A DNA stretch of 64,000 bases from Candidatus Bathyarchaeota archaeon (GCA_023131225.1 JAGLZW010000002.1:1-64000); one strand, 5' to 3'. Shown: positions 1 through 64,000, counted from the stretch's first letter. The notes: generated by a model not told the origin, from the sequence alone. Numbers and translations are program-made.

Positions 1-467
1 TGGACTACTATGTTCCAGGGTGCCCACCACCTATCCCACTTATAATCCAAGCCATTGAAGCAATATTCAAAAACGAGCTGCCTCCAAAAGGAAGCGTTCT
101 AATGCCAAACAAATCCATCTGCGACGAATGCCCCAGAGAGAAAAAAGATAAAAAACTTTCGAAAATAAAGAGAATTTACGAAATCGACGACGATTTCAAA
201 ACGTGCTTCTGGGATCAAGGAGTAATATGCATGGGACCAGCTACACGAGCAGGCTGCGGCGCACAATGCCCAAAGGTAAATATGCCATGCACGGGATGCA
301 ACGGTCCAGGCTTCAATGTGAACGACCAAGGTGCCGCCGCTATCAATGCGCTTGCCTCTATTGCCACTAGTTCAGAAGTGGTTGATCAAATTGTGGACCC
401 AATAGGAACCTTCTACAAGTATTCTTTACCTCATTCCATTCTACGTAGGAAAGTGATGAAGAAATGA
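1..467 (+). CDS. mvhG: F420-non-reducing hydrogenase small subunit, C-terminal part
   Basis: The gene enters from outside the window; its reading frame is open from base 3. It is the electron-transfer small subunit of the [NiFe] hydrogenase that passes H2 electrons to heterodisulfide reductase. The visible 154 residues hold the C-terminal iron-sulfur cluster cysteines: GCPP at the start, CDEC, then a run of cysteines (TCFW, VICMG, GCGAQC, CTGCNG) typical of Mvh/Frh/Vhu small subunits. It overlaps the large-subunit gene by four bases (ATGA), a sign of translational coupling in one operon with mvhA, hdrA, hdrC and hdrB. FrhG is the main alternative, but the Hdr neighbours favour Mvh. Confidence 0.92.
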   Translation, partial: DYYVPGCPPPIPLIIQAIEAIFKNELPPKGSVLMPNKSICDECPREKKDKKLSKIKRIYEIDDDFKTCFWDQGVICMGPATRAGCGAQCPKVNMPCTGCNGPGFNVNDQGAAAINALASIATSSEVVDQIVDPIGTFYKYSLPHSILRRKVMKK

Positions 468-1918
468 AACAAATATCCATCGACCCTATAACACGGCTGG
501 AAGGCCACGGAAAAATCACAATATTCCTCAACGACGAGGGAAACGTGGAAAATGCTTACTTGCAAATCCCCGAACTGAGAGGATTTGAACGGTTCTGCGA
601 AGGAAGAAGAGCTGAAGACATGGCAATAATAACAACGAGGATATGCGGTGTCTGCCCAGTAGCCCACCACCTGGCAGCCGCAAAAGCAATTGACGCTGCG
701 TTCAACGTGGAACCTACAGAAACAGCTAAGAAATTGAGAGAGCTCATGTATTGTGGCTACATCATCTACGACCACATATTGCATTTCTACTTCCTAGGCG
801 GACCAGACTTCATCGTAGGACCAGACGCCCCACCTGAGAAAAGAAACATTCTCGGAGTGATAGAAAAGGTCGGCTTGGATATCGCAAAAGAAGTGATTAA
901 ACACCGAGCTTATGGACAAAAAATAACTGGCATCCTCGGAGGTAGACCAACCCATCCAGTGAGCGCTTTGCCAGGAGGCGTTTCAAAGCCTTTATCCGAA
1001 GAGGAAAGACAAGAAATTGAAGAAATGGTTAGAAGTTGCATGGAGTTCGCAAAGTTCTCTCTGAAAATTTTCGACGACGTAGTTCTTAAGAACAGTGACT
1101 ACGTAAACTTGATTAAAAGCGAACCGTACGCATTGGAGACCTACTACATGGGAACTGTTGACAAAAACAACAAAGTGAATTTCTACGACGGCGATGTCCG
1201 TGTGGTTGACCCTGAAGGAAAAGAATTTGTCAAATTCGCACCAAACGAATATTTAGACATTATCGAAGAACACGTGGAACCGTGGACCTACGTTAAGTTT
1301 CCATACCTCAAGAAGATTGGCTGGAAAGGCTTGGTAGCGGGACCGGACAGCGGCATCTACAGAGTTGGACCTCTCGGAAGACTGAATGCTGCGGACGGTA
1401 TGGCAACGCCCATAGCTCAAAAAGAGTATGAGAGAATGTACAAAACACTCGGTGGAAAACCCGTTCATGCCACCTTGACTTTCCATTGGGCCAGACTGAT
1501 AGAACTCATGTATGCCACTGAACGAGCTTTAGAATTGGTCAAAGACGAGGAAATCACAAGCAAGGATATTAGAAACCCAGTTGGTGCGCCCGGTGAGGGA
1601 GTAGGAATTGTCGAGGCGGCGAGAGGCACCTTAATCCATCATTATATATTAGATGAAAAAGCCTTGGCCAAGAAAGTTAACTTAGTAGTGGCAACAACTC
1701 ACAATGCGCCAGGAATCTGCATGTCCATTAAAAACGCGGCTAAAGGACTTATACGTAACGGCGAAATCAGTGACGGGGTTTTGAACAGGGTGGAGATGGC
1801 GTTTAGAGCTTATGATCCGTGCTTTGCATGCGCTACCCACCTTGCTATTGGTGAGAGGCCTTTGGAAGTTAAGATTTACGATGCCGAGAAAAGGCTATTG
1901 AAAATGATTAAAAGATGA
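464..1918 (+). CDS. mvhA: F420-non-reducing hydrogenase large (NiFe) subunit
   Basis: Catalytic subunit that splits H2 at a Ni-Fe centre. The 484-residue length fits the family. Both nickel-ligand motifs are present: RICGVCPVAHH with Cys61 and Cys64, and DPCFACATH with Cys453 and Cys456. A 25-residue tail follows the last motif; whether it is removed by a maturation protease cannot be told from sequence. The N-terminus (MKQISIDPITRLEGHG) is typical of the family. The start overlaps the mvhG stop, and hdrA follows 12 bases after the stop. With the Hdr genes this should form the cytoplasmic electron-bifurcating hydrogenase-Hdr complex, coupling H2 oxidation to disulfide and ferredoxin reduction. 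Confidence 0.95.
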   Translation: MKQISIDPITRLEGHGKITIFLNDEGNVENAYLQIPELRGFERFCEGRRAEDMAIITTRICGVCPVAHHLAAAKAIDAAFNVEPTETAKKLRELMYCGYIIYDHILHFYFLGGPDFIVGPDAPPEKRNILGVIEKVGLDIAKEVIKHRAYGQKITGILGGRPTHPVSALPGGVSKPLSEEERQEIEEMVRSCMEFAKFSLKIFDDVVLKNSDYVNLIKSEPYALETYYMGTVDKNNKVNFYDGDVRVVDPEGKEFVKFAPNEYLDIIEEHVEPWTYVKFPYLKKIGWKGLVAGPDSGIYRVGPLGRLNAADGMATPIAQKEYERMYKTLGGKPVHATLTFHWARLIELMYATERALELVKDEEITSKDIRNPVGAPGEGVGIVEAARGTLIHHYILDEKALAKKVNLVVATTHNAPGICMSIKNAAKGLIRNGEISDGVLNRVEMAFRAYDPCFACATHLAIGERPLEVKIYDAEKRLLKMIKR

Positions 1919-1930
1919 GAAGGGTACAAA

Positions 1931-4366
1931 ATGGACAGAGTTAAAGTTGGAGTGTTCCTAGCTGACAGTGGAAAGCAACTCTCTAAAATCTTAGACTACA
2001 ACGACTTGACAAATTATGTTAAAAACATTTCAGGCGTGGTTTACGTGGCGAGAGGCAACGAGTTTTGGCGTGGCCAAGGACTACAAAATATAATAAACGC
2101 CATAAAAGATGAAAAAATAAACAGAGTCGTCGTAGGGGGGACTCTTCCAAAGCTAAGTGAAGTGAAGATCGCTCAAGCAGCAGAGAATGTTGGTTTCAAC
2201 CCATATTTGATGGAATTCATCGACCTCAAGGATCACTGTGCAATGCCTCACCAAGAAACACCGTCTGAAGCCACAGAAAAAGCTAAAGCCATGCTCCTAG
2301 CTGCCATCGAACGTGCAAAGCTTCTCGAGCCCTTAGAAAAACTTGAGTTTCCTGTCCTCAAATCTGTACTGGTCATAGGTGGAGGTATCGCTGGGATACA
2401 GACATCTGTGGACTTGGCAGATTTGGGATTCGAGGTGAACTTGGTTGAAAAGACACCATTTCTCGGAGGCTTGGCTGCTCGTGCAGGTCGATTCTTCCCA
2501 ACTGATGACTGCGCCATCTGCATACAGTCTCCAGCCTCAGACTTGAAAACCATCACTCATACCTCGCGGAAGTGCGTGTACCGCTCTGGTTTCAGCGAGA
2601 TTCCCAACTTAAGCATATTAACCAATTCAAAAGTCGTAGCTATTGAAGGAGTTCCTGGGAAATATAAAGTTACGATAGAAAAGAAACCGCGATACATCAA
2701 CGAGGAATGCATCCGTTGCGATTTGTGCACTACAGTTTGCCCCGTAGAAATACCAGATGAATATAATGCAAAGCTGAAAACCCGCAAAGCCATTTACATG
2801 AACATTCCAAACGTTCATCCACCTGTCTACGTCATCGACGACAGCGTATGCAAGTTCCACGACTGTGCCAAGTGCGTTGAAGTCTGCCCTACTAATGCTA
2901 TTGCGTTGGACCAGAAAACTGAGCATATAACTCTAAACGTGGGCAGCATAGTAGTCGCCACTGGCTTTGAAGAGTTTGATTCCAGCGTCATAAAGGAGTA
3001 TCACTACGATGACTACTCAGACGTAATAACCAATCTTGAGTTTGCCAGGATCCTTGACGGTTTCGGTCCTACTGGGGGTCAAATCATTCGACCTTCAGAC
3101 CACAAGCCTGCCAAGAAAATCGTTATGATTCAATGCGTCGGTTCGCGAGACAGGCGCTACAACTCTTACTGCTCAAGCATCTGCTGTATGATTTCCCTAA
3201 AACACGCCACATTAATTAAATCAACCTATCCCGATATAGACGTCACTATATGTTACATAGACATAAGAACCACCGGAAGAGAACATGAACATTACTACGA
3301 ACGAGCTAGAGAGATGGGAATCAAATTTGTCAAGGGCAGACCAACCGAAATCTACAGAGACCCGGAAACCAATAAATTAGTTGTCGATGTTGAAGACGCT
3401 CTTCTACAGAGATTTCTCGAATTAGAAGCCGATTTAGTGGTTTTAGCTCCAGCCATGGTGCCCGCTAAAGGTACTAAAGAACTTGCTGAGATGCTGGGCA
3501 TCGAATTAGAAGAAGACGGTTTTTTCAAGGAGTATAATGCCAAGCTAAGACCAACCGAGACCAAGCTGAAAGGGATATATTTGTGCGGTGGGGCAACATT
3601 CCCAAAAGACGCGCCAACTACTTCTTTGCATGCTCACTCAGCAGCACTAAAGGTTATGAAGCTCTTGACTACCGGCAAGATAGTTAAATATCAGAGAACT
3701 GCCGTGGTCAACGAGGAATATTGTGGTGACTGTGAATTCTGCCCGGTCACGTGCCCTTACGGAGCGATAAGTTTGGTCCCAACGACTGAAAACCACTTTG
3801 TCGCTCAAGTATCTGATCTCTTATGTGAGGGATGTGGTATTTGCGTAGGGACTTGTCCCCTTAACGCTATTGAACTTAGGCATTCGACAACAAACCAGAT
3901 GTTGGCTCAAATGAAAGCCCTCCTGTCTATAAATGGAACGCCAAAGCCTTTGGTTCTGGCCATATGCTGTTCAGAGTGTGGACACACCGTCGTAGATTCT
4001 TCAGGAATGGCCAAGATGCAATACCCAGCCAACGTGAGGGTAATGAAAGTGCCCTGTACGGGAATCCTGCAAATCTATCAATTCTTGGAGGCTTTCAAGG
4101 CAGGGGCTCATGGAGTGATGGTTATAGGATGCAAAAGTGACGGCTGCCACTACGAGGTTGGCATCAAAAAAGCTGAGAAGAAGGTGAAACTTGCCAAAGT
4201 TTTGCTAAAGGAGTATGGTATTGAACCAGAGAGATTGGAGATGTTCAATATGGTGTTTATTGAAGGAAACAAGTTTGCTGAGGCTGCGCGAATGATGACT
4301 GACAAGTTAGAGAAGCTAGGTCCATTGCAACTAATGACAGGTTCCAAAGTGGAAAAGGTGACTTAG
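1931..4366 (+). CDS. hdrA: HdrA-like bifurcating flavoprotein fused to an MvhD domain
   Basis: FAD and iron-sulfur hub of a heterodisulfide-reductase complex, 811 residues. In order: an N-terminal domain (about 1-140); a dinucleotide-binding GGGIAG near residue 150; two 4Fe-4S motifs (CIRCDLCTTVCP and CAKCVEVCP); the HdrA-type SYCSSICC cluster near residue 415; a C-terminal ferredoxin pair (CGDCEFCPVTCP, CEGCGICVGTCP); and an MvhD-like domain from about residue 675 with CCSECG, a Cys in KVPCTG and GCKSDGC. MvhD normally connects hydrogenase to HdrA, so the fusion replaces a separate mvhD gene. One oddity: the usual N-terminal CxCG motif is absent, reading LADSGKQ instead. The gene lies between mvhA and hdrC in one operon. 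Confidence 0.93.
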   Translation: MDRVKVGVFLADSGKQLSKILDYNDLTNYVKNISGVVYVARGNEFWRGQGLQNIINAIKDEKINRVVVGGTLPKLSEVKIAQAAENVGFNPYLMEFIDLKDHCAMPHQETPSEATEKAKAMLLAAIERAKLLEPLEKLEFPVLKSVLVIGGGIAGIQTSVDLADLGFEVNLVEKTPFLGGLAARAGRFFPTDDCAICIQSPASDLKTITHTSRKCVYRSGFSEIPNLSILTNSKVVAIEGVPGKYKVTIEKKPRYINEECIRCDLCTTVCPVEIPDEYNAKLKTRKAIYMNIPNVHPPVYVIDDSVCKFHDCAKCVEVCPTNAIALDQKTEHITLNVGSIVVATGFEEFDSSVIKEYHYDDYSDVITNLEFARILDGFGPTGGQIIRPSDHKPAKKIVMIQCVGSRDRRYNSYCSSICCMISLKHATLIKSTYPDIDVTICYIDIRTTGREHEHYYERAREMGIKFVKGRPTEIYRDPETNKLVVDVEDALLQRFLELEADLVVLAPAMVPAKGTKELAEMLGIELEEDGFFKEYNAKLRPTETKLKGIYLCGGATFPKDAPTTSLHAHSAALKVMKLLTTGKIVKYQRTAVVNEEYCGDCEFCPVTCPYGAISLVPTTENHFVAQVSDLLCEGCGICVGTCPLNAIELRHSTTNQMLAQMKALLSINGTPKPLVLAICCSECGHTVVDSSGMAKMQYPANVRVMKVPCTGILQIYQFLEAFKAGAHGVMVIGCKSDGCHYEVGIKKAEKKVKLAKVLLKEYGIEPERLEMFNMVFIEGNKFAEAARMMTDKLEKLGPLQLMTGSKVEKVT

Positions 4367-4367
4367 A

Positions 4368-4883
4368 ATGGAACAAGCGCAAGAGCAAAAAACCACTAAC
4401 ATGGCATTCTCCAATATAATTACGAGTCGTTTAGGTGGCAAAACAATAACCCTATGCTACCAGTGTGGAACATGCGCCAGCAGTTGCCCAGTGGCTAAAA
4501 TCACCCCACGTTTCAACCCGAGAGAAGTCATCAAACTATCACTCTTAGGAGCAGAAAAGGAGGTTCTTTCAAGTGACTCTATATGGCTTTGCTGTTCATG
4601 CTACAACTGTCAAGAACGGTGTCCTCAAAAAGTTGAGATAGCCGACGTAATTTACGCACTGAGAAACATCGCCTTCAAAAAAGGCTACTTCCCAAATATC
4701 TATTCGGAGTTTGCATCCGCTCTATTAAACAACGGACGCATAGTAAAGATTTCCCAATTCGTCGAAAACAAAAGACCAACCCGCGGCTTGCCCCCCCTTA
4801 AACCAACAGGTGTGGAAGCACTGAGAAAAATTCTTTCTGCGACAGGTTTTGACAAGCTGCGACTCAAAGAGGAATCACAATGA
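4368..4883 (+). CDS. hdrC: Heterodisulfide reductase subunit C
   Basis: Small iron-sulfur protein of 171 residues that carries electrons from HdrA to HdrB. It has the two expected 4Fe-4S binding motifs, CYQCGTCASSCPVAK near residue 27 and CCSCYNCQERCPQ near residue 76. The start codon lies one base after the hdrA stop, and the end overlaps the hdrB start by four bases (ATGA), so hdrA, hdrC and hdrB are very probably translated from one message. The length is close to that of methanogen HdrC. Nothing unusual is seen. Confidence 0.94.
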   Translation: MEQAQEQKTTNMAFSNIITSRLGGKTITLCYQCGTCASSCPVAKITPRFNPREVIKLSLLGAEKEVLSSDSIWLCCSCYNCQERCPQKVEIADVIYALRNIAFKKGYFPNIYSEFASALLNNGRIVKISQFVENKRPTRGLPPLKPTGVEALRKILSATGFDKLRLKEESQ

Positions 4884-5755
4884 CTAGCTACGCTTTATTC
4901 CTTGGTTGCACCATACCTGCTCGTCAGCCCAACTATGAGTTGTCTGCAAGAAAGACTTTAGGAAAACTTGGAATCGAGCTAGTTGACTTAGACAACATGA
5001 CGTGCTGTGCACCTCCGCCAGTGCAATCCATAAATTTTGAAACCAGTCTAGCCATAGCCGCATACAACATTTGCCTAGCCGAAGAAGCTGATCTGAATCT
5101 AGTCACGTTGTGCAGCGGTTGCTTTGAATCTCTTGCGATGACAAACAGCATGTTAAAGGATAACGAAGAACTAAAGGCGAAGATAAACAAGATTCTATCC
5201 CAAGCTGGAAAGGAGTTCCAAGGTAACAAAGAGGTTAAACATTTCCTCCAAGTCTTGATGAACGATGTAGGACTGGAGCGACTTAAACAAAATGTCTCCA
5301 AGCCTTTAAACAACTTAAAGATAGCAGCTTTCTATGGTTGTCACGCGCTTAGGCCAAGCGAGCTTCTGAAACTCGACGATCCAGAACGTCCCCGCATTCT
5401 TGAAAATTTAATTGAAGCATTAGGCGCTGAAAGTGTCGAGTATCGAAACAAATTGAAGTGTTGTGGCGGGCTTTTGAGGGGATATTCTGATGATTTGGCG
5501 CTCAATCTTGCCAGAGAGAAACTTGAAAACACGTCCAAAGCTGGCGCCGACTGCATTGCAACCCTCTGCCCATTCTGCTTCGTTGCACTGGACATAGGAC
5601 AGATACAAGTGAGAGCGAAATTCAATAAAAGCTACGATATACCAATACTTCATTATTCCGAACTCTTAGCCTTCGCATTGGGCATAGATCCGAAAGAATT
5701 AGCACTTGAAATCCACAAAATAAAGACAGACAAGATACTCAGCAAAATATTCTAG
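4880..5755 (+). CDS. hdrB: Heterodisulfide reductase subunit B
   Basis: Catalytic subunit of heterodisulfide reductase, 291 residues, carrying the non-cubane iron-sulfur clusters that cleave a disulfide. The first cysteine-rich motif matches the family rule exactly: Cys10, then Cys42-Cys43, then Cys78 and Cys81 (CX31CC-X34-CXXC). The second copy is formed by Cys in FYGCH, KLKCCGG and CPFC. In methanogens the substrate is CoM-S-S-CoB; in an archaeon not shown to be methanogenic the true disulfide is unknown. Last gene of the mvh-hdr operon; the following 16 bases lead into a decayed gene. Confidence 0.94.
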   Translation: MTSYALFLGCTIPARQPNYELSARKTLGKLGIELVDLDNMTCCAPPPVQSINFETSLAIAAYNICLAEEADLNLVTLCSGCFESLAMTNSMLKDNEELKAKINKILSQAGKEFQGNKEVKHFLQVLMNDVGLERLKQNVSKPLNNLKIAAFYGCHALRPSELLKLDDPERPRILENLIEALGAESVEYRNKLKCCGGLLRGYSDDLALNLAREKLENTSKAGADCIATLCPFCFVALDIGQIQVRAKFNKSYDIPILHYSELLAFALGIDPKELALEIHKIKTDKILSKIF

Positions 5756-5771
5756 AAACCGCACGCATTGG

Positions 5772-6273
5772 GTCTCAAAATATTGACAGGAAAACGCGCT
5801 GCCCCACCAAAATCAGAAAGAAACTTGTGGTCGCTGTTTTGACGCCTCACGCACGGCTCAAAGAAAACTTAGCTTTGGCAGAAACAGGTGCAACCACAGC
5901 CTCTAGATTCCAGCGATGGATTTGCGTGGAGCCTTTACGAAATCAGCCGCGTCAGCAACGTAGGCCTCATGATTAACGCTTACGCATCACCTCAGTAACC
6001 TACGAATTTGTAAAGCTATACAATTTTGACCCTTTGGAACTAAGCCTTTATGGCTGTGAAGAATACGAGCTAATTGTCACCATTAAGTCGAAACATTTGA
6101 GATTAGTAGAAGATGCAGTTATGCAAAAAGGAGATGCCCTCTTGAAAATCGGCAGAACTACTGCAGAGAAAGCCCTGCTCCTAAAGTATAGGAGCAAGAT
6201 GGCTAAAATAGAGGCGCGAGGTTATAAACATTTCAAGCATGAAGGAAGTGGCCAGGTTGATTCAGTCTTGTGA
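5772..6273 (+). pseudogene. Decayed ThiL / AIR-synthase-related kinase gene (frameshifted C-terminal half)
   Basis: Reading all forward frames recovers one protein-like track broken by at least three frame changes. GLKILTGKRAAPPK (frame 3, from 5772) passes to KKLVVAVLTPHARLKENLAL and AETGATTAS (frame 1, 5821-5903), then DSSDGFAWSLYEISR (frame 2, from 5906), then TSVTYEFVKLYNFDP and GCEEYELIVTIK with EARGYKHF (frame 1, from about 5989). The DSSDG and GxEEYEL segments resemble the PurM-like fold of thiamine-monophosphate kinase (ThiL) and related proteins. The region before hdrB holds no matching N-terminal half, so this is probably a truncated relic. The tail overlaps the start of the next gene. 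Confidence 0.7.
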
Positions 6274-7330
6274 CGTTGGAAGTCTTCCTTGCACCTATAG
6301 GTCAGACAAATTGTTAGAAGGGGCAAGGCATTTTGCAGCTAGTCTAAGCGACGACTCTGCCAAGTTTTTTGAACAGATGGTTGTTAACGCTTTTTTAGAT
6401 AAGCTAAAAGCAGGCATTGCAATTCCAGCTTTTCCGCAATTTCGTGACATGAATAAAATGTTTCTTTCAACCTTTGAAGGTTTAGAAAAGGTAGAAAGCG
6501 GCTACATTGAGACCAGACGTCTAACTTTAAAATCGGGGTATGGTAGGCTACCAGAAGTGGCAACTATAGAGAAAAACGCTAGAAAAATTCACGCGCAAAC
6601 GGATAACCCCTTTCAGCTTAGAATCTGCATCACCGGACCTTATACGTTAGCCTCATTTTTTCCCTATAGAAATAGCCAAACCTACAGACATCTAGGTGAA
6701 GTGCTTTCAGAAACCGTAGAGAAGAACATTTTTGCAATGAAGCAAGGTAAAGTTGTCCTAGTCTCTGTAGATGAGCCGCTTTTCGGCTTAGTTGACGACC
6801 CTTCAATAGACAGAGGCACTGAAGGTAGAGAGAGCCTTCTTGCAGCGTGGGAATCCTTAACGAGTAAGGCTAGGAATAAAGGCGTAGAGACTTGTATCCA
6901 TCTTCACTGCACCTCGGACGACTTGTTTTGGGCAGTCAAGTCACTCAGAATCATAGAGTCACATATGGATGACCCTCTTTATGAAATAAAAACTACTAAG
7001 CAACGGTTGGAAAAGGAGGATAAATTGTTAAAGGCCAGCATAGCCTTAACTGATTTTGATCGATTAATAAGGGAAAAGTTGGGCTCAAATGCATTTGATG
7101 ACGCTGTCGCAGACGTTTGGAAGAACATTTCAAAGGGGACGGTGAATCCAGAAACCTTTCTAGAAGATGTTGGCATCATGAAGAAACGGCTTATAAGAAT
7201 TACTGAACGGTTTGGTAGGGAAAGAGTGGTGCTGGCTGGTACAGAATGTGGGTTACGAGGTTACCCAACATATGCCTCTGCAATAAGGTGTTTAAAGCTT
7301 GTCTCAAAGGCTGTAAAATCAATTGCTTAG
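6239..7330 (+). CDS. MetE-type cobalamin-independent methyltransferase (C-terminal catalytic domain family)
   Basis: A 363-residue protein of the MetE/UROD-like barrel family, about the length of archaeal MetE proteins that consist only of the catalytic half. CDVGSLP opens the barrel; VSVDEPLFG, IHLHCTSDD (the His and Cys zinc ligands) and GTECGLRGYPTY near the end (third zinc Cys) are all visible. The family moves a methyl group to a thiol, usually homocysteine; archaeal members often take it from methylcobamide proteins. The exact donor and acceptor here are not shown by the sequence. The ATG lies inside the end of the decayed ThiL-like gene, so its promoter may lie in that relic. Confidence 0.8.
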   Translation: MKEVARLIQSCDVGSLPCTYRSDKLLEGARHFAASLSDDSAKFFEQMVVNAFLDKLKAGIAIPAFPQFRDMNKMFLSTFEGLEKVESGYIETRRLTLKSGYGRLPEVATIEKNARKIHAQTDNPFQLRICITGPYTLASFFPYRNSQTYRHLGEVLSETVEKNIFAMKQGKVVLVSVDEPLFGLVDDPSIDRGTEGRESLLAAWESLTSKARNKGVETCIHLHCTSDDLFWAVKSLRIIESHMDDPLYEIKTTKQRLEKEDKLLKASIALTDFDRLIREKLGSNAFDDAVADVWKNISKGTVNPETFLEDVGIMKKRLIRITERFGRERVVLAGTECGLRGYPTYASAIRCLKLVSKAVKSIA

Positions 7331-8082
7331 TAATTGGGTGCCACCGTTACACATACATAGACTTGCTACTACACTCGATTATTTTGTTGCAATATACAAA
7401 TGTTGGTGGAATGTCACAAATTGAAACACGCGTATCTGATAGTGGTTCGTGAATAGAAAAAGGGTGCGCCAACACGTTTTCTCCATTGTCCACGTCTTTT
7501 TCGCAGTTTGCATTACATATGCAGATTTTCTAGCATACTGTGATTTGTCATAGCTGAAATGGGCCTCGTTTGAGAACAAGAGATATATGCAGAACGTTGC
7601 TCTATTCATAATTGCGAGTGGGAGTCCTAGATGTAGATTCTTACATCTAAAACTCTTCATTTCCTTATCTCCCACTTCCACTCGCAACTCTTCTGCGAAA
7701 ACAAACAGCTTAAAAATTGTGTACACATGATTTGGAATAGATGGTGTCACAGACTTTTTTTTTATTGGCACGGGATATAGGAGTAGAAAGGTAATGTTAA
7801 TGATTGATTGTAGATGGCTTCCAATCTATCCTTTGAAGAAAAATTACAAGAGGAGAAAATTAGATTGGAAATGGGTTTAAAATTTCATTCGGGGACTTGA
7901 AGAGTTTCGTAGGACATCAAATGGAAGAGAGATAGAATTGGTATCATGACAAAACATTCCCAAATGGGATGTTGATGGAAGCCTAGAATAAACTGGGTCT
8001 TAATGGTTGTCTGTGTTTCGAAGTCGCTGTTTGCGGAATACAAGTCTGATTACTATCTTCTTTGCCATTGAAACCCAAGGAA
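7331..8082. other. Long intergenic region (about 750 bp) with one strong inverted-repeat structure
   Basis: No convincing gene on either strand: the open frames here are low in recognisable motifs and lack good ribosome sites. The region separates the plus-strand methyltransferase gene from the end of the minus-strand oxidoreductase pair, so it is a convergent gap, unusually long for this window. The only clear structure is the nested inverted repeat at 7612-7687. The rest is AT-rich sequence in which I see nothing. Confidence 0.6.
7612..7687. other. Nested inverted repeat, possible structured RNA or relic of a mobile element
   Basis: The outer arms TTGCGAGTGG (7612-7621) and CCACTCGCAA (7678-7687) are perfect 10-bp complements. 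Inside them TAGATGTA (7628-7635) and TACATCTA (7642-7649) form a perfect 8-bp hairpin with the six-base loop GATTCT. A second pairing register, GTGGGAG (7618-7624) with CTCCCAC (7669-7675), competes with the outer stem. It lies in a 750-bp gap with no gene. The strand, if transcribed, is unknown because the structure is symmetrical. Confidence 0.4.
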
Positions 8083-10327
<2,245 letters not shown>

Positions 10328-10353
10328 GTTGTCACATCCGATACTTTTTTTGC

Positions 10354-10365
10354 CTATATATATAG
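10354..10365 (-). promoter_or_regulatory. TATA box for the NfnAB-like operon
   Basis: The palindromic CTATATATATAG is centred about 33 bases before the start codon at 10327, at the right distance for an archaeal TATA box with a very short leader. Confidence 0.55.
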
Positions 10366-10729
10366 AAATAGCTTACAACGTAAAACAAACTAATAAATCC
10401 ATTACAATAAAAGCTTGAATGCGTGATGCCGACGATTTGTACTTTAAATCGGCTCACGAAGAGTTATGAAAATAGGCCTAAGAGAATACAATGAATGGTG
10501 CCAAAGGACAACTGAACGGCAGAAAGCAACAGTAACCGCAAGTTTTTTGTACAACTTAGCTTGTAAAAATGATTAGTCATGTTTTTCTGGCCTTGCTTTC
10601 TGTGGGAAAAGAAACTCGCGGAACCTTGAGTCGCCGGCGCACATGCGCAAACGCCCTCTGCGTTAAGATGTTGACTCGGTTCAGGAAGGAGGGTTCTTCT
10701 CCCTGCAGAAAGCGTTTGTTTTCAAATTG
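10366..10729. other. Intergenic region with a branched inverted-repeat element
   Basis: About 360 bases between two minus-strand operons with no supported gene. Apart from the promoter of the NfnAB-like operon at its left edge, the notable part is the 10621-10682 structure described separately; the remaining sequence shows nothing I can name. Confidence 0.5.
10621..10682. other. Branched (two-hairpin) inverted-repeat element, possible small RNA
   Basis: GAACC (10621-10625) and GAGTC (10628-10632) pair with GACTC (10673-10677) and GGTTC (10678-10682), giving a 10-bp closing stem with a two-base bulge. Inside are GCGCA/TGCGC (10637-10641 with 10644-10648) and the hairpin AACGC-CCTCT-GCGTT (10650-10664). 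The GC content is higher than the flanks. It lies just downstream of the thioredoxin reductase stop, so it could be a 3' element or a separate RNA. It matches no RNA family I recognise. Confidence 0.35.
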
Positions 10730-11662
10730 TTAACTTTTATAATAATAAGGTCGTTTAATGTAACCAAAAGCTTCTGTTGCAGCAACTATAGCTTGACCAA
10801 CAGCCGTTCCAATCTGCTTTACTGACCCGTTGGTCACGTCTCCTGCAGCAAAAACACCTGAGACATTAGTTCTCTGGTGGACATCAACAATGATATAGCC
10901 TCCCTTGTCAACTTCAATCCCTGCCTCTCTGACGAGTTGGGTATTAGGGACTTCGCCGATTTGAACAAAGACGCCGTCAACCTCCACCTCACTTTCCTCT
11001 CCAGTTTTGTTGTTCTGCAAAATCACATTTTCAACCACATTGTTGCCTTTGACTTCTTTGACCACTGAATTCCAAAGAAACTCCACATTTTGCCTTTTCA
11101 AATTCTCCACAACAGTCAATTCAGCTCTTAACCGATTCCTACGATGCACAAGTTTAACTTTGGCTGCAATGTTCGAAAGATAAAGAGCTGATGTTGCAGC
11201 AGAGTTGCCACCTCCAACAACGACTACTTTTTTGTCTTTGAAAAAAGCGCCATCACACAACGCGCAGTAACTGACGCCTCTTCCTTGAAACTTCTCCTCG
11301 CCAGGCACGTCGAGTTGTCGATTGTGAGTTCCCGTGGCGATGATCACCGCAGACGCGGAATAAGTTTTTGCATTTGTTTTCACAAGCTTCTTTTCGCCTG
11401 TAATATCAAGCGACACTGCCTTTTCCAGTTCGTTTATCTGTGCTCCGAATTTCTTGCAGTGTACAGTCATTTTTTCAATCAGTTCGAGTCCGCTAATCGT
11501 TTCGAAGCCTGGATAATTCTCAACCAGTGGTGTGACTGCTGCTTCACCGCCTGGCATTTTCTCTTCAAGTATGAGCGTCTCTAGTTTGCTTCTTCCAGCA
11601 TACATTCCTGCTGTTAACCCAGCGGGACCAGCTCCTATAATAATTAGGTCCCAGTCTTCCAT
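10730..11662 (-). CDS. trxB: Thioredoxin reductase (NADPH)
   Basis: A 310-residue low-molecular-weight thioredoxin reductase. FAD site [16 protein letters not shown] near residue 10; redox-active disulfide CALCDG near residue 133; NADPH site VVVVGGGNSAATSALYLS with the phosphate-binding VHRRNRLRAE; and the C-terminal FAD motif GVFAAGDVTNGSVKQIGTAVGQA. All key residues of a working enzyme are present. It transfers electrons to thioredoxin or a glutaredoxin-like partner in the cytoplasm. It stands alone on the minus strand, diverging from the L15e gene. Confidence 0.92.
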   Translation of the reverse strand: MEDWDLIIIGAGPAGLTAGMYAGRSKLETLILEEKMPGGEAAVTPLVENYPGFETISGLELIEKMTVHCKKFGAQINELEKAVSLDITGEKKLVKTNAKTYSASAVIIATGTHNRQLDVPGEEKFQGRGVSYCALCDGAFFKDKKVVVVGGGNSAATSALYLSNIAAKVKLVHRRNRLRAELTVVENLKRQNVEFLWNSVVKEVKGNNVVENVILQNNKTGEESEVEVDGVFVQIGEVPNTQLVREAGIEVDKGGYIIVDVHQRTNVSGVFAAGDVTNGSVKQIGTAVGQAIVAATEAFGYIKRPYYYKS

Positions 11663-11773
11663 TTTTCTTCGGTTTTAGGCTACTTGATCCGTGGCTAATA
11701 AATTCATTGCTGGAACATGCGAAGCAGAAAAAGCTTTATTAGGATTCCTCTTGTTGTTAGCTACAAATTGTTG

Positions 11774-11812
11774 GCGGACGCTCGAATCCGCTGGAATGTA
11801 ACCTTAAAGGTT
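11774..11812 (+). promoter_or_regulatory. Possible structured leader of the L15e gene
   Basis: Two short inverted repeats precede the ribosomal-protein gene: GCGGA (11774-11778) with TCCGC (11787-11791), and the perfect palindrome AACCTT-A-AAGGTT (11800-11812). They may be an autoregulatory leader, a protein site or chance; only the repeats themselves are seen. Confidence 0.25.
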
Positions 11813-11838
11813 GAACCATAAACTGGAGAAAACATAGA

Positions 11839-12387
11839 ATGACCTACAAGTATATTTCAGAAGCTTGGGAAAAACCAGAAGCTTCTTATGTGAAAGAACT
11901 AATGTGGCACAGACTTATTGAGTGGCGGAAGCAGCCCTCGATTGTTAGAGTTGAAAAACCGACAAGGCTAGATAGAGCAAGGAAATTGGGATACAAAGCT
12001 AAGCAAGGCTTCGTTGTATCTAGAGTTAGGATAAGACGAGGTGGCTTAAACAGACCGAGACCCAAGTCAGGTAGAAAACCGAAACGCATGGGCTCTGCTA
12101 AATACAAACCTGCAAAAAGCTTCAAACTAATAGCTGAAGAGCGGACGGCGAGAAAGTTTCCGAACTTGGAAGTTCTTAATTCTTACTGGGTTGGAGAAGA
12201 CGGACGCCACAAGTGGTATGAAATTCTTATGGTTGACCCGGCGCATCCAGTTATCAAAGCAGACAAAGATGTCAATTGGATTTGCAAAAAAGTGCACAAA
12301 GGACGAGTTTTTCGAGGATTAACCAGTGCAGGAAAAAAGGTGAGAGGACTTCGCCATAAGGGGAAGGGAGCTGAAAAAGCCAGGTAA
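11839..12387 (+). CDS. rpl15e: Large-subunit ribosomal protein L15e
   Basis: A 182-residue basic protein of the archaeal and eukaryotic 60S-type L15e family, which binds 23S rRNA. Recognised from [12 protein letters not shown] at the N-terminus, [22 protein letters not shown], the [21 protein letters not shown] block, and the basic tail with [19 protein letters not shown]. The length is within the usual range and no residues look disturbed. It is a single-gene unit with a short leader. Its presence excludes a bacterial source. Confidence 0.97.
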
Positions 12388-12521
12388 AGCGCAACCTCTC
12401 GCGATTGTTCGCTAAATTTGAGAAAAGATGAACGACCGATTTGCAGCCATCAGCCCTCTGGACAACTGATTGCAAAACCTCAAATCTCACAGGTTTTGGA
12501 GAACATGTCCGGCATAACATT

Positions 12522-12935
12522 TTACTCTTCTCTCCAATTTGTTGTCAGCGCCCCAACTACAATGAGGAACATACCCACACCCAACATTACCGCCGTATTG
12601 AACAGAGCACTCGACACATCGCCATACACCATTGAATCTTTCAATCCGCTATTTAAATAGGTCAACGGAAGAACCTTAGCTATCTGCTGCAAGAAATCAG
12701 GCATAAACTCCAATGGGAAGAAACTACAGGAAAGAAAACATCATTGGAAATGTAACTGCATTCCCTGCAGCGTCAGCATCTCTACAGTTGTGGCTTTTCC
12801 AGCACCATTGAACCGACAAATGCAAAAACCTCGCCTTTATGAATAGTGAAGGATATACCATCTGCAGCAGTAAGATCTCCATATTTCTTCATGCGAGACC
12901 TAACTTCAATGGCGATTTCTTTGTGCAATTTTTTC
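12522..12935 (-). pseudogene. Collapsed ABC-2 transporter: ATPase start joined to permease end
   Basis: On the minus strand the sequence begins with the N-terminus of an ABC ATPase: IEVRSRMKKYGDLTAADGISFTIHKGEVFAFVG, here split as VRSRMKKYGDLTAADG and ISFTIHKGEVFAFVG. A frameshift falls in the Walker A site, which continues as NGAGKATTVEML. Almost at once it becomes the C-terminus of an ABC-2 permease: FPMMFSFL, a second frame break with a stop, then EFMPDFLQQIAKVLPLTYLN and a last membrane helix (MLGVGMFLIVVGALTT). The rest of the ATPase and most of the permease are missing, which fits an internal deletion across two adjacent genes. The family exports drugs or lipids; this copy cannot work. 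Confidence 0.8.
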
Positions 12936-13009
12936 TCCGTTCTCTCCACGAGAGCACAGCCTCAACAATATTAGTCTTTTTGAAGAACATATGCGCGTGT
13001 ATGAAGTTG

Positions 13010-13480
13010 TTAGCAATCTAGTGAGCAGTAAATGAGTGTTGCTATGACACAGCCATAATTGGCCATAGGCACACGTAAAACTTCAATTCGAGACTTGGTA
13101 GTTCCAATTTCTATTCCTCTAATCTCAGCCATCTCCTTGATATTCCACACCAAAGTCTCCGTCAAAGCTCTACGATCCATATATCCATATGCCTCCGCCA
13201 CAATACCATATTCTCTATCTTTTTCCCAAACCCATGCAATTCCCGCTCCTATTGTGGTTCCTTCGTCTCCATCCATACGGGCGATAACGGCGTGGGTAAT
13301 TGCGCCGGCAGGAAGCTTACGCCATTTTCGCTCTTTGCACTCTGGTGGCAGTATAGAGCTGACTGATACTAAGTTACATTGGGAAATTCCCGCATTTCTT
13401 AGGGCAAGGTCGAACGCGTTCAGTTCAGAGACAGGGCTGGTTGCTTTGGCGCTTGTTACGAAGAATTCTTTGGGAATCAT
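13010..13480 (-). CDS. pdaD: Pyruvoyl-dependent arginine decarboxylase
   Basis: A 156-residue proenzyme of the archaeal PvlArgDC family. The self-cleavage site that makes the pyruvoyl group is visible as NLVSVSSILPPEC; the second Ser of SS becomes the pyruvoyl cofactor and the part before it becomes the small chain. Further family signatures are GAITHAVIARMDGDEG, GAGIAWVWEKD and YGYMDRRALTETL. It makes agmatine, the first step of archaeal polyamine synthesis, in the cytoplasm. The length fits the family. It stands alone on the minus strand next to the collapsed ABC transporter. Confidence 0.94.
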   Translation of the reverse strand: MIPKEFFVTSAKATSPVSELNAFDLALRNAGISQCNLVSVSSILPPECKERKWRKLPAGAITHAVIARMDGDEGTTIGAGIAWVWEKDREYGIVAEAYGYMDRRALTETLVWNIKEMAEIRGIEIGTTKSRIEVLRVPMANYGCVIATLIYCSLDC

Positions 13481-13788
13481 TTTTTGCTTTTTGCCTCACT
13501 GATGTTGAATGCGATTAAGAACACAGTTATATCATTAATAGATAAGAATGGTTGAACAGTGAAAATCTGGAAAGATTCGACTCGCTCAAACGACGGAGTA
13601 ACAGTGTCCAGATTGACCATATTATGAACCTTCACGTTGGCGAATACTATTTTCAATGGTTTAAAAGGCTTATTAAATTAATTGGGAAAAATACAGAGAG
13701 ACTTGGGAAACGTACATTGCAACACTAAATTGCTTAACTGCTTATCAAGCAACAAAACATATAAGGTATGCAATGAGATATATCAAAT
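13481..13788. other. Divergent intergenic region with an 8-bp inverted repeat and regulator promoter
   Basis: The roughly 310 bases between pdaD and the ribbon-helix-helix gene hold promoters for both. AATCTGGA (13564-13571) and TCCAGATT (13607-13614) are perfect complements 35 bases apart, which may be a hairpin in an unrecognised RNA or chance. The right end carries the regulator's TATA box and operator-like repeats, listed separately. No gene is seen. Confidence 0.4.
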
Positions 13789-13795
13789 ATGCAAT
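13759..13795 (+). promoter_or_regulatory. Promoter and probable autoregulatory operator of the ribbon-helix-helix gene
   Basis: A TATA box, CATATAAGG (13759-13767), lies about 26 bases before the ATG at 13789, implying a leaderless message. Two direct copies of TATGCAAT (13767-13774 and 13788-13795) are 21 bases apart, two helical turns, with the palindrome GATATATC (13777-13784) between them. The repeats span the transcription start and overlap the start codon, as expected for a repressor site. The adjacent gene codes for a DNA-binding fold, so self-repression is a reasonable inference. Confidence 0.5.
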
Positions 13796-14355
13796 CAGCT
13801 AAAGATACACCGCCACCACGAAAAGACAAGAAGGAACATGTGCGACGAACCACTATAATCCTCGAAGAAGAAGAACGTAGATACATAGACAAACTCATCA
13901 AAGACGGAAAGGAAGCAGGCATAAAACAACTCATCTCCAAAATGCTAGATGTCTACAGAAGCATGATGATCTACGACTGGAAATACCCAGGCGAATACTA
14001 TGCCGGTATCAGCCGCATTGCCTTCATCAATATAGAATTCGTAAATACTCTACTACAATACATCCCTCCAGACAAACACCGCGAAGTGGGCAGAAAAGCA
14101 GGCGAAGCAGCAAAAATCAGCATGGAAACCACCCTAAATCTTGATACAACAGATAAAGAAAAATGGTCAGAAGTTTTCAAACGCCTTCGCATTCAAGGTC
14201 TCGGCGATTTCTATCAAAGAGACAAATACATAATCATCAAAACTCCTTACATATACAACCCTGAGGTGCAAAGGGGATATCTTGAAACTCTCCTAGGGGC
14301 TACTCTTGAAATTCGTACGGCAAACCCGCCTTTTGTTTATGAAGTCACTACTTAA
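13789..14355 (+). CDS. Ribbon-helix-helix DNA-binding protein with unknown C-terminal domain
   Basis: A 188-residue protein whose family I cannot name. Residues about 18-60 (VRRTTIILEEEERRYIDKL, then IKQLISKMLDVYRSM) match a ribbon-helix-helix DNA-binding fold: a strand followed by two helices. The rest (about 60-188) is alpha/beta, with a charged helix KHREVGRKAGEAAKIS and a strand-rich end, and may be a sensor or dimer domain. The gene is leaderless with operator-like repeats over its start, so it is probably a transcription factor that controls itself. It precedes the pilin and prepilin peptidase genes on the same strand, so pilus control is possible but unproven. Confidence 0.55.
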   Translation: MQSAKDTPPPRKDKKEHVRRTTIILEEEERRYIDKLIKDGKEAGIKQLISKMLDVYRSMMIYDWKYPGEYYAGISRIAFINIEFVNTLLQYIPPDKHREVGRKAGEAAKISMETTLNLDTTDKEKWSEVFKRLRIQGLGDFYQRDKYIIIKTPYIYNPEVQRGYLETLLGATLEIRTANPPFVYEVTT

Positions 14356-14530
14356 CATCCCATTTCGCTATTCAAGGAGTTGCTTTCATAAAACTGATGC
14401 TGAATAATTGCGTTAGAACTAATGAAGGAGCCAAAATGTGTTTTGAACTCTGCCTTGTTTTCTAGGGACTGCTGGTAAGTAGTTGTGATGTTTATTCTAA
14501 GTTCATATGTGTTAAATAAGCATTCACAGA

Positions 14531-15019
14531 ATGATTAGAAGAGAGGTGCAAACGAATTTGCCAAAAACGCTGAAATCAAGAAAAGGTGTTTCTCCAATCC
14601 TAGCCACACTCCTACTAATTGTAATCGCAGTTTCAGCAATAGTCGTCACATATGCTTGGGTAATGACATTCATGGGTGCACAAATAGAAGCAGGTGGAAC
14701 CATTCTAGACGTTGAAAACGTACATTGGAACGCCACGGCCAAAACAACCAGCATAGATGTCAAAAACACAGGAACAAGCGATGCAAAAATCGTCCGCCTT
14801 TACATAGGCAGCACAGTTTCAAACCTCATAGAAGTCACAGTCAATACAGACCTCGGCACGGCAGGAAAACTCCTTGCAGTTGACCAAAAGATCACAATAG
14901 TTCTTGACTGGCCAAACAACTTAGCGTCTTCATGGACAAGCGGCAAAACATACTACTTTAAAATCGCACCCGAAGCTGGAACACCCAAAGAATTCACTTG
15001 GAAAACACCATCCACTTAG
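14531..15019 (+). CDS. Archaeal type IV pilin
   Basis: A 162-residue pilin precursor. The class III signal peptide shows a basic stretch ending in KSRKG, the cleavage site, followed by the hydrophobic helix VSPILATLLLIVIAVSAIVV typical of archaeal pilin N-terminal domains. The mature part is a beta-rich extracellular domain with Ser, Thr and Asn residues and NxT/S sequons suited to glycosylation. The prepilin peptidase gene follows about 100 bases later on the same strand. The large pilus operon is on the other strand, convergent with these two genes, so this is probably the major or an alternative fibre subunit. Confidence 0.85.
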   Translation: MIRREVQTNLPKTLKSRKGVSPILATLLLIVIAVSAIVVTYAWVMTFMGAQIEAGGTILDVENVHWNATAKTTSIDVKNTGTSDAKIVRLYIGSTVSNLIEVTVNTDLGTAGKLLAVDQKITIVLDWPNNLASSWTSGKTYYFKIAPEAGTPKEFTWKTPST

Positions 15020-15124
15020 AATGCCTAGTCTCCTCAGAAAACTGCAATTCGGGAATCGCCAACTTTTATTACTTCTTTCTTTCTAATTGAGTTTATTCGA
15101 AAACTGAACAATGTGGAACACCGC

Positions 15125-15925
15125 ATGGAAGAGATACTATCTTGGACGCGCATCATCATTGCTTTAATTTTCTTAGCTTATGCCTCTTGGAGCGACTGGA
15201 AAACACGTGAAATAAGCAACAACGTATGGATAGCTTTTGCACCTATTGCCCTCTTGCTGAGTGTTGCTCAGTTCCTGTTTTTCTCACCTAGCGACACACT
15301 TCAGCTAATAATTAACTACGGCATATCCGTCGCGATTACCTCCGTCTTCTCAATAGCCCTCTTTTACGTAGGAGCATTCGGCGGAGCAGATGCAAAAGCA
15401 CTCATATGTATAGCCTTGGCGATTCCGCGGATCCCAGGCTTGGTTGAACCAGTATCAGGTTTTGTCTCTCCAATTTTTCCCATCACTGTATTCAGCAACG
15501 GCGTAATCATAGCCGCCTTCAGCGTATTCTATGCGCTTCTTCGCAACCTCATTTGGAGACAAAAAACTGGACAGAAACTCTTTCAGGGATACGAAGATGA
15601 ATCGTTCGGACGCAAAGCACTAGCACTATTATGTGGATATAAGGTTTCAATTGCAGACTTGGAGAAATCGTTCTTTTATCCCCTTGAAGATATTCAGAAA
15701 ACACAACAAGGAGAGATAACGAAACGATTGCTGTTATTTCCAAAAGATGAGAACCGAGAAGAGATTGTTGAAAGAATCATCAAAGCCCGAGATGAAGGAA
15801 AAATACAAAACATGGTTTGGGCTACACCTGGCTTGCCAATGTTAATCTTCATTACAATAGGCTTAATTCTAGCACTTACAGTCGGCGACATTGTCTGGAT
15901 AGTTTTGCATTTCGCATTGGTGTGA
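15125..15925 (+). CDS. Prepilin/preflagellin peptidase (A24 family)
   Basis: Membrane aspartyl protease that removes class III signal peptides. The two catalytic aspartates are in ASWSDWKTREI near residue 25 and in the GAFGGADAKAL block (GxGD-type motif) near residue 95. Several membrane helices occur in the first half and a last one at the end; a charged cytoplasmic stretch (about 145-225) is longer than in minimal FlaK/PibD proteins. I prefer the ATG at 15125; a GTG at 15113 would add four residues. It should process the pilin before it and the pilin-like proteins of the minus-strand operon. Confidence 0.85.
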   Translation: MEEILSWTRIIIALIFLAYASWSDWKTREISNNVWIAFAPIALLLSVAQFLFFSPSDTLQLIINYGISVAITSVFSIALFYVGAFGGADAKALICIALAIPRIPGLVEPVSGFVSPIFPITVFSNGVIIAAFSVFYALLRNLIWRQKTGQKLFQGYEDESFGRKALALLCGYKVSIADLEKSFFYPLEDIQKTQQGEITKRLLLFPKDENREEIVERIIKARDEGKIQNMVWATPGLPMLIFITIGLILALTVGDIVWIVLHFALV

Positions 15926-15995
15926 GATTCCGCTATGAAAAGGAGCAATAGAGTGGTGGGGACGCTTTCATAGCGTTGAGTTACGTCATAGTCAT

Positions 15996-16730
15996 TTATT
16001 CTGATTTAGCGACTACTTGTATGCCTTGTACATCCCATACTGTTACTGTAACTGATCCAAGCATGGGTCCGTCACATTTTATTGTGTATAAAAATAACTC
16101 TTTCGGGTCGTAGCGTGAAGTAACAGCCGTTATATTGAGCCCGTCTACTTGAAAGTTGTCTTCTTTCAAGTTGGTTATGGGCGTTCCGTCTTCTCCTTTC
16201 ACAGCTACGGTGATTTCTTTTGCGGCGTTATCAACAGTGATTATTGTTAAGTTTAGGAATGGAGCTGTCCTGAATTTGTATCCTGTTAATCCTACGGAAG
16301 CCATGTTGAGAGTGAAGGTAGCGTTTGCAGCTGAGAAAGAAGCTGTTTCATTCCAGCAACGGGACAGCCCGAGGGTATAATTGATGTGTGCATTATAAGC
16401 CTGATAGGAACTATTGGCCAACTCATATGTTAGGGCTATTCCATGACCTGGGTATGCCTTTCTTAAGTCGATTTGCCATCGCGCTAAACTGTCCCTTAAT
16501 ATGCTGTTGTTTTCGGTCGCCGCCGTCGTGTAGTTGGCTAGACTTATCTCGACCAGTCGAATTGTGTTGAGCTTTATATGATCAATCATGGTTATGTATT
16601 CTTCCCACATCTCGTATTTGTAGTATGTCGCGACGCCGTACATTGTCACAGCTATGGACACCATCATAATTGCTATCATCATAACTGCAATGATTATGAA
16701 CTGTCCCTTCTTGTCTTTCACTATTCTCAT
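15996..16730 (-). CDS. Pilin-like secreted protein, last gene of pilus operon
   Basis: A 244-residue protein starting MRIVKDKKGQF, with a KKG processing-type site before a long hydrophobic helix (IIIAVMMIAIMMVSIAVTMYG). After it come a helical spacer and a beta-rich domain with many NxS/T sequons (NYT, NSS, NAT, NLT), as expected of a glycosylated surface protein. It is the last of seven co-directional genes after the secretion ATPase and membrane protein. I do not recognise the C-terminal domain. Probably a minor pilin or tip protein. Confidence 0.7.
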   Translation of the reverse strand: MRIVKDKKGQFIIIAVMMIAIMMVSIAVTMYGVATYYKYEMWEEYITMIDHIKLNTIRLVEISLANYTTAATENNSILRDSLARWQIDLRKAYPGHGIALTYELANSSYQAYNAHINYTLGLSRCWNETASFSAANATFTLNMASVGLTGYKFRTAPFLNLTIITVDNAAKEITVAVKGEDGTPITNLKEDNFQVDGLNITAVTSRYDPKELFLYTIKCDGPMLGSVTVTVWDVQGIQVVAKSE

Positions 16731-16734
16731 TGCT

Positions 16735-17199
16735 TTATCCTCTCACAAGCTGCAATACCAGAATTCTTGGGTCATATTGTGATTGGTATCCAGGGATCAT
16801 GTAAGTTACTGAAACCGTCGAATTTGAAGCTTTGAAAGCCTCTTCGGCACCATAACATATAGGCACATCTCGGTTGATTACGTGGTAATCTACATTATAA
16901 ATGGTTAAATTGAAGTACACGTCTGGGGGCAAAAATATCGTCAACGCAAGCCCAAGGTCTTCCCACTCAGTTTGATTGTAAACGAAGCGACCCAGAAGCC
17001 TTTGTTCATCTAAATTATGAAGAACGTTGTGACCCATTTTTTCAAGATCGCTAGTCTCATATTTCGGACTTGAAGGGAGCACGGCGAATGTGTTGACGAA
17101 AGTTAAGGCGGATATGAAAATGAATGAAGCAAGCAAGGTTTCAATGACCCGCATCTGCCCCTTTGTATTCCTCATTGCTCTCATCGCTATTCTTTCCAT
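16735..17199 (-). CDS. Pilin-like secreted protein
   Basis: A 154-residue protein with the processing-type sequence RNTKGQMRVIETLLASF followed by a hydrophobic helix; the Glu near position five of the mature helix (here in RVIETLL) is a classic type IV pilin feature. The rest is a small extracellular domain with NQT, NLT and NST sequons. It overlaps the upstream gene by 13 bases and ends four bases before the next gene's start, so it is tightly placed in the operon. A minor pilin is the likeliest role. Confidence 0.7.
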   Translation of the reverse strand: MERIAMRAMRNTKGQMRVIETLLASFIFISALTFVNTFAVLPSSPKYETSDLEKMGHNVLHNLDEQRLLGRFVYNQTEWEDLGLALTIFLPPDVYFNLTIYNVDYHVINRDVPICYGAEEAFKASNSTVSVTYMIPGYQSQYDPRILVLQLVRG

Positions 17200-18362
17200 A
17201 ACGTTAACTCTGCAATGAACTCCATACCAGAGAAAACAACATAACGACGAAGCTTTAACGCAACGTTACTACTTTGTTCTGAATCAGGACCAAAACTGAA
17301 AATCTTGGAAGACTCCCAAAGTGAAAACGGACCGACGACTATTACAGGTCTGCGGCCTCCTCCTCCTGCTCCCAGTGGAACGCTTACTAGAAAAAGCAGT
17401 AAGGCAGGTTCCATAGCTTTGAGCCCAGGAAAAGTATTGTTCCAATAGACATAGCCATAGCCTTCAGTAATCTTATCATCATTCCCATCGCCGCCTCCAT
17501 ATATCTCCGTCAGTGTATCATCATAGTTGTATGCCATGAAGTTGAGAATCCTTCGCACCGCACTCGTATTGGTAAGTTCACCTCGAAATGACAGAATAAC
17601 GGTGTCTCCAAAAGTGTTAATCTTCATCACGTTTTGTGCCCATTGATCTTGTTGCGCCACTACCATTGTTGATATGCCTGCGACTGTTATCTTCATAATT
17701 GCGATAGCTGTTTGCAGAATGTAACCAGACGGAATTTGCATAGTTTGGTTTCCTTCGCATCTCCCCAAAGCGTCCGTGAACAAAGTTTCTGGCGAAGTGA
17801 CATTGACTAAAGGCTCCTCTACTTTATCGGGATGCCTTGCTGTACAAAGAATTGTAACGCTTACTTGGGCATTCGGAATAGGTCTCCGGTCTACGCTACG
17901 GGTCACGTTAACTGCGAAAAAGACGTAATTTGATGCATTGTTGATTTGAAGATCCCAATCAACCACAAAGGGTCGGAAAATGCTGAGGCTAAAGCCATAG
18001 TCCTTGAGTTCAAGCAAGTCCCGTGCACGTAGGTATTCTATGTACCCCGGGCTGTCTTTGTCTAATCTCTGCACTTTATCCATGTCCAATACGTACAGTG
18101 AAGATTCCTCTGAATAAGCTAGCCCAAAGGCATTAACATTATTCTGATAAAATGGAAATGCAGACCCCCAATCCGATGGAGAGCCGCTTCCTAGAAGTAT
18201 CGCGTTTAACACGTTCAAGGCTGTGTTTCTGAGTTGCTGCTCGTCTACATAAAGTAGATTGACATAGCTTATGGCTGGAACAGCCAACACGCCAGATACG
18301 AAAATTATACCTACCACTACAATGGAAACTACGTAATCATACAGTTCTCCTACCAAATTCAA
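17187..18362 (-). CDS. Large membrane-anchored pilus-operon protein
   Basis: A 391-residue protein with a single N-terminal membrane helix (YVVSIVVVGIIFVSGVLAVPAI) and no clear KG or RG cleavage site. It is followed by a large extracellular region rich in beta strands. One segment (about 150-250: RRPIPNAQVSVTIL, then LFTDALGRCEGNQTMQIPSG) resembles an immunoglobulin-like or carboxypeptidase-regulatory-like fold. A Gly-rich loop GAGGGGRRP lies near residue 335. The place in the operon makes a structural or assembly role likely. No named family is recognised. Confidence 0.6.
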   Translation of the reverse strand: MNLVGELYDYVVSIVVVGIIFVSGVLAVPAISYVNLLYVDEQQLRNTALNVLNAILLGSGSPSDWGSAFPFYQNNVNAFGLAYSEESSLYVLDMDKVQRLDKDSPGYIEYLRARDLLELKDYGFSLSIFRPFVVDWDLQINNASNYVFFAVNVTRSVDRRPIPNAQVSVTILCTARHPDKVEEPLVNVTSPETLFTDALGRCEGNQTMQIPSGYILQTAIAIMKITVAGISTMVVAQQDQWAQNVMKINTFGDTVILSFRGELTNTSAVRRILNFMAYNYDDTLTEIYGGGDGNDDKITEGYGYVYWNNTFPGLKAMEPALLLFLVSVPLGAGGGGRRPVIVVGPFSLWESSKIFSFGPDSEQSSNVALKLRRYVVFSGMEFIAELTLWKE

Positions 18363-18439
18363 TCCCTCCTTAAACTAGAAACTTTTTCTATGTATAAAGT
18401 ATAGTGAGCGTCTCTTAAGTCTTTTGTCTTACGATACAC

Positions 18440-18901
18440 TTATCTCTCAACTCCAAGCCACACCCATACACCTGTGCTATTACTAACACACCCCGCAACC
18501 ACCAACCTCTCACTGCTTTCCACCAAACAGTCTTCTTGATACGCCTTCAAACCCGGAAGAAGCCACGAATCCGCATAATTCCATGAATTGTCTTTCAAAC
18601 GAGCCCTTACGAATTGGGCCGAACCGTTTTGGTATACGATTTCAACAAAATATGTTGAGTCCCGAATGCTTGAGGGCAAATCGAGATCCTTCTGTAACAC
18701 GACGTCGCAGTTAGTAGAGTTTGCCAGAAAATAGAGGTTTCCCAACGAGTTAGATACGTAGTCGGCAACTTCCTTTAGTTCACGCTTCATCATCTCAACA
18801 TTTACGTTGTCTATTATGTAGAAATAGTAAAACGGCATCACAAAAATCAGAACGATCAAGGCGCTAGTACAAATGACATGACTCATCAAAGGCGCTACCA
18901 T
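18440..18901 (-). CDS. Small pilin-like membrane protein
   Basis: A 153-residue protein with an N-terminal hydrophobic helix (CTSALIVLIFVMPFYYFYI), a coiled helical stretch (MMKRELKEVADYVSNSLGN) and a small extracellular domain with several Cys that could form disulfides. The pattern fits a pilin-like subunit without a clear cleavage site. It lies 12 bases after the preceding pilin-like gene and 77 bases before the next one in the same operon. No family is recognised. Confidence 0.6.
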   Translation of the reverse strand: MVAPLMSHVICTSALIVLIFVMPFYYFYIIDNVNVEMMKRELKEVADYVSNSLGNLYFLANSTNCDVVLQKDLDLPSSIRDSTYFVEIVYQNGSAQFVRARLKDNSWNYADSWLLPGLKAYQEDCLVESSERLVVAGCVSNSTGVWVWLGVER

Positions 18902-18913
18902 TCACATCTCCTC

Positions 18914-19714
18914 CTACACGCTCACCCGCACCGTAGCAATAACAAAGTTAAAAACAACCTTACTACCATCCAATTGAAGAGTTGTGTCAAGAGCATTATC
19001 TCCCAATCGAACGCTGATATTGCATTTATTGTTTAAAACTTCATAGCCGTTGCCGTGGGGACCACCATAAGGGATCGTTGTTATATTAAGACATCTTGCG
19101 ATAAGATCAAAATCACCAATGTATGTTGACCATTTTGCCATCTCAATATTAATAATCCATATGTCCACGTAATTGACAAGTACCTGCTGATCACCCTCAG
19201 TAACGTTAATTGTAGAGGTTTTCATAGCTCGCACTCCATAAGCTAGGTTCAATGTAACCCAGCCTGAGTTTTGTTCTATTAACGCCCTTCCATAGCTTCC
19301 TGTGCCGTTAGAAATTATTTCGTCGCTCCCTAAGAGGTATGAGGAATAGTTCGCTCCAAAGTTAACATACATCGTTTTTGTGCTATATCTCACATATCCA
19401 GTTTGGGTGGAATAGCTTGCGTTAACATAGTCCGTTACATTGATGTGCAAGGGTAAGTTTGGAATTAGCTCTAATTGCCCATAATTAACTGTGAATCTGG
19501 CTGAACGGGCCCCCTGAAGCTTCCAAGCAATGTTTTCTAGTGCGTCATCAAATGCTAAGATTGACTTCTTCGCAACCTCAAACTCAGCTGCACCCCTTTG
19601 TTGCTCTAGAACTTGATAGGTGTAGGTACTAGTTACAAGCACCAACACTATAATAGTTGCAGTCATTATAACTGCAGATATAGCATACGAGACCCCGCGC
19701 CTATTGAAAATCAT
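18914..19714 (-). CDS. Type IV pilin-like protein
   Basis: A 266-residue protein with a clear class III signal: MIFNRRG, then the hydrophobic helix VSYAISAVIMTATIIVLVLV, very like the pilin at 14531 around the cleavage site. A helical spacer (QVLEQQRGAAEFEVAKKS) leads to a beta-rich, sequon-rich extracellular domain. It directly follows the TadC/ArlJ-like membrane protein gene in the operon, with eight bases between them. Probably a fibre subunit. Confidence 0.75.
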   Translation of the reverse strand: MIFNRRGVSYAISAVIMTATIIVLVLVTSTYTYQVLEQQRGAAEFEVAKKSILAFDDALENIAWKLQGARSARFTVNYGQLELIPNLPLHINVTDYVNASYSTQTGYVRYSTKTMYVNFGANYSSYLLGSDEIISNGTGSYGRALIEQNSGWVTLNLAYGVRAMKTSTINVTEGDQQVLVNYVDIWIINIEMAKWSTYIGDFDLIARCLNITTIPYGGPHGNGYEVLNNKCNISVRLGDNALDTTLQLDGSKVVFNFVIATVRVSV

Positions 19715-19722
19715 ATCAACAG

Positions 19723-21435
19723 TTAACCTCCAGTGAAGCTAATCAAAGATGGAGCTACCTTAGATGTTACTATAGCGATTATTGTCAGTAATGTTGCGTG
19801 TTTGAAGCCTGCGGCAACGGATTCCTCGCTTATCTTCCCTCCCACAAGCCCAATTAAATAGCTATGAATTATGACAGAAGTGGAAAAAATAAGCATTAAT
19901 GCATCTATATCTACCGTAGTCGTCGCCTCAGGACCTGCAAGGCCAACTGTTTGTGTTGTAAAAGTGAGCATCATAACAGTTGTAGCCACCAACATGAGAG
20001 ACGCAAAGTAAGGCATCATTATGTAAGGTTTAACTGACATCCTCTTCTCTTTTTCCACCTGCTGCGTCGTAGTGGTAAATCTCGCAAGCGACTCAATCAT
20101 CGCGATAGTGCCACCGCCAACATCAATAGTCTCCACCAAAAGAAACATAACAATCTGCGTCGCCCAACTCTTTGTTCGATTGACAAAATCCATGAAAACT
20201 TTCCTTATCGGGATACCCCAAGAAAGCTCAGCTGTTATTTTCCTTAAATGCTTGCTGAAACTTCCATATTCCCGATTAGAAAGAGTTTCAATACATTTTT
20301 CCGGGGCAAGACCAGTCTTCCTAGTTTCTGTAAGGTCTTGAAGAAAAAGAGTAACTCCCTTCTCGGTGCTCATTTTTTCTGCAGAAAGCCTCTCATGGAC
20401 AATGGCAGGTGGTCCAGTTGTAATCACCAAAGCTATTGAAACCGCCGTTGGAAGATCGACAATGTTTGTTAATGGCGCAAGAAACGGAACAGGCATAATA
20501 TCCAAGAAGTTAGTGAGAAGCATAAAAACTCCTGCAGCAATCACCCCACAGATCCCATAGATCTTGTAGGGTCTCCAATCCGTAATCGGAGATTTCGGCT
20601 GCATACCATGTGCAAGATAGATGAACACAAACGAAAGTAGCGGCGTGAAAACATACGTGTACAGAATTATTCCTGAGTACGAAGACATTCCTGTACTATA
20701 GATTGCCTCCACGCTGAACAAGATATAAAAGCACAGAGACATGAGGACCATAATGATAATGAATGACTCTAAAAGCATGCCAAGCCGCTCTGCAGCCGCT
20801 CGTACTCTTGCAGCTCTTGTCATAAAGAGCTCTCTAGACTTTGTTTCAAGGAAACTAGTAATGTCTCCACCTATGATAACTGTAGAAGCATATCCTCCAA
20901 CAAACTCCCGATAAATGTCTAATGGATTTGCTTTTGCAGAGTTTTGCATAGCAGTTAAAGGATCTACGCCAAAAATCTCTACATCTCTGATCAAGTTTTT
21001 TGCTTCTTGGCTCATCGCAGGCATCAAGTCTGCTTCTGCTAGTCGTTTGAAGCTTGTATATGGAGGAATTCCCCCTGATGCCATGACAGCCACGTAAGTT
21101 GCGGCAAATGGCATTTCTCTTTCCAACCGTTGAGATCGTTCACTGGCCTTGGACATAGGGGTGAGCATGAAGGCAATCATTACAAATAGAGGAGTAGGCA
21201 CTAGGAAGATTAGAGGCATGAATTGGAAGAAGTAGAGAAGCACAATAGCAACTATACTTACTGGAAGTGTCAGAGAGGCCACAAAAAACATTAGAGATAC
21301 ATATGTCTCAGCATATATCCTCATATTTGCTCTTTTAAGATAGCCTTCAAACTCGAAGACGTTCTTTAGGAAGACCGGCGCTATCCTTCCGAAAAAGCGG
21401 AACGAAAGCCCTTCAAGAGTGCTTAGCAATGGCAA
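19723..21435 (-). CDS. Type IV pilus assembly membrane protein (TadC/ArlJ-like)
   Basis: A 570-residue polytopic membrane protein, the platform on which the secretion ATPase works. It has two copies of the type II secretion F domain: the first near residues 100-235 (PFAATYVAVMASGGIPPYTSF), the second near 350-490 (LFLQDLTETRKTGLAPEKCI, then DVGGGTIAMIESLARFT). Each copy is followed by membrane helices. The start overlaps the ATPase gene by 23 bases, so the two are probably translated together. Double-domain proteins of this sort are usual in archaeal pilus systems. Confidence 0.85.
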   Translation of the reverse strand: MPLLSTLEGLSFRFFGRIAPVFLKNVFEFEGYLKRANMRIYAETYVSLMFFVASLTLPVSIVAIVLLYFFQFMPLIFLVPTPLFVMIAFMLTPMSKASERSQRLEREMPFAATYVAVMASGGIPPYTSFKRLAEADLMPAMSQEAKNLIRDVEIFGVDPLTAMQNSAKANPLDIYREFVGGYASTVIIGGDITSFLETKSRELFMTRAARVRAAAERLGMLLESFIIIMVLMSLCFYILFSVEAIYSTGMSSYSGIILYTYVFTPLLSFVFIYLAHGMQPKSPITDWRPYKIYGICGVIAAGVFMLLTNFLDIMPVPFLAPLTNIVDLPTAVSIALVITTGPPAIVHERLSAEKMSTEKGVTLFLQDLTETRKTGLAPEKCIETLSNREYGSFSKHLRKITAELSWGIPIRKVFMDFVNRTKSWATQIVMFLLVETIDVGGGTIAMIESLARFTTTTQQVEKEKRMSVKPYIMMPYFASLMLVATTVMMLTFTTQTVGLAGPEATTTVDIDALMLIFSTSVIIHSYLIGLVGGKISEESVAAGFKHATLLTIIAIVTSKVAPSLISFTGG

Positions 21436-23062
21436 GTGCTTCTATTTCTCCTATTGAAACTTTTTTGTAAAACTCTTCGGGTCTAGCATAATATTCTGCA
21501 ATAATTGCTGCAACATCTTTGTAGCTGCGAATGTTTTGTTCTCTCATCCAATGCAACACTTTTCTACGTTGCTCAATCTCATTTTCCAAATCTTTTCTGT
21601 CCATGTCGGTGCGTTCAGACATGTAAGGCAACATAACGCTATCGTCAAATGAAGATAGGTAATCGTCTTTCGTAGGTTGCCATTTGAAAATCCTTCGATA
21701 ATCCTCGTAGTTAGCAACTTCATTTATTTCCATCACACGTCTAAATGCTTTCGTTTCCCCCCCTACTTCTAAGTGAACCCTTTGAATAGACAACACAATG
21801 TTCAAGAGCGGAATGTATGCAGGTGCAATATTCATAGGTTTCTGGGTGAGACGCTTAACCGCAGAATCAACGTCTTCAGCGTGCATTGTGCTCATGCCAC
21901 CGTGACCTGTTGCCATTGCCTGAAATAGGACATAGGCTTCTGCGCCTCGAATCTCCCCTACTATGAGAACGTCTGGCCTATGTCTCATCGAAGTTTTTAC
22001 AAGATCAAAAAGTGTCACTTCACCTGTCTGGTCTTTACCAAGCCCATAACTCCTTCTTGAAATCAACGAAATCCAGTTCTCATGAGAAAGATTCAGCTCA
22101 GCGGTTTCCTCAATTGTGATTAGTTTGCTACCAGGTTTAATGAGGCAGGCAAGAGCATTCAATGCTGTTGTTTTCCCGGATGCTGTTCCGCCCAAAATCA
22201 TGATTGATGCTCTATTTTCTAGACATAACCAGAAATATGCAGCTATCTCTTCAGAGAAGGTTCCAAGGTTAATTAAGTCAATGATAGAATATGGGTCTTC
22301 TCTGAATTTCCGTATAGTGAAAGCTGTGCCAAAAGGTGTGATTTCGCGTCGATAACATACAGCAAGTCTGTGTTTTCCGGGGAGTGAAGCGTCAACTATA
22401 GGGAATGCAGTGCTTACATGTTTTCCAGCCATGTGGACTAGCTTAACTACCAAGTTGTCCAATTCGGGATCTTCTCGGAAAAGGAGGTTGGTTTCGAGAC
22501 TTTCGTATTTTCGGTGCCATATGTAAACTGATCTTTGGATACCGTCACATGATATGTCTTCGATGTTAGGATCACGCATAAGCGGGTCAATTCTTCCGAA
22601 GCCGACAAGGTCTCGCTCAGCATGATAAAGGATTTTGTACCAAGAAACATCGGGCAACCAACCTAGGCTGATACGGTATTTGTCGACTATTTGTCTGGCT
22701 TCTGTGGCAAAAAACTTTCTAGGATCGTCAATTTCCTCTTTTGGAGAATCTATCTCAGCCAGCAAAACATCCAAAACACGATTGTAGATATTCTGCTCCA
22801 ACGGATCCAGCTGTAACTCGTCAAGTATATATTTGTATTCACCAGTTTTTGGGTTCTGCACTATAGCCACATGTGCAAAAGGCTCATACAACGGATATCT
22901 CTCAATAATCTTGAAACCTCTGGGGACAGGTTTTGGCGGTGCTTTTTGAACAACCATTTGCATAGGTGGCTTACGGAATTGTGGCAACTTAATTTTTTTT
23001 AGAGAATCTTTTAGTTTCGCTGACGCTTTTTTCAAGTGTTGCAACGTTGCTCTCCTATACAA
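21413..23062 (-). CDS. Type IV pilus secretion ATPase (GspE/ArlI family)
   Basis: A 549-residue cytoplasmic motor ATPase. Walker A GGTASGKTT near residue 288; Asp-box and Walker B region VLIVGEIRGAEAY, then the His box ATGHGGMSTMHAED, the standard order for the GspE/VirB11 superfamily. The roughly 70-residue basic N-terminus (KKASAKLKDSLKKIKLPQ) is typical of archaeal pilus ATPases. It is the first gene of a seven-gene operon with its own TATA box, so it is probably leaderless. It powers assembly of the pilins coded downstream. Confidence 0.92.
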   Translation of the reverse strand: MYRRATLQHLKKASAKLKDSLKKIKLPQFRKPPMQMVVQKAPPKPVPRGFKIIERYPLYEPFAHVAIVQNPKTGEYKYILDELQLDPLEQNIYNRVLDVLLAEIDSPKEEIDDPRKFFATEARQIVDKYRISLGWLPDVSWYKILYHAERDLVGFGRIDPLMRDPNIEDISCDGIQRSVYIWHRKYESLETNLLFREDPELDNLVVKLVHMAGKHVSTAFPIVDASLPGKHRLAVCYRREITPFGTAFTIRKFREDPYSIIDLINLGTFSEEIAAYFWLCLENRASIMILGGTASGKTTALNALACLIKPGSKLITIEETAELNLSHENWISLISRRSYGLGKDQTGEVTLFDLVKTSMRHRPDVLIVGEIRGAEAYVLFQAMATGHGGMSTMHAEDVDSAVKRLTQKPMNIAPAYIPLLNIVLSIQRVHLEVGGETKAFRRVMEINEVANYEDYRRIFKWQPTKDDYLSSFDDSVMLPYMSERTDMDRKDLENEIEQRRKVLHWMREQNIRSYKDVAAIIAEYYARPEEFYKKVSIGEIEALAIAKHS

Positions 23063-23080
23063 TTAAAGCGCACGAGTGTG

Positions 23081-23090
23081 TATTAAATAT
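23081..23090 (-). promoter_or_regulatory. TATA box of the pilus operon
   Basis: On the minus strand ATATTTAATA is centred about 24 bases before the ATG at 23062, at the expected distance for a leaderless archaeal message. Confidence 0.55.
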
Positions 23091-23250
23091 TGCGTCTTGC
23101 TAAAGCATAGTCAAACTCTGAAATTGAACAACTTAGCCTTTAAGGTATCACCTTGATTTGAGAAAGAGGATTCTTTGTGGCATAGGAAAATGGAGATCAT
23201 GAAGAAATTCGAAGTGGGCATCGACGGAAAGGGCAAAAAGTTTGATTGCG

Positions 23251-24234
23251 TTACCTTTTTCCTTTCAGTTCATTTACTTTGCTTTTTAGGGGCGAAACTA
23301 CTTTGAAGAGGTCTTCCACGACACCATAGTCAGCTACACCGAAGATAGGTGCGTGTGGATCCTTGTTTACTGCGATGATTAGATCCGAGTTTTTCATCCC
23401 GAGGACATGTTGGAAGGCGCCGCTTATTCCGAGGGCTATGTAAAGTTTCGGTTTAACAGTCTTTCCAGAACTGCCAACTTGACGGTCGTTAGGAAGCCAT
23501 CCTTTATCTACGATGGGACGTGAACAGGCTAACACAGCTCCAAGGGTTTTTGCCAGTTCTTCTATTGGAGGAATATCACTTTCGTCTTTTATCCCGCGCC
23601 CAATTCCTATGAGCACATCCGCAACTGTTATATCTACGCCGCCGGGAGGAGGCAAAACATATTTGATAAAGCGTTTTTCCGCTATTTCCTCAGAAATAGG
23701 AGAAGGAACTTCAATAATTTCTCCATTTGCAGAAGTCTTCTTTCCAACTGGGAAAGCTGCTTGTCGAACAGTCACGATGTAATTTTCTGCTTTACGAAGC
23801 ACTGCATTGACATTTACCTTGCCACCATACATCTGACGCGTCACAGTTAATGTCTCATTTTTAAATTTTAGGCCTATGCAGTCCGTTGCTAAGGGTACAT
23901 CCAACGAAACAGCGAGGCATGGCGCCAAATCCATACCAAAAGAGGTGTGCCCAATTAAGGTTAATAATGGCTTGCGTTCTCTTATTAAATTGGACAGTAT
24001 CTTCTGATAGGTTTCTGAGTTAAAATTCTCCAACTTTGCATCTTCAACCAACAGAACCTTTTTTGCGTATTCTGAAAGAGTTTTTGCTTGTTCTTTGACG
24101 TCTTTCCCGAATAGCACTACTGATAGTTCTGTGTTTGTTTTCTCAGCCAATTCCTTACCTTTGGCTAACATTTCAAAGGTTATGTCTCTGATCTGTCCTT
24201 GTCTATGTTCGCTTAGAACAAAAATTTCTTTCAT
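23251..24234 (-). CDS. etfA: Electron transfer flavoprotein alpha subunit
   Basis: A 327-residue ETF alpha subunit. N-terminal domain starts MKEIFVLSEHRQGQIRD; the C-terminal FAD domain shows the family sequence VGSSGKTVKPKLYIALGISG, then QHVLGM, and NKDPHAPIFGVADYGVVED. These residues bind the FAD that exchanges electrons with partner dehydrogenases. It follows etfB directly, the stop of one touching the start of the other, and lies in an operon with a second HdrA. With a bifurcating Hdr, the pair may pass electrons from an acyl-CoA or 2-hydroxyacid dehydrogenase, or act as a bifurcating ETF; the sequence alone does not decide. Confidence 0.92.
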   Translation of the reverse strand: MKEIFVLSEHRQGQIRDITFEMLAKGKELAEKTNTELSVVLFGKDVKEQAKTLSEYAKKVLLVEDAKLENFNSETYQKILSNLIRERKPLLTLIGHTSFGMDLAPCLAVSLDVPLATDCIGLKFKNETLTVTRQMYGGKVNVNAVLRKAENYIVTVRQAAFPVGKKTSANGEIIEVPSPISEEIAEKRFIKYVLPPPGGVDITVADVLIGIGRGIKDESDIPPIEELAKTLGAVLACSRPIVDKGWLPNDRQVGSSGKTVKPKLYIALGISGAFQHVLGMKNSDLIIAVNKDPHAPIFGVADYGVVEDLFKVVSPLKSKVNELKGKR

Positions 24235-25023
24235 CTATACTAACCCCCTTGCTTTTAGGATTTCGGCAATTCTCGCAGCAACTTCTTCTGGGCTCCCTTT
24301 TAGGAATTCTGCTTGTTTCTCTACAGGTGGCACGTACATATTTTCTATCTTTGTCCATGAACCAGCTTCCCCAACCTCATTTTCGCTTAGACCAACTTCA
24401 GCCAAGCTGAAGACTTTTATCTCCTTCTGCATTGCTTTTCTTATTCCCATAATGGAGACATAGCGAGGTTCATTAATTCCTGTTTGGATTGTAAGCACAG
24501 CTGGTAGCTTTATTTCGATAATTTCTTCTAAGCCACCTTCCAATTCACGGTTGACCTTGGCGATGTCGCCGTTCAATTCGATTTTCTTAACCATGGTGGC
24601 GTGGGGGATTCCGAGAAGTTCTGCAAGTGTTGGCCCCACTATTGCATAACCATCGTCACCTGCTTGTGCTCCCGTAAATATCATGTTGAAAGGCAAATCT
24701 TTAATGATCTTATGGAGAATTTTGGCGATGGCGTAGCCGTCAGAGCCTTCGAACTTCGGGTCGGTAAGCCTTACAGCCTTGTCTGCGCCACGGGCTAAAC
24801 ACTTCCTTAAAGTGCTGTCAGCATCCTCAGAGCCCACTGTTATGGCGGTAACGGTGCCTCCGATTTTTTCTTTTACTTGCACTGCTTCCTCTAGAGCGTA
24901 ATCATCCCATTCATTAATGTCAAAAACTAGACCACTTTTTTCTATGGTTTTTCCTGCAGAGTCAATTTTTATCTCTGCTTCCGCCGTTTCCGGAACGTGT
25001 TTCACACAAACGATTATATCCAT
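24235..25023 (-). CDS. etfB: Electron transfer flavoprotein beta subunit
   Basis: A 262-residue ETF beta subunit. The N-terminus MDIIVCVKHVPETAEAEI is characteristic, as are DINEWDDYALEEAVQVKEK, ARGADKAVRL and the nucleotide-binding stretch FTGAQAGDDGYAIVGPTLAE, followed by LPAVLTIQTGINEPRY. It is coded between hdrA2 (15 bases upstream) and etfA (immediately downstream), so the three should be co-transcribed. The close join with an HdrA gene, not a CoA dehydrogenase gene, is the informative feature. Confidence 0.93.
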   Translation of the reverse strand: MDIIVCVKHVPETAEAEIKIDSAGKTIEKSGLVFDINEWDDYALEEAVQVKEKIGGTVTAITVGSEDADSTLRKCLARGADKAVRLTDPKFEGSDGYAIAKILHKIIKDLPFNMIFTGAQAGDDGYAIVGPTLAELLGIPHATMVKKIELNGDIAKVNRELEGGLEEIIEIKLPAVLTIQTGINEPRYVSIMGIRKAMQKEIKVFSLAEVGLSENEVGEAGSWTKIENMYVPPVEKQAEFLKGSPEEVAARIAEILKARGLV

Positions 25024-25038
25024 AACGCTTTTTCTCTC

Positions 25039-27402
25039 CTAGATGCCTAGCTTCTCTTTGAGCTTATTACGTTTCTCCATGGAGAAGGGCCCGAATTTCT
25101 TAATTCTTTCTGAAAACCTTGTGAACAAGTCTGCAGCCTTTTTGTATACGGGTAGGGGGACATAGCTGTAGCGGACTCTCATGCCTTTTATTTCAAATTC
25201 TGCAAGGGAACGGTTCATTTCAATCATCCTCTTCTTGGTAAAATGCTCATCGATGTCTTCTTGTCCCTCAATCACCAATATTCCATCCGCTCCGAGGGCA
25301 AACGCATAAAGCAGATGTTTCAAACCTAAGATGGCGGTGGAAGGAACCGCTAATATTCGAATGTTTTCGGGATAATTGACACGATCAAGGCCTAGAAAGT
25401 CCATGCCAGTATATCCAACATTTTTGTCTACAAAAGCAACAATCCTAACCTCGTCAGGTTCCTTGTCCATGAGAACTCCTCGCAGATTAGCTACGATCTG
25501 CCTATTTGTTGAATTCTTAAAGTCTATGGCTTCCTTTGGGCAAACGGGAATGCATGCACCGCAGCCAGTACACATGAACGGGTTAATTTTGGCTTTTTTG
25601 GCTTCCATAATTATGGCGTTGACTGGGCAAACTTGAACGCAAAGGCCGCAGCCGTTGCATAAGGCTGTAATTACAAAGGCCTTTTCTGGGCTTGTCGTGA
25701 TGCGTTCTCCTTTCAGGAAAAGAGAAGCCTTGGCAGATGCTGCTAATGCGTCGGAAACTGTGTCGCGAACATCTTTCGGGCTTAGGGCGCATCCACACGC
25801 AAATATTCCAGTTTTAAGCGAGTCTACAGGATCGAGCTTCGGGTGTTTTTCTTGTATGAAGCCATTTTCTCCTAAGGAAAGTTTCATTTTGCCAGCGAGC
25901 TCTCCAAGTCCCACTGGTGGAACCATGGGCGTGGCCAGAGCAACCATGTCGTACTCTCTTTCTGTAACCTCGCCCATCAAAGTATCTTCCGCTAAAACAA
26001 CAAGTTTGCCATTTTTGTTCTTCCAGATTTCAGCCACTCTACCTTTAGTGAATAAAACTCCAGCTTCCTCATCTCGCCAATAAAGTTCTTCATAACCTTT
26101 GCCAGTAGCTCTAATGTCAATATAATAAACATGAACATCGATTCCAAGCATTTTCCTAAGAACGAAAGCTTGCTTTAATGCATACATGCAACATATCCGG
26201 CTGCAATATGGAATATGATTCTTGTCTCTGGAGCCTGCACAAAGCACAATCGCTATCCTTCTAACGTCGTCGCCGTTCGCCCTTTTTACATAACCTCCTG
26301 TTGGTCCAGAGGCAGAAGTTAACCTTTCCAAATCCATCATACTGATGACATCTTTGTAAATGTCATATCCGTAATTCCTAAGCATGTTCGCGTCATAGAG
26401 CTCGTAACCAGTAGCCATAATTATGGCGCCCACTTTCAGCTCGATTGTTTTTCCCTTGTCTTCCAAATTTATGGCTTTGGCTGGACAAAGCTGCTCACAT
26501 TTTAAGCATTTTGTACATGCGTCAAAATCTATTACGTAAGCTGAGGGCACTGCTTGAGGGAACTCTATGTATGCTGCTTTCCTCTGGGATATGCCTTCGT
26601 TGAACTTGTCGGACACTGTAACTGGACAAACTTTAGCGCACACACCGCAACTCCTACAAGTCTCGATATCCACGCCGCGGGGCTTCATGAAAACCCCCAC
26701 TTCATAGTTGCCTGGACGTCCACTTATATCCTTAACTTCAGCATATGTAAGCAGATTCACGTTTCGGTTTCGCCCAACCTCAGCCATTCTCGGCGTGAGT
26801 ATACACTGGGCACAGTCTAACGTTGGAAAAACTTTAGTTAATTTAGCCATGTTCCCGCCTATGCTTGACTTTCTTTCTACAACATGAACCTTAAAACCCA
26901 AATAGCCAAGCTCTAGAGCCGCAGTAATGCCAGCTATCCCCCCACCAACGACCAAAATTTCTCTTGAACATTTTTCACTTATGCTCTCTAAGGGCTCAAG
27001 TTCCAAGCTTCGCTCATAGCTGCCCCTTATTAGGCTTATAGCTTTCTTTGTGGCTGCTTCAGAGGATTGGGGACCATGAACCCACGAGGCTTGTTCTCGG
27101 ATGTTTACGAATTCAAGCATATAGGGGTTCAATCCAGCTCGCTCGAGTACGCTTTGAAAGGTTGCAAGGTGCATTCTTGGAGTGCAACTAGCGATTACAA
27201 CGCGGTCTAAGTCTTTCTTTTTTATAGCTTCAACTATCACTTCCTGGGATGGCTTTGAACAAAGATATTTTTGGTATTTTGCAGCAACAACTCCTTTCCA
27301 ATCCTTAACTGCTTCTAAAACAACTTTCACATCCACAACGTCCCCTATGTTTCCGCCGCACTCGCAAACAAAAATCCCTATTCTCGTTGGCGCCTTCTCC
27401 AT
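25039..27402 (-). CDS. hdrA: HdrA-like bifurcating flavoprotein, ETF-linked, with cysteine-free MvhD-like tail
   Basis: A 787-residue second HdrA. It keeps the N-terminal CECGGNIGDVVD motif lost in the copy at 1931, plus SCTPRMH, the FAD site GGGIAG, two 4Fe-4S motifs (CRSCGVCAKVCP, CTKCLKCEQLCP), the YCSRICC cluster, and a C-terminal ferredoxin (CNGCGLCVQVCP, CTGCGACIPVCP). The last 130 residues align with the MvhD domain of the first copy (YPENIRILAVPSTAILGLKH), but every MvhD cysteine is replaced. It can therefore not take electrons from an Mvh hydrogenase by the usual route, which fits its placement with EtfB and EtfA. Strong ribosome site GGGTGA before the ATG. Confidence 0.9.
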   Translation of the reverse strand: MEKAPTRIGIFVCECGGNIGDVVDVKVVLEAVKDWKGVVAAKYQKYLCSKPSQEVIVEAIKKKDLDRVVIASCTPRMHLATFQSVLERAGLNPYMLEFVNIREQASWVHGPQSSEAATKKAISLIRGSYERSLELEPLESISEKCSREILVVGGGIAGITAALELGYLGFKVHVVERKSSIGGNMAKLTKVFPTLDCAQCILTPRMAEVGRNRNVNLLTYAEVKDISGRPGNYEVGVFMKPRGVDIETCRSCGVCAKVCPVTVSDKFNEGISQRKAAYIEFPQAVPSAYVIDFDACTKCLKCEQLCPAKAINLEDKGKTIELKVGAIIMATGYELYDANMLRNYGYDIYKDVISMMDLERLTSASGPTGGYVKRANGDDVRRIAIVLCAGSRDKNHIPYCSRICCMYALKQAFVLRKMLGIDVHVYYIDIRATGKGYEELYWRDEEAGVLFTKGRVAEIWKNKNGKLVVLAEDTLMGEVTEREYDMVALATPMVPPVGLGELAGKMKLSLGENGFIQEKHPKLDPVDSLKTGIFACGCALSPKDVRDTVSDALAASAKASLFLKGERITTSPEKAFVITALCNGCGLCVQVCPVNAIIMEAKKAKINPFMCTGCGACIPVCPKEAIDFKNSTNRQIVANLRGVLMDKEPDEVRIVAFVDKNVGYTGMDFLGLDRVNYPENIRILAVPSTAILGLKHLLYAFALGADGILVIEGQEDIDEHFTKKRMIEMNRSLAEFEIKGMRVRYSYVPLPVYKKAADLFTRFSERIKKFGPFSMEKRNKLKEKLGI

Positions 27403-27439
27403 CTTGTCACCCTTCGTTTCCTTGACTTGTTTTTATTCA

Positions 27440-27470
27440 TACAAAGGAAAACGCTTAAAAAACCTTATGC
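27440..27470. promoter_or_regulatory. Shared divergent promoter region, hdrA2-etf operon and HdrD-like gene
   Basis: The 96 bases between the start at 27402 (minus) and the chosen start at 27499 (plus) must hold both promoters. A plus-strand TATA-like CTTAAAAAACC lies at 27453-27463, about 40 bases before the HdrD-like ATG. Divergent sharing supports joint control of the two units. Confidence 0.4.
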
Positions 27471-27498
27471 TTCATCTTATCAAAGCGAGACAAGGAAA

Positions 27499-28608
27499 AT
27501 GAATGTGCAGGAGCTCGTTCAAAAACATAAGCTGCTTGAATGTATTCACTGCGGAATATGCACCGGAAGTTGCCCAGTGTCCAGAAAGGCTAATTTAAAT
27601 GTTAGAAAGTACATGCGGGAAATTTCTATAGGTGGCAAGCTAACTATACACTCTCAAAACGAGTTATGGAGCTGTACGACCTGCGCTACATGTGGAATTC
27701 GCTGTCCAAAGGAAATAAATCCTTACGAATTTCTAATTGACATCCGAAGCCTTGCGGTAGAACAAGGGCAAATCGCCACAACACTCCGTGACGCGTTAGA
27801 GAGCACTTTTAAGAATGGTAATCCGTGGGCAAGAATAAGAAGCAAAAGGTCGGAGTGGGCACAAGAACTAGACATTAAACACGTCTCGCAAGGTGCAGAG
27901 TTCCTTTATTTTGTAGGCTGCACACCGGCTTATGATCCTCGAGTTCAAAAGGTGGCGAGAAACTTGGTGAAGTGCTTCGAAAAAGCAGGAGTCAACTTTG
28001 GAACATTAGGAGACGAAGAAAACTGCTGTGGAAGCGAAGTCTATGGTATGGGAGAAAAGGGCCTATTCGAACTTCTAATAGAAGAAAACGTTAAGTTATT
28101 CAAGAAGTATGATGTAAAGCACCTTGTCACAAGCTGTCCCCACTCATACAACGCCTTCAAAAACAGATATGGAGAAACAAGCTTCGAGGTTCTGCATCAC
28201 ACACAGTTACTTGCAGACTTAATCGACAAAGGTAATCTCACATTTTCACGAGAGATAAACAAAACAGTCATCTATCACGATCCCTGCTTCCTAGGAAAAC
28301 AGAATGGCGTATACGACGAGCCCAGAAGAGCTATCGAAAACATTCCAGGCGTAAAACTTGTAGAGTTCGATCGTTCTAGGGAGCGAAGCTTGTGCTGCGA
28401 AGGCGGCGGAGGAAGAATGTGGATAGACATTCCGGGAGAACGTCTCGCCGAAATCCGCGTCAAGGACGCAGCCGACTCGGGAGCGGAGATATTAGTTGTT
28501 GCGTGTCCTTTCTGTCTCCTAACCTTTGAGGATGCCGTTAAAACAACAGGCCTGGAAGGAAAAATTCAAGTCCTAGATATAGCAGAGCTACTTTCGCAAG
28601 CCATATAA
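27499..28608 (+). CDS. HdrD-like (HdrC-HdrB fusion) iron-sulfur oxidoreductase
   Basis: A 369-residue fusion of an HdrC-like N-terminus and an HdrB-like C-terminus. The N-terminal ferredoxin motifs are CIHCGICTGSCPV and CTTCATCGIRCP. Two cysteine-rich CCG domains follow: FVGCTPAYDPRV, then ENCCGSEVYG and TSCPHS; and HDPCFLGKQ, then CCEGGGG and ACPFC. I place the start at ATG 27499, since earlier in-frame TTG codons fall inside the promoter. It diverges from hdrA2-etfBA and is the likely catalytic disulfide (or other thiol) reductase partner of that HdrA. LutA/GlpC-type proteins are related alternatives. Confidence 0.85.
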   Translation: MNVQELVQKHKLLECIHCGICTGSCPVSRKANLNVRKYMREISIGGKLTIHSQNELWSCTTCATCGIRCPKEINPYEFLIDIRSLAVEQGQIATTLRDALESTFKNGNPWARIRSKRSEWAQELDIKHVSQGAEFLYFVGCTPAYDPRVQKVARNLVKCFEKAGVNFGTLGDEENCCGSEVYGMGEKGLFELLIEENVKLFKKYDVKHLVTSCPHSYNAFKNRYGETSFEVLHHTQLLADLIDKGNLTFSREINKTVIYHDPCFLGKQNGVYDEPRRAIENIPGVKLVEFDRSRERSLCCEGGGGRMWIDIPGERLAEIRVKDAADSGAEILVVACPFCLLTFEDAVKTTGLEGKIQVLDIAELLSQAI

Positions 28609-28848
28609 CCGTTCGCGCGCGCTTAGAGTTCAGAATCTTCGCATTGAATGTATCCTAATGATTGAAGTCTTTTCAACATTCCTTCACGCTCTTTCTTGGC
28701 ACGCACACGCAGGTTTCACTGAAGGTTCTTCAAAAGGTTCTGCATGCAATGCACCATCCTCTTCTGCACGGTGAAGGATATCCTAGAGCCTTTGAAGGAA
28801 GCATTATGACCGTTTTGAGTTATGGATTCATGCGCACATTGCAGTTTG

Positions 28849-29454
28849 CTATGGCTGAATGCCGAGTTTTTGGTAGATAACTGTTCGATTTTCTTCTGTT
28901 TTCTTTTTAATGTCTTCGAAGAGATTGTTTCCGTGAGAGTCTATCGCGACTGTTAGGGGACCAAATTCTTCAGTCTTTAATATCCATAGGGCTTCGGGCA
29001 TGCCCAAGTCGATCCATTCGACATTTTTTACTTTTTTTATTGCTTTTGCGGCGAGGACTGCGGCTCCGCCCGTGAAGGCTCCATAGATGGCTCCGTATTT
29101 CCGCATGGCGTCGGTGGTGCGTTTACCCATGCCTCCTTTACCAATGATGACGCGGGTTTTGAAGTTCTTGATGAATTCGTCTTCGAAAATGTCCATTCGT
29201 GTGCTAGTTGTGGGGCCAGCTGCCACTATGTTCCATTTGTCTCCTTCCTTTTTGACTATGGGACCGCAGTGAAAAACTGCCAAACCTTCTAAGTTGATTG
29301 GGAGTTGTTTTCCTTCTTTATGGAATTGCAGGGCTCTTTTGTGAGCTTGGTCGCGGGCTGTTACTATAGTTCCTGTGATGTATACAACATCGTTGACTTT
29401 CAATTTTCGCACATATTCTTCGGAGATTGGGGTGATTAATTTGTATGTTGCCAA
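28849..29454 (-). CDS. Fumarate hydratase (class I, two-subunit), beta subunit
   Basis: A 201-residue beta (C-terminal) subunit of the iron-sulfur class I fumarase or tartrate dehydratase family. It opens with YKLITPISEEYVRKLKVND and keeps the family blocks ITGTIVTARDQAHKRAL, FHCGPIV, GPTTSTRMD and VIGKGGMGKRT. It starts seven bases after the alpha-subunit stop, so the two are one operon. Fumarate and malate interconversion for the citric acid cycle is the expected role; L-tartrate dehydratase is a less likely alternative given no other tartrate genes. Confidence 0.9.
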   Translation of the reverse strand: MATYKLITPISEEYVRKLKVNDVVYITGTIVTARDQAHKRALQFHKEGKQLPINLEGLAVFHCGPIVKKEGDKWNIVAAGPTTSTRMDIFEDEFIKNFKTRVIIGKGGMGKRTTDAMRKYGAIYGAFTGGAAVLAAKAIKKVKNVEWIDLGMPEALWILKTEEFGPLTVAIDSHGNNLFEDIKKKTEENRTVIYQKLGIQP

Positions 29455-29461
29455 TTCTTTT

Positions 29462-30358
29462 TCACCTCATTTCATGCGTTAAGTATTCAACACGTCCATC
29501 TGGATGAATGCGCGCTGTTGCCCTTCTTGCCGCCCAGCAGTTGAAGGCTACTGCCGCTGGATAGGATGCTGGGTGTCTTGCAGCGTAGTCTATGTTTACA
29601 CCTAGGACGGTGAACTTGCCGCCTAGTCCCATTGGTCCTATACCTGTTTGGTTTGCGGCTTCCAGTAGTTCTTTTTCAAGTTTGGCTATTTCGGGGTCTG
29701 AGTTGGGGTGGTTAAGGGGGCGCAGTAACGCTTTTTTTGCCATTTTCATGGAGATATCTGTTCCTCCTCCGATTGCCACGCCTAAAATGTTTGGGGGGCA
29801 CGGTTTTGAGCCTGCTTTGATTACGGAGTCTATGACAAATTTCTTTAGCCCTTTGATACCTTCTCCAGGCACTAGCATACCTGTAACGCAGACGTTTTCT
29901 GAGCCACCGCCTTTCGGTAGCACAGTGATTTCAAGGGTGTTGCCGGGTACTATTTCCCAGTTTATGTAGGGGATGTTTCTACCTGTGTTGTTGCCTGTGT
30001 TTTTCTGTTTGAATGGGTCTACAGCATTTGGTCTCAAGGGCACTTCGTTTGTTGCTCTTTTGGTGGCGTTGCGTAAAGCGTTTTCAATTTTGTCTAGATT
30101 TTTGACTTCTGCTCCGGCTTTTATATAGAAGATTATTGTGCCGGTGTCTTGGCACATGGGTGTGCGGGTTCTTTCGGCTAGCGCCACGTTGTCAAGGATT
30201 GCTTTGAGTTGTGTTTTCCCCGCTTCACTTGTTTCTTCTTGGTAAGCTTTTTGGAGGGCTTCTTTAACATCTTTTGGTAATTCTGTAACTGCTAAGCGTA
30301 ACAGGTTAACTGCTACGTTTTCTACTGTTTGTTCTAAACTCAAATGGTTTTCCTCCAA
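29462..30358 (-). CDS. Fumarate hydratase (class I, two-subunit), alpha subunit
   Basis: A 298-residue alpha (N-terminal) subunit carrying the 4Fe-4S cluster. The three candidate cluster cysteines occur in TRTPMCQDTGTIIFYIKAG near residue 60, GSENVCVTGMLVPGEG, and SKPCPPNILGVAIGGGTD. Sequence blocks VPLRPNAVDPF and GPMGLGGKFTVLGVNIDYAARHPASYP (split here as GPMGLGGKFTVLG and HPASYP) match the family. Together with the beta subunit downstream it makes an oxygen-sensitive hydratase common in anaerobic archaea. Confidence 0.9.
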   Translation of the reverse strand: MEENHLSLEQTVENVAVNLLRLAVTELPKDVKEALQKAYQEETSEAGKTQLKAILDNVALAERTRTPMCQDTGTIIFYIKAGAEVKNLDKIENALRNATKRATNEVPLRPNAVDPFKQKNTGNNTGRNIPYINWEIVPGNTLEITVLPKGGGSENVCVTGMLVPGEGIKGLKKFVIDSVIKAGSKPCPPNILGVAIGGGTDISMKMAKKALLRPLNHPNSDPEIAKLEKELLEAANQTGIGPMGLGGKFTVLGVNIDYAARHPASYPAAVAFNCWAARRATARIHPDGRVEYLTHEMR

Positions 30359-30598
30359 GCGTTTGAGAGCTTAGTTGTAAATACTTCAATCTTATAGCTT
30401 TTGTGTGCATCCCGGTTTGCCATGTTTGATGGTAAGCGATCAAAATTCTATTTGGTGTCAAATAGACTCCGAACATGGAAAGTGCAAAGTAATTACGTGA
30501 GAATCTCTATAACTTATACTGCAATGAAAACACTAGTCTTTACCTTTGCAAGTTAATGTTGAAAGGAAAAGCATTTTCAGGATTAGGATAAGCGTAGT

Positions 30599-31222
30599 CT
30601 AGGAATAAGCCATAATCTTCTTCAAAATCTCTATGTTGAACTTAGTGTTTGCGCAACCATTTTTCGTAAGAGGAATTGCTTGGCCAGTTAAGCCTAGATG
30701 TTGGATATAGTCACCACCCATTTTCAACTCGTGACCACAAGCGACAGCTATAACTCCTTCACAGCCACTCCTTTTCAATATCTGAGGAACACAAGAACTG
30801 CCAGGGATAACAAATACGTCGTAGTCATTCTTCTCAGCCAGCTTTGTAGCCTGATTTACTATACAGTCTTCTGAGCAGTGACCACAGCTATAAGAGGGAA
30901 TTTCAGGATTGAAGCTCGCTTGACAACGATTGTCCATATACTTGCGAGCGCAGTGAGGCAGAAGAACAGCCCGTTTTCCAGTTTTATAAAATTTTTGTTT
31001 TTCGGAAAGGTTTCTAACATATACGTCAACAAGGTCTTCAACAAGCATTAATGCATCAGAAATCTCCAAGCCAGTCATTTCTTGAATTCTAAATTTTTCA
31101 GCTAAATGCCTAGCGTGACCTCCAAGTTTTTTGTGCAGACCTTTCTCATTGGCTATGCTTGCGAGTTCTCTAAAGAAACCCTTAGATATTCTCGAAAGGT
31201 CAAAGCTAAACTTGTAGGGCAT
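30599..31222 (-). CDS. DUF116 family cysteine-rich protein
   Basis: A 207-residue protein of the DUF116 family, whose function is not established. The family core is visible: LLPHCARKYMDNRC, then SCGHCSEDC (four or more conserved cysteines that may bind metal), VFVIPGSSCVPQIL and VIAVACGHELKMG. It stands alone between the fumarase operon and the integrase gene, with about 240 bases of empty sequence before it. Redox or metal binding is a guess from the cysteines only. Confidence 0.8.
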   Translation of the reverse strand: MPYKFSFDLSRISKGFFRELASIANEKGLHKKLGGHARHLAEKFRIQEMTGLEISDALMLVEDLVDVYVRNLSEKQKFYKTGKRAVLLPHCARKYMDNRCQASFNPEIPSYSCGHCSEDCIVNQATKLAEKNDYDVFVIPGSSCVPQILKRSGCEGVIAVACGHELKMGGDYIQHLGLTGQAIPLTKNGCANTKFNIEILKKIMAYS

Positions 31223-31287
31223 ATTTCTTATCCAACCTTAAACTTATATACTGACTCCAACTACATACATCTAGTGGTGTAAGAGGC

Positions 31288-32574
31288 GTGAATAACATAA
31301 GTATCATACGTGAATATAAGCTCTATCTGCAAGACAACAACCGTAGCCCCAAGACAATTCATGGTTATGAGGCGATTTTAGCCGAGCTTTCAGATTTTAT
31401 GAAGAGCAAACCATTCAAGAAGATGACAGCGAAGGATATGAGCAAATTTCTACGGTGGAAGAGAAGTCGCAAAATTGTGGGGGGGCGTCATCATAAGATA
31501 AGTGGGGCGTCTCTTAGCGAAGACAGTTATTGGCTGTACGTTCTAAGCCTTAAAATTTTCTACCGTTGGCTCTACAAACTGCCACAACATCATTATCCCC
31601 CTCAAGTTGCACAGTTAAATGTTAGAAGGAAAAAGAACCAAGCAATTACGCCCAGTGAAATCATAACAAAGGAAGATATCGCAACCGTCCTTAAACATTG
31701 CAGCAACTTCAAAGAGAAAGCTGTAATTTCTTGCTTATATGAGAGTGGTTGCAGAGCAACAGAGTTTTTGGATTGGCGCATTGGAGACATTGTTTTCGAT
31801 AAGCGTGGAGCAGTGTTAAATGTGAAAGGCAAAACTGGGGAAAGACGCATACGCCTGATAGAAAGCGTGCCACACCTTCAGCAGTGGCTAGAAACACACC
31901 CCAACAGAGACGAAAAAAGAGCCTACGTTTGGAGGAGAAACCAAACACAAATCACACAAACCGCCTATATGTATCTCCGAGAAATGCTACTAAGACTATT
32001 CAAGAAGGCTGAGATAGATAAGCCAGTTAACCCTCACGCCTTTCGACACAGTCGATTGACAGAGCTTGCGAAGTATCTTTCAGACTCGAAACTGAAAGTG
32101 TTTGCTGGATGGACAGGTTCAAGCCGCATGGCAGGAACATACGTTCATCTATCTGGAGCAGACTTGGATGAAGATTTGCTGAAAGCTGCTGGTGTAGAAA
32201 TCAGTGAAAAAGAACACGCCAGCCCATTAATGCTCAGAAAATGTCCAAGATGTGGGTTCCAAAACTCAGGATCGAAATTCTGCAGTAAATGTGGATTGCC
32301 ATTGCACCCCGAAGAATTGATCTCCAAAGAGCTCGAAATGAAAGAAGAATTATCCCATCTTCAAGAAAGATTCAGATTGACTGAACTGGCGATGGAGCAA
32401 TTTGCAAAAGAAACGGCTAAGAGGATGCAACATTTAGAATCAGTCATAAACAAGTATGAGAAAATGGAAATCGAGAAACAAAACGAGGAGTTACTGGAAG
32501 AGTATGAAACGAATTATGCTTCTGCACAAAGGGTAAATCACAAATCAAAACCTAAGAACAACAAGAAGAGCTAA
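31288..32574 (+). CDS. Tyrosine recombinase/integrase with zinc ribbon and coiled-coil tail
   Basis: A 428-residue site-specific recombinase. An N-terminal SAM-like core-binding domain (about 1-100) contains SPKTIHGYEAILAELSDF. The catalytic domain shows the first Arg in YESGCRATEFLDW, the HxxR box in PHAFRHSRLTELA, the His/Trp position GWTGSS and the Tyr nucleophile region GTYVHLSG. After it comes a zinc ribbon (CPRCGFQNSGSKFCSKCG) and a charged coiled coil. The GTG start has GAGG close by. It probably integrates the neighbouring ParB and regulator genes as a mobile element; the attachment site was not found. Confidence 0.9.
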   Translation: MNNISIIREYKLYLQDNNRSPKTIHGYEAILAELSDFMKSKPFKKMTAKDMSKFLRWKRSRKIVGGRHHKISGASLSEDSYWLYVLSLKIFYRWLYKLPQHHYPPQVAQLNVRRKKNQAITPSEIITKEDIATVLKHCSNFKEKAVISCLYESGCRATEFLDWRIGDIVFDKRGAVLNVKGKTGERRIRLIESVPHLQQWLETHPNRDEKRAYVWRRNQTQITQTAYMYLREMLLRLFKKAEIDKPVNPHAFRHSRLTELAKYLSDSKLKVFAGWTGSSRMAGTYVHLSGADLDEDLLKAAGVEISEKEHASPLMLRKCPRCGFQNSGSKFCSKCGLPLHPEELISKELEMKEELSHLQERFRLTELAMEQFAKETAKRMQHLESVINKYEKMEIEKQNEELLEEYETNYASAQRVNHKSKPKNNKKS

Positions 32575-33005
32575 TGCCAGTGCGCGCGCGCAGGACCATG
32601 CATTTTCTAATGATTATGAACTGAAAAACCTAGGTTTAACACGCTAGAACTTGAAGAAATCGAGGGTTTTTTTCAGGTTTTCTGCTCTCAGAGCATGGAG
32701 AAGCTATTATGATGATTATGAAAGTGCAATTATGACGATGTTTATATGGAGAAAAGGGTGTGTTTCCCACAGTGGTAGAAGCAACCCTATATTATTACCC
32801 GCGCATCTTTGTATTAACTTGCTGAGGTTTTGGGTGGTTAATGCTGAAAGTTGCAACTGCGTTAACTGTTTACAGAGGTTTAGAAAATTGTTTTTTTCGC
32901 TTCGGTTTCTCTGCGAAATGTGGCTTCGTGGCAGAGTGCAGCTGCAAGCGCATAAAAGAACCGCCCAGAATTAGTGCTGGTGGGTCGTCGTGTTCACGTT
33001 TGTTT
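32575..33005. other. Intergenic region inside the putative element, with a GC-alternating tract
   Basis: About 430 bases after the integrase with no convincing gene. It begins with GCGCGCGCGC at 32582-32591, eight bases past the stop codon, and contains the palindrome AACCTAGGTT near 32628. A weak hairpin, TTTCGC with GCGAAA near 32900, lies before the small minus-strand gene's end. Attachment or replication sequences could be here, but none is recognised. Confidence 0.45.
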
Positions 33006-33329
33006 TCAGATGTGTTTTGATAAGAGATTTATCAGCTGTTCTTTCTCTCTGTAAATCTCGTTTTCTCTTGTTTTGATCAAAGTGTTTATCAGCGAAACAA
33101 GAGGGTTGACGATTCTTCTTGTGATAAGGCAGTCTAGGAATTCGTGTCGAAGGGTGTCCAGAGCCTCATCTGTTGACAAGTCAAAGACGTAGATAGTATT
33201 GCCCACGACTTCACCTGAAATCCTATAGTGCTCCTTGGGTTCCCACCTTACAACGGAAACTTCCACGGAAGGAATAAGTCTCTTCAACCGCGCAAGCTCT
33301 TTCTCAAGGATCCGCTGAACACTCATCAT
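33006..33329 (-). CDS. Small zincin-like protein beside ParB
   Basis: A 107-residue protein of no family I can name. The central stretch DTLRHEFLDCLITRRIV carries a His-Glu pair in a helix as in zinc proteases, but the following residue pattern is HEFLD, not the full HExxH, so catalysis is doubtful. Before it is a short beta region (YRISGEVVGNTIYVFD). It starts eight bases after the ParB-like stop and should be co-transcribed. The pairing suggests an element maintenance function. Confidence 0.55.
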   Translation of the reverse strand: MMSVQRILEKELARLKRLIPSVEVSVVRWEPKEHYRISGEVVGNTIYVFDLSTDEALDTLRHEFLDCLITRRIVNPLVSLINTLIKTRENEIYREKEQLINLLSKHI

Positions 33330-33337
33330 ATCAAGTA

Positions 33338-34276
33338 TCAGTCTTCCTGGTGCATGCGCTTTCCCATGGTTGCATGCCCATCTAGATGTTCTATCGCACC
33401 AGTTGCCTTCTTCAAGTTGCCAATTACTCCTCTCATTGTGAGGTATATTCCCGCACTTACGAGATGTTTTTCTTTTATGTCACGGATCAATGGTGCTAGA
33501 TCCTCATTCAACTTCTTCATTAACCTCTCGATGGTCTTCGCGGATTTTTGACAATACTCCGTTTGGCTCAACCCCCTTCGCGTGGGTGTTTTATTTGCTG
33601 CTTCCTTTTCTTCAGGGGTCATAAAAAATTCTTCATCTTTCTGAGCGCTCACAATGCGCTTTACCTCTGCTAGGAGCAGCTGACCCTTACACTGTTCGAT
33701 CTCCTCAGCAGCCTTGAGAAGGCTGGCTTTGATTTTTAGTTTGGTTAATTCGTAAAGCTTGTTTACGCTCAACTTCTTTAATGCATTAAAGTCTTGATCT
33801 TCACCTGCAACACTTTCGAGAGACTTGAAGATTTTGTAGATGGCAACATACTGTGAGATCTGTCCCTCAGTCACTCCTAGCTTTTTTGCAACCTCTGCTT
33901 GAGGCGCCATAGCTCCTCCACGCTTAATGGCCTCCACGAACTTCGCTGTGAACTCGGCTCTCTTATATGTTGATCTAGGTGTTCTCTTGAAGGTTGACTC
34001 CGCAATTCTGAAAACGTCTGAGTCACTCAGTTTAATCCTGATGTCTAACAGGACTTTCTGTTCCTTTTTCACTGAAGCCCATCTAGCATGTCCGTCAACT
34101 ATTTCGTACTCATCGATCTTAGTGGGGTGAGGACGCACAATAATTGGCTGCTGAACCCCGTCCCTTTCAACAGAGTTAAAAACGTTCAGACTGTGACTTC
34201 TACCAGGCAAAATGGAGGACTGATGAATCTTGTCTGCACGAACCCATTTAAACTTTCTATTACTTTGCTCTGACAA
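33338..34276 (-). CDS. ParB/Spo0J-like DNA-binding protein
   Basis: A 312-residue protein with an N-terminal ParB-like nuclease or CTPase-type domain (residues about 10-90: QQPIIVRPHPTKIDEYEIVDGHARWASVKKE, here cited as QPIIVRPHP and YEIVDGHARW). A helix-turn-helix follows near residue 125 (EVAKKLGVTEGQISQYVAIY). The rest is helical and charged. No parA gene is nearby. It is the first gene of a minus-strand pair with the small zincin-like protein and is driven by the bidirectional promoter at 34349. In mobile elements such proteins act in partition, copy control or regulation. Confidence 0.8.
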   Translation of the reverse strand: MSEQSNRKFKWVRADKIHQSSILPGRSHSLNVFNSVERDGVQQPIIVRPHPTKIDEYEIVDGHARWASVKKEQKVLLDIRIKLSDSDVFRIAESTFKRTPRSTYKRAEFTAKFVEAIKRGGAMAPQAEVAKKLGVTEGQISQYVAIYKIFKSLESVAGEDQDFNALKKLSVNKLYELTKLKIKASLLKAAEEIEQCKGQLLLAEVKRIVSAQKDEEFFMTPEEKEAANKTPTRRGLSQTEYCQKSAKTIERLMKKLNEDLAPLIRDIKEKHLVSAGIYLTMRGVIGNLKKATGAIEHLDGHATMGKRMHQED

Positions 34277-34303
34277 TTGTCAACATCTCTTTTTTACTTC
34301 TCT

Positions 34304-34325
34304 CCCGCGCACTTGTGCGTGAGAT
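34304..34325 (-). promoter_or_regulatory. Inverted repeat in the ParB leader
   Basis: CGCAC and GTGCG, two bases apart, form a tight GC-rich palindrome, extended imperfectly by flanking CTCCC and TGAG. It lies between the ParB start codon and its TATA box, so it is a possible protein-binding site or mRNA hairpin. Confidence 0.35.
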
Positions 34326-34348
34326 ATCCTGCAGATGTTATTGGCGAA

Positions 34349-34360
34349 TATTTATATAAG
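34349..34360. promoter_or_regulatory. Bidirectional TATA box between ParB and winged-helix genes
   Basis: ATATTTATATAAG reads as a good TATA box in both directions (TTTATATAAG forward, TTATATAAATA in reverse). The plus-strand gene starts about 90 bases to the right and the ParB gene about 75 bases to the left, so it may serve both. Confidence 0.5.
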
Positions 34361-34362
34361 TT

Positions 34363-34383
34363 AAGCTGGATAGTATCCAACTT
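34363..34383 (+). promoter_or_regulatory. Operator-like palindrome over the winged-helix gene's transcription start
   Basis: The arms AAGCTGGATA and TATCCAACTT flank a single central G; nine of ten positions are complementary. The palindrome begins three bases after the TATA box and would cover the expected transcription start (about 34380). A repressor bound here would block the winged-helix gene and perhaps the divergent ParB gene. Confidence 0.6.
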
Positions 34384-34446
34384 GAATTTCATATACTATA
34401 CGCGGGCTTAAGAGAAAAGATACAGTATCGGAATGGGTGGGTAGCC

Positions 34447-35286
34447 ATGTCAAATAGGTGGTCATTTGAAGTTTTCCCTGAAGAGTTAAAGCGCCGTTCG
34501 ATATCTGCGTGGAGGATCCTTCTTGCACTTGCTTATGATGGATCTTCAACAATGTATGGAATCAAGAAGAAATACGGATTCCTATATCCGTCAATTCATC
34601 GCGCAACCAAGAGTCTTGAAGAGTTGAAGTGGATAAGGGTTATTGAAGAAAGGCGTTCTCAGAAGGGAGGCACCACAAAAGTTTACGGTTTAACCTTGCT
34701 TGGACTGCTGCACGTGCTTAGCAGAATCCCAAAATTGTTTCGTCCTGAGGAAATCCATACAGATGGGGGAGAAGGATTTCTGCCAGAGGAAGCAAAGCCT
34801 GATCTGCGAGAGTTGACATCTCAACAAGATGTTGCTTTCCACTTACTCTACTGCTTTAGGTCGGATCAAGTTGCTGAGAACAATCGTGAGTTACTGCCAC
34901 TGATATTTGGTAAGTGGGGTCATCTTAAAAGCGCTCACGCAACAGTTGAGGTTTTTTCCAGCATGTTAGATGTTGCTCACGTTACATTGGCAGACTATTA
35001 TAGCTCCAAATGGCCAAGCAGAAGGCAGTCGAGCCTGCACAGGCTTTTCGCTTTCAAAGTTTACTATAACATTTTGAAAGGCTCAGTGTTCGAATATCGC
35101 CCTAAGGAACTGGAAGATTACGACTCATTTGATTATCAAGGTATGATTCAGCAAAAGGCAATAGCGATATTCCGGAATGACCGCCAACTCACAGCTCTCT
35201 TCAAGCAAATCTGTAGCATACTCGAAAAGAAAGCAGCGTCCCTCTCCAAATCCCTTAAAGAAGTCAAATGGGCGATATTGTCATAA
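34447..35286 (+). CDS. Winged-helix DNA-binding protein of the putative mobile element
   Basis: A 279-residue protein. Residues about 18-90 form a PadR/MarR-like winged helix: SAWRILLALAYDGSSTMYGI, then FLYPSIHRATKSLEELKWI and the wing RRSQKGGTTKVYGLT. The C-terminal 190 residues are helical and match no family I know. The start has GGTGGG a few bases upstream, a good archaeal ribosome site. The operator palindrome and divergent ParB-like gene suggest it is the element's master regulator, probably repressing itself. Confidence 0.65.
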   Translation: MSNRWSFEVFPEELKRRSISAWRILLALAYDGSSTMYGIKKKYGFLYPSIHRATKSLEELKWIRVIEERRSQKGGTTKVYGLTLLGLLHVLSRIPKLFRPEEIHTDGGEGFLPEEAKPDLRELTSQQDVAFHLLYCFRSDQVAENNRELLPLIFGKWGHLKSAHATVEVFSSMLDVAHVTLADYYSSKWPSRRQSSLHRLFAFKVYYNILKGSVFEYRPKELEDYDSFDYQGMIQQKAIAIFRNDRQLTALFKQICSILEKKAASLSKSLKEVKWAILS

Positions 35287-35316
35287 GATACTTTGCATGC
35301 TGACTTCTTGGGCAAT

Positions 35317-35859
35317 TCAAGTTAATACTGCACCACAGTTTGCACATTTAGTCTGGTCTGCTTTATTTCTAGCATCACAATACTTACAAAATATCATCGC
35401 TGGAATAGTCCCCCTAGCGAGAGCCTCTTGTGCCAATCGTTTCTTCTCCTGTCGTGCTTCTGTTAGAAGTTTTTGGATTTCTTCCTTGACTTCCTCAATT
35501 CGTTTTCCCTTAACCTTACCTACTGTGTATTCGCCCTCTTGCGTTCCGAGGTCTACAACAATTCTGAGTGCTAAGATTCCAATCACACTAATCCTCCTAA
35601 GTAGAAGACCAGTAATTTGTTCGAGAGGAACCTTTGCCCTTTGACCAAACCTCGAAACGAAAAGTCCTGCCTTTTCTATGAATATCATATTGTCATTAGT
35701 AAATACAAGAAGACCTTTAAGATCCAACTTAAATCTCTCGCTTGGAAGCAGAACTGGTGGTGCGAAACTACAGACATATTGTAATTCAATCTCCTCTCCT
35801 TCCACTAATCCGAGACAACCTATGCATGCTTTATACTCTGAATCCTTCATTCCTTGCAT
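35317..35859 (-). CDS. PH-like domain protein with C-terminal zinc ribbon
   Basis: A 180-residue protein of unknown role. The N-terminus has CIGCLGL; the middle (about 35-130) is a beta-rich region (LLVFTNDNMIFIEKAG, then VPLEQITGLLLRRIS and LRIVVDLGTQ) resembling the PH-like fold of short membrane or signalling proteins. After a charged coiled coil comes the zinc ribbon FCKYCDARNKADQTKCANCG. I take ATG 35859 because AAGGAGG stands 11 bases upstream; a TTG at 35895 lies before that ribosome site. It lies at the edge of the putative element. Confidence 0.55.
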   Translation of the reverse strand: MQGMKDSEYKACIGCLGLVEGEEIELQYVCSFAPPVLLPSERFKLDLKGLLVFTNDNMIFIEKAGLFVSRFGQRAKVPLEQITGLLLRRISVIGILALRIVVDLGTQEGEYTVGKVKGKRIEEVKEEIQKLLTEARQEKKRLAQEALARGTIPAMIFCKYCDARNKADQTKCANCGAVLT

Positions 35860-36101
35860 TGAAATTTTTTCCTCCTTTCGGTATCTTTTGAGCAATTAGG
35901 CTCTTCTTTTTTCCTCATTTTCGCATGTGCTTCTTTAACAGATAATGCCGAGTCCACTTGGAATGGTCCTTGTATTTCTACTATTCGTTGTGTAACACCC
36001 AAGAAGTTGGAATCATCATCCACATACAAAACGTGAATATGACTATCTTTACCCGTCTTTTTATAATCACTTATTGGCGAATCAAGATTAACTTTGGTCA
36101 A
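35847..36101 (-). pseudogene. Truncated response-regulator receiver domain
   Basis: Only the start of a receiver domain remains: IHVLYVDDDSNFLGVTQRI (the acidic pocket) and VDSALSVKEAHAKM. The frame then ends about 20 codons later, before the phosphorylated Asp and Lys positions. The 3' end overlaps the next gene's start. It touches the M20 peptidase fragment upstream by four bases. A relic, not a functioning regulator. Confidence 0.65.
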
Positions 36102-36391
36102 CTAACATGCCTAGTCCAGATTAAAAGACCATGTGTTATGTCGTAGATTTCTATGTTTCCATAGCTCGAGGTTTCCGGCGAAACGTGGTCTATATGGTCC
36201 TCCAACACTACTAGGGGGTGTAACGACCTTCCCTTAACGAATCCGATAACGTCGCCGATTTCATCTATGTAGACCTTGCCTAAGCCAAACTCGTTCAAGA
36301 GATCCCTAATAAAGAAGGCTATTTCTTTCTCCTCTCCAGATAAGCCAGGGAGCTGAATAAATCTTCGGGTGTAGTGGATTACGTCTTTCAC
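36098..36391 (-). pseudogene. N-terminal fragment of an M20 metallopeptidase (YgeY-like)
   Basis: About 75 residues match the start of an M20-family amidohydrolase: YTRRFIQLPGLSGEEKEIAF, then YIDEIGDVIG and LVVLEDHIDHVSP, the last holding the first metal His-x-Asp. After that the sequence diverges and stops within 25 codons, so four-fifths of the enzyme is missing. It resembles YgeY-type peptidases that occur with carbamoyltransferases and carbamate kinase in bacteria, which is notable since such genes follow at 37052-43694. Confidence 0.65.
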
Positions 36392-36529
36392 GATGGTTAC
36401 CTCCGAAAAGTGTTCTTACTCCCCAGCAATTTACCTTCCAGTTTCCATATTTTAGCCTTGTTAGCATGAAACATTCCAATTAAAAGAAAAGCTCTTGGAA
36501 TGTCTATTGGAGCGCGTGTTAGTTTCATA

Positions 36530-36962
36530 TCGTTTTAAGAAGGCTCGCGGAGATCAAGGCCAGAAAAGAGAATATGGCCATCACGAAGAAGCTCGGAAAC
36601 TCGGGGAAAACGTCTCTCGCTTAGCTCGTTAAAAGGGGTCCCAGTAAAACTTCTATGTTGTTGAATGTGAGCAGGACCCCAAAACCCAGTCCCGCTCTTT
36701 TTGGGGCGAGTATCTGCGACGGCAAGGAAAAGAGATTGAAGGTTAGAAATGACGCCGCAATGGCAAGCGAGAGCACCAGCAAAAGCAAAAGGGGCAGAGA
36801 CAGATAGGGGATGAACAAGAGGGAGACGGCTATCCCAACAGAAGAAGTCACAATAAAAACTTTTGCAGCGTGCCTGGAAGATATATCAAACCTGACCAAA
36901 GCCATGAAATGTACATAATGCGCACGCATCAGCCAGAGGGAGCAGGATACGCTCCTAAGCAA
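36530..36962 (-). pseudogene. Remnant of an MFS transporter, C-terminal half
   Basis: From about 36940 down to 36530 the minus strand codes for C-terminal membrane helices of a major facilitator protein: RHAAKVFIVTSSVGIAVSLL, LVLSLAIAASFLTFNLFSLP, and LAPKRAGLGFGVLLTFNNIE. A stop or frame break comes near 36620, and the last helix (FPSFFVMAIFSFLALISASL) resumes in another frame before a TGA at about 36532. The N-terminal half is absent. The fragment is probably a relic. Confidence 0.6.
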
Positions 36963-37051
36963 GAGATTAGCGCGTGTTTTTCATAACAAAAAAGGGAAAG
37001 ACGATAATCTTGTCTCTTTCATATAGAGTATCCATGAACCGCGCACATGCA

Positions 37052-38104
37052 CTACATAATTGCTGCCATTATCGCTTTCTGGGCGTGCAGTCTATTACCT
37101 GCTTCGTCGAAGGCAACGCTTTGGGGTCCATCGATTACTTCGTCCGTTACTTCCATCCCTCTGTCCGCTGGAAGGCAGTGCATGTAGATGGCTTTTTGAG
37201 TTAAGTCCATTTTTTCCTGATCGCATATCCAGCCTTTATTCTTTTTTGCAAATTCCAGAGCTAGTTGTTTGTCAGGTTGCTTCGGGCCACCCCATGGACC
37301 AGGAAGAGCAGCTCTGGCAGTCCAGCTTTTGGGATAAACAACATGTGCGCCCTCAAAGGCTTCCTCCATGTTGTCAGCTTCTTCGAAGCTGCCACCGTAT
37401 CGGTCTGCGTTTTCCTTGCTCCACTCTATTATTTTGTCATCTAATTCAAAACCTTTGGGTCGAACGAATGTTACATCCATACCCATTTTTGTGGCTATAA
37501 GAACGCAACTTTGGGGCACTGCGAGAGGCTTCAGACCCTCGCTGAAAGCCCAAGACATGACAAATTTCTTTCCTTGAAATTTGCCAATATGCTCGTCAAT
37601 GGTCTGGATGTCAGCCATTTCTTGGCATGGGTGATAAACGTCATCCTCCATGTTGATGACTGGAATATTAGCCCATTTTGCGAACTCTTCGTTAGTGCGA
37701 TGGCCACGCCCATAAAGCCACTTGGCAGCATCGCCGTAAATCCTTATGGCAATCGCGTCTCCCATTTCGTCGAGGACTCGTGCAACATCGGCAATCCGTT
37801 CCGTTTTGTAAGCTTCTTCGTCTTCAGGCAGTGTAGGAATATAGATGTCTTGCGGAGAAAGGAAATGAGCGTGACCTCCTAGTTGTGTCATACCGGCTTC
37901 AAAACTGTTTCGAGTTCGGAGAGATCGGTTGAAAAAGATCATGAAAAGCGTTCGATCTGGAAGAATTCCGGCGGTGGACTTTCGTGCTTTGTAATTCTGC
38001 TTCAACTCCCTCGCGGCTGAAATGAGAAGTTTTAGATCTTCTTGGCTCCATGACTGGGTCTCAAGCCAATCTCTTCCCTTGAAAGATCCAATATATGATT
38101 TCAT
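37052..38104 (-). CDS. Carbamoyltransferase, N-acetylornithine/ornithine type
   Basis: A 350-residue aspartate/ornithine carbamoyltransferase superfamily protein. Carbamoyl-phosphate loop FNRSLRTRNSFEAGM (SLRTR where most have STRTR), then the HPCQEMADIQTI block and the substrate-side MHCLPADRGMEVTDEVIDG. The sequence resembles N-acetylornithine carbamoyltransferases in GGHAHFL and NRLHAQKAIMAAI, but catabolic or YgeW-like roles are possible. It stands alone on the minus strand, divergent from a PLP enzyme and near a carbamate kinase, which fits carbamoyl-phosphate production with ATP gain. Confidence 0.82.
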   Translation of the reverse strand: MKSYIGSFKGRDWLETQSWSQEDLKLLISAARELKQNYKARKSTAGILPDRTLFMIFFNRSLRTRNSFEAGMTQLGGHAHFLSPQDIYIPTLPEDEEAYKTERIADVARVLDEMGDAIAIRIYGDAAKWLYGRGHRTNEEFAKWANIPVINMEDDVYHPCQEMADIQTIDEHIGKFQGKKFVMSWAFSEGLKPLAVPQSCVLIATKMGMDVTFVRPKGFELDDKIIEWSKENADRYGGSFEEADNMEEAFEGAHVVYPKSWTARAALPGPWGGPKQPDKQLALEFAKKNKGWICDQEKMDLTQKAIYMHCLPADRGMEVTDEVIDGPQSVAFDEAGNRLHAQKAIMAAIM

Positions 38105-38318
38105 TTTGATTCACCTTGGATTCAGAGAAACAGCAGGTAGATTTAAAAGTTTTATCTTTTCAGAATGCGCGCTTCAAATGTCCTTAGGATTGAGCTATGA
38201 TGAGCGAGCGACTAACAAGCGAGCTTCCTGAACATTCCCAAACGCACACTAATCAGAGATAACTATTTAAAGACGTCAGGATGTGTAAAAGCAACTTCGA
38301 ACGGATGAGGGTACATAA

Positions 38319-39785
38319 TTGATAGACCTCACAGTTAATGGAGATCAGCTCAGGAGAACAGTGCAAAGATGTAGAGACAGAAACATAGTGATTCCTACAT
38401 TTGCTCAGCTGAAGAATCCCAGAACCGTGTCAAATCGAATCAAGGAACAGCTTAAGGATATTGGGCTTTGGGATGTCGTTCCTCAGAACTTGTTCAGAAT
38501 CACTTGGAAGAACGAGCCCATACCCAAAGGTGGTCTTTTTAAATCCATGCCTAACTATATAGAGTTACCGCCGGAACTTACCGGCGTTGAAGCACGTATA
38601 ATCGCCCTGATAGGGAAGTGGTTTCCGACAGGATCACACAAAGTAGGTGCGACTTTTGGTTGCCTAGTTCCTCCACTTGTCACTGGTCAGTTTGATCCTA
38701 CAAGACACAAAGCAGTCTGGCCCAGTACTGGAAATTACTGCAGAGGAGGTGCCTACGATGCGGCACTTCTCGGTTGCGATAGCATTGCGATTCTTCCTGA
38801 GCAAATGTCTCAGGAACGTTTCGAATGGCTAAGGACTGTGGCTGGTGAAATAATTGCTACATCCGGAAGCGAGAGCAATGTGAAGGAGATCTATGACAAG
38901 GTGTGGGAACTTAAGAGATCTCGAAAAGACATATTCGTGTTCAATCAGTTTAGCGAGTTCGGCAATTACCTATTCCACTACGACGTCACAGGACACGCGA
39001 TAGAGGAGGTTCTCAAAAAAGAGCTTGGAAGAGGCCAATTTCGAGGGATCTGCCTTACGACGGGATCAGCAGGCACAATTGCATGCGGTGACTACCTGAA
39101 GCAGAAATATCCAACTTCAAAAATCGCTGCTGGCGAAGCTCTTCAGTGTCCGACACTACTGCTCAATGGATATGGGGTTCATAGAATCGAAGGCATCGGA
39201 GACAAGCATGTTCCCTGGATTCACAATGTAAGAAACACCGATGTAGCTATTGGAATTGATGACAATGACGCGATCAATTTGATGCGGTTGTTCAATGATC
39301 CAGCAGGACATAGGTATCTAACAAACGAGGCCGGCGTTCCCGATGAGCTTGTTTCTAAGCTCAACCTACTTGGCATTTCCAGCATAGCCAATGTGCTCAT
39401 GTCAATCAAGTTCGCAAAATACTACGAACTTACGCACAAAGATACTCTAGTGACACTGTTCACAGACTCAATGGAGCTGTATCAGTCCCGGCTACGAGAA
39501 GCGCAGGAACGAAACGGCGAATACAGTAAGAAAGATGCAATCAGGGATTTCCACAGAAATTTAATGGCCATAAAGACTGATTCGATGATGGAACTTGCTC
39601 ATTATGACCGGAAGCGAATACATCACCTCAAGTACTTCACATGGATCGAACAGCAAATGTTCAATTTCAATGAACTAAACCGCCAATGGTATGACTATGA
39701 GTCGTATTGGAGTGAAATTCAGAAACTGACACCTAGAATAGATGAACTGATTGTGCAGTTCAATGAGAAAGTCGGTCTGCTATGA
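38319..39785 (+). CDS. Fold-type II PLP-dependent enzyme
   Basis: A 488-residue member of the tryptophan synthase beta/cysteine synthase superfamily. The cofactor lysine is Lys108 in PTGSHKVGATFGC; a phosphate-binding Gly-rich loop appears as TTGSAGTIACGDYL. The N-terminal 90 and C-terminal 130 residues are family-specific extensions. Substrate is unknown: lyases such as diaminopropionate ammonia-lyase, cysteine synthase or threonine-synthase-like enzymes share the fold. It starts with TTG, preceded at eight bases by GATGAGGG. Carbamoyltransferase and threonine-synthase-like neighbours suggest amino-acid breakdown. Confidence 0.7.
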   Translation: MIDLTVNGDQLRRTVQRCRDRNIVIPTFAQLKNPRTVSNRIKEQLKDIGLWDVVPQNLFRITWKNEPIPKGGLFKSMPNYIELPPELTGVEARIIALIGKWFPTGSHKVGATFGCLVPPLVTGQFDPTRHKAVWPSTGNYCRGGAYDAALLGCDSIAILPEQMSQERFEWLRTVAGEIIATSGSESNVKEIYDKVWELKRSRKDIFVFNQFSEFGNYLFHYDVTGHAIEEVLKKELGRGQFRGICLTTGSAGTIACGDYLKQKYPTSKIAAGEALQCPTLLLNGYGVHRIEGIGDKHVPWIHNVRNTDVAIGIDDNDAINLMRLFNDPAGHRYLTNEAGVPDELVSKLNLLGISSIANVLMSIKFAKYYELTHKDTLVTLFTDSMELYQSRLREAQERNGEYSKKDAIRDFHRNLMAIKTDSMMELAHYDRKRIHHLKYFTWIEQQMFNFNELNRQWYDYESYWSEIQKLTPRIDELIVQFNEKVGLL

Positions 39786-40201
39786 AATGGTTAAGAGAAA
39801 GTGACTGATCCCTATAGCCTTTCGCTAAAAGGCTGAAGTGCACTCGATGCACAAGCAGAGTGTTCGCTGAAGCAAGAACCCCTCTTGTGGGCTAGAAATG
39901 AAACTGGAAGGTTGGGCATCTGTTGCCGCTCAAGTGTACAATCAGTCTACTGATAAAGAGTCATCATCACGTCCAATTCCTGGCGTTCCAGCGTCCATTT
40001 TGGACTCGTAGATATGTTTTTAAGTTATCTTCAGAAATACCGTGATGTACAGACTTGAGTCGACTTCCGAAGCGTGGTGCACAAAGTCGATGATTAGCAG
40101 TGGCCGCTTACGGTGGAAGAGATTGGTGTTGTGAAAAGCTTCCGTGCGCGCGTGGCAAGTAGGAACACCCTGTGAGAAACAGCTGAAAGGTTGGTGTTGT
40201 G
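39786..40201. other. Intergenic region with a possible leader peptide before the threonine-synthase-like gene
   Basis: About 415 bases. The 12-base sequence TTGGTGTTGTGA occurs twice, at 40123-40134 and 40191-40202, each just before a start codon. The first copy introduces a 14-codon open frame (GTG 40131 to TGA 40175, MKSFRARVASRNTL), the second the main gene. A GC-alternating tract GCGCGCG lies inside the short frame at 40146-40152. The left part shows nothing clear. Confidence 0.4.
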
Positions 40202-41455
40202 ATGTCTTTCGTTACAAAAATGCGATGTGCTCGCTGTGGGCGAGAGTATTCTGTTGATGAAAAGGTTTGCATGTGTTTAAATAAGGATAGGGGTCGTCTT
40301 GACCTTTCCTACGATTACTCCGCCCTAACTGAAAAGGTCAGCAAGGAAATCCTGTCAAGAAGAGCTCCTGGCGTTTGGAAATATCACGAGTTTCTTCCTG
40401 TTCGTCACAAGAAGAATATTGTTGACCTAGAAGCTGGCGGAACACCTCTTATTAGATCAATCAATCTTGCTGAGAAGATTGGATTGAGGAATCTATACTT
40501 GAAGGATGAAACTCGCAGCCCTACTGGATCATTCAAAGATCGTTCTATGACCGTTGGAGTATCAAAAGCCGTGGAATTCGGAGCCACTACGACAGCAACA
40601 GCTTCGAGTGGAAACGCGGCTGCAGCATTGGCTGCCCACTCTGCAAAAGCAAGGCTCACATGTTATGCATTCGTCCTTGAATCAGCTCCTGAGGTCAAAT
40701 TAGCTCAAATTCGTCTATATGGAGCAAACGTCGTGCGAGTGAAAGCGGAAGAAGAGGGCAAGGACCCAACGGTGCAAATGCTTTCGATGGTTGTTGAAAA
40801 ATATGGATGGTACCCGTGTCCCAGTTTCGGGCCTTTCAATCCATATCAGGTTGAGGGCCCCAAAACAATGGCCTACGAAATTGTCGAGCAATTGAATTGG
40901 AGTGCCCCAGACTGGGTTATCGTGCCCACTGGTTCAGGCTGTCTCCTTGCTGGCGTCTGGAAGGGTTTCAAGGATTTCCGTAGTCTCGATTTCTCTCACT
41001 CTTCACCGAGGTTAGTCGCTGTCCAACCTGAAGGGTGCGCCCCACTGGTAAGAGCTTTCAGGCAAAACAAGTCGTCTTTCGAAATAGAGCCTTGGGGTCG
41101 CCCTACAACGATTGCCGGAGGGCTTTCGGATGTTTTTCCCTGGGACGGAGATGCAGCTTTGACTGCTACTAGGGAAACGGATGGAAGTGTTGAGGCGGTT
41201 TCCGATAAGGAGATACTTGAGGCACAAAAGCTCCTGGCCTCAACTGAAGGCATATTTGCTGAACCGACAGGCGTAGCCTCTCTTGCGGGCCTTATCAAAC
41301 TCGTCAGGGAAGGAGTTGTCAAGAGAGACGAAAGCATCGTTGTCTTGATTACTGGAAATGGATTGAAGGACCCGGACACAGCGGCCGGTCAATTCAAGCA
41401 GTTCCCAACAATAAGCCCTAATCTTGAGCTATTTGAAGCTTCAGTTCAAGTCTAG
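40202..41455 (+). CDS. thrC: Threonine synthase-like PLP enzyme
   Basis: A 417-residue enzyme of the threonine synthase family. An N-terminal zinc-ribbon-like part (CARCGREY, CMCLN) is typical of archaeal ThrC; the cofactor lysine is in SPTGSFKDRSM, followed by TASSGNAAAALAAHSA and the Gly loop VPTGSGCLLAGVW. It should convert phosphohomoserine to threonine, but other activities of the family (threonine dehydratase-like, diaminopropionate lyase-like) cannot be ruled out in this catabolic neighbourhood. I use ATG 40202; a GTG one codon earlier is also possible. Confidence 0.82.
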   Translation: MSFVTKMRCARCGREYSVDEKVCMCLNKDRGRLDLSYDYSALTEKVSKEILSRRAPGVWKYHEFLPVRHKKNIVDLEAGGTPLIRSINLAEKIGLRNLYLKDETRSPTGSFKDRSMTVGVSKAVEFGATTTATASSGNAAAALAAHSAKARLTCYAFVLESAPEVKLAQIRLYGANVVRVKAEEEGKDPTVQMLSMVVEKYGWYPCPSFGPFNPYQVEGPKTMAYEIVEQLNWSAPDWVIVPTGSGCLLAGVWKGFKDFRSLDFSHSSPRLVAVQPEGCAPLVRAFRQNKSSFEIEPWGRPTTIAGGLSDVFPWDGDAALTATRETDGSVEAVSDKEILEAQKLLASTEGIFAEPTGVASLAGLIKLVREGVVKRDESIVVLITGNGLKDPDTAAGQFKQFPTISPNLELFEASVQV

Positions 41456-41598
41456 CCTTGGTGCGCCTATGTTTGGGAACGAGTTGATCACCTGAATGCC
41501 TTGCCTCTGGATCCGGATTGAACCTTCCGAACTGTATCACTAAAATCAACAGTGAGGGATTTTAGTATCCTGCCAAGCTATTAAATGGTGATCGCCAT

Positions 41599-42624
41599 AT
41601 GGACCTGTATGGAAGGGATCTGATTACAACCCAAGATTGGAGCATTGACGAATTAATAGCGACAATGAAGCTTGCTGAAAAGCTTAAGGATATAAGAAGG
41701 AAAGGGAAACTTCCGCCCAAAGTTCTTGAGAGAAAGAATTTCTTCATGGTGTTTTGGGCTCCTTCGACTAGGACAAGAGGGGCGTTTGAGGCTGGGATGA
41801 GTCTTCTCGGTGGACATGCCCCATACATTGATGCAATGACCTCTAGGCTTAGGACCGAAGAAGCCTTAAAAGACGTCATCCAAATATATGAAATATATGG
41901 AGATGGAATTGGAGTAAGAGTATTAAACGAAGCCATCGACTTCATTTATGGCAAGGGACGAAGAATTGTTGAACAGTTTGCCAAAATTGCAAAAGTCCCA
42001 GTAATCAATATGGCTTGCTGTACATATCATCCAACTCAAGCCATGGGGGACATTATGACTGTGAATAACAAAATAGGAAGCCTCAGAGGGAAGAAGTATG
42101 CCATAATGTGGGCTTACTCCAGCAAGCTGCGGGGAAGGTGCAGTATACAGGAAGAGGTGCTCATCGCAACGAGATTTGGCATGGATGTAGTACTTGCTTA
42201 CCCGCCAAGATTTGATATTGATCCGAAAATCGTTGAAATGGCAAAGAAGAACGCCAAAGACAGTGGTGGCAGCTTTCAGACAAGTCACAATTTCAAACAA
42301 GCGCTCAATACCGCAAACGTCGTTTTCCCTAGAAGCTGGGTTACTTCCGAACTAAGTGAAGTCGGCGCGACTGCTTTCGGCACGGACAACGAGATAATGA
42401 TTCACAACAAGTATAAGAATTGGAGGTTGGAGCAGAGTCATGTTAATGATCTAATGGGCAAGTCGGCAATTGCTACACATGTTCTTCCAGTCTTTAGAGG
42501 TGAGGAAGTGACCGACGAGGTCATAGATGGACCTAATTCGGTGATATACGAACAGGCGGAGGACAATTTCTATGCAAAGATGGCGGTCCTTTCTCTGACC
42601 ATGTCCAAGGAAGCGATGCTCTGA
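41599..42624 (+). CDS. Carbamoyltransferase of unknown specificity
   Basis: A 341-residue carbamoyltransferase superfamily protein, second in the window. The carbamoyl-phosphate loop is canonical (APSTRTRGAFEAGM), and HPTQAMGDIMTV replaces HPCQ. The HCLP motif of ornithine-type enzymes is HVLPVFRGEEVTDEVIDG here, so the substrate-side cysteine is missing. It resembles the first copy in overall design but differs in specificity residues. Co-directional with ThrC-like and carbamate kinase genes. A role in breakdown of a carbamoylated amine or ureide is inferred from context only. Confidence 0.75.
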   Translation: MDLYGRDLITTQDWSIDELIATMKLAEKLKDIRRKGKLPPKVLERKNFFMVFWAPSTRTRGAFEAGMSLLGGHAPYIDAMTSRLRTEEALKDVIQIYEIYGDGIGVRVLNEAIDFIYGKGRRIVEQFAKIAKVPVINMACCTYHPTQAMGDIMTVNNKIGSLRGKKYAIMWAYSSKLRGRCSIQEEVLIATRFGMDVVLAYPPRFDIDPKIVEMAKKNAKDSGGSFQTSHNFKQALNTANVVFPRSWVTSELSEVGATAFGTDNEIMIHNKYKNWRLEQSHVNDLMGKSAIATHVLPVFRGEEVTDEVIDGPNSVIYEQAEDNFYAKMAVLSLTMSKEAML

Positions 42625-42755
42625 CCTCTATTCATTTCGGTACATAACGAAAGAGATCTGATGGATCAGAAGTCTTGTCATAGGTTGAAAGCTATTTGTT
42701 TTTATACTACAATGCTTTTCCATTAAGTCATTTCTAATTCACAGAGGTAAGAACT

Positions 42756-43694
42756 ATGCGAAAAACAGCGGTTGTTGCCATTGGCGGCAACTCCCTAATT
42801 AGAGATAAAGGCCATCAGACCGTTCCCGATCAGTTTGAGACCACTCGTGAGAACTGTAAATATATTTCTAGCATGATAGAACATGGTTGGAACGTGGTCA
42901 TAACCCACGGCAACGGACCCCAAGTGGGTTTCATTCTGTTGCGTTCGGATTTGGCAAGTCACGTTTTGCATACTGTACCACTCGATTCCTGTGGGGCTGA
43001 CACTCAGGGAGCTCTCGGTTACATGATTCAACAGTGTTTATACAACGAGTTTGAGAAGCGAAACATCGAAAAGCAGGCAGTTACAGTGATAACTCAGGTG
43101 TTGGTGGACAGTAACGATCCGTCCTTTCAGAATCCCACAAAGCCAATAGGGTCCTTTCTTGATAAAGAAAAAGCAAGAAAGTTCCGAGATGAACTTGGAT
43201 GGAATGTGACGGAAGATGCTGGACGAGGCTGGAGACGTGTAGTGCCCTCACCGAGACCTTTGCGTATCATTGAAATTAATGCTATAAAAGCTCTTGTTAG
43301 CCGAGGTTTTGTAGTAACAGCTGTGGGCGGCGGAGGAATTCCAGTAATTGAAAAAGACGGACGATTGGTGGGAGTTGAGGCAGTTATTGACAAGGACTAT
43401 GCCTCAGCTCTCCTTGCTATTGATATGAAGGTTGATCTTTTCGTAATATCCACAGACGTTGAGAAAGTGGCTTTAAATTTTGGCAAGCCCAATCAAGAAC
43501 TGCTGGATAGAATGACTTTAGCTGAAGCAAAGAAGTATTATAAAGAGGGGCACTTTCCAAAAGGAAGCATGGGCCCAAAAATCGAAGCCATCATCAACTT
43601 CCTCGAGAGTGGAGGTACAAAAGCTCTCATAACGAACTCCGAGAATATTGAACGCGCATTGCTTGGAAAGACTGGAACGTTGATTGTACCTTAG
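42756..43694 (+). CDS. arcC: Carbamate kinase
   Basis: A 312-residue enzyme of the carbamate kinase family, which makes ATP from carbamoyl phosphate and ADP. Recognised from AIGGNSLI, THGNGPQVGFILLRSD, AVGGGGIPVIEKDGRL (family VVAxGGGGxPV), DKDYASALLA and FPKGSMGPKIEAII. A good promoter is visible: TTTTTATACTAC near 42699-42710 and GAGGT before the ATG. With the carbamoyltransferases it forms the ATP-yielding end of a catabolic route, as in arginine deiminase or ureide fermentation. Confidence 0.93.
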   Translation: MRKTAVVAIGGNSLIRDKGHQTVPDQFETTRENCKYISSMIEHGWNVVITHGNGPQVGFILLRSDLASHVLHTVPLDSCGADTQGALGYMIQQCLYNEFEKRNIEKQAVTVITQVLVDSNDPSFQNPTKPIGSFLDKEKARKFRDELGWNVTEDAGRGWRRVVPSPRPLRIIEINAIKALVSRGFVVTAVGGGGIPVIEKDGRLVGVEAVIDKDYASALLAIDMKVDLFVISTDVEKVALNFGKPNQELLDRMTLAEAKKYYKEGHFPKGSMGPKIEAIINFLESGGTKALITNSENIERALLGKTGTLIVP

Positions 43695-43717
43695 ACAAGT
43701 TATGCATGCATCATTTT

Positions 43718-43799
43718 GAAAAGTCCACCCACGCGTTAACTATGAGGTTGGTATCCACTCGCCACACCGAGTGCATCCCCACGGGCCCGCCACTTTTCA
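43718..43799 (+). other. Inverted-repeat element between carbamate kinase and E1 genes
   Basis: Arms TGAAAAGT (43718-43725) and ACTTTTCA (43792-43799) are perfect 8-bp complements. Between them CACTCG (43756-43761) and CGAGTG (43768-43773) form a 6-bp hairpin with a six-base loop. It is GC-rich and lies in a gap without a gene, ahead of the probable promoter of the next operon. It may be a 3' element of the kinase transcript or a small RNA. Confidence 0.3.
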
Positions 43800-43875
43800 G
43801 GTGCAAATCATTACATCTGTGAATGTGCAGGTTTTTCTAGCGATCAAATGAGTAATAATGCGTCAAGTTGATCAA

Positions 43876-43884
43876 ACTATACTC
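43876..43884 (+). promoter_or_regulatory. TATA box of the 2-oxoacid dehydrogenase operon
   Basis: ACTATACTC lies about 70 bases before the preferred E1alpha start. Its position makes a start at the upstream TTG (43868) unlikely, since that codon would not be transcribed. Confidence 0.4.
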
Positions 43885-43948
43885 TACGAGAATACGTAAC
43901 AGTTATACTTCTGGAAGGGTATTGATAACCGCAAAAGTTGATGAAGAG

Positions 43949-44911
43949 ATGCAGTTGCCTTTAAGCAAGGAAAAAATGATTGAACTGTACAAAGTAATGT
44001 TGAGAATCAGACGTTTCGAAGAAAAAGTAAGTGAACTGTTCGCTAAAGGTTTGCTTCCTGGGTTTGTTCACCTTTACATTGGACAGGAAGCAGTTGCCGC
44101 TGGAGTGTGCACAAATTTAAGGAAAGACGATTACGTATTAAGCACACACCGTGGACATGGACACTGCATCGCAAAAGGTGCAGACTTGAAAAGGATGATG
44201 GCAGAGCTTTTTGGCAAAAAAACTGGTTATTGCAAAGGGAAAGGTGGTTCTATGCACATTGCAGATTATAGTTCAGGTATATTGGGCGCAAATGCGATAG
44301 TGGGTGCGAGTATACCTATTGCCACCGGTGCAGCCTTTGCGGCTAAATCAAGAGAAACTGATCAAGTGTCAGTTGCTTTCTTTGGTGATGGAGCATCCAA
44401 TACAGGGGCTTTTCATGAAGGAATTAACATCGCTGCATTATGGAAACTTCCTGTAATATTTGTCTGTGAAAACAATTTGTATGCAATTTCTACTCGTGCT
44501 TCAAAATCCATACCGATAGATAACATATCGGACAGAGCTTCTTCCTATGGTATACCGGGTGTCATCGTGGATGGGATGGATGTAGTTGCAGTTTTCAAGG
44601 CGGCTCATGAAGCCGTGGAAAGAGCAAGAAGAGGAGAAGGCCCGACATTGATGGAGTGTAAAACGTACAGGTTTTGCGGATCATTCGAGGGTGATTCACA
44701 GCACTATAAAACAAAAAATGAGATGGAAGAGTGGGAGAAAAAGAACCCGCTCAATCTTAAAGAAACACTCATCGAGATAGGTGTTTTGACAGAGGCAGAG
44801 GTCGAGGACATTGAACAAGAAATTAGATTGGCTATTGAAGAGGCAGTTAGGTATGCGGAAGAAAGCCCATATCCAGAACCCGAGGAAGTGACTAAGGATT
44901 TATTCGCCTAG
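43949..44911 (+). CDS. 2-oxoacid dehydrogenase E1 component, alpha subunit (pyruvate/acetoin type)
   Basis: A thiamine-diphosphate decarboxylase subunit of about 320 residues. The cofactor motif starts with GDGASNTGAFHEGIN and ends with CENN, the standard spacing. HRGHGHCIAKG, KGGSMHIAD and GANAIVGASIPIATGAA are conserved family blocks. I prefer the ATG at 43949; a TTG at 43922 with GGAAGG before it is an alternative. The subunit forms a complex with the beta subunit (next gene) and E2. Acetoin, pyruvate and branched-chain 2-oxoacids are all possible substrates. Confidence 0.88.
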   Translation: MQLPLSKEKMIELYKVMLRIRRFEEKVSELFAKGLLPGFVHLYIGQEAVAAGVCTNLRKDDYVLSTHRGHGHCIAKGADLKRMMAELFGKKTGYCKGKGGSMHIADYSSGILGANAIVGASIPIATGAAFAAKSRETDQVSVAFFGDGASNTGAFHEGINIAALWKLPVIFVCENNLYAISTRASKSIPIDNISDRASSYGIPGVIVDGMDVVAVFKAAHEAVERARRGEGPTLMECKTYRFCGSFEGDSQHYKTKNEMEEWEKKNPLNLKETLIEIGVLTEAEVEDIEQEIRLAIEEAVRYAEESPYPEPEEVTKDLFA

Positions 44912-44931
44912 GTTAATGAGGCAATTTGAAC

Positions 44932-45909
44932 ATGAGAGAAATAAGATACAGTGAAGCACTTCGTGAAGCTGTACAGGAGGAAATGCGGAAAGATAAGAAT
45001 GTTTTTGTGCTTGGCGAAGATATAGCATTACACGGTGGCGATTTTGGAGTCACAAAAGGATTGTTGGAAGAATTTGGAGAGAAAAGAATCTTAGACACAC
45101 CTATATCCGAAACCGCCATCATAGGTCTTTCATTGGGCGCTGCCTCAGTAGGAATGAGACCATTAGCAGAGATAATGTTTGCTGATTTTCTAGGCGTATG
45201 CATGGACCAAATACTTAACCATGTATCAAAGATACGATACATGTCTGGCGGGCAAGTAAAATCACCTATAGTGATTAGGACAGCATTTGGCGCTGGAATA
45301 AGCGCTGGACCTCAACATTCACAGAGTCCTGAAGCAATATTTATGCACATCCCTGGTTTAAGAATCGCGATGCCATCAACTCCATATGACGCTAAAGGAC
45401 TGCTTAAAACAGCTATAAGAGATGACAATCCAATAATATTTTTTGAGCATAAACTTCTCTACAAAATGAAAGGCCAAGTTCCCGAAGAAGAGTATTATAT
45501 CCCATTTGGCAAAGCTGACATCCGAAGAAGTGGTGAAGACGTCACGATATTCGCCACTGCATTGATGGTGCATAAAGCTCTGCTTGCAGCCGAGAAACTT
45601 GACAAAGAAGGAATTAGTTCGGAAGTTGTTGATCCACGGACGCTTGCCCCTCTTGACAAGGAAGCAATTATTAACTCAGTAAAAAAGACTGGTAAAATAG
45701 TTGTTGTTCATGAAGCTTGGAAAAGATGCGGTATTGGCGCAGAAATTGCGGCAATTATAATTGAAGAGGCTATGGATTATCTAGATGCCCCAATCAAGCG
45801 TGTTGCTGGGTTAAACGTACCATCACCCTTCAGTCCAGCTTTAGAAAGACACGTTATACCCAATGAAAATGATATAGTTAAAGCAGTAAAAGAAATTATA
45901 AGCAGCTAG
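44932..45909 (+). CDS. 2-oxoacid dehydrogenase E1 component, beta subunit
   Basis: A 325-residue E1 beta subunit. Conserved blocks: REIRYSEALREAVQEEM, LGEDIALHGGDFGVTKGL, DTPISETAIIGLSLGAA, FADFLGVCMDQILNH and HSQSPEAIFMHIPGL. These build the second half of the thiamine site. The start is ATG 44932, ten bases after GAGG; a TTG two codons earlier is less likely. Twenty bases separate it from the alpha-subunit stop. Confidence 0.9.
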   Translation: MREIRYSEALREAVQEEMRKDKNVFVLGEDIALHGGDFGVTKGLLEEFGEKRILDTPISETAIIGLSLGAASVGMRPLAEIMFADFLGVCMDQILNHVSKIRYMSGGQVKSPIVIRTAFGAGISAGPQHSQSPEAIFMHIPGLRIAMPSTPYDAKGLLKTAIRDDNPIIFFEHKLLYKMKGQVPEEEYYIPFGKADIRRSGEDVTIFATALMVHKALLAAEKLDKEGISSEVVDPRTLAPLDKEAIINSVKKTGKIVVVHEAWKRCGIGAEIAAIIIEEAMDYLDAPIKRVAGLNVPSPFSPALERHVIPNENDIVKAVKEIISS

Positions 45910-45949
45910 TGAATAAGAATTTTTATCATTTGATGGAGATGGAGAAGAA

Positions 45950-47173
45950 ATGGTAACTTACATCAGAATGCCTAAACTCGGTCTGACCATGACAGAAGGA
46001 ATCGTAGTGAATTGGCTAAAGAAAGAAGGTGACTGGGTGGAAAAAGGGGAAGCCCTCCTAGAAGTAGAGACTGAAAAGATTGTCAACGAAATCGAGGCTG
46101 CAGAATCTGGCATATTATTCAAAATAGTCGCTCTAGAAGGAACAGTTGTTCCTGTGTCTGGACTGGTGGCAATTATAGCTAAACCCGGAGAAGAGGTTCC
46201 GCCAATTGAAGAAACCCTAAAAGCTGAAATGCCCGCAAAAATGCCTGAAGTAGAAAAACCTAAGGAAATTGAAAAGCCAACTGTAGCGCCTGTTCCCAAG
46301 GAAAGAATAAAGATTTCTCCAGTCGCAAAAAAAATCGCTAAGGAACGCAAAATTGATGTAACAAATATCAAAGGTACTGGACCCGGCGGCAGAATAGTCA
46401 AGAAAGACGTGTTAAGCGTTCTTGACGAAACCAAAGCTCCTACCGCTGCACCTATAGCGCCACCTGCAATCGAGCCAGTAAAAGTGGAAAAGATTATTGA
46501 TATAATCGGAATAAGGAAAACGATATCCGAGCGCCTGTCCCAGAGTTATCGCACTGCTGTGCACACAATATTAATGACGAGAGTCGATATGACGGAAACT
46601 ATAAAACTACGGCGAGAACTCCTTGCAGAGATGGAAAAAACAGCTAAGGCATCTCTAACTTATACAGGCATTCTGGTTAAGGCTGTGGCAATAGCACTTA
46701 AAGATCATCCCATTATAAACTCGACTCTAGAGGGAGACAAAATCAAAATACTTGAAGACATTAACGTAGGTGTAGCTGTCGCGCTGGAAGAAGGGTTAAT
46801 AGTTCCTGTGGTTCAGAACGCTGATAAGAAAGCCCTCTCGGAGATCGCTCTCTGCCTGACAGAACTGACGGAAAAGGCGAAGCATCGTCTTCTTTCCTCA
46901 GATGAGGTAACTAGAGGCACTTTTACTATAACAAATCTTGGCATGTATGGAATAGACACGTTTGTGCCAATAATTAATCCACCTGAGAGCGCGATATTGG
47001 GAGTCGGAGAAATAGATGAGAAACCAGTGGTGGCTGATGGGCATATCGTGGTGAGATCCGTAATGAACCTGAGTTTAGTGTTTGATCACCGAGTTTTCGG
47101 TGGAGCCCAAGGCGCTAAGTTTCTACAAACATTGAAGCGAATTTTGGAAAATCCTTCAACACTACTTAACTAG
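45950..47173 (+). CDS. 2-oxoacid dehydrogenase E2 component (dihydrolipoyl acyltransferase)
   Basis: A 407-residue acyltransferase. The lipoyl domain is residues 1-80, with the lipoyl lysine in VETEKIVNEI near residue 43. After a Pro-rich linker comes the E3/E1-binding domain (ISPVAKKIAKERKIDVTNIK, then GPGGRIVKKDV), another linker, and the catalytic domain (about 185-407) with DHRVFGGAQGAKF, where most have DHRxxDG. It transfers the acyl group to CoA. No dihydrolipoyl dehydrogenase (E3) is in the window; it must lie elsewhere. Confidence 0.9.
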   Translation: MVTYIRMPKLGLTMTEGIVVNWLKKEGDWVEKGEALLEVETEKIVNEIEAAESGILFKIVALEGTVVPVSGLVAIIAKPGEEVPPIEETLKAEMPAKMPEVEKPKEIEKPTVAPVPKERIKISPVAKKIAKERKIDVTNIKGTGPGGRIVKKDVLSVLDETKAPTAAPIAPPAIEPVKVEKIIDIIGIRKTISERLSQSYRTAVHTILMTRVDMTETIKLRRELLAEMEKTAKASLTYTGILVKAVAIALKDHPIINSTLEGDKIKILEDINVGVAVALEEGLIVPVVQNADKKALSEIALCLTELTEKAKHRLLSSDEVTRGTFTITNLGMYGIDTFVPIINPPESAILGVGEIDEKPVVADGHIVVRSVMNLSLVFDHRVFGGAQGAKFLQTLKRILENPSTLLN

Positions 47174-47333
47174 GAACTCCGAGTAGTCGGCAAACCATGA
47201 TAAAAAGGCTTTCAGTGATTGCAGACCTGTAAAAACCTCTATATCAACTTGGCAGTAGAAAAACGCACTTACAAAATACGCAAAATTTTTAAGCTCACAA
47301 ATATACTTTTAGATTATCAAAAAAGTGGTAATT

Positions 47334-48650
47334 ATGGAAAGAAAAAACGTTTTAGCGATTGGTTTAGCGTTAATTATCGGCGTAGTAATCGGTGCACCCG
47401 TCGGGTACTATATCGCTCCAAAACCAACTACCCCAGCAACACCTACAACCTTAGAATTCTGGGCCCCTTTTGCAGGGGAAGAAAGCGCTTTATGGTTCTG
47501 GCAAAATGCAAGCGACGCATTCTACAATGAAACAGGCATAGAAGTCAAAATCACGTTTTACACAGGCTCAGAATATATGACAAAACTAACATCGTCTTTC
47601 GCAGCTGGGGTTCCACCTGACCTATTCACTAACAAAGGTGGAGGAGAACTTAAGGGATATGTTAATGAAAACGTTGTAGAAGATATAAGCGATCTCTTAG
47701 CTGAAGATTGGGCCTTAGCTCAGATCCCAGAATCTATAAGATCATCAGTCACTGTGAACGGTAAAGAGTATGCCCTTCCATATGAACTAACAGTTGTCGG
47801 TATTTTGATCAATAGCCTACTTTTTGATCAAGCAAGTGTTGCCGTCCCTTCTATAGAGACAGGTTGGACATGGACTGAATTTATAGCGGCATGTAATGCA
47901 CTAAAGGTCGCTGGAACAATCCCTGTTGCAATGAGTGGCAAGGAAGATTGGTCACTTGAGTTCCCTACAGTTTATATTCAAGAAAGGCTTAATGGGCCAG
48001 ATGCGTTTTTCGATGCGTATGATCGTAAAATAAGTTTTTTTGATCAATACAACAATACGTTTGATAAGGTTCAGGAATGGGTTGACGGAGACTACTTCCA
48101 ACTAGGCTGGGAAACAGCTGGTTACATGGATGCATACCAAGCGTTTTCAACAGGGCAAGCGGCAATGTGGATACAGGGCACATGGGCTGTTGGAATGTGT
48201 TTAGGTATAGAAGGGCTTGACTTGGACGCTGTTCCATGGCCATATTTTTCAGAGGAATCCAATGCAAGCGTAAAGGATTTGGTTTTTGGAGGAGGCACCT
48301 TTATCGGGGTAGCTGCTGATAGTGCATACATTGATGAGGCTAAAGCCTTCTTAAGATTCTGCTCTAGACCGGAATGGCAAATAAAAATGATCCAATCGAT
48401 TGGAACCCCCATAGCACAGAAAATAATGTTGCCCCCAGACATTTTTGACCCAACTACCGAAAAGTTCATAGACATGGTAGCGAGAGCTTCGCGGTTACAA
48501 GGAACATATGCATATCAAGTATCCCCACAATTTAAAGGTACCATGATGGATCAATTTGCTCTAATTTGGGCACTTCAAACAACACCCGAAACTGCAGCGA
48601 CAACCATCGAAACAAATGCGGTAGAATTACTGGGTCCAGTAACTGGTTAG
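47334..48650 (+). CDS. ABC transporter solute-binding protein (family 1, sugar-type)
   Basis: A 438-residue surface protein with a membrane-anchor signal (VLAIGLALIIGVVIGAPVGYY), a Thr/Pro-rich linker (KPTTPATPTT) and the family-1 solute-binding fold beginning LEFWAPFAGEES. I start at ATG 47334; TATA at 47301 suggests a leaderless message. It is very like the binding protein at 59121-60428: both contain DISDLLAEDWALAQI and GYMDAY. Yet it stands apart from transporter genes and precedes two MazG-like genes in the same direction. It probably feeds the permeases coded at 57343-61603. Confidence 0.88.
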   Translation: MERKNVLAIGLALIIGVVIGAPVGYYIAPKPTTPATPTTLEFWAPFAGEESALWFWQNASDAFYNETGIEVKITFYTGSEYMTKLTSSFAAGVPPDLFTNKGGGELKGYVNENVVEDISDLLAEDWALAQIPESIRSSVTVNGKEYALPYELTVVGILINSLLFDQASVAVPSIETGWTWTEFIAACNALKVAGTIPVAMSGKEDWSLEFPTVYIQERLNGPDAFFDAYDRKISFFDQYNNTFDKVQEWVDGDYFQLGWETAGYMDAYQAFSTGQAAMWIQGTWAVGMCLGIEGLDLDAVPWPYFSEESNASVKDLVFGGGTFIGVAADSAYIDEAKAFLRFCSRPEWQIKMIQSIGTPIAQKIMLPPDIFDPTTEKFIDMVARASRLQGTYAYQVSPQFKGTMMDQFALIWALQTTPETAATTIETNAVELLGPVTG

Positions 48651-48657
48651 TTTCAGA

Positions 48658-49260
48658 TTGCAATGTGATTTTCATGAGTGTGACAGTTTGCTAAAGGACC
48701 TTAAGAAAGGTATCGAGAATCTCAGAACTTTAAGTGAGGCTCAAGGCTGGATTAAAGAGAGGGAAGAAAATTACTACAAATTCTTAGATACTAGAGACAT
48801 CATAATTTGCTTGGGAAAGGAGATCGGTGAATTCTATAAAGCATACGTAAACAAGGAGGTATACCCCGATCGTTGGTGGGGTGGAGCCGAAGGGGCTGAA
48901 AGTATGGGTGATGAACTAGCAGATGTACTTAACTGGTGCTTAGTTCTTTCGAATAGGCTTAAAGCAGATCTGTGTAAAGTAATAGGGAGGATAGAAGGGT
49001 TTAAGGAGAAGATGACACCGGAGGAGATTCAGGATTATGTAAGAGACAAGTACCCAAAGGAAACCAGCACAAGACAGATACTCCTACGAATCGGCGGAGC
49101 CTTCGGCGATCTTTGCGGGAGATACTTAGAGTTGAAAATTAAGCCTGTAGAGCTCCTCCCTGGGATTGAAAAAGTAGCTCTCTGGTGCTTTTCCATGGCA
49201 AACGCTATTGGCATAGACCTTTTTGAAGCATGGAAAAACAGACCTATACCTGGGAGATAG
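48658..49260 (+). CDS. MazG-like all-alpha protein, copy 1
   Basis: A 200-residue helical protein. One half shows the MazG metal-binding pattern, LGKEIGEFYKAYVN then GDELADVLNWC (ExxE and ExxD). The other half (about 135-200) has the similar outline IGGAFGDLCGRYLE and EKVALWCFSMANAIGIDLFE but lost the acidic residues, so it looks like an internal repeat with one active half. The family hydrolyses nucleoside triphosphates or related phosphates. Only seven bases follow the solute-binding gene. TTG start with uncertain ribosome site. Confidence 0.55.
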   Translation: MQCDFHECDSLLKDLKKGIENLRTLSEAQGWIKEREENYYKFLDTRDIIICLGKEIGEFYKAYVNKEVYPDRWWGGAEGAESMGDELADVLNWCLVLSNRLKADLCKVIGRIEGFKEKMTPEEIQDYVRDKYPKETSTRQILLRIGGAFGDLCGRYLELKIKPVELLPGIEKVALWCFSMANAIGIDLFEAWKNRPIPGR

Positions 49261-49271
49261 AGGATGATTAG

Positions 49272-49856
49272 ATGGATAGAGAGGAAATGATGCTAAGCAG
49301 GGAATACGAACTCTGCATGGAAGATGTGAGAACAATAGAGGATGCCCAGAAATGGGACCACGAACGCTTTGGAGTTTTCGACGATCACAGAGACCTAAGA
49401 GATGATTTGGCTTGGTTAGGAGAAGAAATAGGCGAACTTTGCAAAGCGTATCTGAACAAGAGTCATCCTGGAAGATGGTGGACAAATACGATAGGCGAAG
49501 AAGGCATTGAAAATGAGATAACCGATATATTCCATTGGTGCATGGCGACTTCCGACAGACTTGAAGAAAACTTGGAAAAACTCTTACTAAAACTTGAAGG
49601 ATGGAAGAAGAGACCTACAGTTGAAGAAATGCAAACTAAGCTAGCGAAGAAATACCCTAAAGAAACCGATCTTGTACGAATAATATTTCGTATTAGCCAG
49701 CAATATGGCGAAGTATGCGACAACTGTCTGAAGGGCGATTTTGTTGAGGCATCAAGAAGCTTAGCGAAAATTTTGCGCATGTGTCTGATTGCGTCAAACC
49801 TAACTAAAATGGATATACTTGAAGTTTGGAAGAAAAAGCGTGTGCCTGGAAAGTAG
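49272..49856 (+). CDS. MazG-like all-alpha protein, copy 2
   Basis: A 194-residue paralogue of the preceding protein: both have an opening EDAQKWDHER/EAQGWIKER-like helix, the metal pattern LGEEIGELCKAYLN then NEITDIFHWCMATSDRLEENL, the shared segment KKYPKETDLVRI and the ending VWKKKRVPGK. The C-terminal half is a degenerate second copy of the helices. Tandem duplication is the simplest explanation. It begins 11 bases after the first copy's stop. Putative nucleotide or metabolite phosphohydrolase of unknown substrate. Confidence 0.55.
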   Translation: MDREEMMLSREYELCMEDVRTIEDAQKWDHERFGVFDDHRDLRDDLAWLGEEIGELCKAYLNKSHPGRWWTNTIGEEGIENEITDIFHWCMATSDRLEENLEKLLLKLEGWKKRPTVEEMQTKLAKKYPKETDLVRIIFRISQQYGEVCDNCLKGDFVEASRSLAKILRMCLIASNLTKMDILEVWKKKRVPGK

Positions 49857-49963
49857 AACAGTCATAACACCTTTTTAGATTGTGGATTCAAAAGTCCCCC
49901 GCATGAAGCAGAGAGTAAAAAGTCTTTGACTTCTCATTTTTTTGTGTGTGAAGTGTGCTGAAA

Positions 49964-50875
49964 ATGATTTTAAATGGTGTTGAAGTGGAGGAAACTTTTG
50001 CAGAGCTTTGGGAATTAAAAATAGCTAGACTGCTTGTCACGGCTATCTCAAGAGACTTGGCGTTACGAGCTGCTTATCAAGCCACCGGCTTCGCGTTTAG
50101 TATCGCGATATGTCCTGTTCAATCGGGAATAGAAAGATTCTCTCCTTCGGAGGTAAATCCAGACGGTAGACCTGGTGTGATTATGCAGTTTTCGGTTCCT
50201 TCTGGCTCCAAGTATGGCGTTGAACGGTTAAAGGAACAGCTAATTGCAAGAGCTCTAACGCTTTCTATGGTTCCTACTGCTTCTCTCTTCGACTTTATGC
50301 CATTTGAAGCTATAACGGAGACTTTGCCTGTAGGCGAGGCAATTAGAAAACATGGAGAAGGCTACGAAAAGGAACTAATGATCGGGAAACATCGAGTTAT
50401 TTGTATTCCAGTCACAAGCGGAAAATTTAACGTGGAACGAACCGTTGGAGTCACAACTGGTTTAGATGGATTGTTCGTTATTATGGCTGAAAACCAAGCC
50501 ATAGCGGTATCAGCCGCCAATGCTGCTTGGGATGCTATGAAATTGATTGAAGGAGTGTGTCCCTACGGTTTAGGCATGGACAACGCAATTAAAAAGGGGT
50601 CTAATAGGTATACAGATATCATTGCAAGTACTCATGACTTGTTTTGCCCCACCATTCAAAACATAGTTCCAGGCTCTAAGGTGCCCATAGGCGTTCAATC
50701 CATTGTGACGGTTGTCTTTATGGGTTTAAACGCTAGTGAGATTAGAAGAGCTACGCATGAAGGTATTGTCGCAGCTACGAAAATCGAGGGCGTTAAGAGG
50801 ATTTCAGCTTATAATTTCGGAGGAAAAATGGGGAGCCACAAATTACATCTTTCTGACATCCTCAAGATGGAATAA
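49964..50875 (+). CDS. ftr: Formylmethanofuran:H4MPT formyltransferase homologue, copy 1
   Basis: A 303-residue Ftr family protein. ILNGVEVEETFAELW at the start, PDGRPGVIMQF near residue 70, LFCPTIQNIVPGSKVPIGV near 230 and the ending VKRISAYNFGGKMGSHKLHL are Ftr signatures. Ftr moves a formyl group between methanofuran and tetrahydromethanopterin. Sequence between the signatures differs much from methanogen Ftr, so the true donor may differ. I use ATG 49964; the GTG three codons upstream is less likely. It faces the Mch homologue at 50918-51937. Confidence 0.85.
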   Translation: MILNGVEVEETFAELWELKIARLLVTAISRDLALRAAYQATGFAFSIAICPVQSGIERFSPSEVNPDGRPGVIMQFSVPSGSKYGVERLKEQLIARALTLSMVPTASLFDFMPFEAITETLPVGEAIRKHGEGYEKELMIGKHRVICIPVTSGKFNVERTVGVTTGLDGLFVIMAENQAIAVSAANAAWDAMKLIEGVCPYGLGMDNAIKKGSNRYTDIIASTHDLFCPTIQNIVPGSKVPIGVQSIVTVVFMGLNASEIRRATHEGIVAATKIEGVKRISAYNFGGKMGSHKLHLSDILKME

Positions 50876-50917
50876 CTTACTGTTGTCTACACGTACATTA
50901 TGGGCTTCATCTTCGAA

Positions 50918-51937
50918 TTATAACACACTATAGCTTGAGCCCTGCACCAGCGATTTTTTGATAATGTCTGCTCTTAATCGTCCTGCTCTGCATAAAGTGC
51001 CTGTTCGAAGATCGTTAAGGGTTACTTCTGAGGGGGCATAATTCCCAAAATCGACTTTGTAAAAATTTTTGCCTGCCTGTTCGTAGAGTTCACCGTATAA
51101 CTTTCCGTAGTCTGGTGAGCGATTCTCTATAACCATCTCCTTCGCTAATTTGCATACATCCTCCTCTTCTTGGGTTTCGATGGTGTAGAAAGTTCTCAAG
51201 CCATACATCATTAAGTCATTAGCCATGCCCATTCCCACAGTGCTGTTAGGGTGAACAGGTGCTATAGGAGCTATACCAGCCCCTGATTTCAGTTTTGTTA
51301 TGTCGTAATCCATGTAGAATAACGTGTAAACCCCGTTTTCGACGCAACGTCCTGCAATTTGAATGTTTCCTGCGAGACAGTTTGTGGGAACAATAAGAAT
51401 GTACACTCTTTTCATATCTATTCCTGTTTCTTTAGATACATGCGTCACAATGCTTTCTGTTGGAAATTTGCTCATTGGAAACTTGTCACATTGAATTACT
51501 AAAATAGCCACGTCCGCTTTTTCTTCATGTTTTAAGGAATCAAAGACTTCAGCAGGAGTCTTCGCCAAAGCTCGAGCCGGTCCGGACCCGATAGCCATAC
51601 CTAATCCAAGAAGATTCTTGGCAACCTCTTTTGGGATTCTCCAACCTCCCATTTGGCTTCCCATAGTAGCAAGAGCGGGGTGATCTGTTGTTACATGCAT
51701 GGCAGGAAGGACGAATTCGCCAAAGTCCATGAACGTGACTTTGGCTTGTCCGATGCCGCCTAGAGTAACCTCTGTTACGCATTTTCCAGCTTCGAATCCG
51801 CCAGGGACCTCCATTCCACAATCTATTATAGTTGCACCGTTTTTCGTTTCGTGTACGAAAATGCCTATTTCGTCAGCTTCTTTGATCATGTATTTTACAA
51901 TGGGAAGCGCAGATTTGTTCAAGCTTATTTTCGTCAA
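50918..51937 (-). CDS. mch: Methenyl-H4MPT cyclohydrolase homologue, copy 1
   Basis: A 339-residue Mch family protein. Recognised from GATIIDCGMEVPGGFEAGK, VTEVTLGGIG, GSGPARALAKTPAEVFD, GNIQIAGRCVENG, GIAPIAPVHPNS and the ending EVTLNDLRTGTLCRAG. Mch interconverts methenyl- and formyl-H4MPT. A minus-strand TATA box (GTTATATAG, 51956-51964) lies about 23 bases upstream, so the message is probably leaderless. It diverges from the MtaD-like deaminase gene and is convergent with ftr copy 1. Confidence 0.88.
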   Translation of the reverse strand: MTKISLNKSALPIVKYMIKEADEIGIFVHETKNGATIIDCGMEVPGGFEAGKCVTEVTLGGIGQAKVTFMDFGEFVLPAMHVTTDHPALATMGSQMGGWRIPKEVAKNLLGLGMAIGSGPARALAKTPAEVFDSLKHEEKADVAILVIQCDKFPMSKFPTESIVTHVSKETGIDMKRVYILIVPTNCLAGNIQIAGRCVENGVYTLFYMDYDITKLKSGAGIAPIAPVHPNSTVGMGMANDLMMYGLRTFYTIETQEEEDVCKLAKEMVIENRSPDYGKLYGELYEQAGKNFYKVDFGNYAPSEVTLNDLRTGTLCRAGRLRADIIKKSLVQGSSYSVL

Positions 51938-52017
51938 CTTAAACCCTGTTTTTTCTATATAACTATGATGAATATTAAATTAGCTTTGCACGGTGCATGG
52001 GGTAGCCTTAAATTAAG

Positions 52018-52050
52018 TATTTAAAAGTATAAGATAAATTGAGGTAGGTG
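52018..52050 (+). promoter_or_regulatory. Promoter and strong ribosome site of the MtaD-like deaminase gene
   Basis: TATTTAAAAG (52018-52027) is a TATA-like box, and GAGGTAGGTG (52041-52050) is a strong Shine-Dalgarno sequence five bases before the ATG. TATA box and ribosome site are too close for a long leader, so the transcript start is probably just before the ribosome site. Confidence 0.4.
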
Positions 52051-52055
52051 ACTGG

Positions 52056-53447
52056 ATGGGCTTACTTATTAAAAATGGCTTACTAATCACTATGGATGAT
52101 CAAAGAAGAATTATTGAAAATGGTGCTGTTGCTGTAGAAGATGATAGAATAGTAGATGTGGGGAAAACTGATCAGTTGGAGAGGAAGTATAGGAACGCTG
52201 ACACAGTTATAGATGCCAGTAACATGGCTGTTTTACCAGGATTGATAAACACACATACCCACCTCATTCAAAACCTACTGAAAGGCATAGGCGAACATGA
52301 AAAGACAATTGAAGAATGGTGCAAGTTAATTTTATATCCTTTATATCACGCTGCGAATGAGGAGGCTTTAGCTGGAAACGACCGAATCGCCTATTTTGCG
52401 TCTCTAATGGCTTTTCTTGAGATGCTGCGGTCTGGAACCACATGTTTTGTAGCTATGGATGGAATGCACCCAGGAATTTGTGAAGCGATGAAGAAAATAG
52501 ACATTCGCGGATTTCACGCCCTCGTTATGGTTGACTCGTGGGTTCCAGAAGATGTGAGGCTTCCCGTGAAACAGCAACTCCGATTTATAGATGAAATTGT
52601 CACTAAGTGGCACGGAGCCGAGAATGGAAGAATTCAATGCATGATTGCCCCTTCCACTCCCTTTTGCTCCACTGATGAATACCTTCAAAAATCTTTAGAG
52701 TTGGCTGAGAAATACAAGTTGCGATTAAGCATACATGTTTCTGAAACACTCTATGAAGTTGAGCTTATTCGAAAGGAAAAGGGCAAGCGCCCAGTAGAGT
52801 TTCTTCACGACCTCGGACTTCTTGGGCCTAATGTCCTTGCTGTACATACCATATGGGTGGATGACCGTGAAATCGCGTTGTTAAGAGATGACGGAGTTAA
52901 AGTATCTCATAATCCAGAGAGCAACATGAAAGGTGGAAATGGTGTGGCTCCAGTACCCAAAATGTTGCAGCAGGGCATAACTGTCTCCTTAGCTACTGAT
53001 GGTTGCGGTGGTAATGATAACTTGGATATGTTTGACGCCATGAGAACTGCAGCTTTTCTGCATAAAGTTTCTGCCCTAGATCCAACTGTGATTTCTGCAC
53101 GAAAGGTTTTAGAAATGTCTACCATTGATGCAGCAAGGTCGATAGGTCAAGAGAAAGAGTTAGGCTCTATTGAAGTGGGTAAAAAGGCTGACATTATTTT
53201 TATAGATTTGTATAAACCACGTTTTCAACCCTTACACAACGTCGAAAAAGCTCTTGTATATTGTGCTTGTGGAGAGGATGTGGACACGGTTATTGTAGAT
53301 GGTAAAGTTCTCATGGATCACAAAAGAATCATAACTGTGAATGAAGGAGAAACCATTGATGAAGCGAGGAGAATAATTTATGACGCGATGCAAAAAGCTA
53401 AGGAGTATCTTCCTCATGCTAGCTGGATGAAGTCGCGTGATTGTTAG
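52056..53447 (+). CDS. MtaD-like amidohydrolase (adenosine-type deaminase)
   Basis: A 463-residue metal-dependent deaminase of the ATZ/TRZ/MtaD group. Metal ligands: NTHTHLIQNL near residue 66, SIHVSET near 228, AVHTIWVDD near 266 and ATDGCGG near 315. The block SHNPESNMKGGNGVAPVPKM is characteristic of 5'-methylthioadenosine/S-adenosylhomocysteine/5'-deoxyadenosine deaminases. SsnA-type and guanine-deaminase-like enzymes are more distant alternatives. Strong ribosome site. It precedes the GlcD/GlcF pair. Confidence 0.85.
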   Translation: MGLLIKNGLLITMDDQRRIIENGAVAVEDDRIVDVGKTDQLERKYRNADTVIDASNMAVLPGLINTHTHLIQNLLKGIGEHEKTIEEWCKLILYPLYHAANEEALAGNDRIAYFASLMAFLEMLRSGTTCFVAMDGMHPGICEAMKKIDIRGFHALVMVDSWVPEDVRLPVKQQLRFIDEIVTKWHGAENGRIQCMIAPSTPFCSTDEYLQKSLELAEKYKLRLSIHVSETLYEVELIRKEKGKRPVEFLHDLGLLGPNVLAVHTIWVDDREIALLRDDGVKVSHNPESNMKGGNGVAPVPKMLQQGITVSLATDGCGGNDNLDMFDAMRTAAFLHKVSALDPTVISARKVLEMSTIDAARSIGQEKELGSIEVGKKADIIFIDLYKPRFQPLHNVEKALVYCACGEDVDTVIVDGKVLMDHKRIITVNEGETIDEARRIIYDAMQKAKEYLPHASWMKSRDC

Positions 53448-53661
53448 ACGTTTCCATAAATAATCACAGTGCGTAGTTAAGGTAATCTGATCGCGCTTTT
53501 TGCGCTATGTAACGAAAATACGAGCTATTTTTAATCAGAGTTTTTGGATAAAGGTAATTCAGGCACTAAGCATCATCTTTGTGACTTACTGTGCATGCAC
53601 AAAGTTTTTAGAAAAGCCTTTACTCATCTTTGTCATCTTCTCATTCAAAGAGGACACAAAA

Positions 53662-55065
53662 TTGGCAAAAAAAAGGTTGAAAGAACAACTGACAACGATT
53701 GTTGGTTCAGAGAATTTTTCGGACAATTTTCTAGACAGATTAACATATTCAAAAAGTAGCTCTTTCGAAGAAGCTGGAGTTCCCTCATATGTAGTTAGAC
53801 CCAGAAATACAGAGCAAGTTGCGGAGATTCTGAAAATAGCAAACGAGTATGAAACTCCTGTGTACGTGTGGGGAAGAGGAACTATATTCATTGCGTCAGG
53901 AGTTCAGGAAAACTGCGTACTGATTGACATGACTGGAATGAATAATATATTAAATATTGATGAGGAAACAATGTCCGTTACGGTTGAGGCAGGAGCCATA
54001 TGGGATGCCTTGAATACTGAGTTGAAAAAGAAAAAGTGGGAACTCTCCATCCAAGGTCCAGGTAGCCTAGTATCCTGCACTGTCGGTGGATCACTTGCTG
54101 CTAGTATGGTCCCTCACGGCTTAACCGGAGAGGGAACAACTGGAGAGAACGTTCTCAACTTGGAAGTCGTTTTACCGAGTGGAGAGATAATCAAAACAGG
54201 TTCCGCTGCAAATCCACAAGGCATACCCTTTGAAAGATACTGCAACGGTCCAGACGTCGCCGGACTTTTCATAGGGTCTTGCGGTACTTTAGGTATCATA
54301 ACAAAAGCTACATTAAAAATCCAAAGGATGCCTGAAGCTGAGGAATTCCTTTGTTATAGCTTTGACGATTTGAGAAAGGCATTTAAGATCGCTTTGAAGT
54401 TGCTTCAACGACGCTGTACTCGATTTCTTGTGGTTTGTCAAGGAGATCTTCCAGTTAAGGCTGTAGCTTTAATGCATATTATTACAACTGGAGGAAAGGA
54501 GGAAGTCGAAATAAAGATCAAAACCATCAAGTCAATATGTGAAACATATGGAGGAAGAAAAATAGACAACACGGGAACCAGAAACTACTGGAAAACGCAT
54601 AATGTTATGTATTCATGGCTCAGATGGAAAGATCCAAAGACATATTATGCTCGTAAGGGAATTCCTTACTTCTGCCCCGAAATCTTTGGATTCCTTCCAT
54701 TGCCGAAACTCGTTGATATAAGTGAAGCTTTTTGGAATTACTGGAGTGAGCATGAGACGCAAATAAAGAAGCACAATGCCCTTGTCAAGGGTTTTGACGT
54801 GTATTTTTCAAAAAATGGGGGATATCTGTGGATTGATACGCTCTATTCTTATGTAGATAAAGAGGCCTTCGAGTTTGGCTTACAAGTTCAAAAAGACCTT
54901 TACGAGATGTTGCTTGACTATGGAGGCGCTCCGGGTACTGTGGGTAGCGGCGAAATAGCTGAGCGTATCATGTCGAGGCTGGTTGGTTACCACGATTTTT
55001 TAAGAAAATTGAAGAAGGCTATCGATCCGAATCGCATTTTAAACCCAAATGTTTTGGATCTGTAG
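53662..55065 (+). CDS. FAD-linked oxidase, GlcD/lactate dehydrogenase type
   Basis: A 467-residue FAD-binding oxidoreductase. PCMH-type FAD domain: YVVRPRNTEQVAEILKIANE, then VWGRGTIF, QGPGSLVSCTVGGSLA and GSCGTLGIITKATL. C-terminal domain ends IDPNRILNPNVLDL. Start: the open frame runs upstream, but TTG 53662 has AGAGG eight bases before it and gives the usual GlcD length; the earlier part looks noncoding. It precedes the GlcF-like protein by 10 bases. The pair should oxidise a 2-hydroxyacid. Confidence 0.85.
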   Translation: MAKKRLKEQLTTIVGSENFSDNFLDRLTYSKSSSFEEAGVPSYVVRPRNTEQVAEILKIANEYETPVYVWGRGTIFIASGVQENCVLIDMTGMNNILNIDEETMSVTVEAGAIWDALNTELKKKKWELSIQGPGSLVSCTVGGSLAASMVPHGLTGEGTTGENVLNLEVVLPSGEIIKTGSAANPQGIPFERYCNGPDVAGLFIGSCGTLGIITKATLKIQRMPEAEEFLCYSFDDLRKAFKIALKLLQRRCTRFLVVCQGDLPVKAVALMHIITTGGKEEVEIKIKTIKSICETYGGRKIDNTGTRNYWKTHNVMYSWLRWKDPKTYYARKGIPYFCPEIFGFLPLPKLVDISEAFWNYWSEHETQIKKHNALVKGFDVYFSKNGGYLWIDTLYSYVDKEAFEFGLQVQKDLYEMLLDYGGAPGTVGSGEIAERIMSRLVGYHDFLRKLKKAIDPNRILNPNVLDL

Positions 55066-55075
55066 GTGAGTTGTT

Positions 55076-56215
55076 ATGTTACTTGAGAAGTATACGAATG
55101 ATTTGTATAAGTGTATCAGATGTGGATTCTGCTTTGATCTAAGCTGGCTAGGACAGTACCGTATGTGCCCGATAAACGAAATCAAGGGATTTCAATCTTA
55201 CAGCGCCAAAGGAAAACTAATTTTAGCTATAGCACTCCTTGAGGGAAAAGTAGAGTTCAACGAAGATCTCTCAAAACACGTTTTCATGTGCACCGATTGC
55301 GGTGCATGTGAGCAAAACTGTTTCTTCTCTCTAGAACTAAGCAACATCTTCGACGCGTTGAAAGCAGACGTGGTTGCACACGGATTAACAATGAAAGAAC
55401 ACGCTTCGATGCTTGAGAAAACCCGGAAATACGATAATATATTTGGGCAACCACACGAAAAGAGACTACACTGGCTCTCTGGAGAAATCAACAAAAAAGC
55501 TGAAGCAGTTTATTTCGTCGGGTGTACAACTGCGCTTGCCAGAACAAGGATAGCCAAAGCCAATTATGAAATTATGAAACACTCAGATCTAGATTTTACA
55601 ATTCTCAAAAACGAAAAATGTTGCGGTTTTCCGCTGTTGTCTATTGGACAAGTAGAAACTGCAAAAAAGCTTGCTGAGTACAATATTCAAGAAATAGAAA
55701 AAATCGGAGCCCAGAGGGTAGTGTTTTCGTGTCCGGGATGTTATAGAATGTTCAAAAAAGAATATCCCAAATTAGTTGGGCGACTACCATTTGAGGCAGT
55801 TCACACAACCGAGATTTACGAGGAACTTATGGACAATGAAGACTTAGTTCCAAAGAAAAAAATCACCCGCAAAGTTACTTATCATGATCCTTGCCATCTT
55901 GGTAGGCACATAGGCTTGTATGAACCCCCAAGAAAGATCCTTGAAGAGATTCCAGGTTTAATGATGACTGAGATGACTAGAAACAGAGAGTATGCCTATT
56001 GTTGTGGAGCTGGAGGAGGTCTGCCCCAAGCCTTTCCAGAAATTTCGACTAGTATCGCGGTGAATAGACTAAAGGAGGCAGAAGAGACAGGGGCGCAGGT
56101 GCTTGCTTCGTCGTGTCCAGCGTGTAGCTCAAACTTCATGTTAGCAAGATATCGGTCTAAGGTAAAGTTGGATATTAGAGATGTGGCGGAACTGATCGTG
56201 GAAACATTAAAATAA
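55076..56215 (+). CDS. GlcF/HdrD-like iron-sulfur protein with CCG domains
   Basis: A 379-residue protein. An N-terminal double ferredoxin (CIRCGFCFDLSWLGQYRMCP and CTDCGACEQNCF, the first with an unusual wide spacing) is followed by two CCG domains: YFVGCTTALART, EKCCGFPLL and SCPGCYR; HDPCHLGRH, YCCGAGGG and SCPACSS. The set is as in GlcF, LutA and HdrD. It takes electrons from the GlcD-like flavoprotein coded before it and may pass them to a quinone or to a thiol. Third HdrB/HdrD-like protein of the window. Confidence 0.85.
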   Translation: MLLEKYTNDLYKCIRCGFCFDLSWLGQYRMCPINEIKGFQSYSAKGKLILAIALLEGKVEFNEDLSKHVFMCTDCGACEQNCFFSLELSNIFDALKADVVAHGLTMKEHASMLEKTRKYDNIFGQPHEKRLHWLSGEINKKAEAVYFVGCTTALARTRIAKANYEIMKHSDLDFTILKNEKCCGFPLLSIGQVETAKKLAEYNIQEIEKIGAQRVVFSCPGCYRMFKKEYPKLVGRLPFEAVHTTEIYEELMDNEDLVPKKKITRKVTYHDPCHLGRHIGLYEPPRKILEEIPGLMMTEMTRNREYAYCCGAGGGLPQAFPEISTSIAVNRLKEAEETGAQVLASSCPACSSNFMLARYRSKVKLDIRDVAELIVETLK

Positions 56216-56254
56216 GCAGACTCGTGAGGGAAGTGGTTAAAATGGAAGTTAAAT

Positions 56255-57230
56255 GTGGAAGAAGAAAAAAAGGCGTTAGACACCCATAAGAAGTCAATAA
56301 TTATCGATTCGTTAAATGCGTCCATCATGTCAGATGAATACTTTCAAAAACTACGCGTTGGCGGAGTAACCGCGATAAACTACACAATTGCCATGATGCA
56401 TAGCATGTCTGAAACAGTTAAGAGAATTTTAGATATGCACGACTTGATAAATGAAGAGAATGATAAAGTGCTGTTGGCAACTACAGCCGAAGACGTGGTT
56501 ACAGCAAAGCGAGATGGAAAAGTTGCTATTTTTCTAGGTTTCCAAAATGTAGTACCATTGGAAAACGACTTGAGGATACTAAAGCTCTATCATCATTTGG
56601 GGGTAAGAATCATCCAGCTAAGTTATCACTTCAGGAATGCAGCGGCAGAAGGCGGTGCAGAACGTACGGATTCAGGACTAAGTCTCTTCGGAATATCGCT
56701 AGTAAAAGAGCTAAATCGGTTAGGAATTGTGGTGGATCTCGCGCATGTCGGAAAACAGAGTGTTCTGGAGGCTATAGAATTTTCAGAGGATCCAGTAATA
56801 GCCTCACACTCAAACCCTCGAGCACTCATAGATGCATACCAGAATAAAACAGACGAAGAAATCAGGATTTTGGCTGAAAAGGGAGGCGTTATCGGAATAA
56901 CAGCTTTCCCGAGACTTGTCAGCAAAGAACCAGATAATTGCACTCGACGACTTGTTAAATTACATCGATTACGTTGTGGAATTAGTTGGGGTGGACTACA
57001 TTGGTATAGGATTAGACTTTGCTGAGGGATGGGCGGAATATCCACCTGCAAGAAGAAAGCTCATAATGATTGATAAAAGGGTATACAGCTGGCCCAAAGG
57101 AATTGAGACTATAACAGAATTTCCAAATATTACAAGAGGTTTGGTTGCAAGAGGCTACTCAGATAAAGAGATTCAGAAAATTCTAGGAGGAAACTTCTTA
57201 AGGGTGTTTAAGAGGGTCTTTGGAAAATAG
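56255..57230 (+). pseudogene. Membrane dipeptidase (M19) homologue, frameshifted
   Basis: The first reading frame (GTG 56255) codes for an M19 barrel: IIIDSLNASIMSDEYFQKLR, then FLGFQNVVPLEND, VVDLAHVGKQSVLEAI and VIASHSNPRALIDAY. Near 56925-56945 the match passes to the +1 frame: ALDDLLNYIDYVVELVG, DYIGIGLDFAEGW and IQKILGGNFLRVFKRVFG. So one base has been lost or gained, or the assembly is wrong. The N-terminal metal motif DGHND is DSLNA here, so it may not be a dipeptidase even when intact. Next to the GlcD/GlcF pair. Confidence 0.7.
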
Positions 57231-57342
57231 GAACGCTAAATGTTGACGAAAAATAGTCTACTGTACACCGATGATGATGTATTGAAATTTGCGTAGCTTA
57301 GTTTGGTAAATCGAAGATTTTGGCTACACTATATTATGCAAA

Positions 57343-58200
57343 CTATGTCTTCGCACCAATTCCTGCAGCTATTCCTTTCTTGATCTTTTCAGAGAAAAAC
57401 ATGTAAAGTATAAGCGGTGGAATAGTTGAGATGATTATTCCGGCGGCTAATGGACCGTATTGAATTAGATATTGGCCTCTAAATATGAAAAGGCCTAGTG
57501 GCAACGTCATCATGTCAGTTGATCTGAGGAAGACTAGGGGATAGAGAAAATCGTTCCATATGAATATGGCTTCTAAACTCATAGCTATCAAAACAGTTGG
57601 CAGGGCTAAAGGTAATGCTATTCTCCAATACGTTTGAAACGTTGACAGTCCATCTATCTTCGCTGCATCTTCTAATGATGGAGGAATAGACAGAAATCCT
57701 AGTCTTGCTATGAAAATCGAGTAGGGTAGAGCAGTAGCGACATAAACTAATATTAGGCCAAGATGGGAGTCAATTAACCCTAAATTTTTGAGTAGAACAT
57801 ACAACGGGACTATGATTACTTGAGGGGCAACATACATGCCAGCTAGGAGAAAATAAAAGACTGTTCTTTTACCACGATATTCTGCTCTGCCCAGCGCATA
57901 TGCAGCCATAGGTGAAATCACAAATAGAATTATTATACTTCCAGCGGTTATTATTAAACTGTTTCTCAAGCATACCGCCATATTACCGCTACTTAAGGCC
58001 CACTCATAATTTGACCAATCTAGGTTAGTGGGAGGACCCCACACGTTAGCAAATAGCTCCTGATTAGTTTTAAAAGATGTGAAAAAAGCCCAAATAAGAG
58101 GATAGACTGTTGCAATGGCCCACATTATTAAGACAGCGATACCAATCGTGCGAGTGAACTTATTTCTGAGCCAGTTCCATGGACTATACTTTGAACTCAT
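57343..58200 (-). CDS. ABC transporter permease, MalG type
   Basis: A 285-residue inner-membrane permease with six predicted helices. The ATPase-contact EAA loop is LEDAAKIDGLSTFQTYWRIA near residue 180. It is the last gene of a four-gene minus-strand operon (ATPase, binding protein, MalF-type permease, this). A carbohydrate or similar polar molecule is usual for the family, but the substrate is not shown by sequence. Confidence 0.9.
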   Translation of the reverse strand: MSSKYSPWNWLRNKFTRTIGIAVLIMWAIATVYPLIWAFFTSFKTNQELFANVWGPPTNLDWSNYEWALSSGNMAVCLRNSLIITAGSIIILFVISPMAAYALGRAEYRGKRTVFYFLLAGMYVAPQVIIVPLYVLLKNLGLIDSHLGLILVYVATALPYSIFIARLGFLSIPPSLEDAAKIDGLSTFQTYWRIALPLALPTVLIAMSLEAIFIWNDFLYPLVFLRSTDMMTLPLGLFIFRGQYLIQYGPLAAGIIISTIPPLILYMFFSEKIKKGIAAGIGAKT

Positions 58201-58209
58201 ATGTTCTAG

Positions 58210-59100
58210 TCACCTATCCGTGTGTAACAGTTTCAGTTGAATTATTACAAGTGAAAGGCCCATAACAATCAAATAAAGCGCTACGGCAGAAGCGTATCCA
58301 GCCTTCCAAAAAGTAAAGGCGTACCTGTAAAGATATAACGCGATTACATCAGTGAGACGCCCTGGACCACCCCCCGTCAGAACGTAAACCAATTCAAACG
58401 TCTTGAAAGAAGCAGAAATTGTTATAACAAGCGATAAAGCAAGCGCAGCCTTAGTCATTGGAATTACTACGTGTCTGATTTTTTGAAGGTCAGAAAGCCC
58501 GTCTACCTTCATTGAATCATAAATAGATGGAGAAATTGTTCGTAAACCTGCCGAGTAAATAATAGCGTATAGTCCCACTCCGTGCCAGTTAGCCGTTACT
58601 AGAACTGAGAGAAGTGCTGTGCTCTGATTTGATAACCATGCTCTAGTTAACGAATGTAAACCGAGAAAGTCTAATAAGCTATTCAACAAACCAAACGAAG
58701 GATTATAAATCCAAGTCCACATTACACCCACTGAAACAAACGATAAGATAATTGGTATTAAGGCTATGGACAAAAAGATGCCCCCTACTCGCTGATATTT
58801 TCGCGCCAACCAAGCCAAACTGAAACCGAATATAAATTGGCTGACAGCATTCACACCAGTTATTACAAAAGTATTCCTTAACGCAACATGGAATTGCGGA
58901 TCTACAACAATACTAAAGTAGTTTTTAAGACCGATAAACGTTTTGACGGGAGATACACCCGACCATTGATATAGACCAAATGAAAGCCCGTTAATTACAG
59001 GATAAATAAAAAAGAGGACATATAGGAAGACCGTCGGTAACAGCAATAGATATAGCGCTATAACTTTTCTAGTTTCAGCTTTGATTCGCAGCTTAGTCAT
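58210..59100 (-). CDS. ABC transporter permease, MalF type
   Basis: A 296-residue permease with six helices. The coupling loop is PSIYDSMKVDGLSDLQKIRH, slightly degenerate compared with the MalG-type partner. The N-terminal helix (VIALYLLLLPTVFLYVLFFI) follows a short charged start. It is coded nine bases before the MalG-type gene and 20 bases after the binding protein. Confidence 0.9.
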   Translation of the reverse strand: MTKLRIKAETRKVIALYLLLLPTVFLYVLFFIYPVINGLSFGLYQWSGVSPVKTFIGLKNYFSIVVDPQFHVALRNTFVITGVNAVSQFIFGFSLAWLARKYQRVGGIFLSIALIPIILSFVSVGVMWTWIYNPSFGLLNSLLDFLGLHSLTRAWLSNQSTALLSVLVTANWHGVGLYAIIYSAGLRTISPSIYDSMKVDGLSDLQKIRHVVIPMTKAALALSLVITISASFKTFELVYVLTGGGPGRLTDVIALYLYRYAFTFWKAGYASAVALYLIVMGLSLVIIQLKLLHTDR

Positions 59101-59120
59101 TTTTCATCGCATACGCAGTT

Positions 59121-60428
59121 TCATCCAGTTACGGGACCAATTAGCTCCACTGCCTTTGCTTCAATAGCCGCTGCTGCCCCTTCAGGCGTTGCTTGACCAG
59201 TGAATACTAGTAAGTTTTGTTCGTCCAAGTATGCACCCATCTCCTTAGAACACATCGTTCCAAATCTTAAGTGTACTATAGAAGCACTTGCGGTTGCGTC
59301 CATACACTTCACCATTACCTCAGGATAAATGCCTGCAGGCAACGCTATGCTTTGTGCTAGCGGGTTATGCGTTTCTCTAGCCATATATATTTGCCAGTCT
59401 GGTTTGGAAATAAATCTCAAGAAGTCCTCAGCCTCTTTTGTATGTTCACTCGCAGCGGCCACACCTATAGATGTAGGTCCTCCAAAGACTACATCCTTCA
59501 ACTCAGATTTATCTGGGAAGTATGGGTATCTAACCACATCTAATTCAAGAGCTGGTTGGCCAAGAGACATCGCAATAGCAAATGTACCTTGCATCCACAT
59601 CGCTGATTCTCCAGATGAAAAAGATGCATAAGCGTCCATGTAACCAGCTGTTTCCCAGCCTAGTTGGAAGTAGTCTCCGTCAACCCATTCTTTGATCTTT
59701 GTAAATGCCGTAACGTAATAGGGTTCAAAACTCACTTTACGATCTAAGGCATCTTGGAATGCTTCTGCCCCATTGCTGTGTAGGAAGATGTAGGTTTCTG
59801 GGAATGTTAGGGACCACGTAGCTGAACCGCTCATTGCGATGGGAATTACTTCAGCAGCCTTCAGTGCATCACACGCCACTATAAATTCAGTCCATGTCCA
59901 ACTCGTTGTCATAGAAGGTATACTAACACCGACTTGATCAAAGATTTTGCGGTTAATGAATATCCAGTCAGTTTGGAATTCATATGGGAGAGCATACTGT
60001 TTACCATCCCGGGTGACCGCTTCTTTTATCGCAGGTGTAATCTGAGCGAGAGCCCAATCCTCAGCCAGTAGGTCAGATATATCGGCTATTTGCCCCTCCG
60101 CAACGTATGTGTCAAGCTCCCCTCCACCATATGTAATGAACAGATCGGGAGGATCCCCAGCTGCGAAGCCTGATGCTAGCTTAGTCCAGAACTCGTCGCC
60201 TGTGTAAAATCCAATTTCAACTGTTACTCCAGTTTCATTGTAAAACGCGTCACTTACGGTGTTCCAATATTCTAGAGCTGCTTCTTCTCCTCCGAATGGA
60301 GCCCAAAACTCTAAGGTTACTGGTTGTTCTGCTGGTTCAGGTTGAAGCCAAACCCAATAGGCAGCTGCTACAATCGCACCGATTATAATAACTGCAGAGA
60401 CCATTGCGTAGATAGTTCGTTTTTCCAT
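59121..60428 (-). CDS. ABC transporter solute-binding protein (family 1), operon copy
   Basis: A 435-residue protein with an N-terminal anchor (AMVSAVIIIGAIVAAAYWVW), then LEFWAPFGGEEAALEYW. It shares long runs with the protein at 47334, including DISDLLAEDWALAQI and GYMDAY, and the same ending AVELIGPVTG/AVELLGPVTG. It is placed between the ATPase gene and the permeases, as in sugar-type operons. The two copies differ in residues around the probable binding cleft (FLHSNGAEAFQDA here; YIQERLNGPDAFFDA there), so they may bind different ligands. Confidence 0.9.
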   Translation of the reverse strand: MEKRTIYAMVSAVIIIGAIVAAAYWVWLQPEPAEQPVTLEFWAPFGGEEAALEYWNTVSDAFYNETGVTVEIGFYTGDEFWTKLASGFAAGDPPDLFITYGGGELDTYVAEGQIADISDLLAEDWALAQITPAIKEAVTRDGKQYALPYEFQTDWIFINRKIFDQVGVSIPSMTTSWTWTEFIVACDALKAAEVIPIAMSGSATWSLTFPETYIFLHSNGAEAFQDALDRKVSFEPYYVTAFTKIKEWVDGDYFQLGWETAGYMDAYASFSSGESAMWMQGTFAIAMSLGQPALELDVVRYPYFPDKSELKDVVFGGPTSIGVAAASEHTKEAEDFLRFISKPDWQIYMARETHNPLAQSIALPAGIYPEVMVKCMDATASASIVHLRFGTMCSKEMGAYLDEQNLLVFTGQATPEGAAAAIEAKAVELIGPVTG

Positions 60429-60508
60429 ATTTTATTTTTCCCCTTTTAGGATTCCTATTCGACTTTGAGCGTTATGAAGAAATGACTATATAATGCTTAC
60501 TATACTTT

Positions 60509-61603
60509 TCATGAAATTCTCTCTTCGCTAGATTTATCAAAAACCTGAAGGAACCTTTCATCAAACTTAACAAATACCTTTTTTCCTTCTTCTACGTCAA
60601 ATAGAGGATCAACTTTCGCTGTAATCATGTAAGTGCCAATTTCTAAATCTACGTACCCCACATCTCCCATTTGCTGAAAAAGCCAAACTTTTGCCTCTAT
60701 TGCGCCCTTCAGTTGTTTGGTGTGGACATATACGTACTCTGATCTAACGCCCAGTATCACCTCACTATTCAAAAACTTCTCTTGTACACGCGCTTCCAAT
60801 AGAGCATCCGGAATTTTTAAGGAGAAGACATCAGTGTTCAACAGTAATTCACCATCTTTCTTTGTTAGTTGACCTTCTATAAAGTTGATTGCGGGCATTC
60901 CAACAAATGTTGCGACAAACTTGTTCTTTGGATGGTCATAAATTTCTCGAGGTTTGCCTACTTGATGAAGCGTACCATCCTTCATAATCGCTATTCTATC
61001 AGCCATGACCATGGCCTCAGTTTGATCATGAGTTACGTAGACCGTGGTAGTTCTCAACTTTTCATGTAACTTCTTTAGTTCTCCCCTCATTCTAGTTCTT
61101 AGCATGGCATCTAAGTTCGACAGTGGTTCATCTAGCAGATAAATGGAGGGCTCTCTAATTATTGCCCTAGCTAATGCAACCCTCTGTTTCTGTCCGCCAC
61201 TAAGTGCCCATGACTTGCGATCCAGAAGTTCCTCAATCTGCAGTAACTCCGCTGTTTCTTTAGCCCTTATTTTGATTTCTTTTTTCGGTACTTTCATCAC
61301 CCGAAGGCACAATGTTATGTTATCAAAAACCGACATATGTGGGTACAACGCGTAATCTTGAAAAACCATCGCGACTCTTCTCGTTTTGGGTTCGAGATCA
61401 TTTACAAGTTCGTCATCGAAGTAGATATTACCGTTTGTAAGTTTTTCCAATCCAGCAGTCATTCTAAGAGTCGTGGTCTTTCCGCACCCAGACGGACCGA
61501 GCAATACCATAAACTCTTTATCTCTTATCTTAAGGTTAAATTTATCAACAGCCTTGACTTTTTTGAAGTATTTAGAAACATTTTCGAAGGTGATTTCAAC
61601 CAT
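60509..61603 (-). CDS. ABC transporter ATP-binding protein (MalK/UgpC family)
   Basis: A 364-residue ATPase. Walker A GPSGCGKTT at residues 36-44, signature LSGGQKQRVALARA near 134, Walker B IYLLDEPLSNLDAMLRTRMR, switch His in VYVTHDQTEA. The C-terminal regulatory (TOBE/OB) domain is present (VATFVGMPAINFIEGQL, VILGVRSEYV). First gene of the operon, with an AT-rich minus-strand TATA-like box (AAAATATATC, 61641-61650) about 40 bases upstream. It powers the MalF/MalG-type permeases. Confidence 0.93.
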   Translation of the reverse strand: MVEITFENVSKYFKKVKAVDKFNLKIRDKEFMVLLGPSGCGKTTTLRMTAGLEKLTNGNIYFDDELVNDLEPKTRRVAMVFQDYALYPHMSVFDNITLCLRVMKVPKKEIKIRAKETAELLQIEELLDRKSWALSGGQKQRVALARAIIREPSIYLLDEPLSNLDAMLRTRMRGELKKLHEKLRTTTVYVTHDQTEAMVMADRIAIMKDGTLHQVGKPREIYDHPKNKFVATFVGMPAINFIEGQLTKKDGELLLNTDVFSLKIPDALLEARVQEKFLNSEVILGVRSEYVYVHTKQLKGAIEAKVWLFQQMGDVGYVDLEIGTYMITAKVDPLFDVEEGKKVFVKFDERFLQVFDKSSEERIS

Positions 61604-61794
61604 TCGATTTCACTTCATGTTACTGTCATGAATATACATTGATATATTTTAAAGTTTATTGCCATACACCACTTAGCTAACAATTCTAATTAGCAAGTTT
61701 GACCACCTGCGCGCGAGCGCTTTTCAGTATAGGGTTAATACACAAATTAATAGAATTCTAAAGCTATAGGGAGTAAGGTGCTTCTTCTTCGAGT

Positions 61795-62784
61795 TCAGAT
61801 TCTTGTTCCCCCCTCAATGACCCGAAGGCATTTTTTGATCATATCTAAGTTCACATCACCTGCTTTATACATCTTGCCGGTCCTTAGATCGTTGATTATC
61901 ACTTGGGCAGGACGAAATATCGATGGGAATCCGGGCACCTTTCTGAAGTCAAAGTTTGCCTCCTTCAAAACATCATAAAAAGTTTTTCCATATATCGGGG
62001 TTGATTCAAAGACAAGCTCCTCCGCAAGATTCTCTAAATCTTCTCCTTTTTTAGATTCTAAAGCGACAAAAACTTTTCCACAATAACATATCAAATCGTC
62101 TGACAGCGCTTTCTCCACTTTAACAAACTTACAAACAGGAGCTATCGGAGCCAGTCCAAACATATGCTTAACTTTTCTTACGTCGTAATGCAAAACTTCC
62201 CTCATAGTAAATGTAACGTCTTCTATCGCTCGACCCGCAATCTGAGTTGCCCCCGCAAGACTTTCCCCTGGAGTAACAAGTATATAGAGATCTTTAGACT
62301 CTATGTTACATTCTGCAGCTATCAACTCCGCTACCTGCTCAGAAGGCAAGTAGTCCATTTGTAATACTATTACCGCGATATTAGATTCATCCATGAAGTC
62401 AAGAAAGTCGAAAAGTTTCCTTGGCTTCAATGCCAAAGCCCTCGCGGGACCCGACGCAATTAATTTTGTTTTTTCACCTTCTAAAAGCGGATATCCAGCC
62501 TGGATTCCTAAGGTGGAGATAGCTGGCCAACTCGTTGTCACTCCAATTGCTGGGAGAGTAATATCCGCGAAGGTCATCATAGCTAACTGCGCGTTTGCCA
62601 ATCCCCCTAGACAAATCTCTGTGGCTAATCTCCCTGCCTCAAACCCTCCCCGTGCATGTACTCCCATATCAATAATGGTTGCACCATTTTCCAGTTTTGA
62701 CACTTCAATGCTAAGTTTTTTTGGATGATCGAGGATTTTCTTGACTATTCTAAGAGATAGTTCATTTACTTTGATTTTGTTCAT
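61795..62784 (-). CDS. mch: Methenyl-H4MPT cyclohydrolase homologue, copy 2
   Basis: A 329-residue Mch family protein. Blocks GATIIDMGVHARGGFEAGR, ATEICLGGLANAQLAM, ASGPARALALKPRKLFD, GATQIAGRAIEDVTF, GLAPIAPVCKFVKVEK and the ending VIINDLRTGKMYKAGD match. IDMGVHARGG replaces the IDCGxxVxG seen in methanogen Mch and copy 1. It follows ftr copy 2 on the same strand with 86 bases between them. Confidence 0.87.
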   Translation of the reverse strand: MNKIKVNELSLRIVKKILDHPKKLSIEVSKLENGATIIDMGVHARGGFEAGRLATEICLGGLANAQLAMMTFADITLPAIGVTTSWPAISTLGIQAGYPLLEGEKTKLIASGPARALALKPRKLFDFLDFMDESNIAVIVLQMDYLPSEQVAELIAAECNIESKDLYILVTPGESLAGATQIAGRAIEDVTFTMREVLHYDVRKVKHMFGLAPIAPVCKFVKVEKALSDDLICYCGKVFVALESKKGEDLENLAEELVFESTPIYGKTFYDVLKEANFDFRKVPGFPSIFRPAQVIINDLRTGKMYKAGDVNLDMIKKCLRVIEGGTRI

Positions 62785-62870
62785 TTTCCATCCAACACGA
62801 CACTAGGTGCAAATTTAACCTATTCATTTTATCTTGTTGACACATCGCGCGTTGAGGGTAACTAGGTATT

Positions 62871-63788
62871 CTACGTGTTTTCCAGCAGTTCACGCAAGTA
62901 TATCTTATGTTTTCCCCAAAGACCTCCTTGGTTAAAACCGGTTATCCGTATTATACCTTGAATTTTTGTGATAGTTTCTAAAGAAATTTTCAAACTTTTC
63001 TTCACTGTCTCTTTGTCTAAACCCCAAACAACATATTCAACTACGGTGTTGACTCCTTTAGGAACCCTTGTATCGCTTATCCTGTCGCGTATGGTTGGGC
63101 ACAAAAAGGTGGTGCTTGTCGCTTTTTGATCCTTATAGTTGACCCCCCCAATCTTTGCCCCATTCACGCCTGGCAAAGGATAAATCATGAAAGCTCCTTT
63201 AATTTCATTTAAAACCCTCTCGCCCGCAGCTTGAGTGGCCATTAAGGCACAAGCAGAGTTTTCACAAAAGATCTCGAATGCACCATCAAAACTTGTTGTC
63301 ACTCCAAAAGACTTCTCAATAATCGACTCACCCATCATAACTGGAATTCTGTAGATTGATCTTCTCGACATCTCGTCTTCAACTTCAAAACCATCTCCCC
63401 AAAGCCTCACTGTTTCACCAGCATTTACGGTGAATAGCGTCTTTTTTTGGGGGACGGCATTAAAGACTGCAATCGTTGGAAAGTGAGGAGTCAAACATAA
63501 AACGTTTGTAAAAGCGTTCTCAAACGCTTTTCTGCCTTCTTCTGTCTCGGGATTCATGCTCCTCATCCCACGTAACAACACATAGAAACCAGGCCTGCCA
63601 TCTGGCGTATTTTGCCATGGAGCAAAATTTCCTAAAAAGCCTTCAATCGGTGAGAAGGTTATGACGCCACCGCAGAGACGTTGAGCGTTTATTAAGGCAA
63701 TTTCTTTTGTCATGCTTGTAACAAGTATTTGGGATGATACTATTTCGCTCAACTCGATATGCGTATCTTCTATCTCTACTTCATTCAT
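62871..63788 (-). CDS. ftr: Formylmethanofuran:H4MPT formyltransferase homologue, copy 2
   Basis: A 305-residue Ftr family protein, more divergent than copy 1. NEVEIEDTHIELSEIVSSQI at the start, WQNTPDGRPGFYVLL near residue 65, LCPTIRDRISDTRVPKGVNT and the ending IRITGFNQGGLWGKHKIYL match the family. A 12-residue insertion lies near MRSMNPETEEGRK. The ATG at 63788 is preferred; a TTG four codons upstream is possible. It is coded between two Mch homologues on the same strand. Confidence 0.83.
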   Translation of the reverse strand: MNEVEIEDTHIELSEIVSSQILVTSMTKEIALINAQRLCGGVITFSPIEGFLGNFAPWQNTPDGRPGFYVLLRGMRSMNPETEEGRKAFENAFTNVLCLTPHFPTIAVFNAVPQKKTLFTVNAGETVRLWGDGFEVEDEMSRRSIYRIPVMMGESIIEKSFGVTTSFDGAFEIFCENSACALMATQAAGERVLNEIKGAFMIYPLPGVNGAKIGGVNYKDQKATSTTFLCPTIRDRISDTRVPKGVNTVVEYVVWGLDKETVKKSLKISLETITKIQGIIRITGFNQGGLWGKHKIYLRELLENT

Positions 63789-63842
63789 TTTTGGAAGCAA
63801 GAATTTTCCCTCAAATCTTTCAACTGATATGAATGCGCGAAT

Positions 63843-64000
63843 CTACCAAGGGTTTCGAAGCAACTTTTTGATGAAGTCTATGTGTACTTTCCCTGCTCTG
63901 TACATTCTTCCAGTTCTTGTGTCGCTTAAGGCGGCTTCCGCAACTATAAAACCGAGACCCTTTTGTGCCAATTTGTGCAAGTCTAATGTTGGATCAATGT
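63843..64000 (-). CDS. Third Mch homologue, C-terminal end only
   Basis: The minus strand at the window edge reads LAQKGLGFIVAEAALSDTRT, then GRMYRAGKVHIDFIKKLLRNPW and a stop. The pattern DxRTGxxxRAG and a following helix match the C-terminal end of Mch (copy 2: INDLRTGKMYKAGDV; copy 1: LNDLRTGTLCRAGRL). Most of the gene lies outside the window. It is upstream of ftr copy 2 in the same operon. The short visible part leaves the assignment open. Confidence 0.6.
   Translation of the reverse strand, partial: IDPTLDLHKLAQKGLGFIVAEAALSDTRTGRMYRAGKVHIDFIKKLLRNPW

Follow-up and report, generated by a model that had tools for sequence, protein, structure and literature searches.

The window analysed here, a stretch of 64,000 nucleotides from the 1.9 Mb genome of a Candidatus Bathyarchaeota archaeon (GCA_023131225.1, 50 contigs; G000), contains a gene unit, hdrA-etfB-etfA with a divergent hdrD, which probably carries the electrons of fatty-acid breakdown via an ETF into a remodelled heterodisulfide-reductase core. 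The unit suggests a soluble, quinone-free means of electron disposal. We assign a probability of about 0.55 to a soluble hub in which electrons would pass from an acyl-CoA dehydrogenase to ETF, from there to HdrD and finally to HdrA, where they would be confurcated with those of reduced ferredoxin. From gene context and individual residues we infer the links between ETF and Hdr, as well as the complex itself, the order of its carriers, the direction of flow and the identity of the mid-potential carrier.

The features of the locus are listed in Table 1. As stated in the preliminary description, hdrA, etfB and etfA are nearly touching on one strand (15 bp separate hdrA from etfB, and etfB abuts etfA with no gap), and the HdrC-HdrB-type hdrD diverges from hdrA over a shared promoter region. 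The 96-bp gap between these two genes contains a conserved AT-rich promoter-like element, (ac)agaggaaaacgcttaaaaaa, which is almost unchanged among six genomes of the window family. The span originally given to the unit, 25039–28608, misses etfB and etfA (23251–25023). We place the start of hdrD at the conserved ATG (27499); the listed TTG at 27427 is less likely. No hydrogenase gene is present in the hdrA-etfB-etfA/hdrD unit, which differs, as had been proposed, from the Mvh-Hdr operon at the left end of the window, whose HdrA keeps its MvhD cysteines. The fumarase genes come after hdrD in the window and adjoin hdrD or tfrAB across the family; they probably represent metabolic context and not members of the complex. 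The 2-hydroxyacid dehydrogenase once suggested as a partner is not linked to the unit; a GlcD-HdrD-like pair lies separately at 53500–56215.

Table 1. Coordinates of the ETF-HdrD-HdrA unit and adjoining features in the window
Feature	Position	Strand	Description	Domain match
etfA	23251..24234	-	327 aa, ETF alpha, without fused ferredoxin domain	PF01012 + PF00766
etfB	24235..25023	-	262 aa, ETF beta, canonical AMP-type signature	PF01012
hdrA	25039..27402	-	787 aa, HdrA2-type core with fused C-terminal MvhD/FlpD domain	
Cys-less MvhD (FlpD) domain of HdrA	25090..25443	-	aa 654-771	PF02662, 75 bits, above cut-off
AT-rich promoter-like element	27434..27465	.	Conserved; between divergent hdrA and hdrD	
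hdrD	27499..28608	+	369 aa, soluble HdrC-HdrB-type CCG protein, EtfD-like	
Fumarase	28849..30358	-	FumC-type and FumN-type subunits	PF05683 + PF05681

The ETF-HdrD-HdrA unit is conserved, and often reordered, in Bathyarchaeia, Nezhaarchaeota and one Thermoprotei genome. Among 163 genomes of the order to which the window genome belongs, HdrA of the ETF-linked type occurs in 42 and the matching EtfB in 58, with both in 40, so that EtfB is present in 40 of the 42 HdrA-positive genomes (Fisher p ~1e-21, a value uncorrected for relatedness and inflated by it). Because of this co-occurrence, and of an adjacency which survives several rearrangements, we do not regard the association as due to chance. 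This ETF is present in 12 of the 13 genomes of the window family (EtfA being conserved across 11), and hdrD is linked to hdrA-etfBA in 10 of the 12 when contig ends are allowed for. The exceptions, G006 and G007, belong to one genus and have the same etfBA next to a different, canonical HdrA; in G007 this is followed by a separate, Cys-bearing MvhD and then by HdrD, which counts against the hub. Altered orders with the genes still adjacent are found in Nezhaarchaeota (L106), the Thermoprotei genome (L122) and G259 (L210), while in bacteria of several phyla the gene order is acaD-hdrD-etfB-etfA-(acaD)-hdrA. In these bacteria and in f4 archaea the closest neighbour of ETF is hdrD rather than hdrA. 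The preliminary description had left it to related genomes to show whether the gene order is unique to this contig; it is widespread, and the conserved adjacency and co-occurrence support its proposal of electron flow between ETF and Hdr independent of a hydrogenase.

Also counting against the hub are several f4 genomes with hdrD-etfBA-acaD and no adjoining HdrA, and G141 (95% complete), which has an HdrA-HdrD pair and no ETF. The latter, together with the many f5 genomes in which HdrA-HdrD has no neighbouring ETF, would fit neighbours that work apart, ETF and acyl-CoA dehydrogenase using some other outlet and HdrD-HdrA being a separate disulfide reductase. We hold this to be quite improbable in view of the strong co-occurrence, the repeated re-adjacency in several lineages and the lack of an obvious outlet of that kind: no ETF-QO (FixC) was found in the window genome. 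Its sole FixX-like match, a ferredoxin adjoining an aldehyde ferredoxin oxidoreductase-like gene, has no FixC next to it, for which reason ETF-QO was rejected as the outlet.

EtfB has W3A1 ETF [1o94_C] as its closest PDB relative; the best PDB matches of EtfA are CarE, LctC and EtfA. Bifurcating (group 2) ETFs are recognized by an invariant Gly at position 123 of A. fermentans EtfB (PMC12630350). Asp124 stands here in the window EtfB, and Asp occupies the equivalent position in 70 of 72 related EtfB. The protein is therefore predicted to bind AMP and to serve as a canonical carrier, and a bifurcating ETF was rejected on the same ground. A second ETF of this genome possesses the bifurcating-type Gly and adjoins an acyl-CoA dehydrogenase and a GltD-HdrA fusion.

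HdrA matches NCBIfam NF040770 over its full length with 833.5 bits, which is below the 1100-bit cut-off of the F420H2-dependent HdrA2. In the alignment to HdrA of 8rvu [E 2.5e-186] the core cluster cysteines are all matched: it retains the FAD domain and the cysteines of the N-terminal cluster, the inserted ferredoxin, the FAD-domain cluster and the C-terminal ferredoxin, and these core cysteines are invariant across 29 homologs. The full Fe-S set with which HdrA had been credited does not extend to the fused MvhD domain, which is devoid of cysteine. Aligned to canonical MvhD it has none of the five [2Fe-2S] ligands, CNWC being replaced by DKNV, MCSG by PSTA and GCH..DCHY by EGQ..DEHF; the remaining FlpD/MvhD domains of the genome hold 4–6 cysteines. 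The tail is likewise without cysteine in all 22 named archaeal ETF-linked loci, and bacterial ETF-linked HdrA lacks the MvhD domain altogether. One might have suspected a decaying domain, but its dN/dS of 0.02–0.11, similar to that of the core (undefined for one saturated pair), places it under purifying selection and the AF2 model is well folded (pLDDT 85 for HdrA overall), and this explanation was rejected. The ETF-linked HdrA form a monophyletic clade on a long stem (SH-aLRT 100, in a quick tree that carried long-branch warnings). Since a second set of Cys-less HdrA pairs with HdrCB and has no ETF, loss of the MvhD cysteines is not an ETF-specific trait, which is a further point against the hub.

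HdrD consists of 4Fe-4S and CCG domains only, with two CCG domains and two 4Fe-4S motifs. Its best match in sequence [E 1.7e-54] and in fold [E 7.7e-20, TM 0.79, as against about 0.5 for HdrB] is Mycobacterium smegmatis EtfD (9ojn). Where disulfide-cleaving HdrB has its catalytic cysteine HdrD has His215, found in all 34 ETF-linked HdrD compared. It corresponds to EtfD His583, which completes cluster D2 and thereby renders it non-catalytic (PMC13083937). The TfrB of the window genome bears the same His, so that the residue is not exclusive to proteins partnered with ETF. HdrB is expected to have two C-CC-CxxC noncubane sites of five cysteines each; in HdrD the first site reads C-CC-CPHS, one Cys missing in all 34 sequences, and only the second is complete. 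Based upon the His and the lost cysteine we disfavour HdrD as a heterodisulfide-cleaving equivalent of HdrB, though one complete CCG site remains.

These features bear on whether ETF has simply replaced the hydrogenase. It would then dock at the degenerate MvhD domain or at the C-terminal ferredoxin of HdrA and feed its flavin, the high-potential branch through HdrD reducing a disulfide as in HdrABC-MvhAGD. The adjacency of hdrA and etfB would be in keeping with this, as would the conservation of an MvhD domain that has lost its cluster and the resemblance of a ferredoxin domain of HdrA to the one fused to the ETF CarE [E 3.9e-8, 6fah_A]. Nevertheless, the electrons delivered by ETF, at about -10 mV, lie too high for the mid-potential site. 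Moreover, HdrD has the EtfD-type His and an incomplete CCG site, and hdrD is the nearest ETF neighbour in bacteria and f4 archaea, the bacterial HdrA having no MvhD domain to dock at. We consider such a replacement unlikely.

In the preferred hub, the acyl-CoA dehydrogenase, encoded in a beta-oxidation operon elsewhere in the genome, would reduce the canonical, non-bifurcating ETF at about -10 mV, and ETF would hand the electrons to HdrD. The latter may relay them through its CCG and cubane clusters much as EtfD does, instead of reducing a disulfide, and would supply the HdrA flavin. The relevant potentials are -10 mV for crotonyl-CoA, -500 mV for ferredoxin and -145 mV for the heterodisulfide. 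Because electrons at -10 mV alone cannot reduce carriers at the level of H2, NAD or F420, we assume that HdrA merges them with the low-potential electrons of reduced ferredoxin and passes both to a mid-potential carrier. With HdrD as its relay, a high-potential ETF would be a better match for HdrA's HdrB-side branch than for the MvhD side at mid-potential. The MvhD domain, its cluster lost, would take no electrons from hydrogenase and presumably persists for docking or as a structural element. The sequence is just as compatible with the opposite direction, in which electrons would be bifurcated to enoyl-CoA or fumarate.

One would look for the acyl-CoA dehydrogenase gene beside etfA, and in most other Bathyarchaeia it does follow directly. 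In the window family it is missing from the unit, which counts against the hub. The window genome has an ortholog, 84% identical, on contig C33 within a beta-oxidation cluster of CoA ligase, 3-hydroxyacyl-CoA dehydrogenase, enoyl-CoA hydratase and two acyl-CoA dehydrogenases. An acyl-CoA dehydrogenase partner is supported by this ortholog and by the gene order of the relatives; the earlier guess at acyl-CoA bifurcation thus holds as to the partner, whereas the Asp of EtfB speaks against bifurcation within ETF. GcvH was rejected as a carrier of the unit: GcvH-like genes adjoin Hdr only in L209 and L210 and lie elsewhere in the window genome.

A further observation weighed against an acyl-CoA hub is that tfrAB neighbours hdrD in five genomes of the family. 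In G001, G002, G004 and G011 hdrD-tfrA-tfrB are co-directional, and the contig of G009 begins within tfrA. Since tfrA and tfrB follow hdrD here, succinate/fumarate is a possible second client of the unit, and succinate may perhaps be a source of electrons besides the acyl-CoA dehydrogenase. One could go further and propose that the unit of the window family serves fumarate or succinate, with TfrAB exchanging electrons with HdrD-HdrA and ETF as carrier between modules; the result would be a fumarate reductase that bifurcates or a succinate dehydrogenase that confurcates. The adjoining fumarase agrees with this, as does the L207/L208 lineage, where in two genomes Cys-less HdrA and HdrCB are accompanied by a 2Fe-2S protein, a TfrA-like flavoprotein, fumarase and malic enzyme; interspersed tfrAB-flxABCD-hdrABC genes are already known (PMC6315080). 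The tfrAB of the window genome are nonetheless found on a separate contig (C7), away from hdrD, and it is acaD, not tfrAB, that adjoins the unit in most Bathyarchaeia having it. This proposal too we rate as rather unlikely.

Compared with known systems, the hub would combine parts of several. HdrABC-MvhAGD (5odc, 8rvu) shares the core Fe-S cysteines and FAD domain of HdrA (41–47% identity), and its HdrC/HdrB are homologous to HdrD; the window unit differs in having no hydrogenase, an MvhD without [2Fe-2S] ligands, an EtfD-like HdrD in place of HdrB, and a linked ETF. The ETF:menaquinone oxidoreductase EtfD/EMO (9ojn; PMC13083937) resembles HdrD in sequence, in fold, in the His at the His583 position and in being paired with ETF and acyl-CoA dehydrogenase. 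Unlike it, HdrD is linked to HdrA, has neither a membrane domain nor the heme b part for menaquinone reduction, and at its first CCG site has CC where EtfD has CT, the two having lost different cysteines. Bcd-EtfAB, CarCDE and LctBCD also couple an ETF and an acyl-CoA or other dehydrogenase to ferredoxin, but the window EtfB lacks the invariant Gly and any bifurcating flavin would reside in HdrA. HdrA with an alternative input, or near fumarate reductase/succinate dehydrogenase genes, is known from FlxABCD-HdrABC and the rTCA-cluster TfrAB-Flx-Hdr (PMC6315080) and from Culexarchaeia HdrA2B2C2 with SdhA (PMC9723716); neither such an ETF unit nor a Cys-less MvhD is described there. In Desulfobacterium autotrophicum (PMC2702500) a soluble hdrD2 adjoins hdrA4 and an Hdr-type hdrF3 adjoins etfBA, but the ETF is next to membrane-bound HdrF and the HdrA is at another locus. 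The thiol:fumarate reductase TfrAB differs in the N-terminal [2Fe-2S] domain of TfrB, which HdrD lacks, aligning only to residues 125–488.

We found no description of the ETF-HdrD-HdrA combination or of a Cys-less MvhD in the open-licence papers searched. HdrA bifurcation, EtfD and ETF-AcaD are known already; what would be new is their combination as a variant of HdrA-based machinery. Acyl-CoA dehydrogenases deliver their electrons near -10 mV, and genome papers on uncultured archaeal fermenters often say just "ETF and Hdr". The unit puts forward a specific route that can be tested, from a canonical ETF through an EtfD-like relay to an HdrA whose hydrogenase inlet is disabled. The Cys-less MvhD and the CCG-site His together provide a simple sequence marker by which it can be told apart from the Hdr linked to hydrogenase or formate; annotation pipelines lump the two together. 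We would tentatively suggest, as a possibility short of an even chance, that HdrA with Cys-less MvhD constitute a class of confurcating enzymes for couples of ~0 mV, acyl-CoA/enoyl-CoA being served via ETF-HdrD and succinate/fumarate via TfrA-HdrBC. If this is true, anaerobic archaea would run cytoplasmic beta-oxidation and succinate oxidation without quinones.

The window genome carries a second ETF-Hdr system (L053), whose EtfB has the bifurcating-type glycine (A. fermentans EtfB position 123). In a genus within the window's family (genomes G006 and G007), the same ETF as in the window unit is paired with a canonical HdrA; G007 additionally has a cysteine-bearing MvhD, and in G006 MvhGA hydrogenase genes adjoin the pair, at a locus containing an assembly gap.

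In two other loci (L207 and L208), an HdrA whose MvhD domain lacks its cysteines lies in an operon with a divergent fumarase gene, and the product is possibly a succinate/fumarate enzyme coupled to HdrA. GcvH-like lipoyl proteins adjoin such Cys-less HdrA units in L209 and L210, in the latter immediately after etfB-etfA-hdrA-hdrD, and have likewise been noted beside Hdr units of Culexarchaeia (PMC9723716). The ribbon-helix-helix-like (RHH) N-termini of two proteins of L056 are fused to GcvH-like domains in which the lipoyl lysine is apparently substituted; their genes adjoin NfnL-HdrA-MvhD-HdrCB, and they may act as redox or lipoyl-state regulators.

Within the window, the Ftr and Mch pair (H4MPT C1 enzymes) is unusual in its duplication and transporter surroundings. 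The GlcD-HdrD-type pair is a candidate for 2-hydroxyacid oxidation, separately from the other systems. In three loci of one Bathyarchaeia family (L066, L074 and L083), the genes downstream of hdrD encode a thioredoxin-reductase-like protein, a polyferredoxin-FlpD protein and NfnSL-like proteins, and constitute a candidate NAD(P)H link; NfnSL and the thioredoxin-reductase-like gene have counterparts in the window.

Features of the window and of compared loci
Locus	Position	Feature
Window	8083-11662	NfnSL, thioredoxin-reductase-like gene
Window	47325-48650	ABC-transporter-like genes
Window	49955-51937	Ftr, Mch
Window	53500-56215	FAD_binding_4 (GlcD-like) gene, then CCG/HdrD-like gene
Window	57343-61603	ABC-transporter-like genes
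Window	61795-63800	Ftr, Mch
L047 (G006)	5293-10588	ETF, canonical HdrA
L048 (G007)	9355-13792	ETF, canonical HdrA
L053 (G000:C13)	6438-14289	GltD-HdrA fusion (1124 aa), HdrC, HdrB, acyl-CoA dehydrogenase, divergent etfBA
L056 (G000:C42)	7469-8702	Two RHH-like/GcvH-like fusion genes
L207	1064-8492	HdrC-HdrB-2Fe2S protein-TfrA-like-HdrA (Cys-less MvhD)-malic enzyme
L208	1834-9325	Same operon as L207
L209	5817-6269	GcvH-like gene
L210 (G259)	9246-9680	GcvH-like gene
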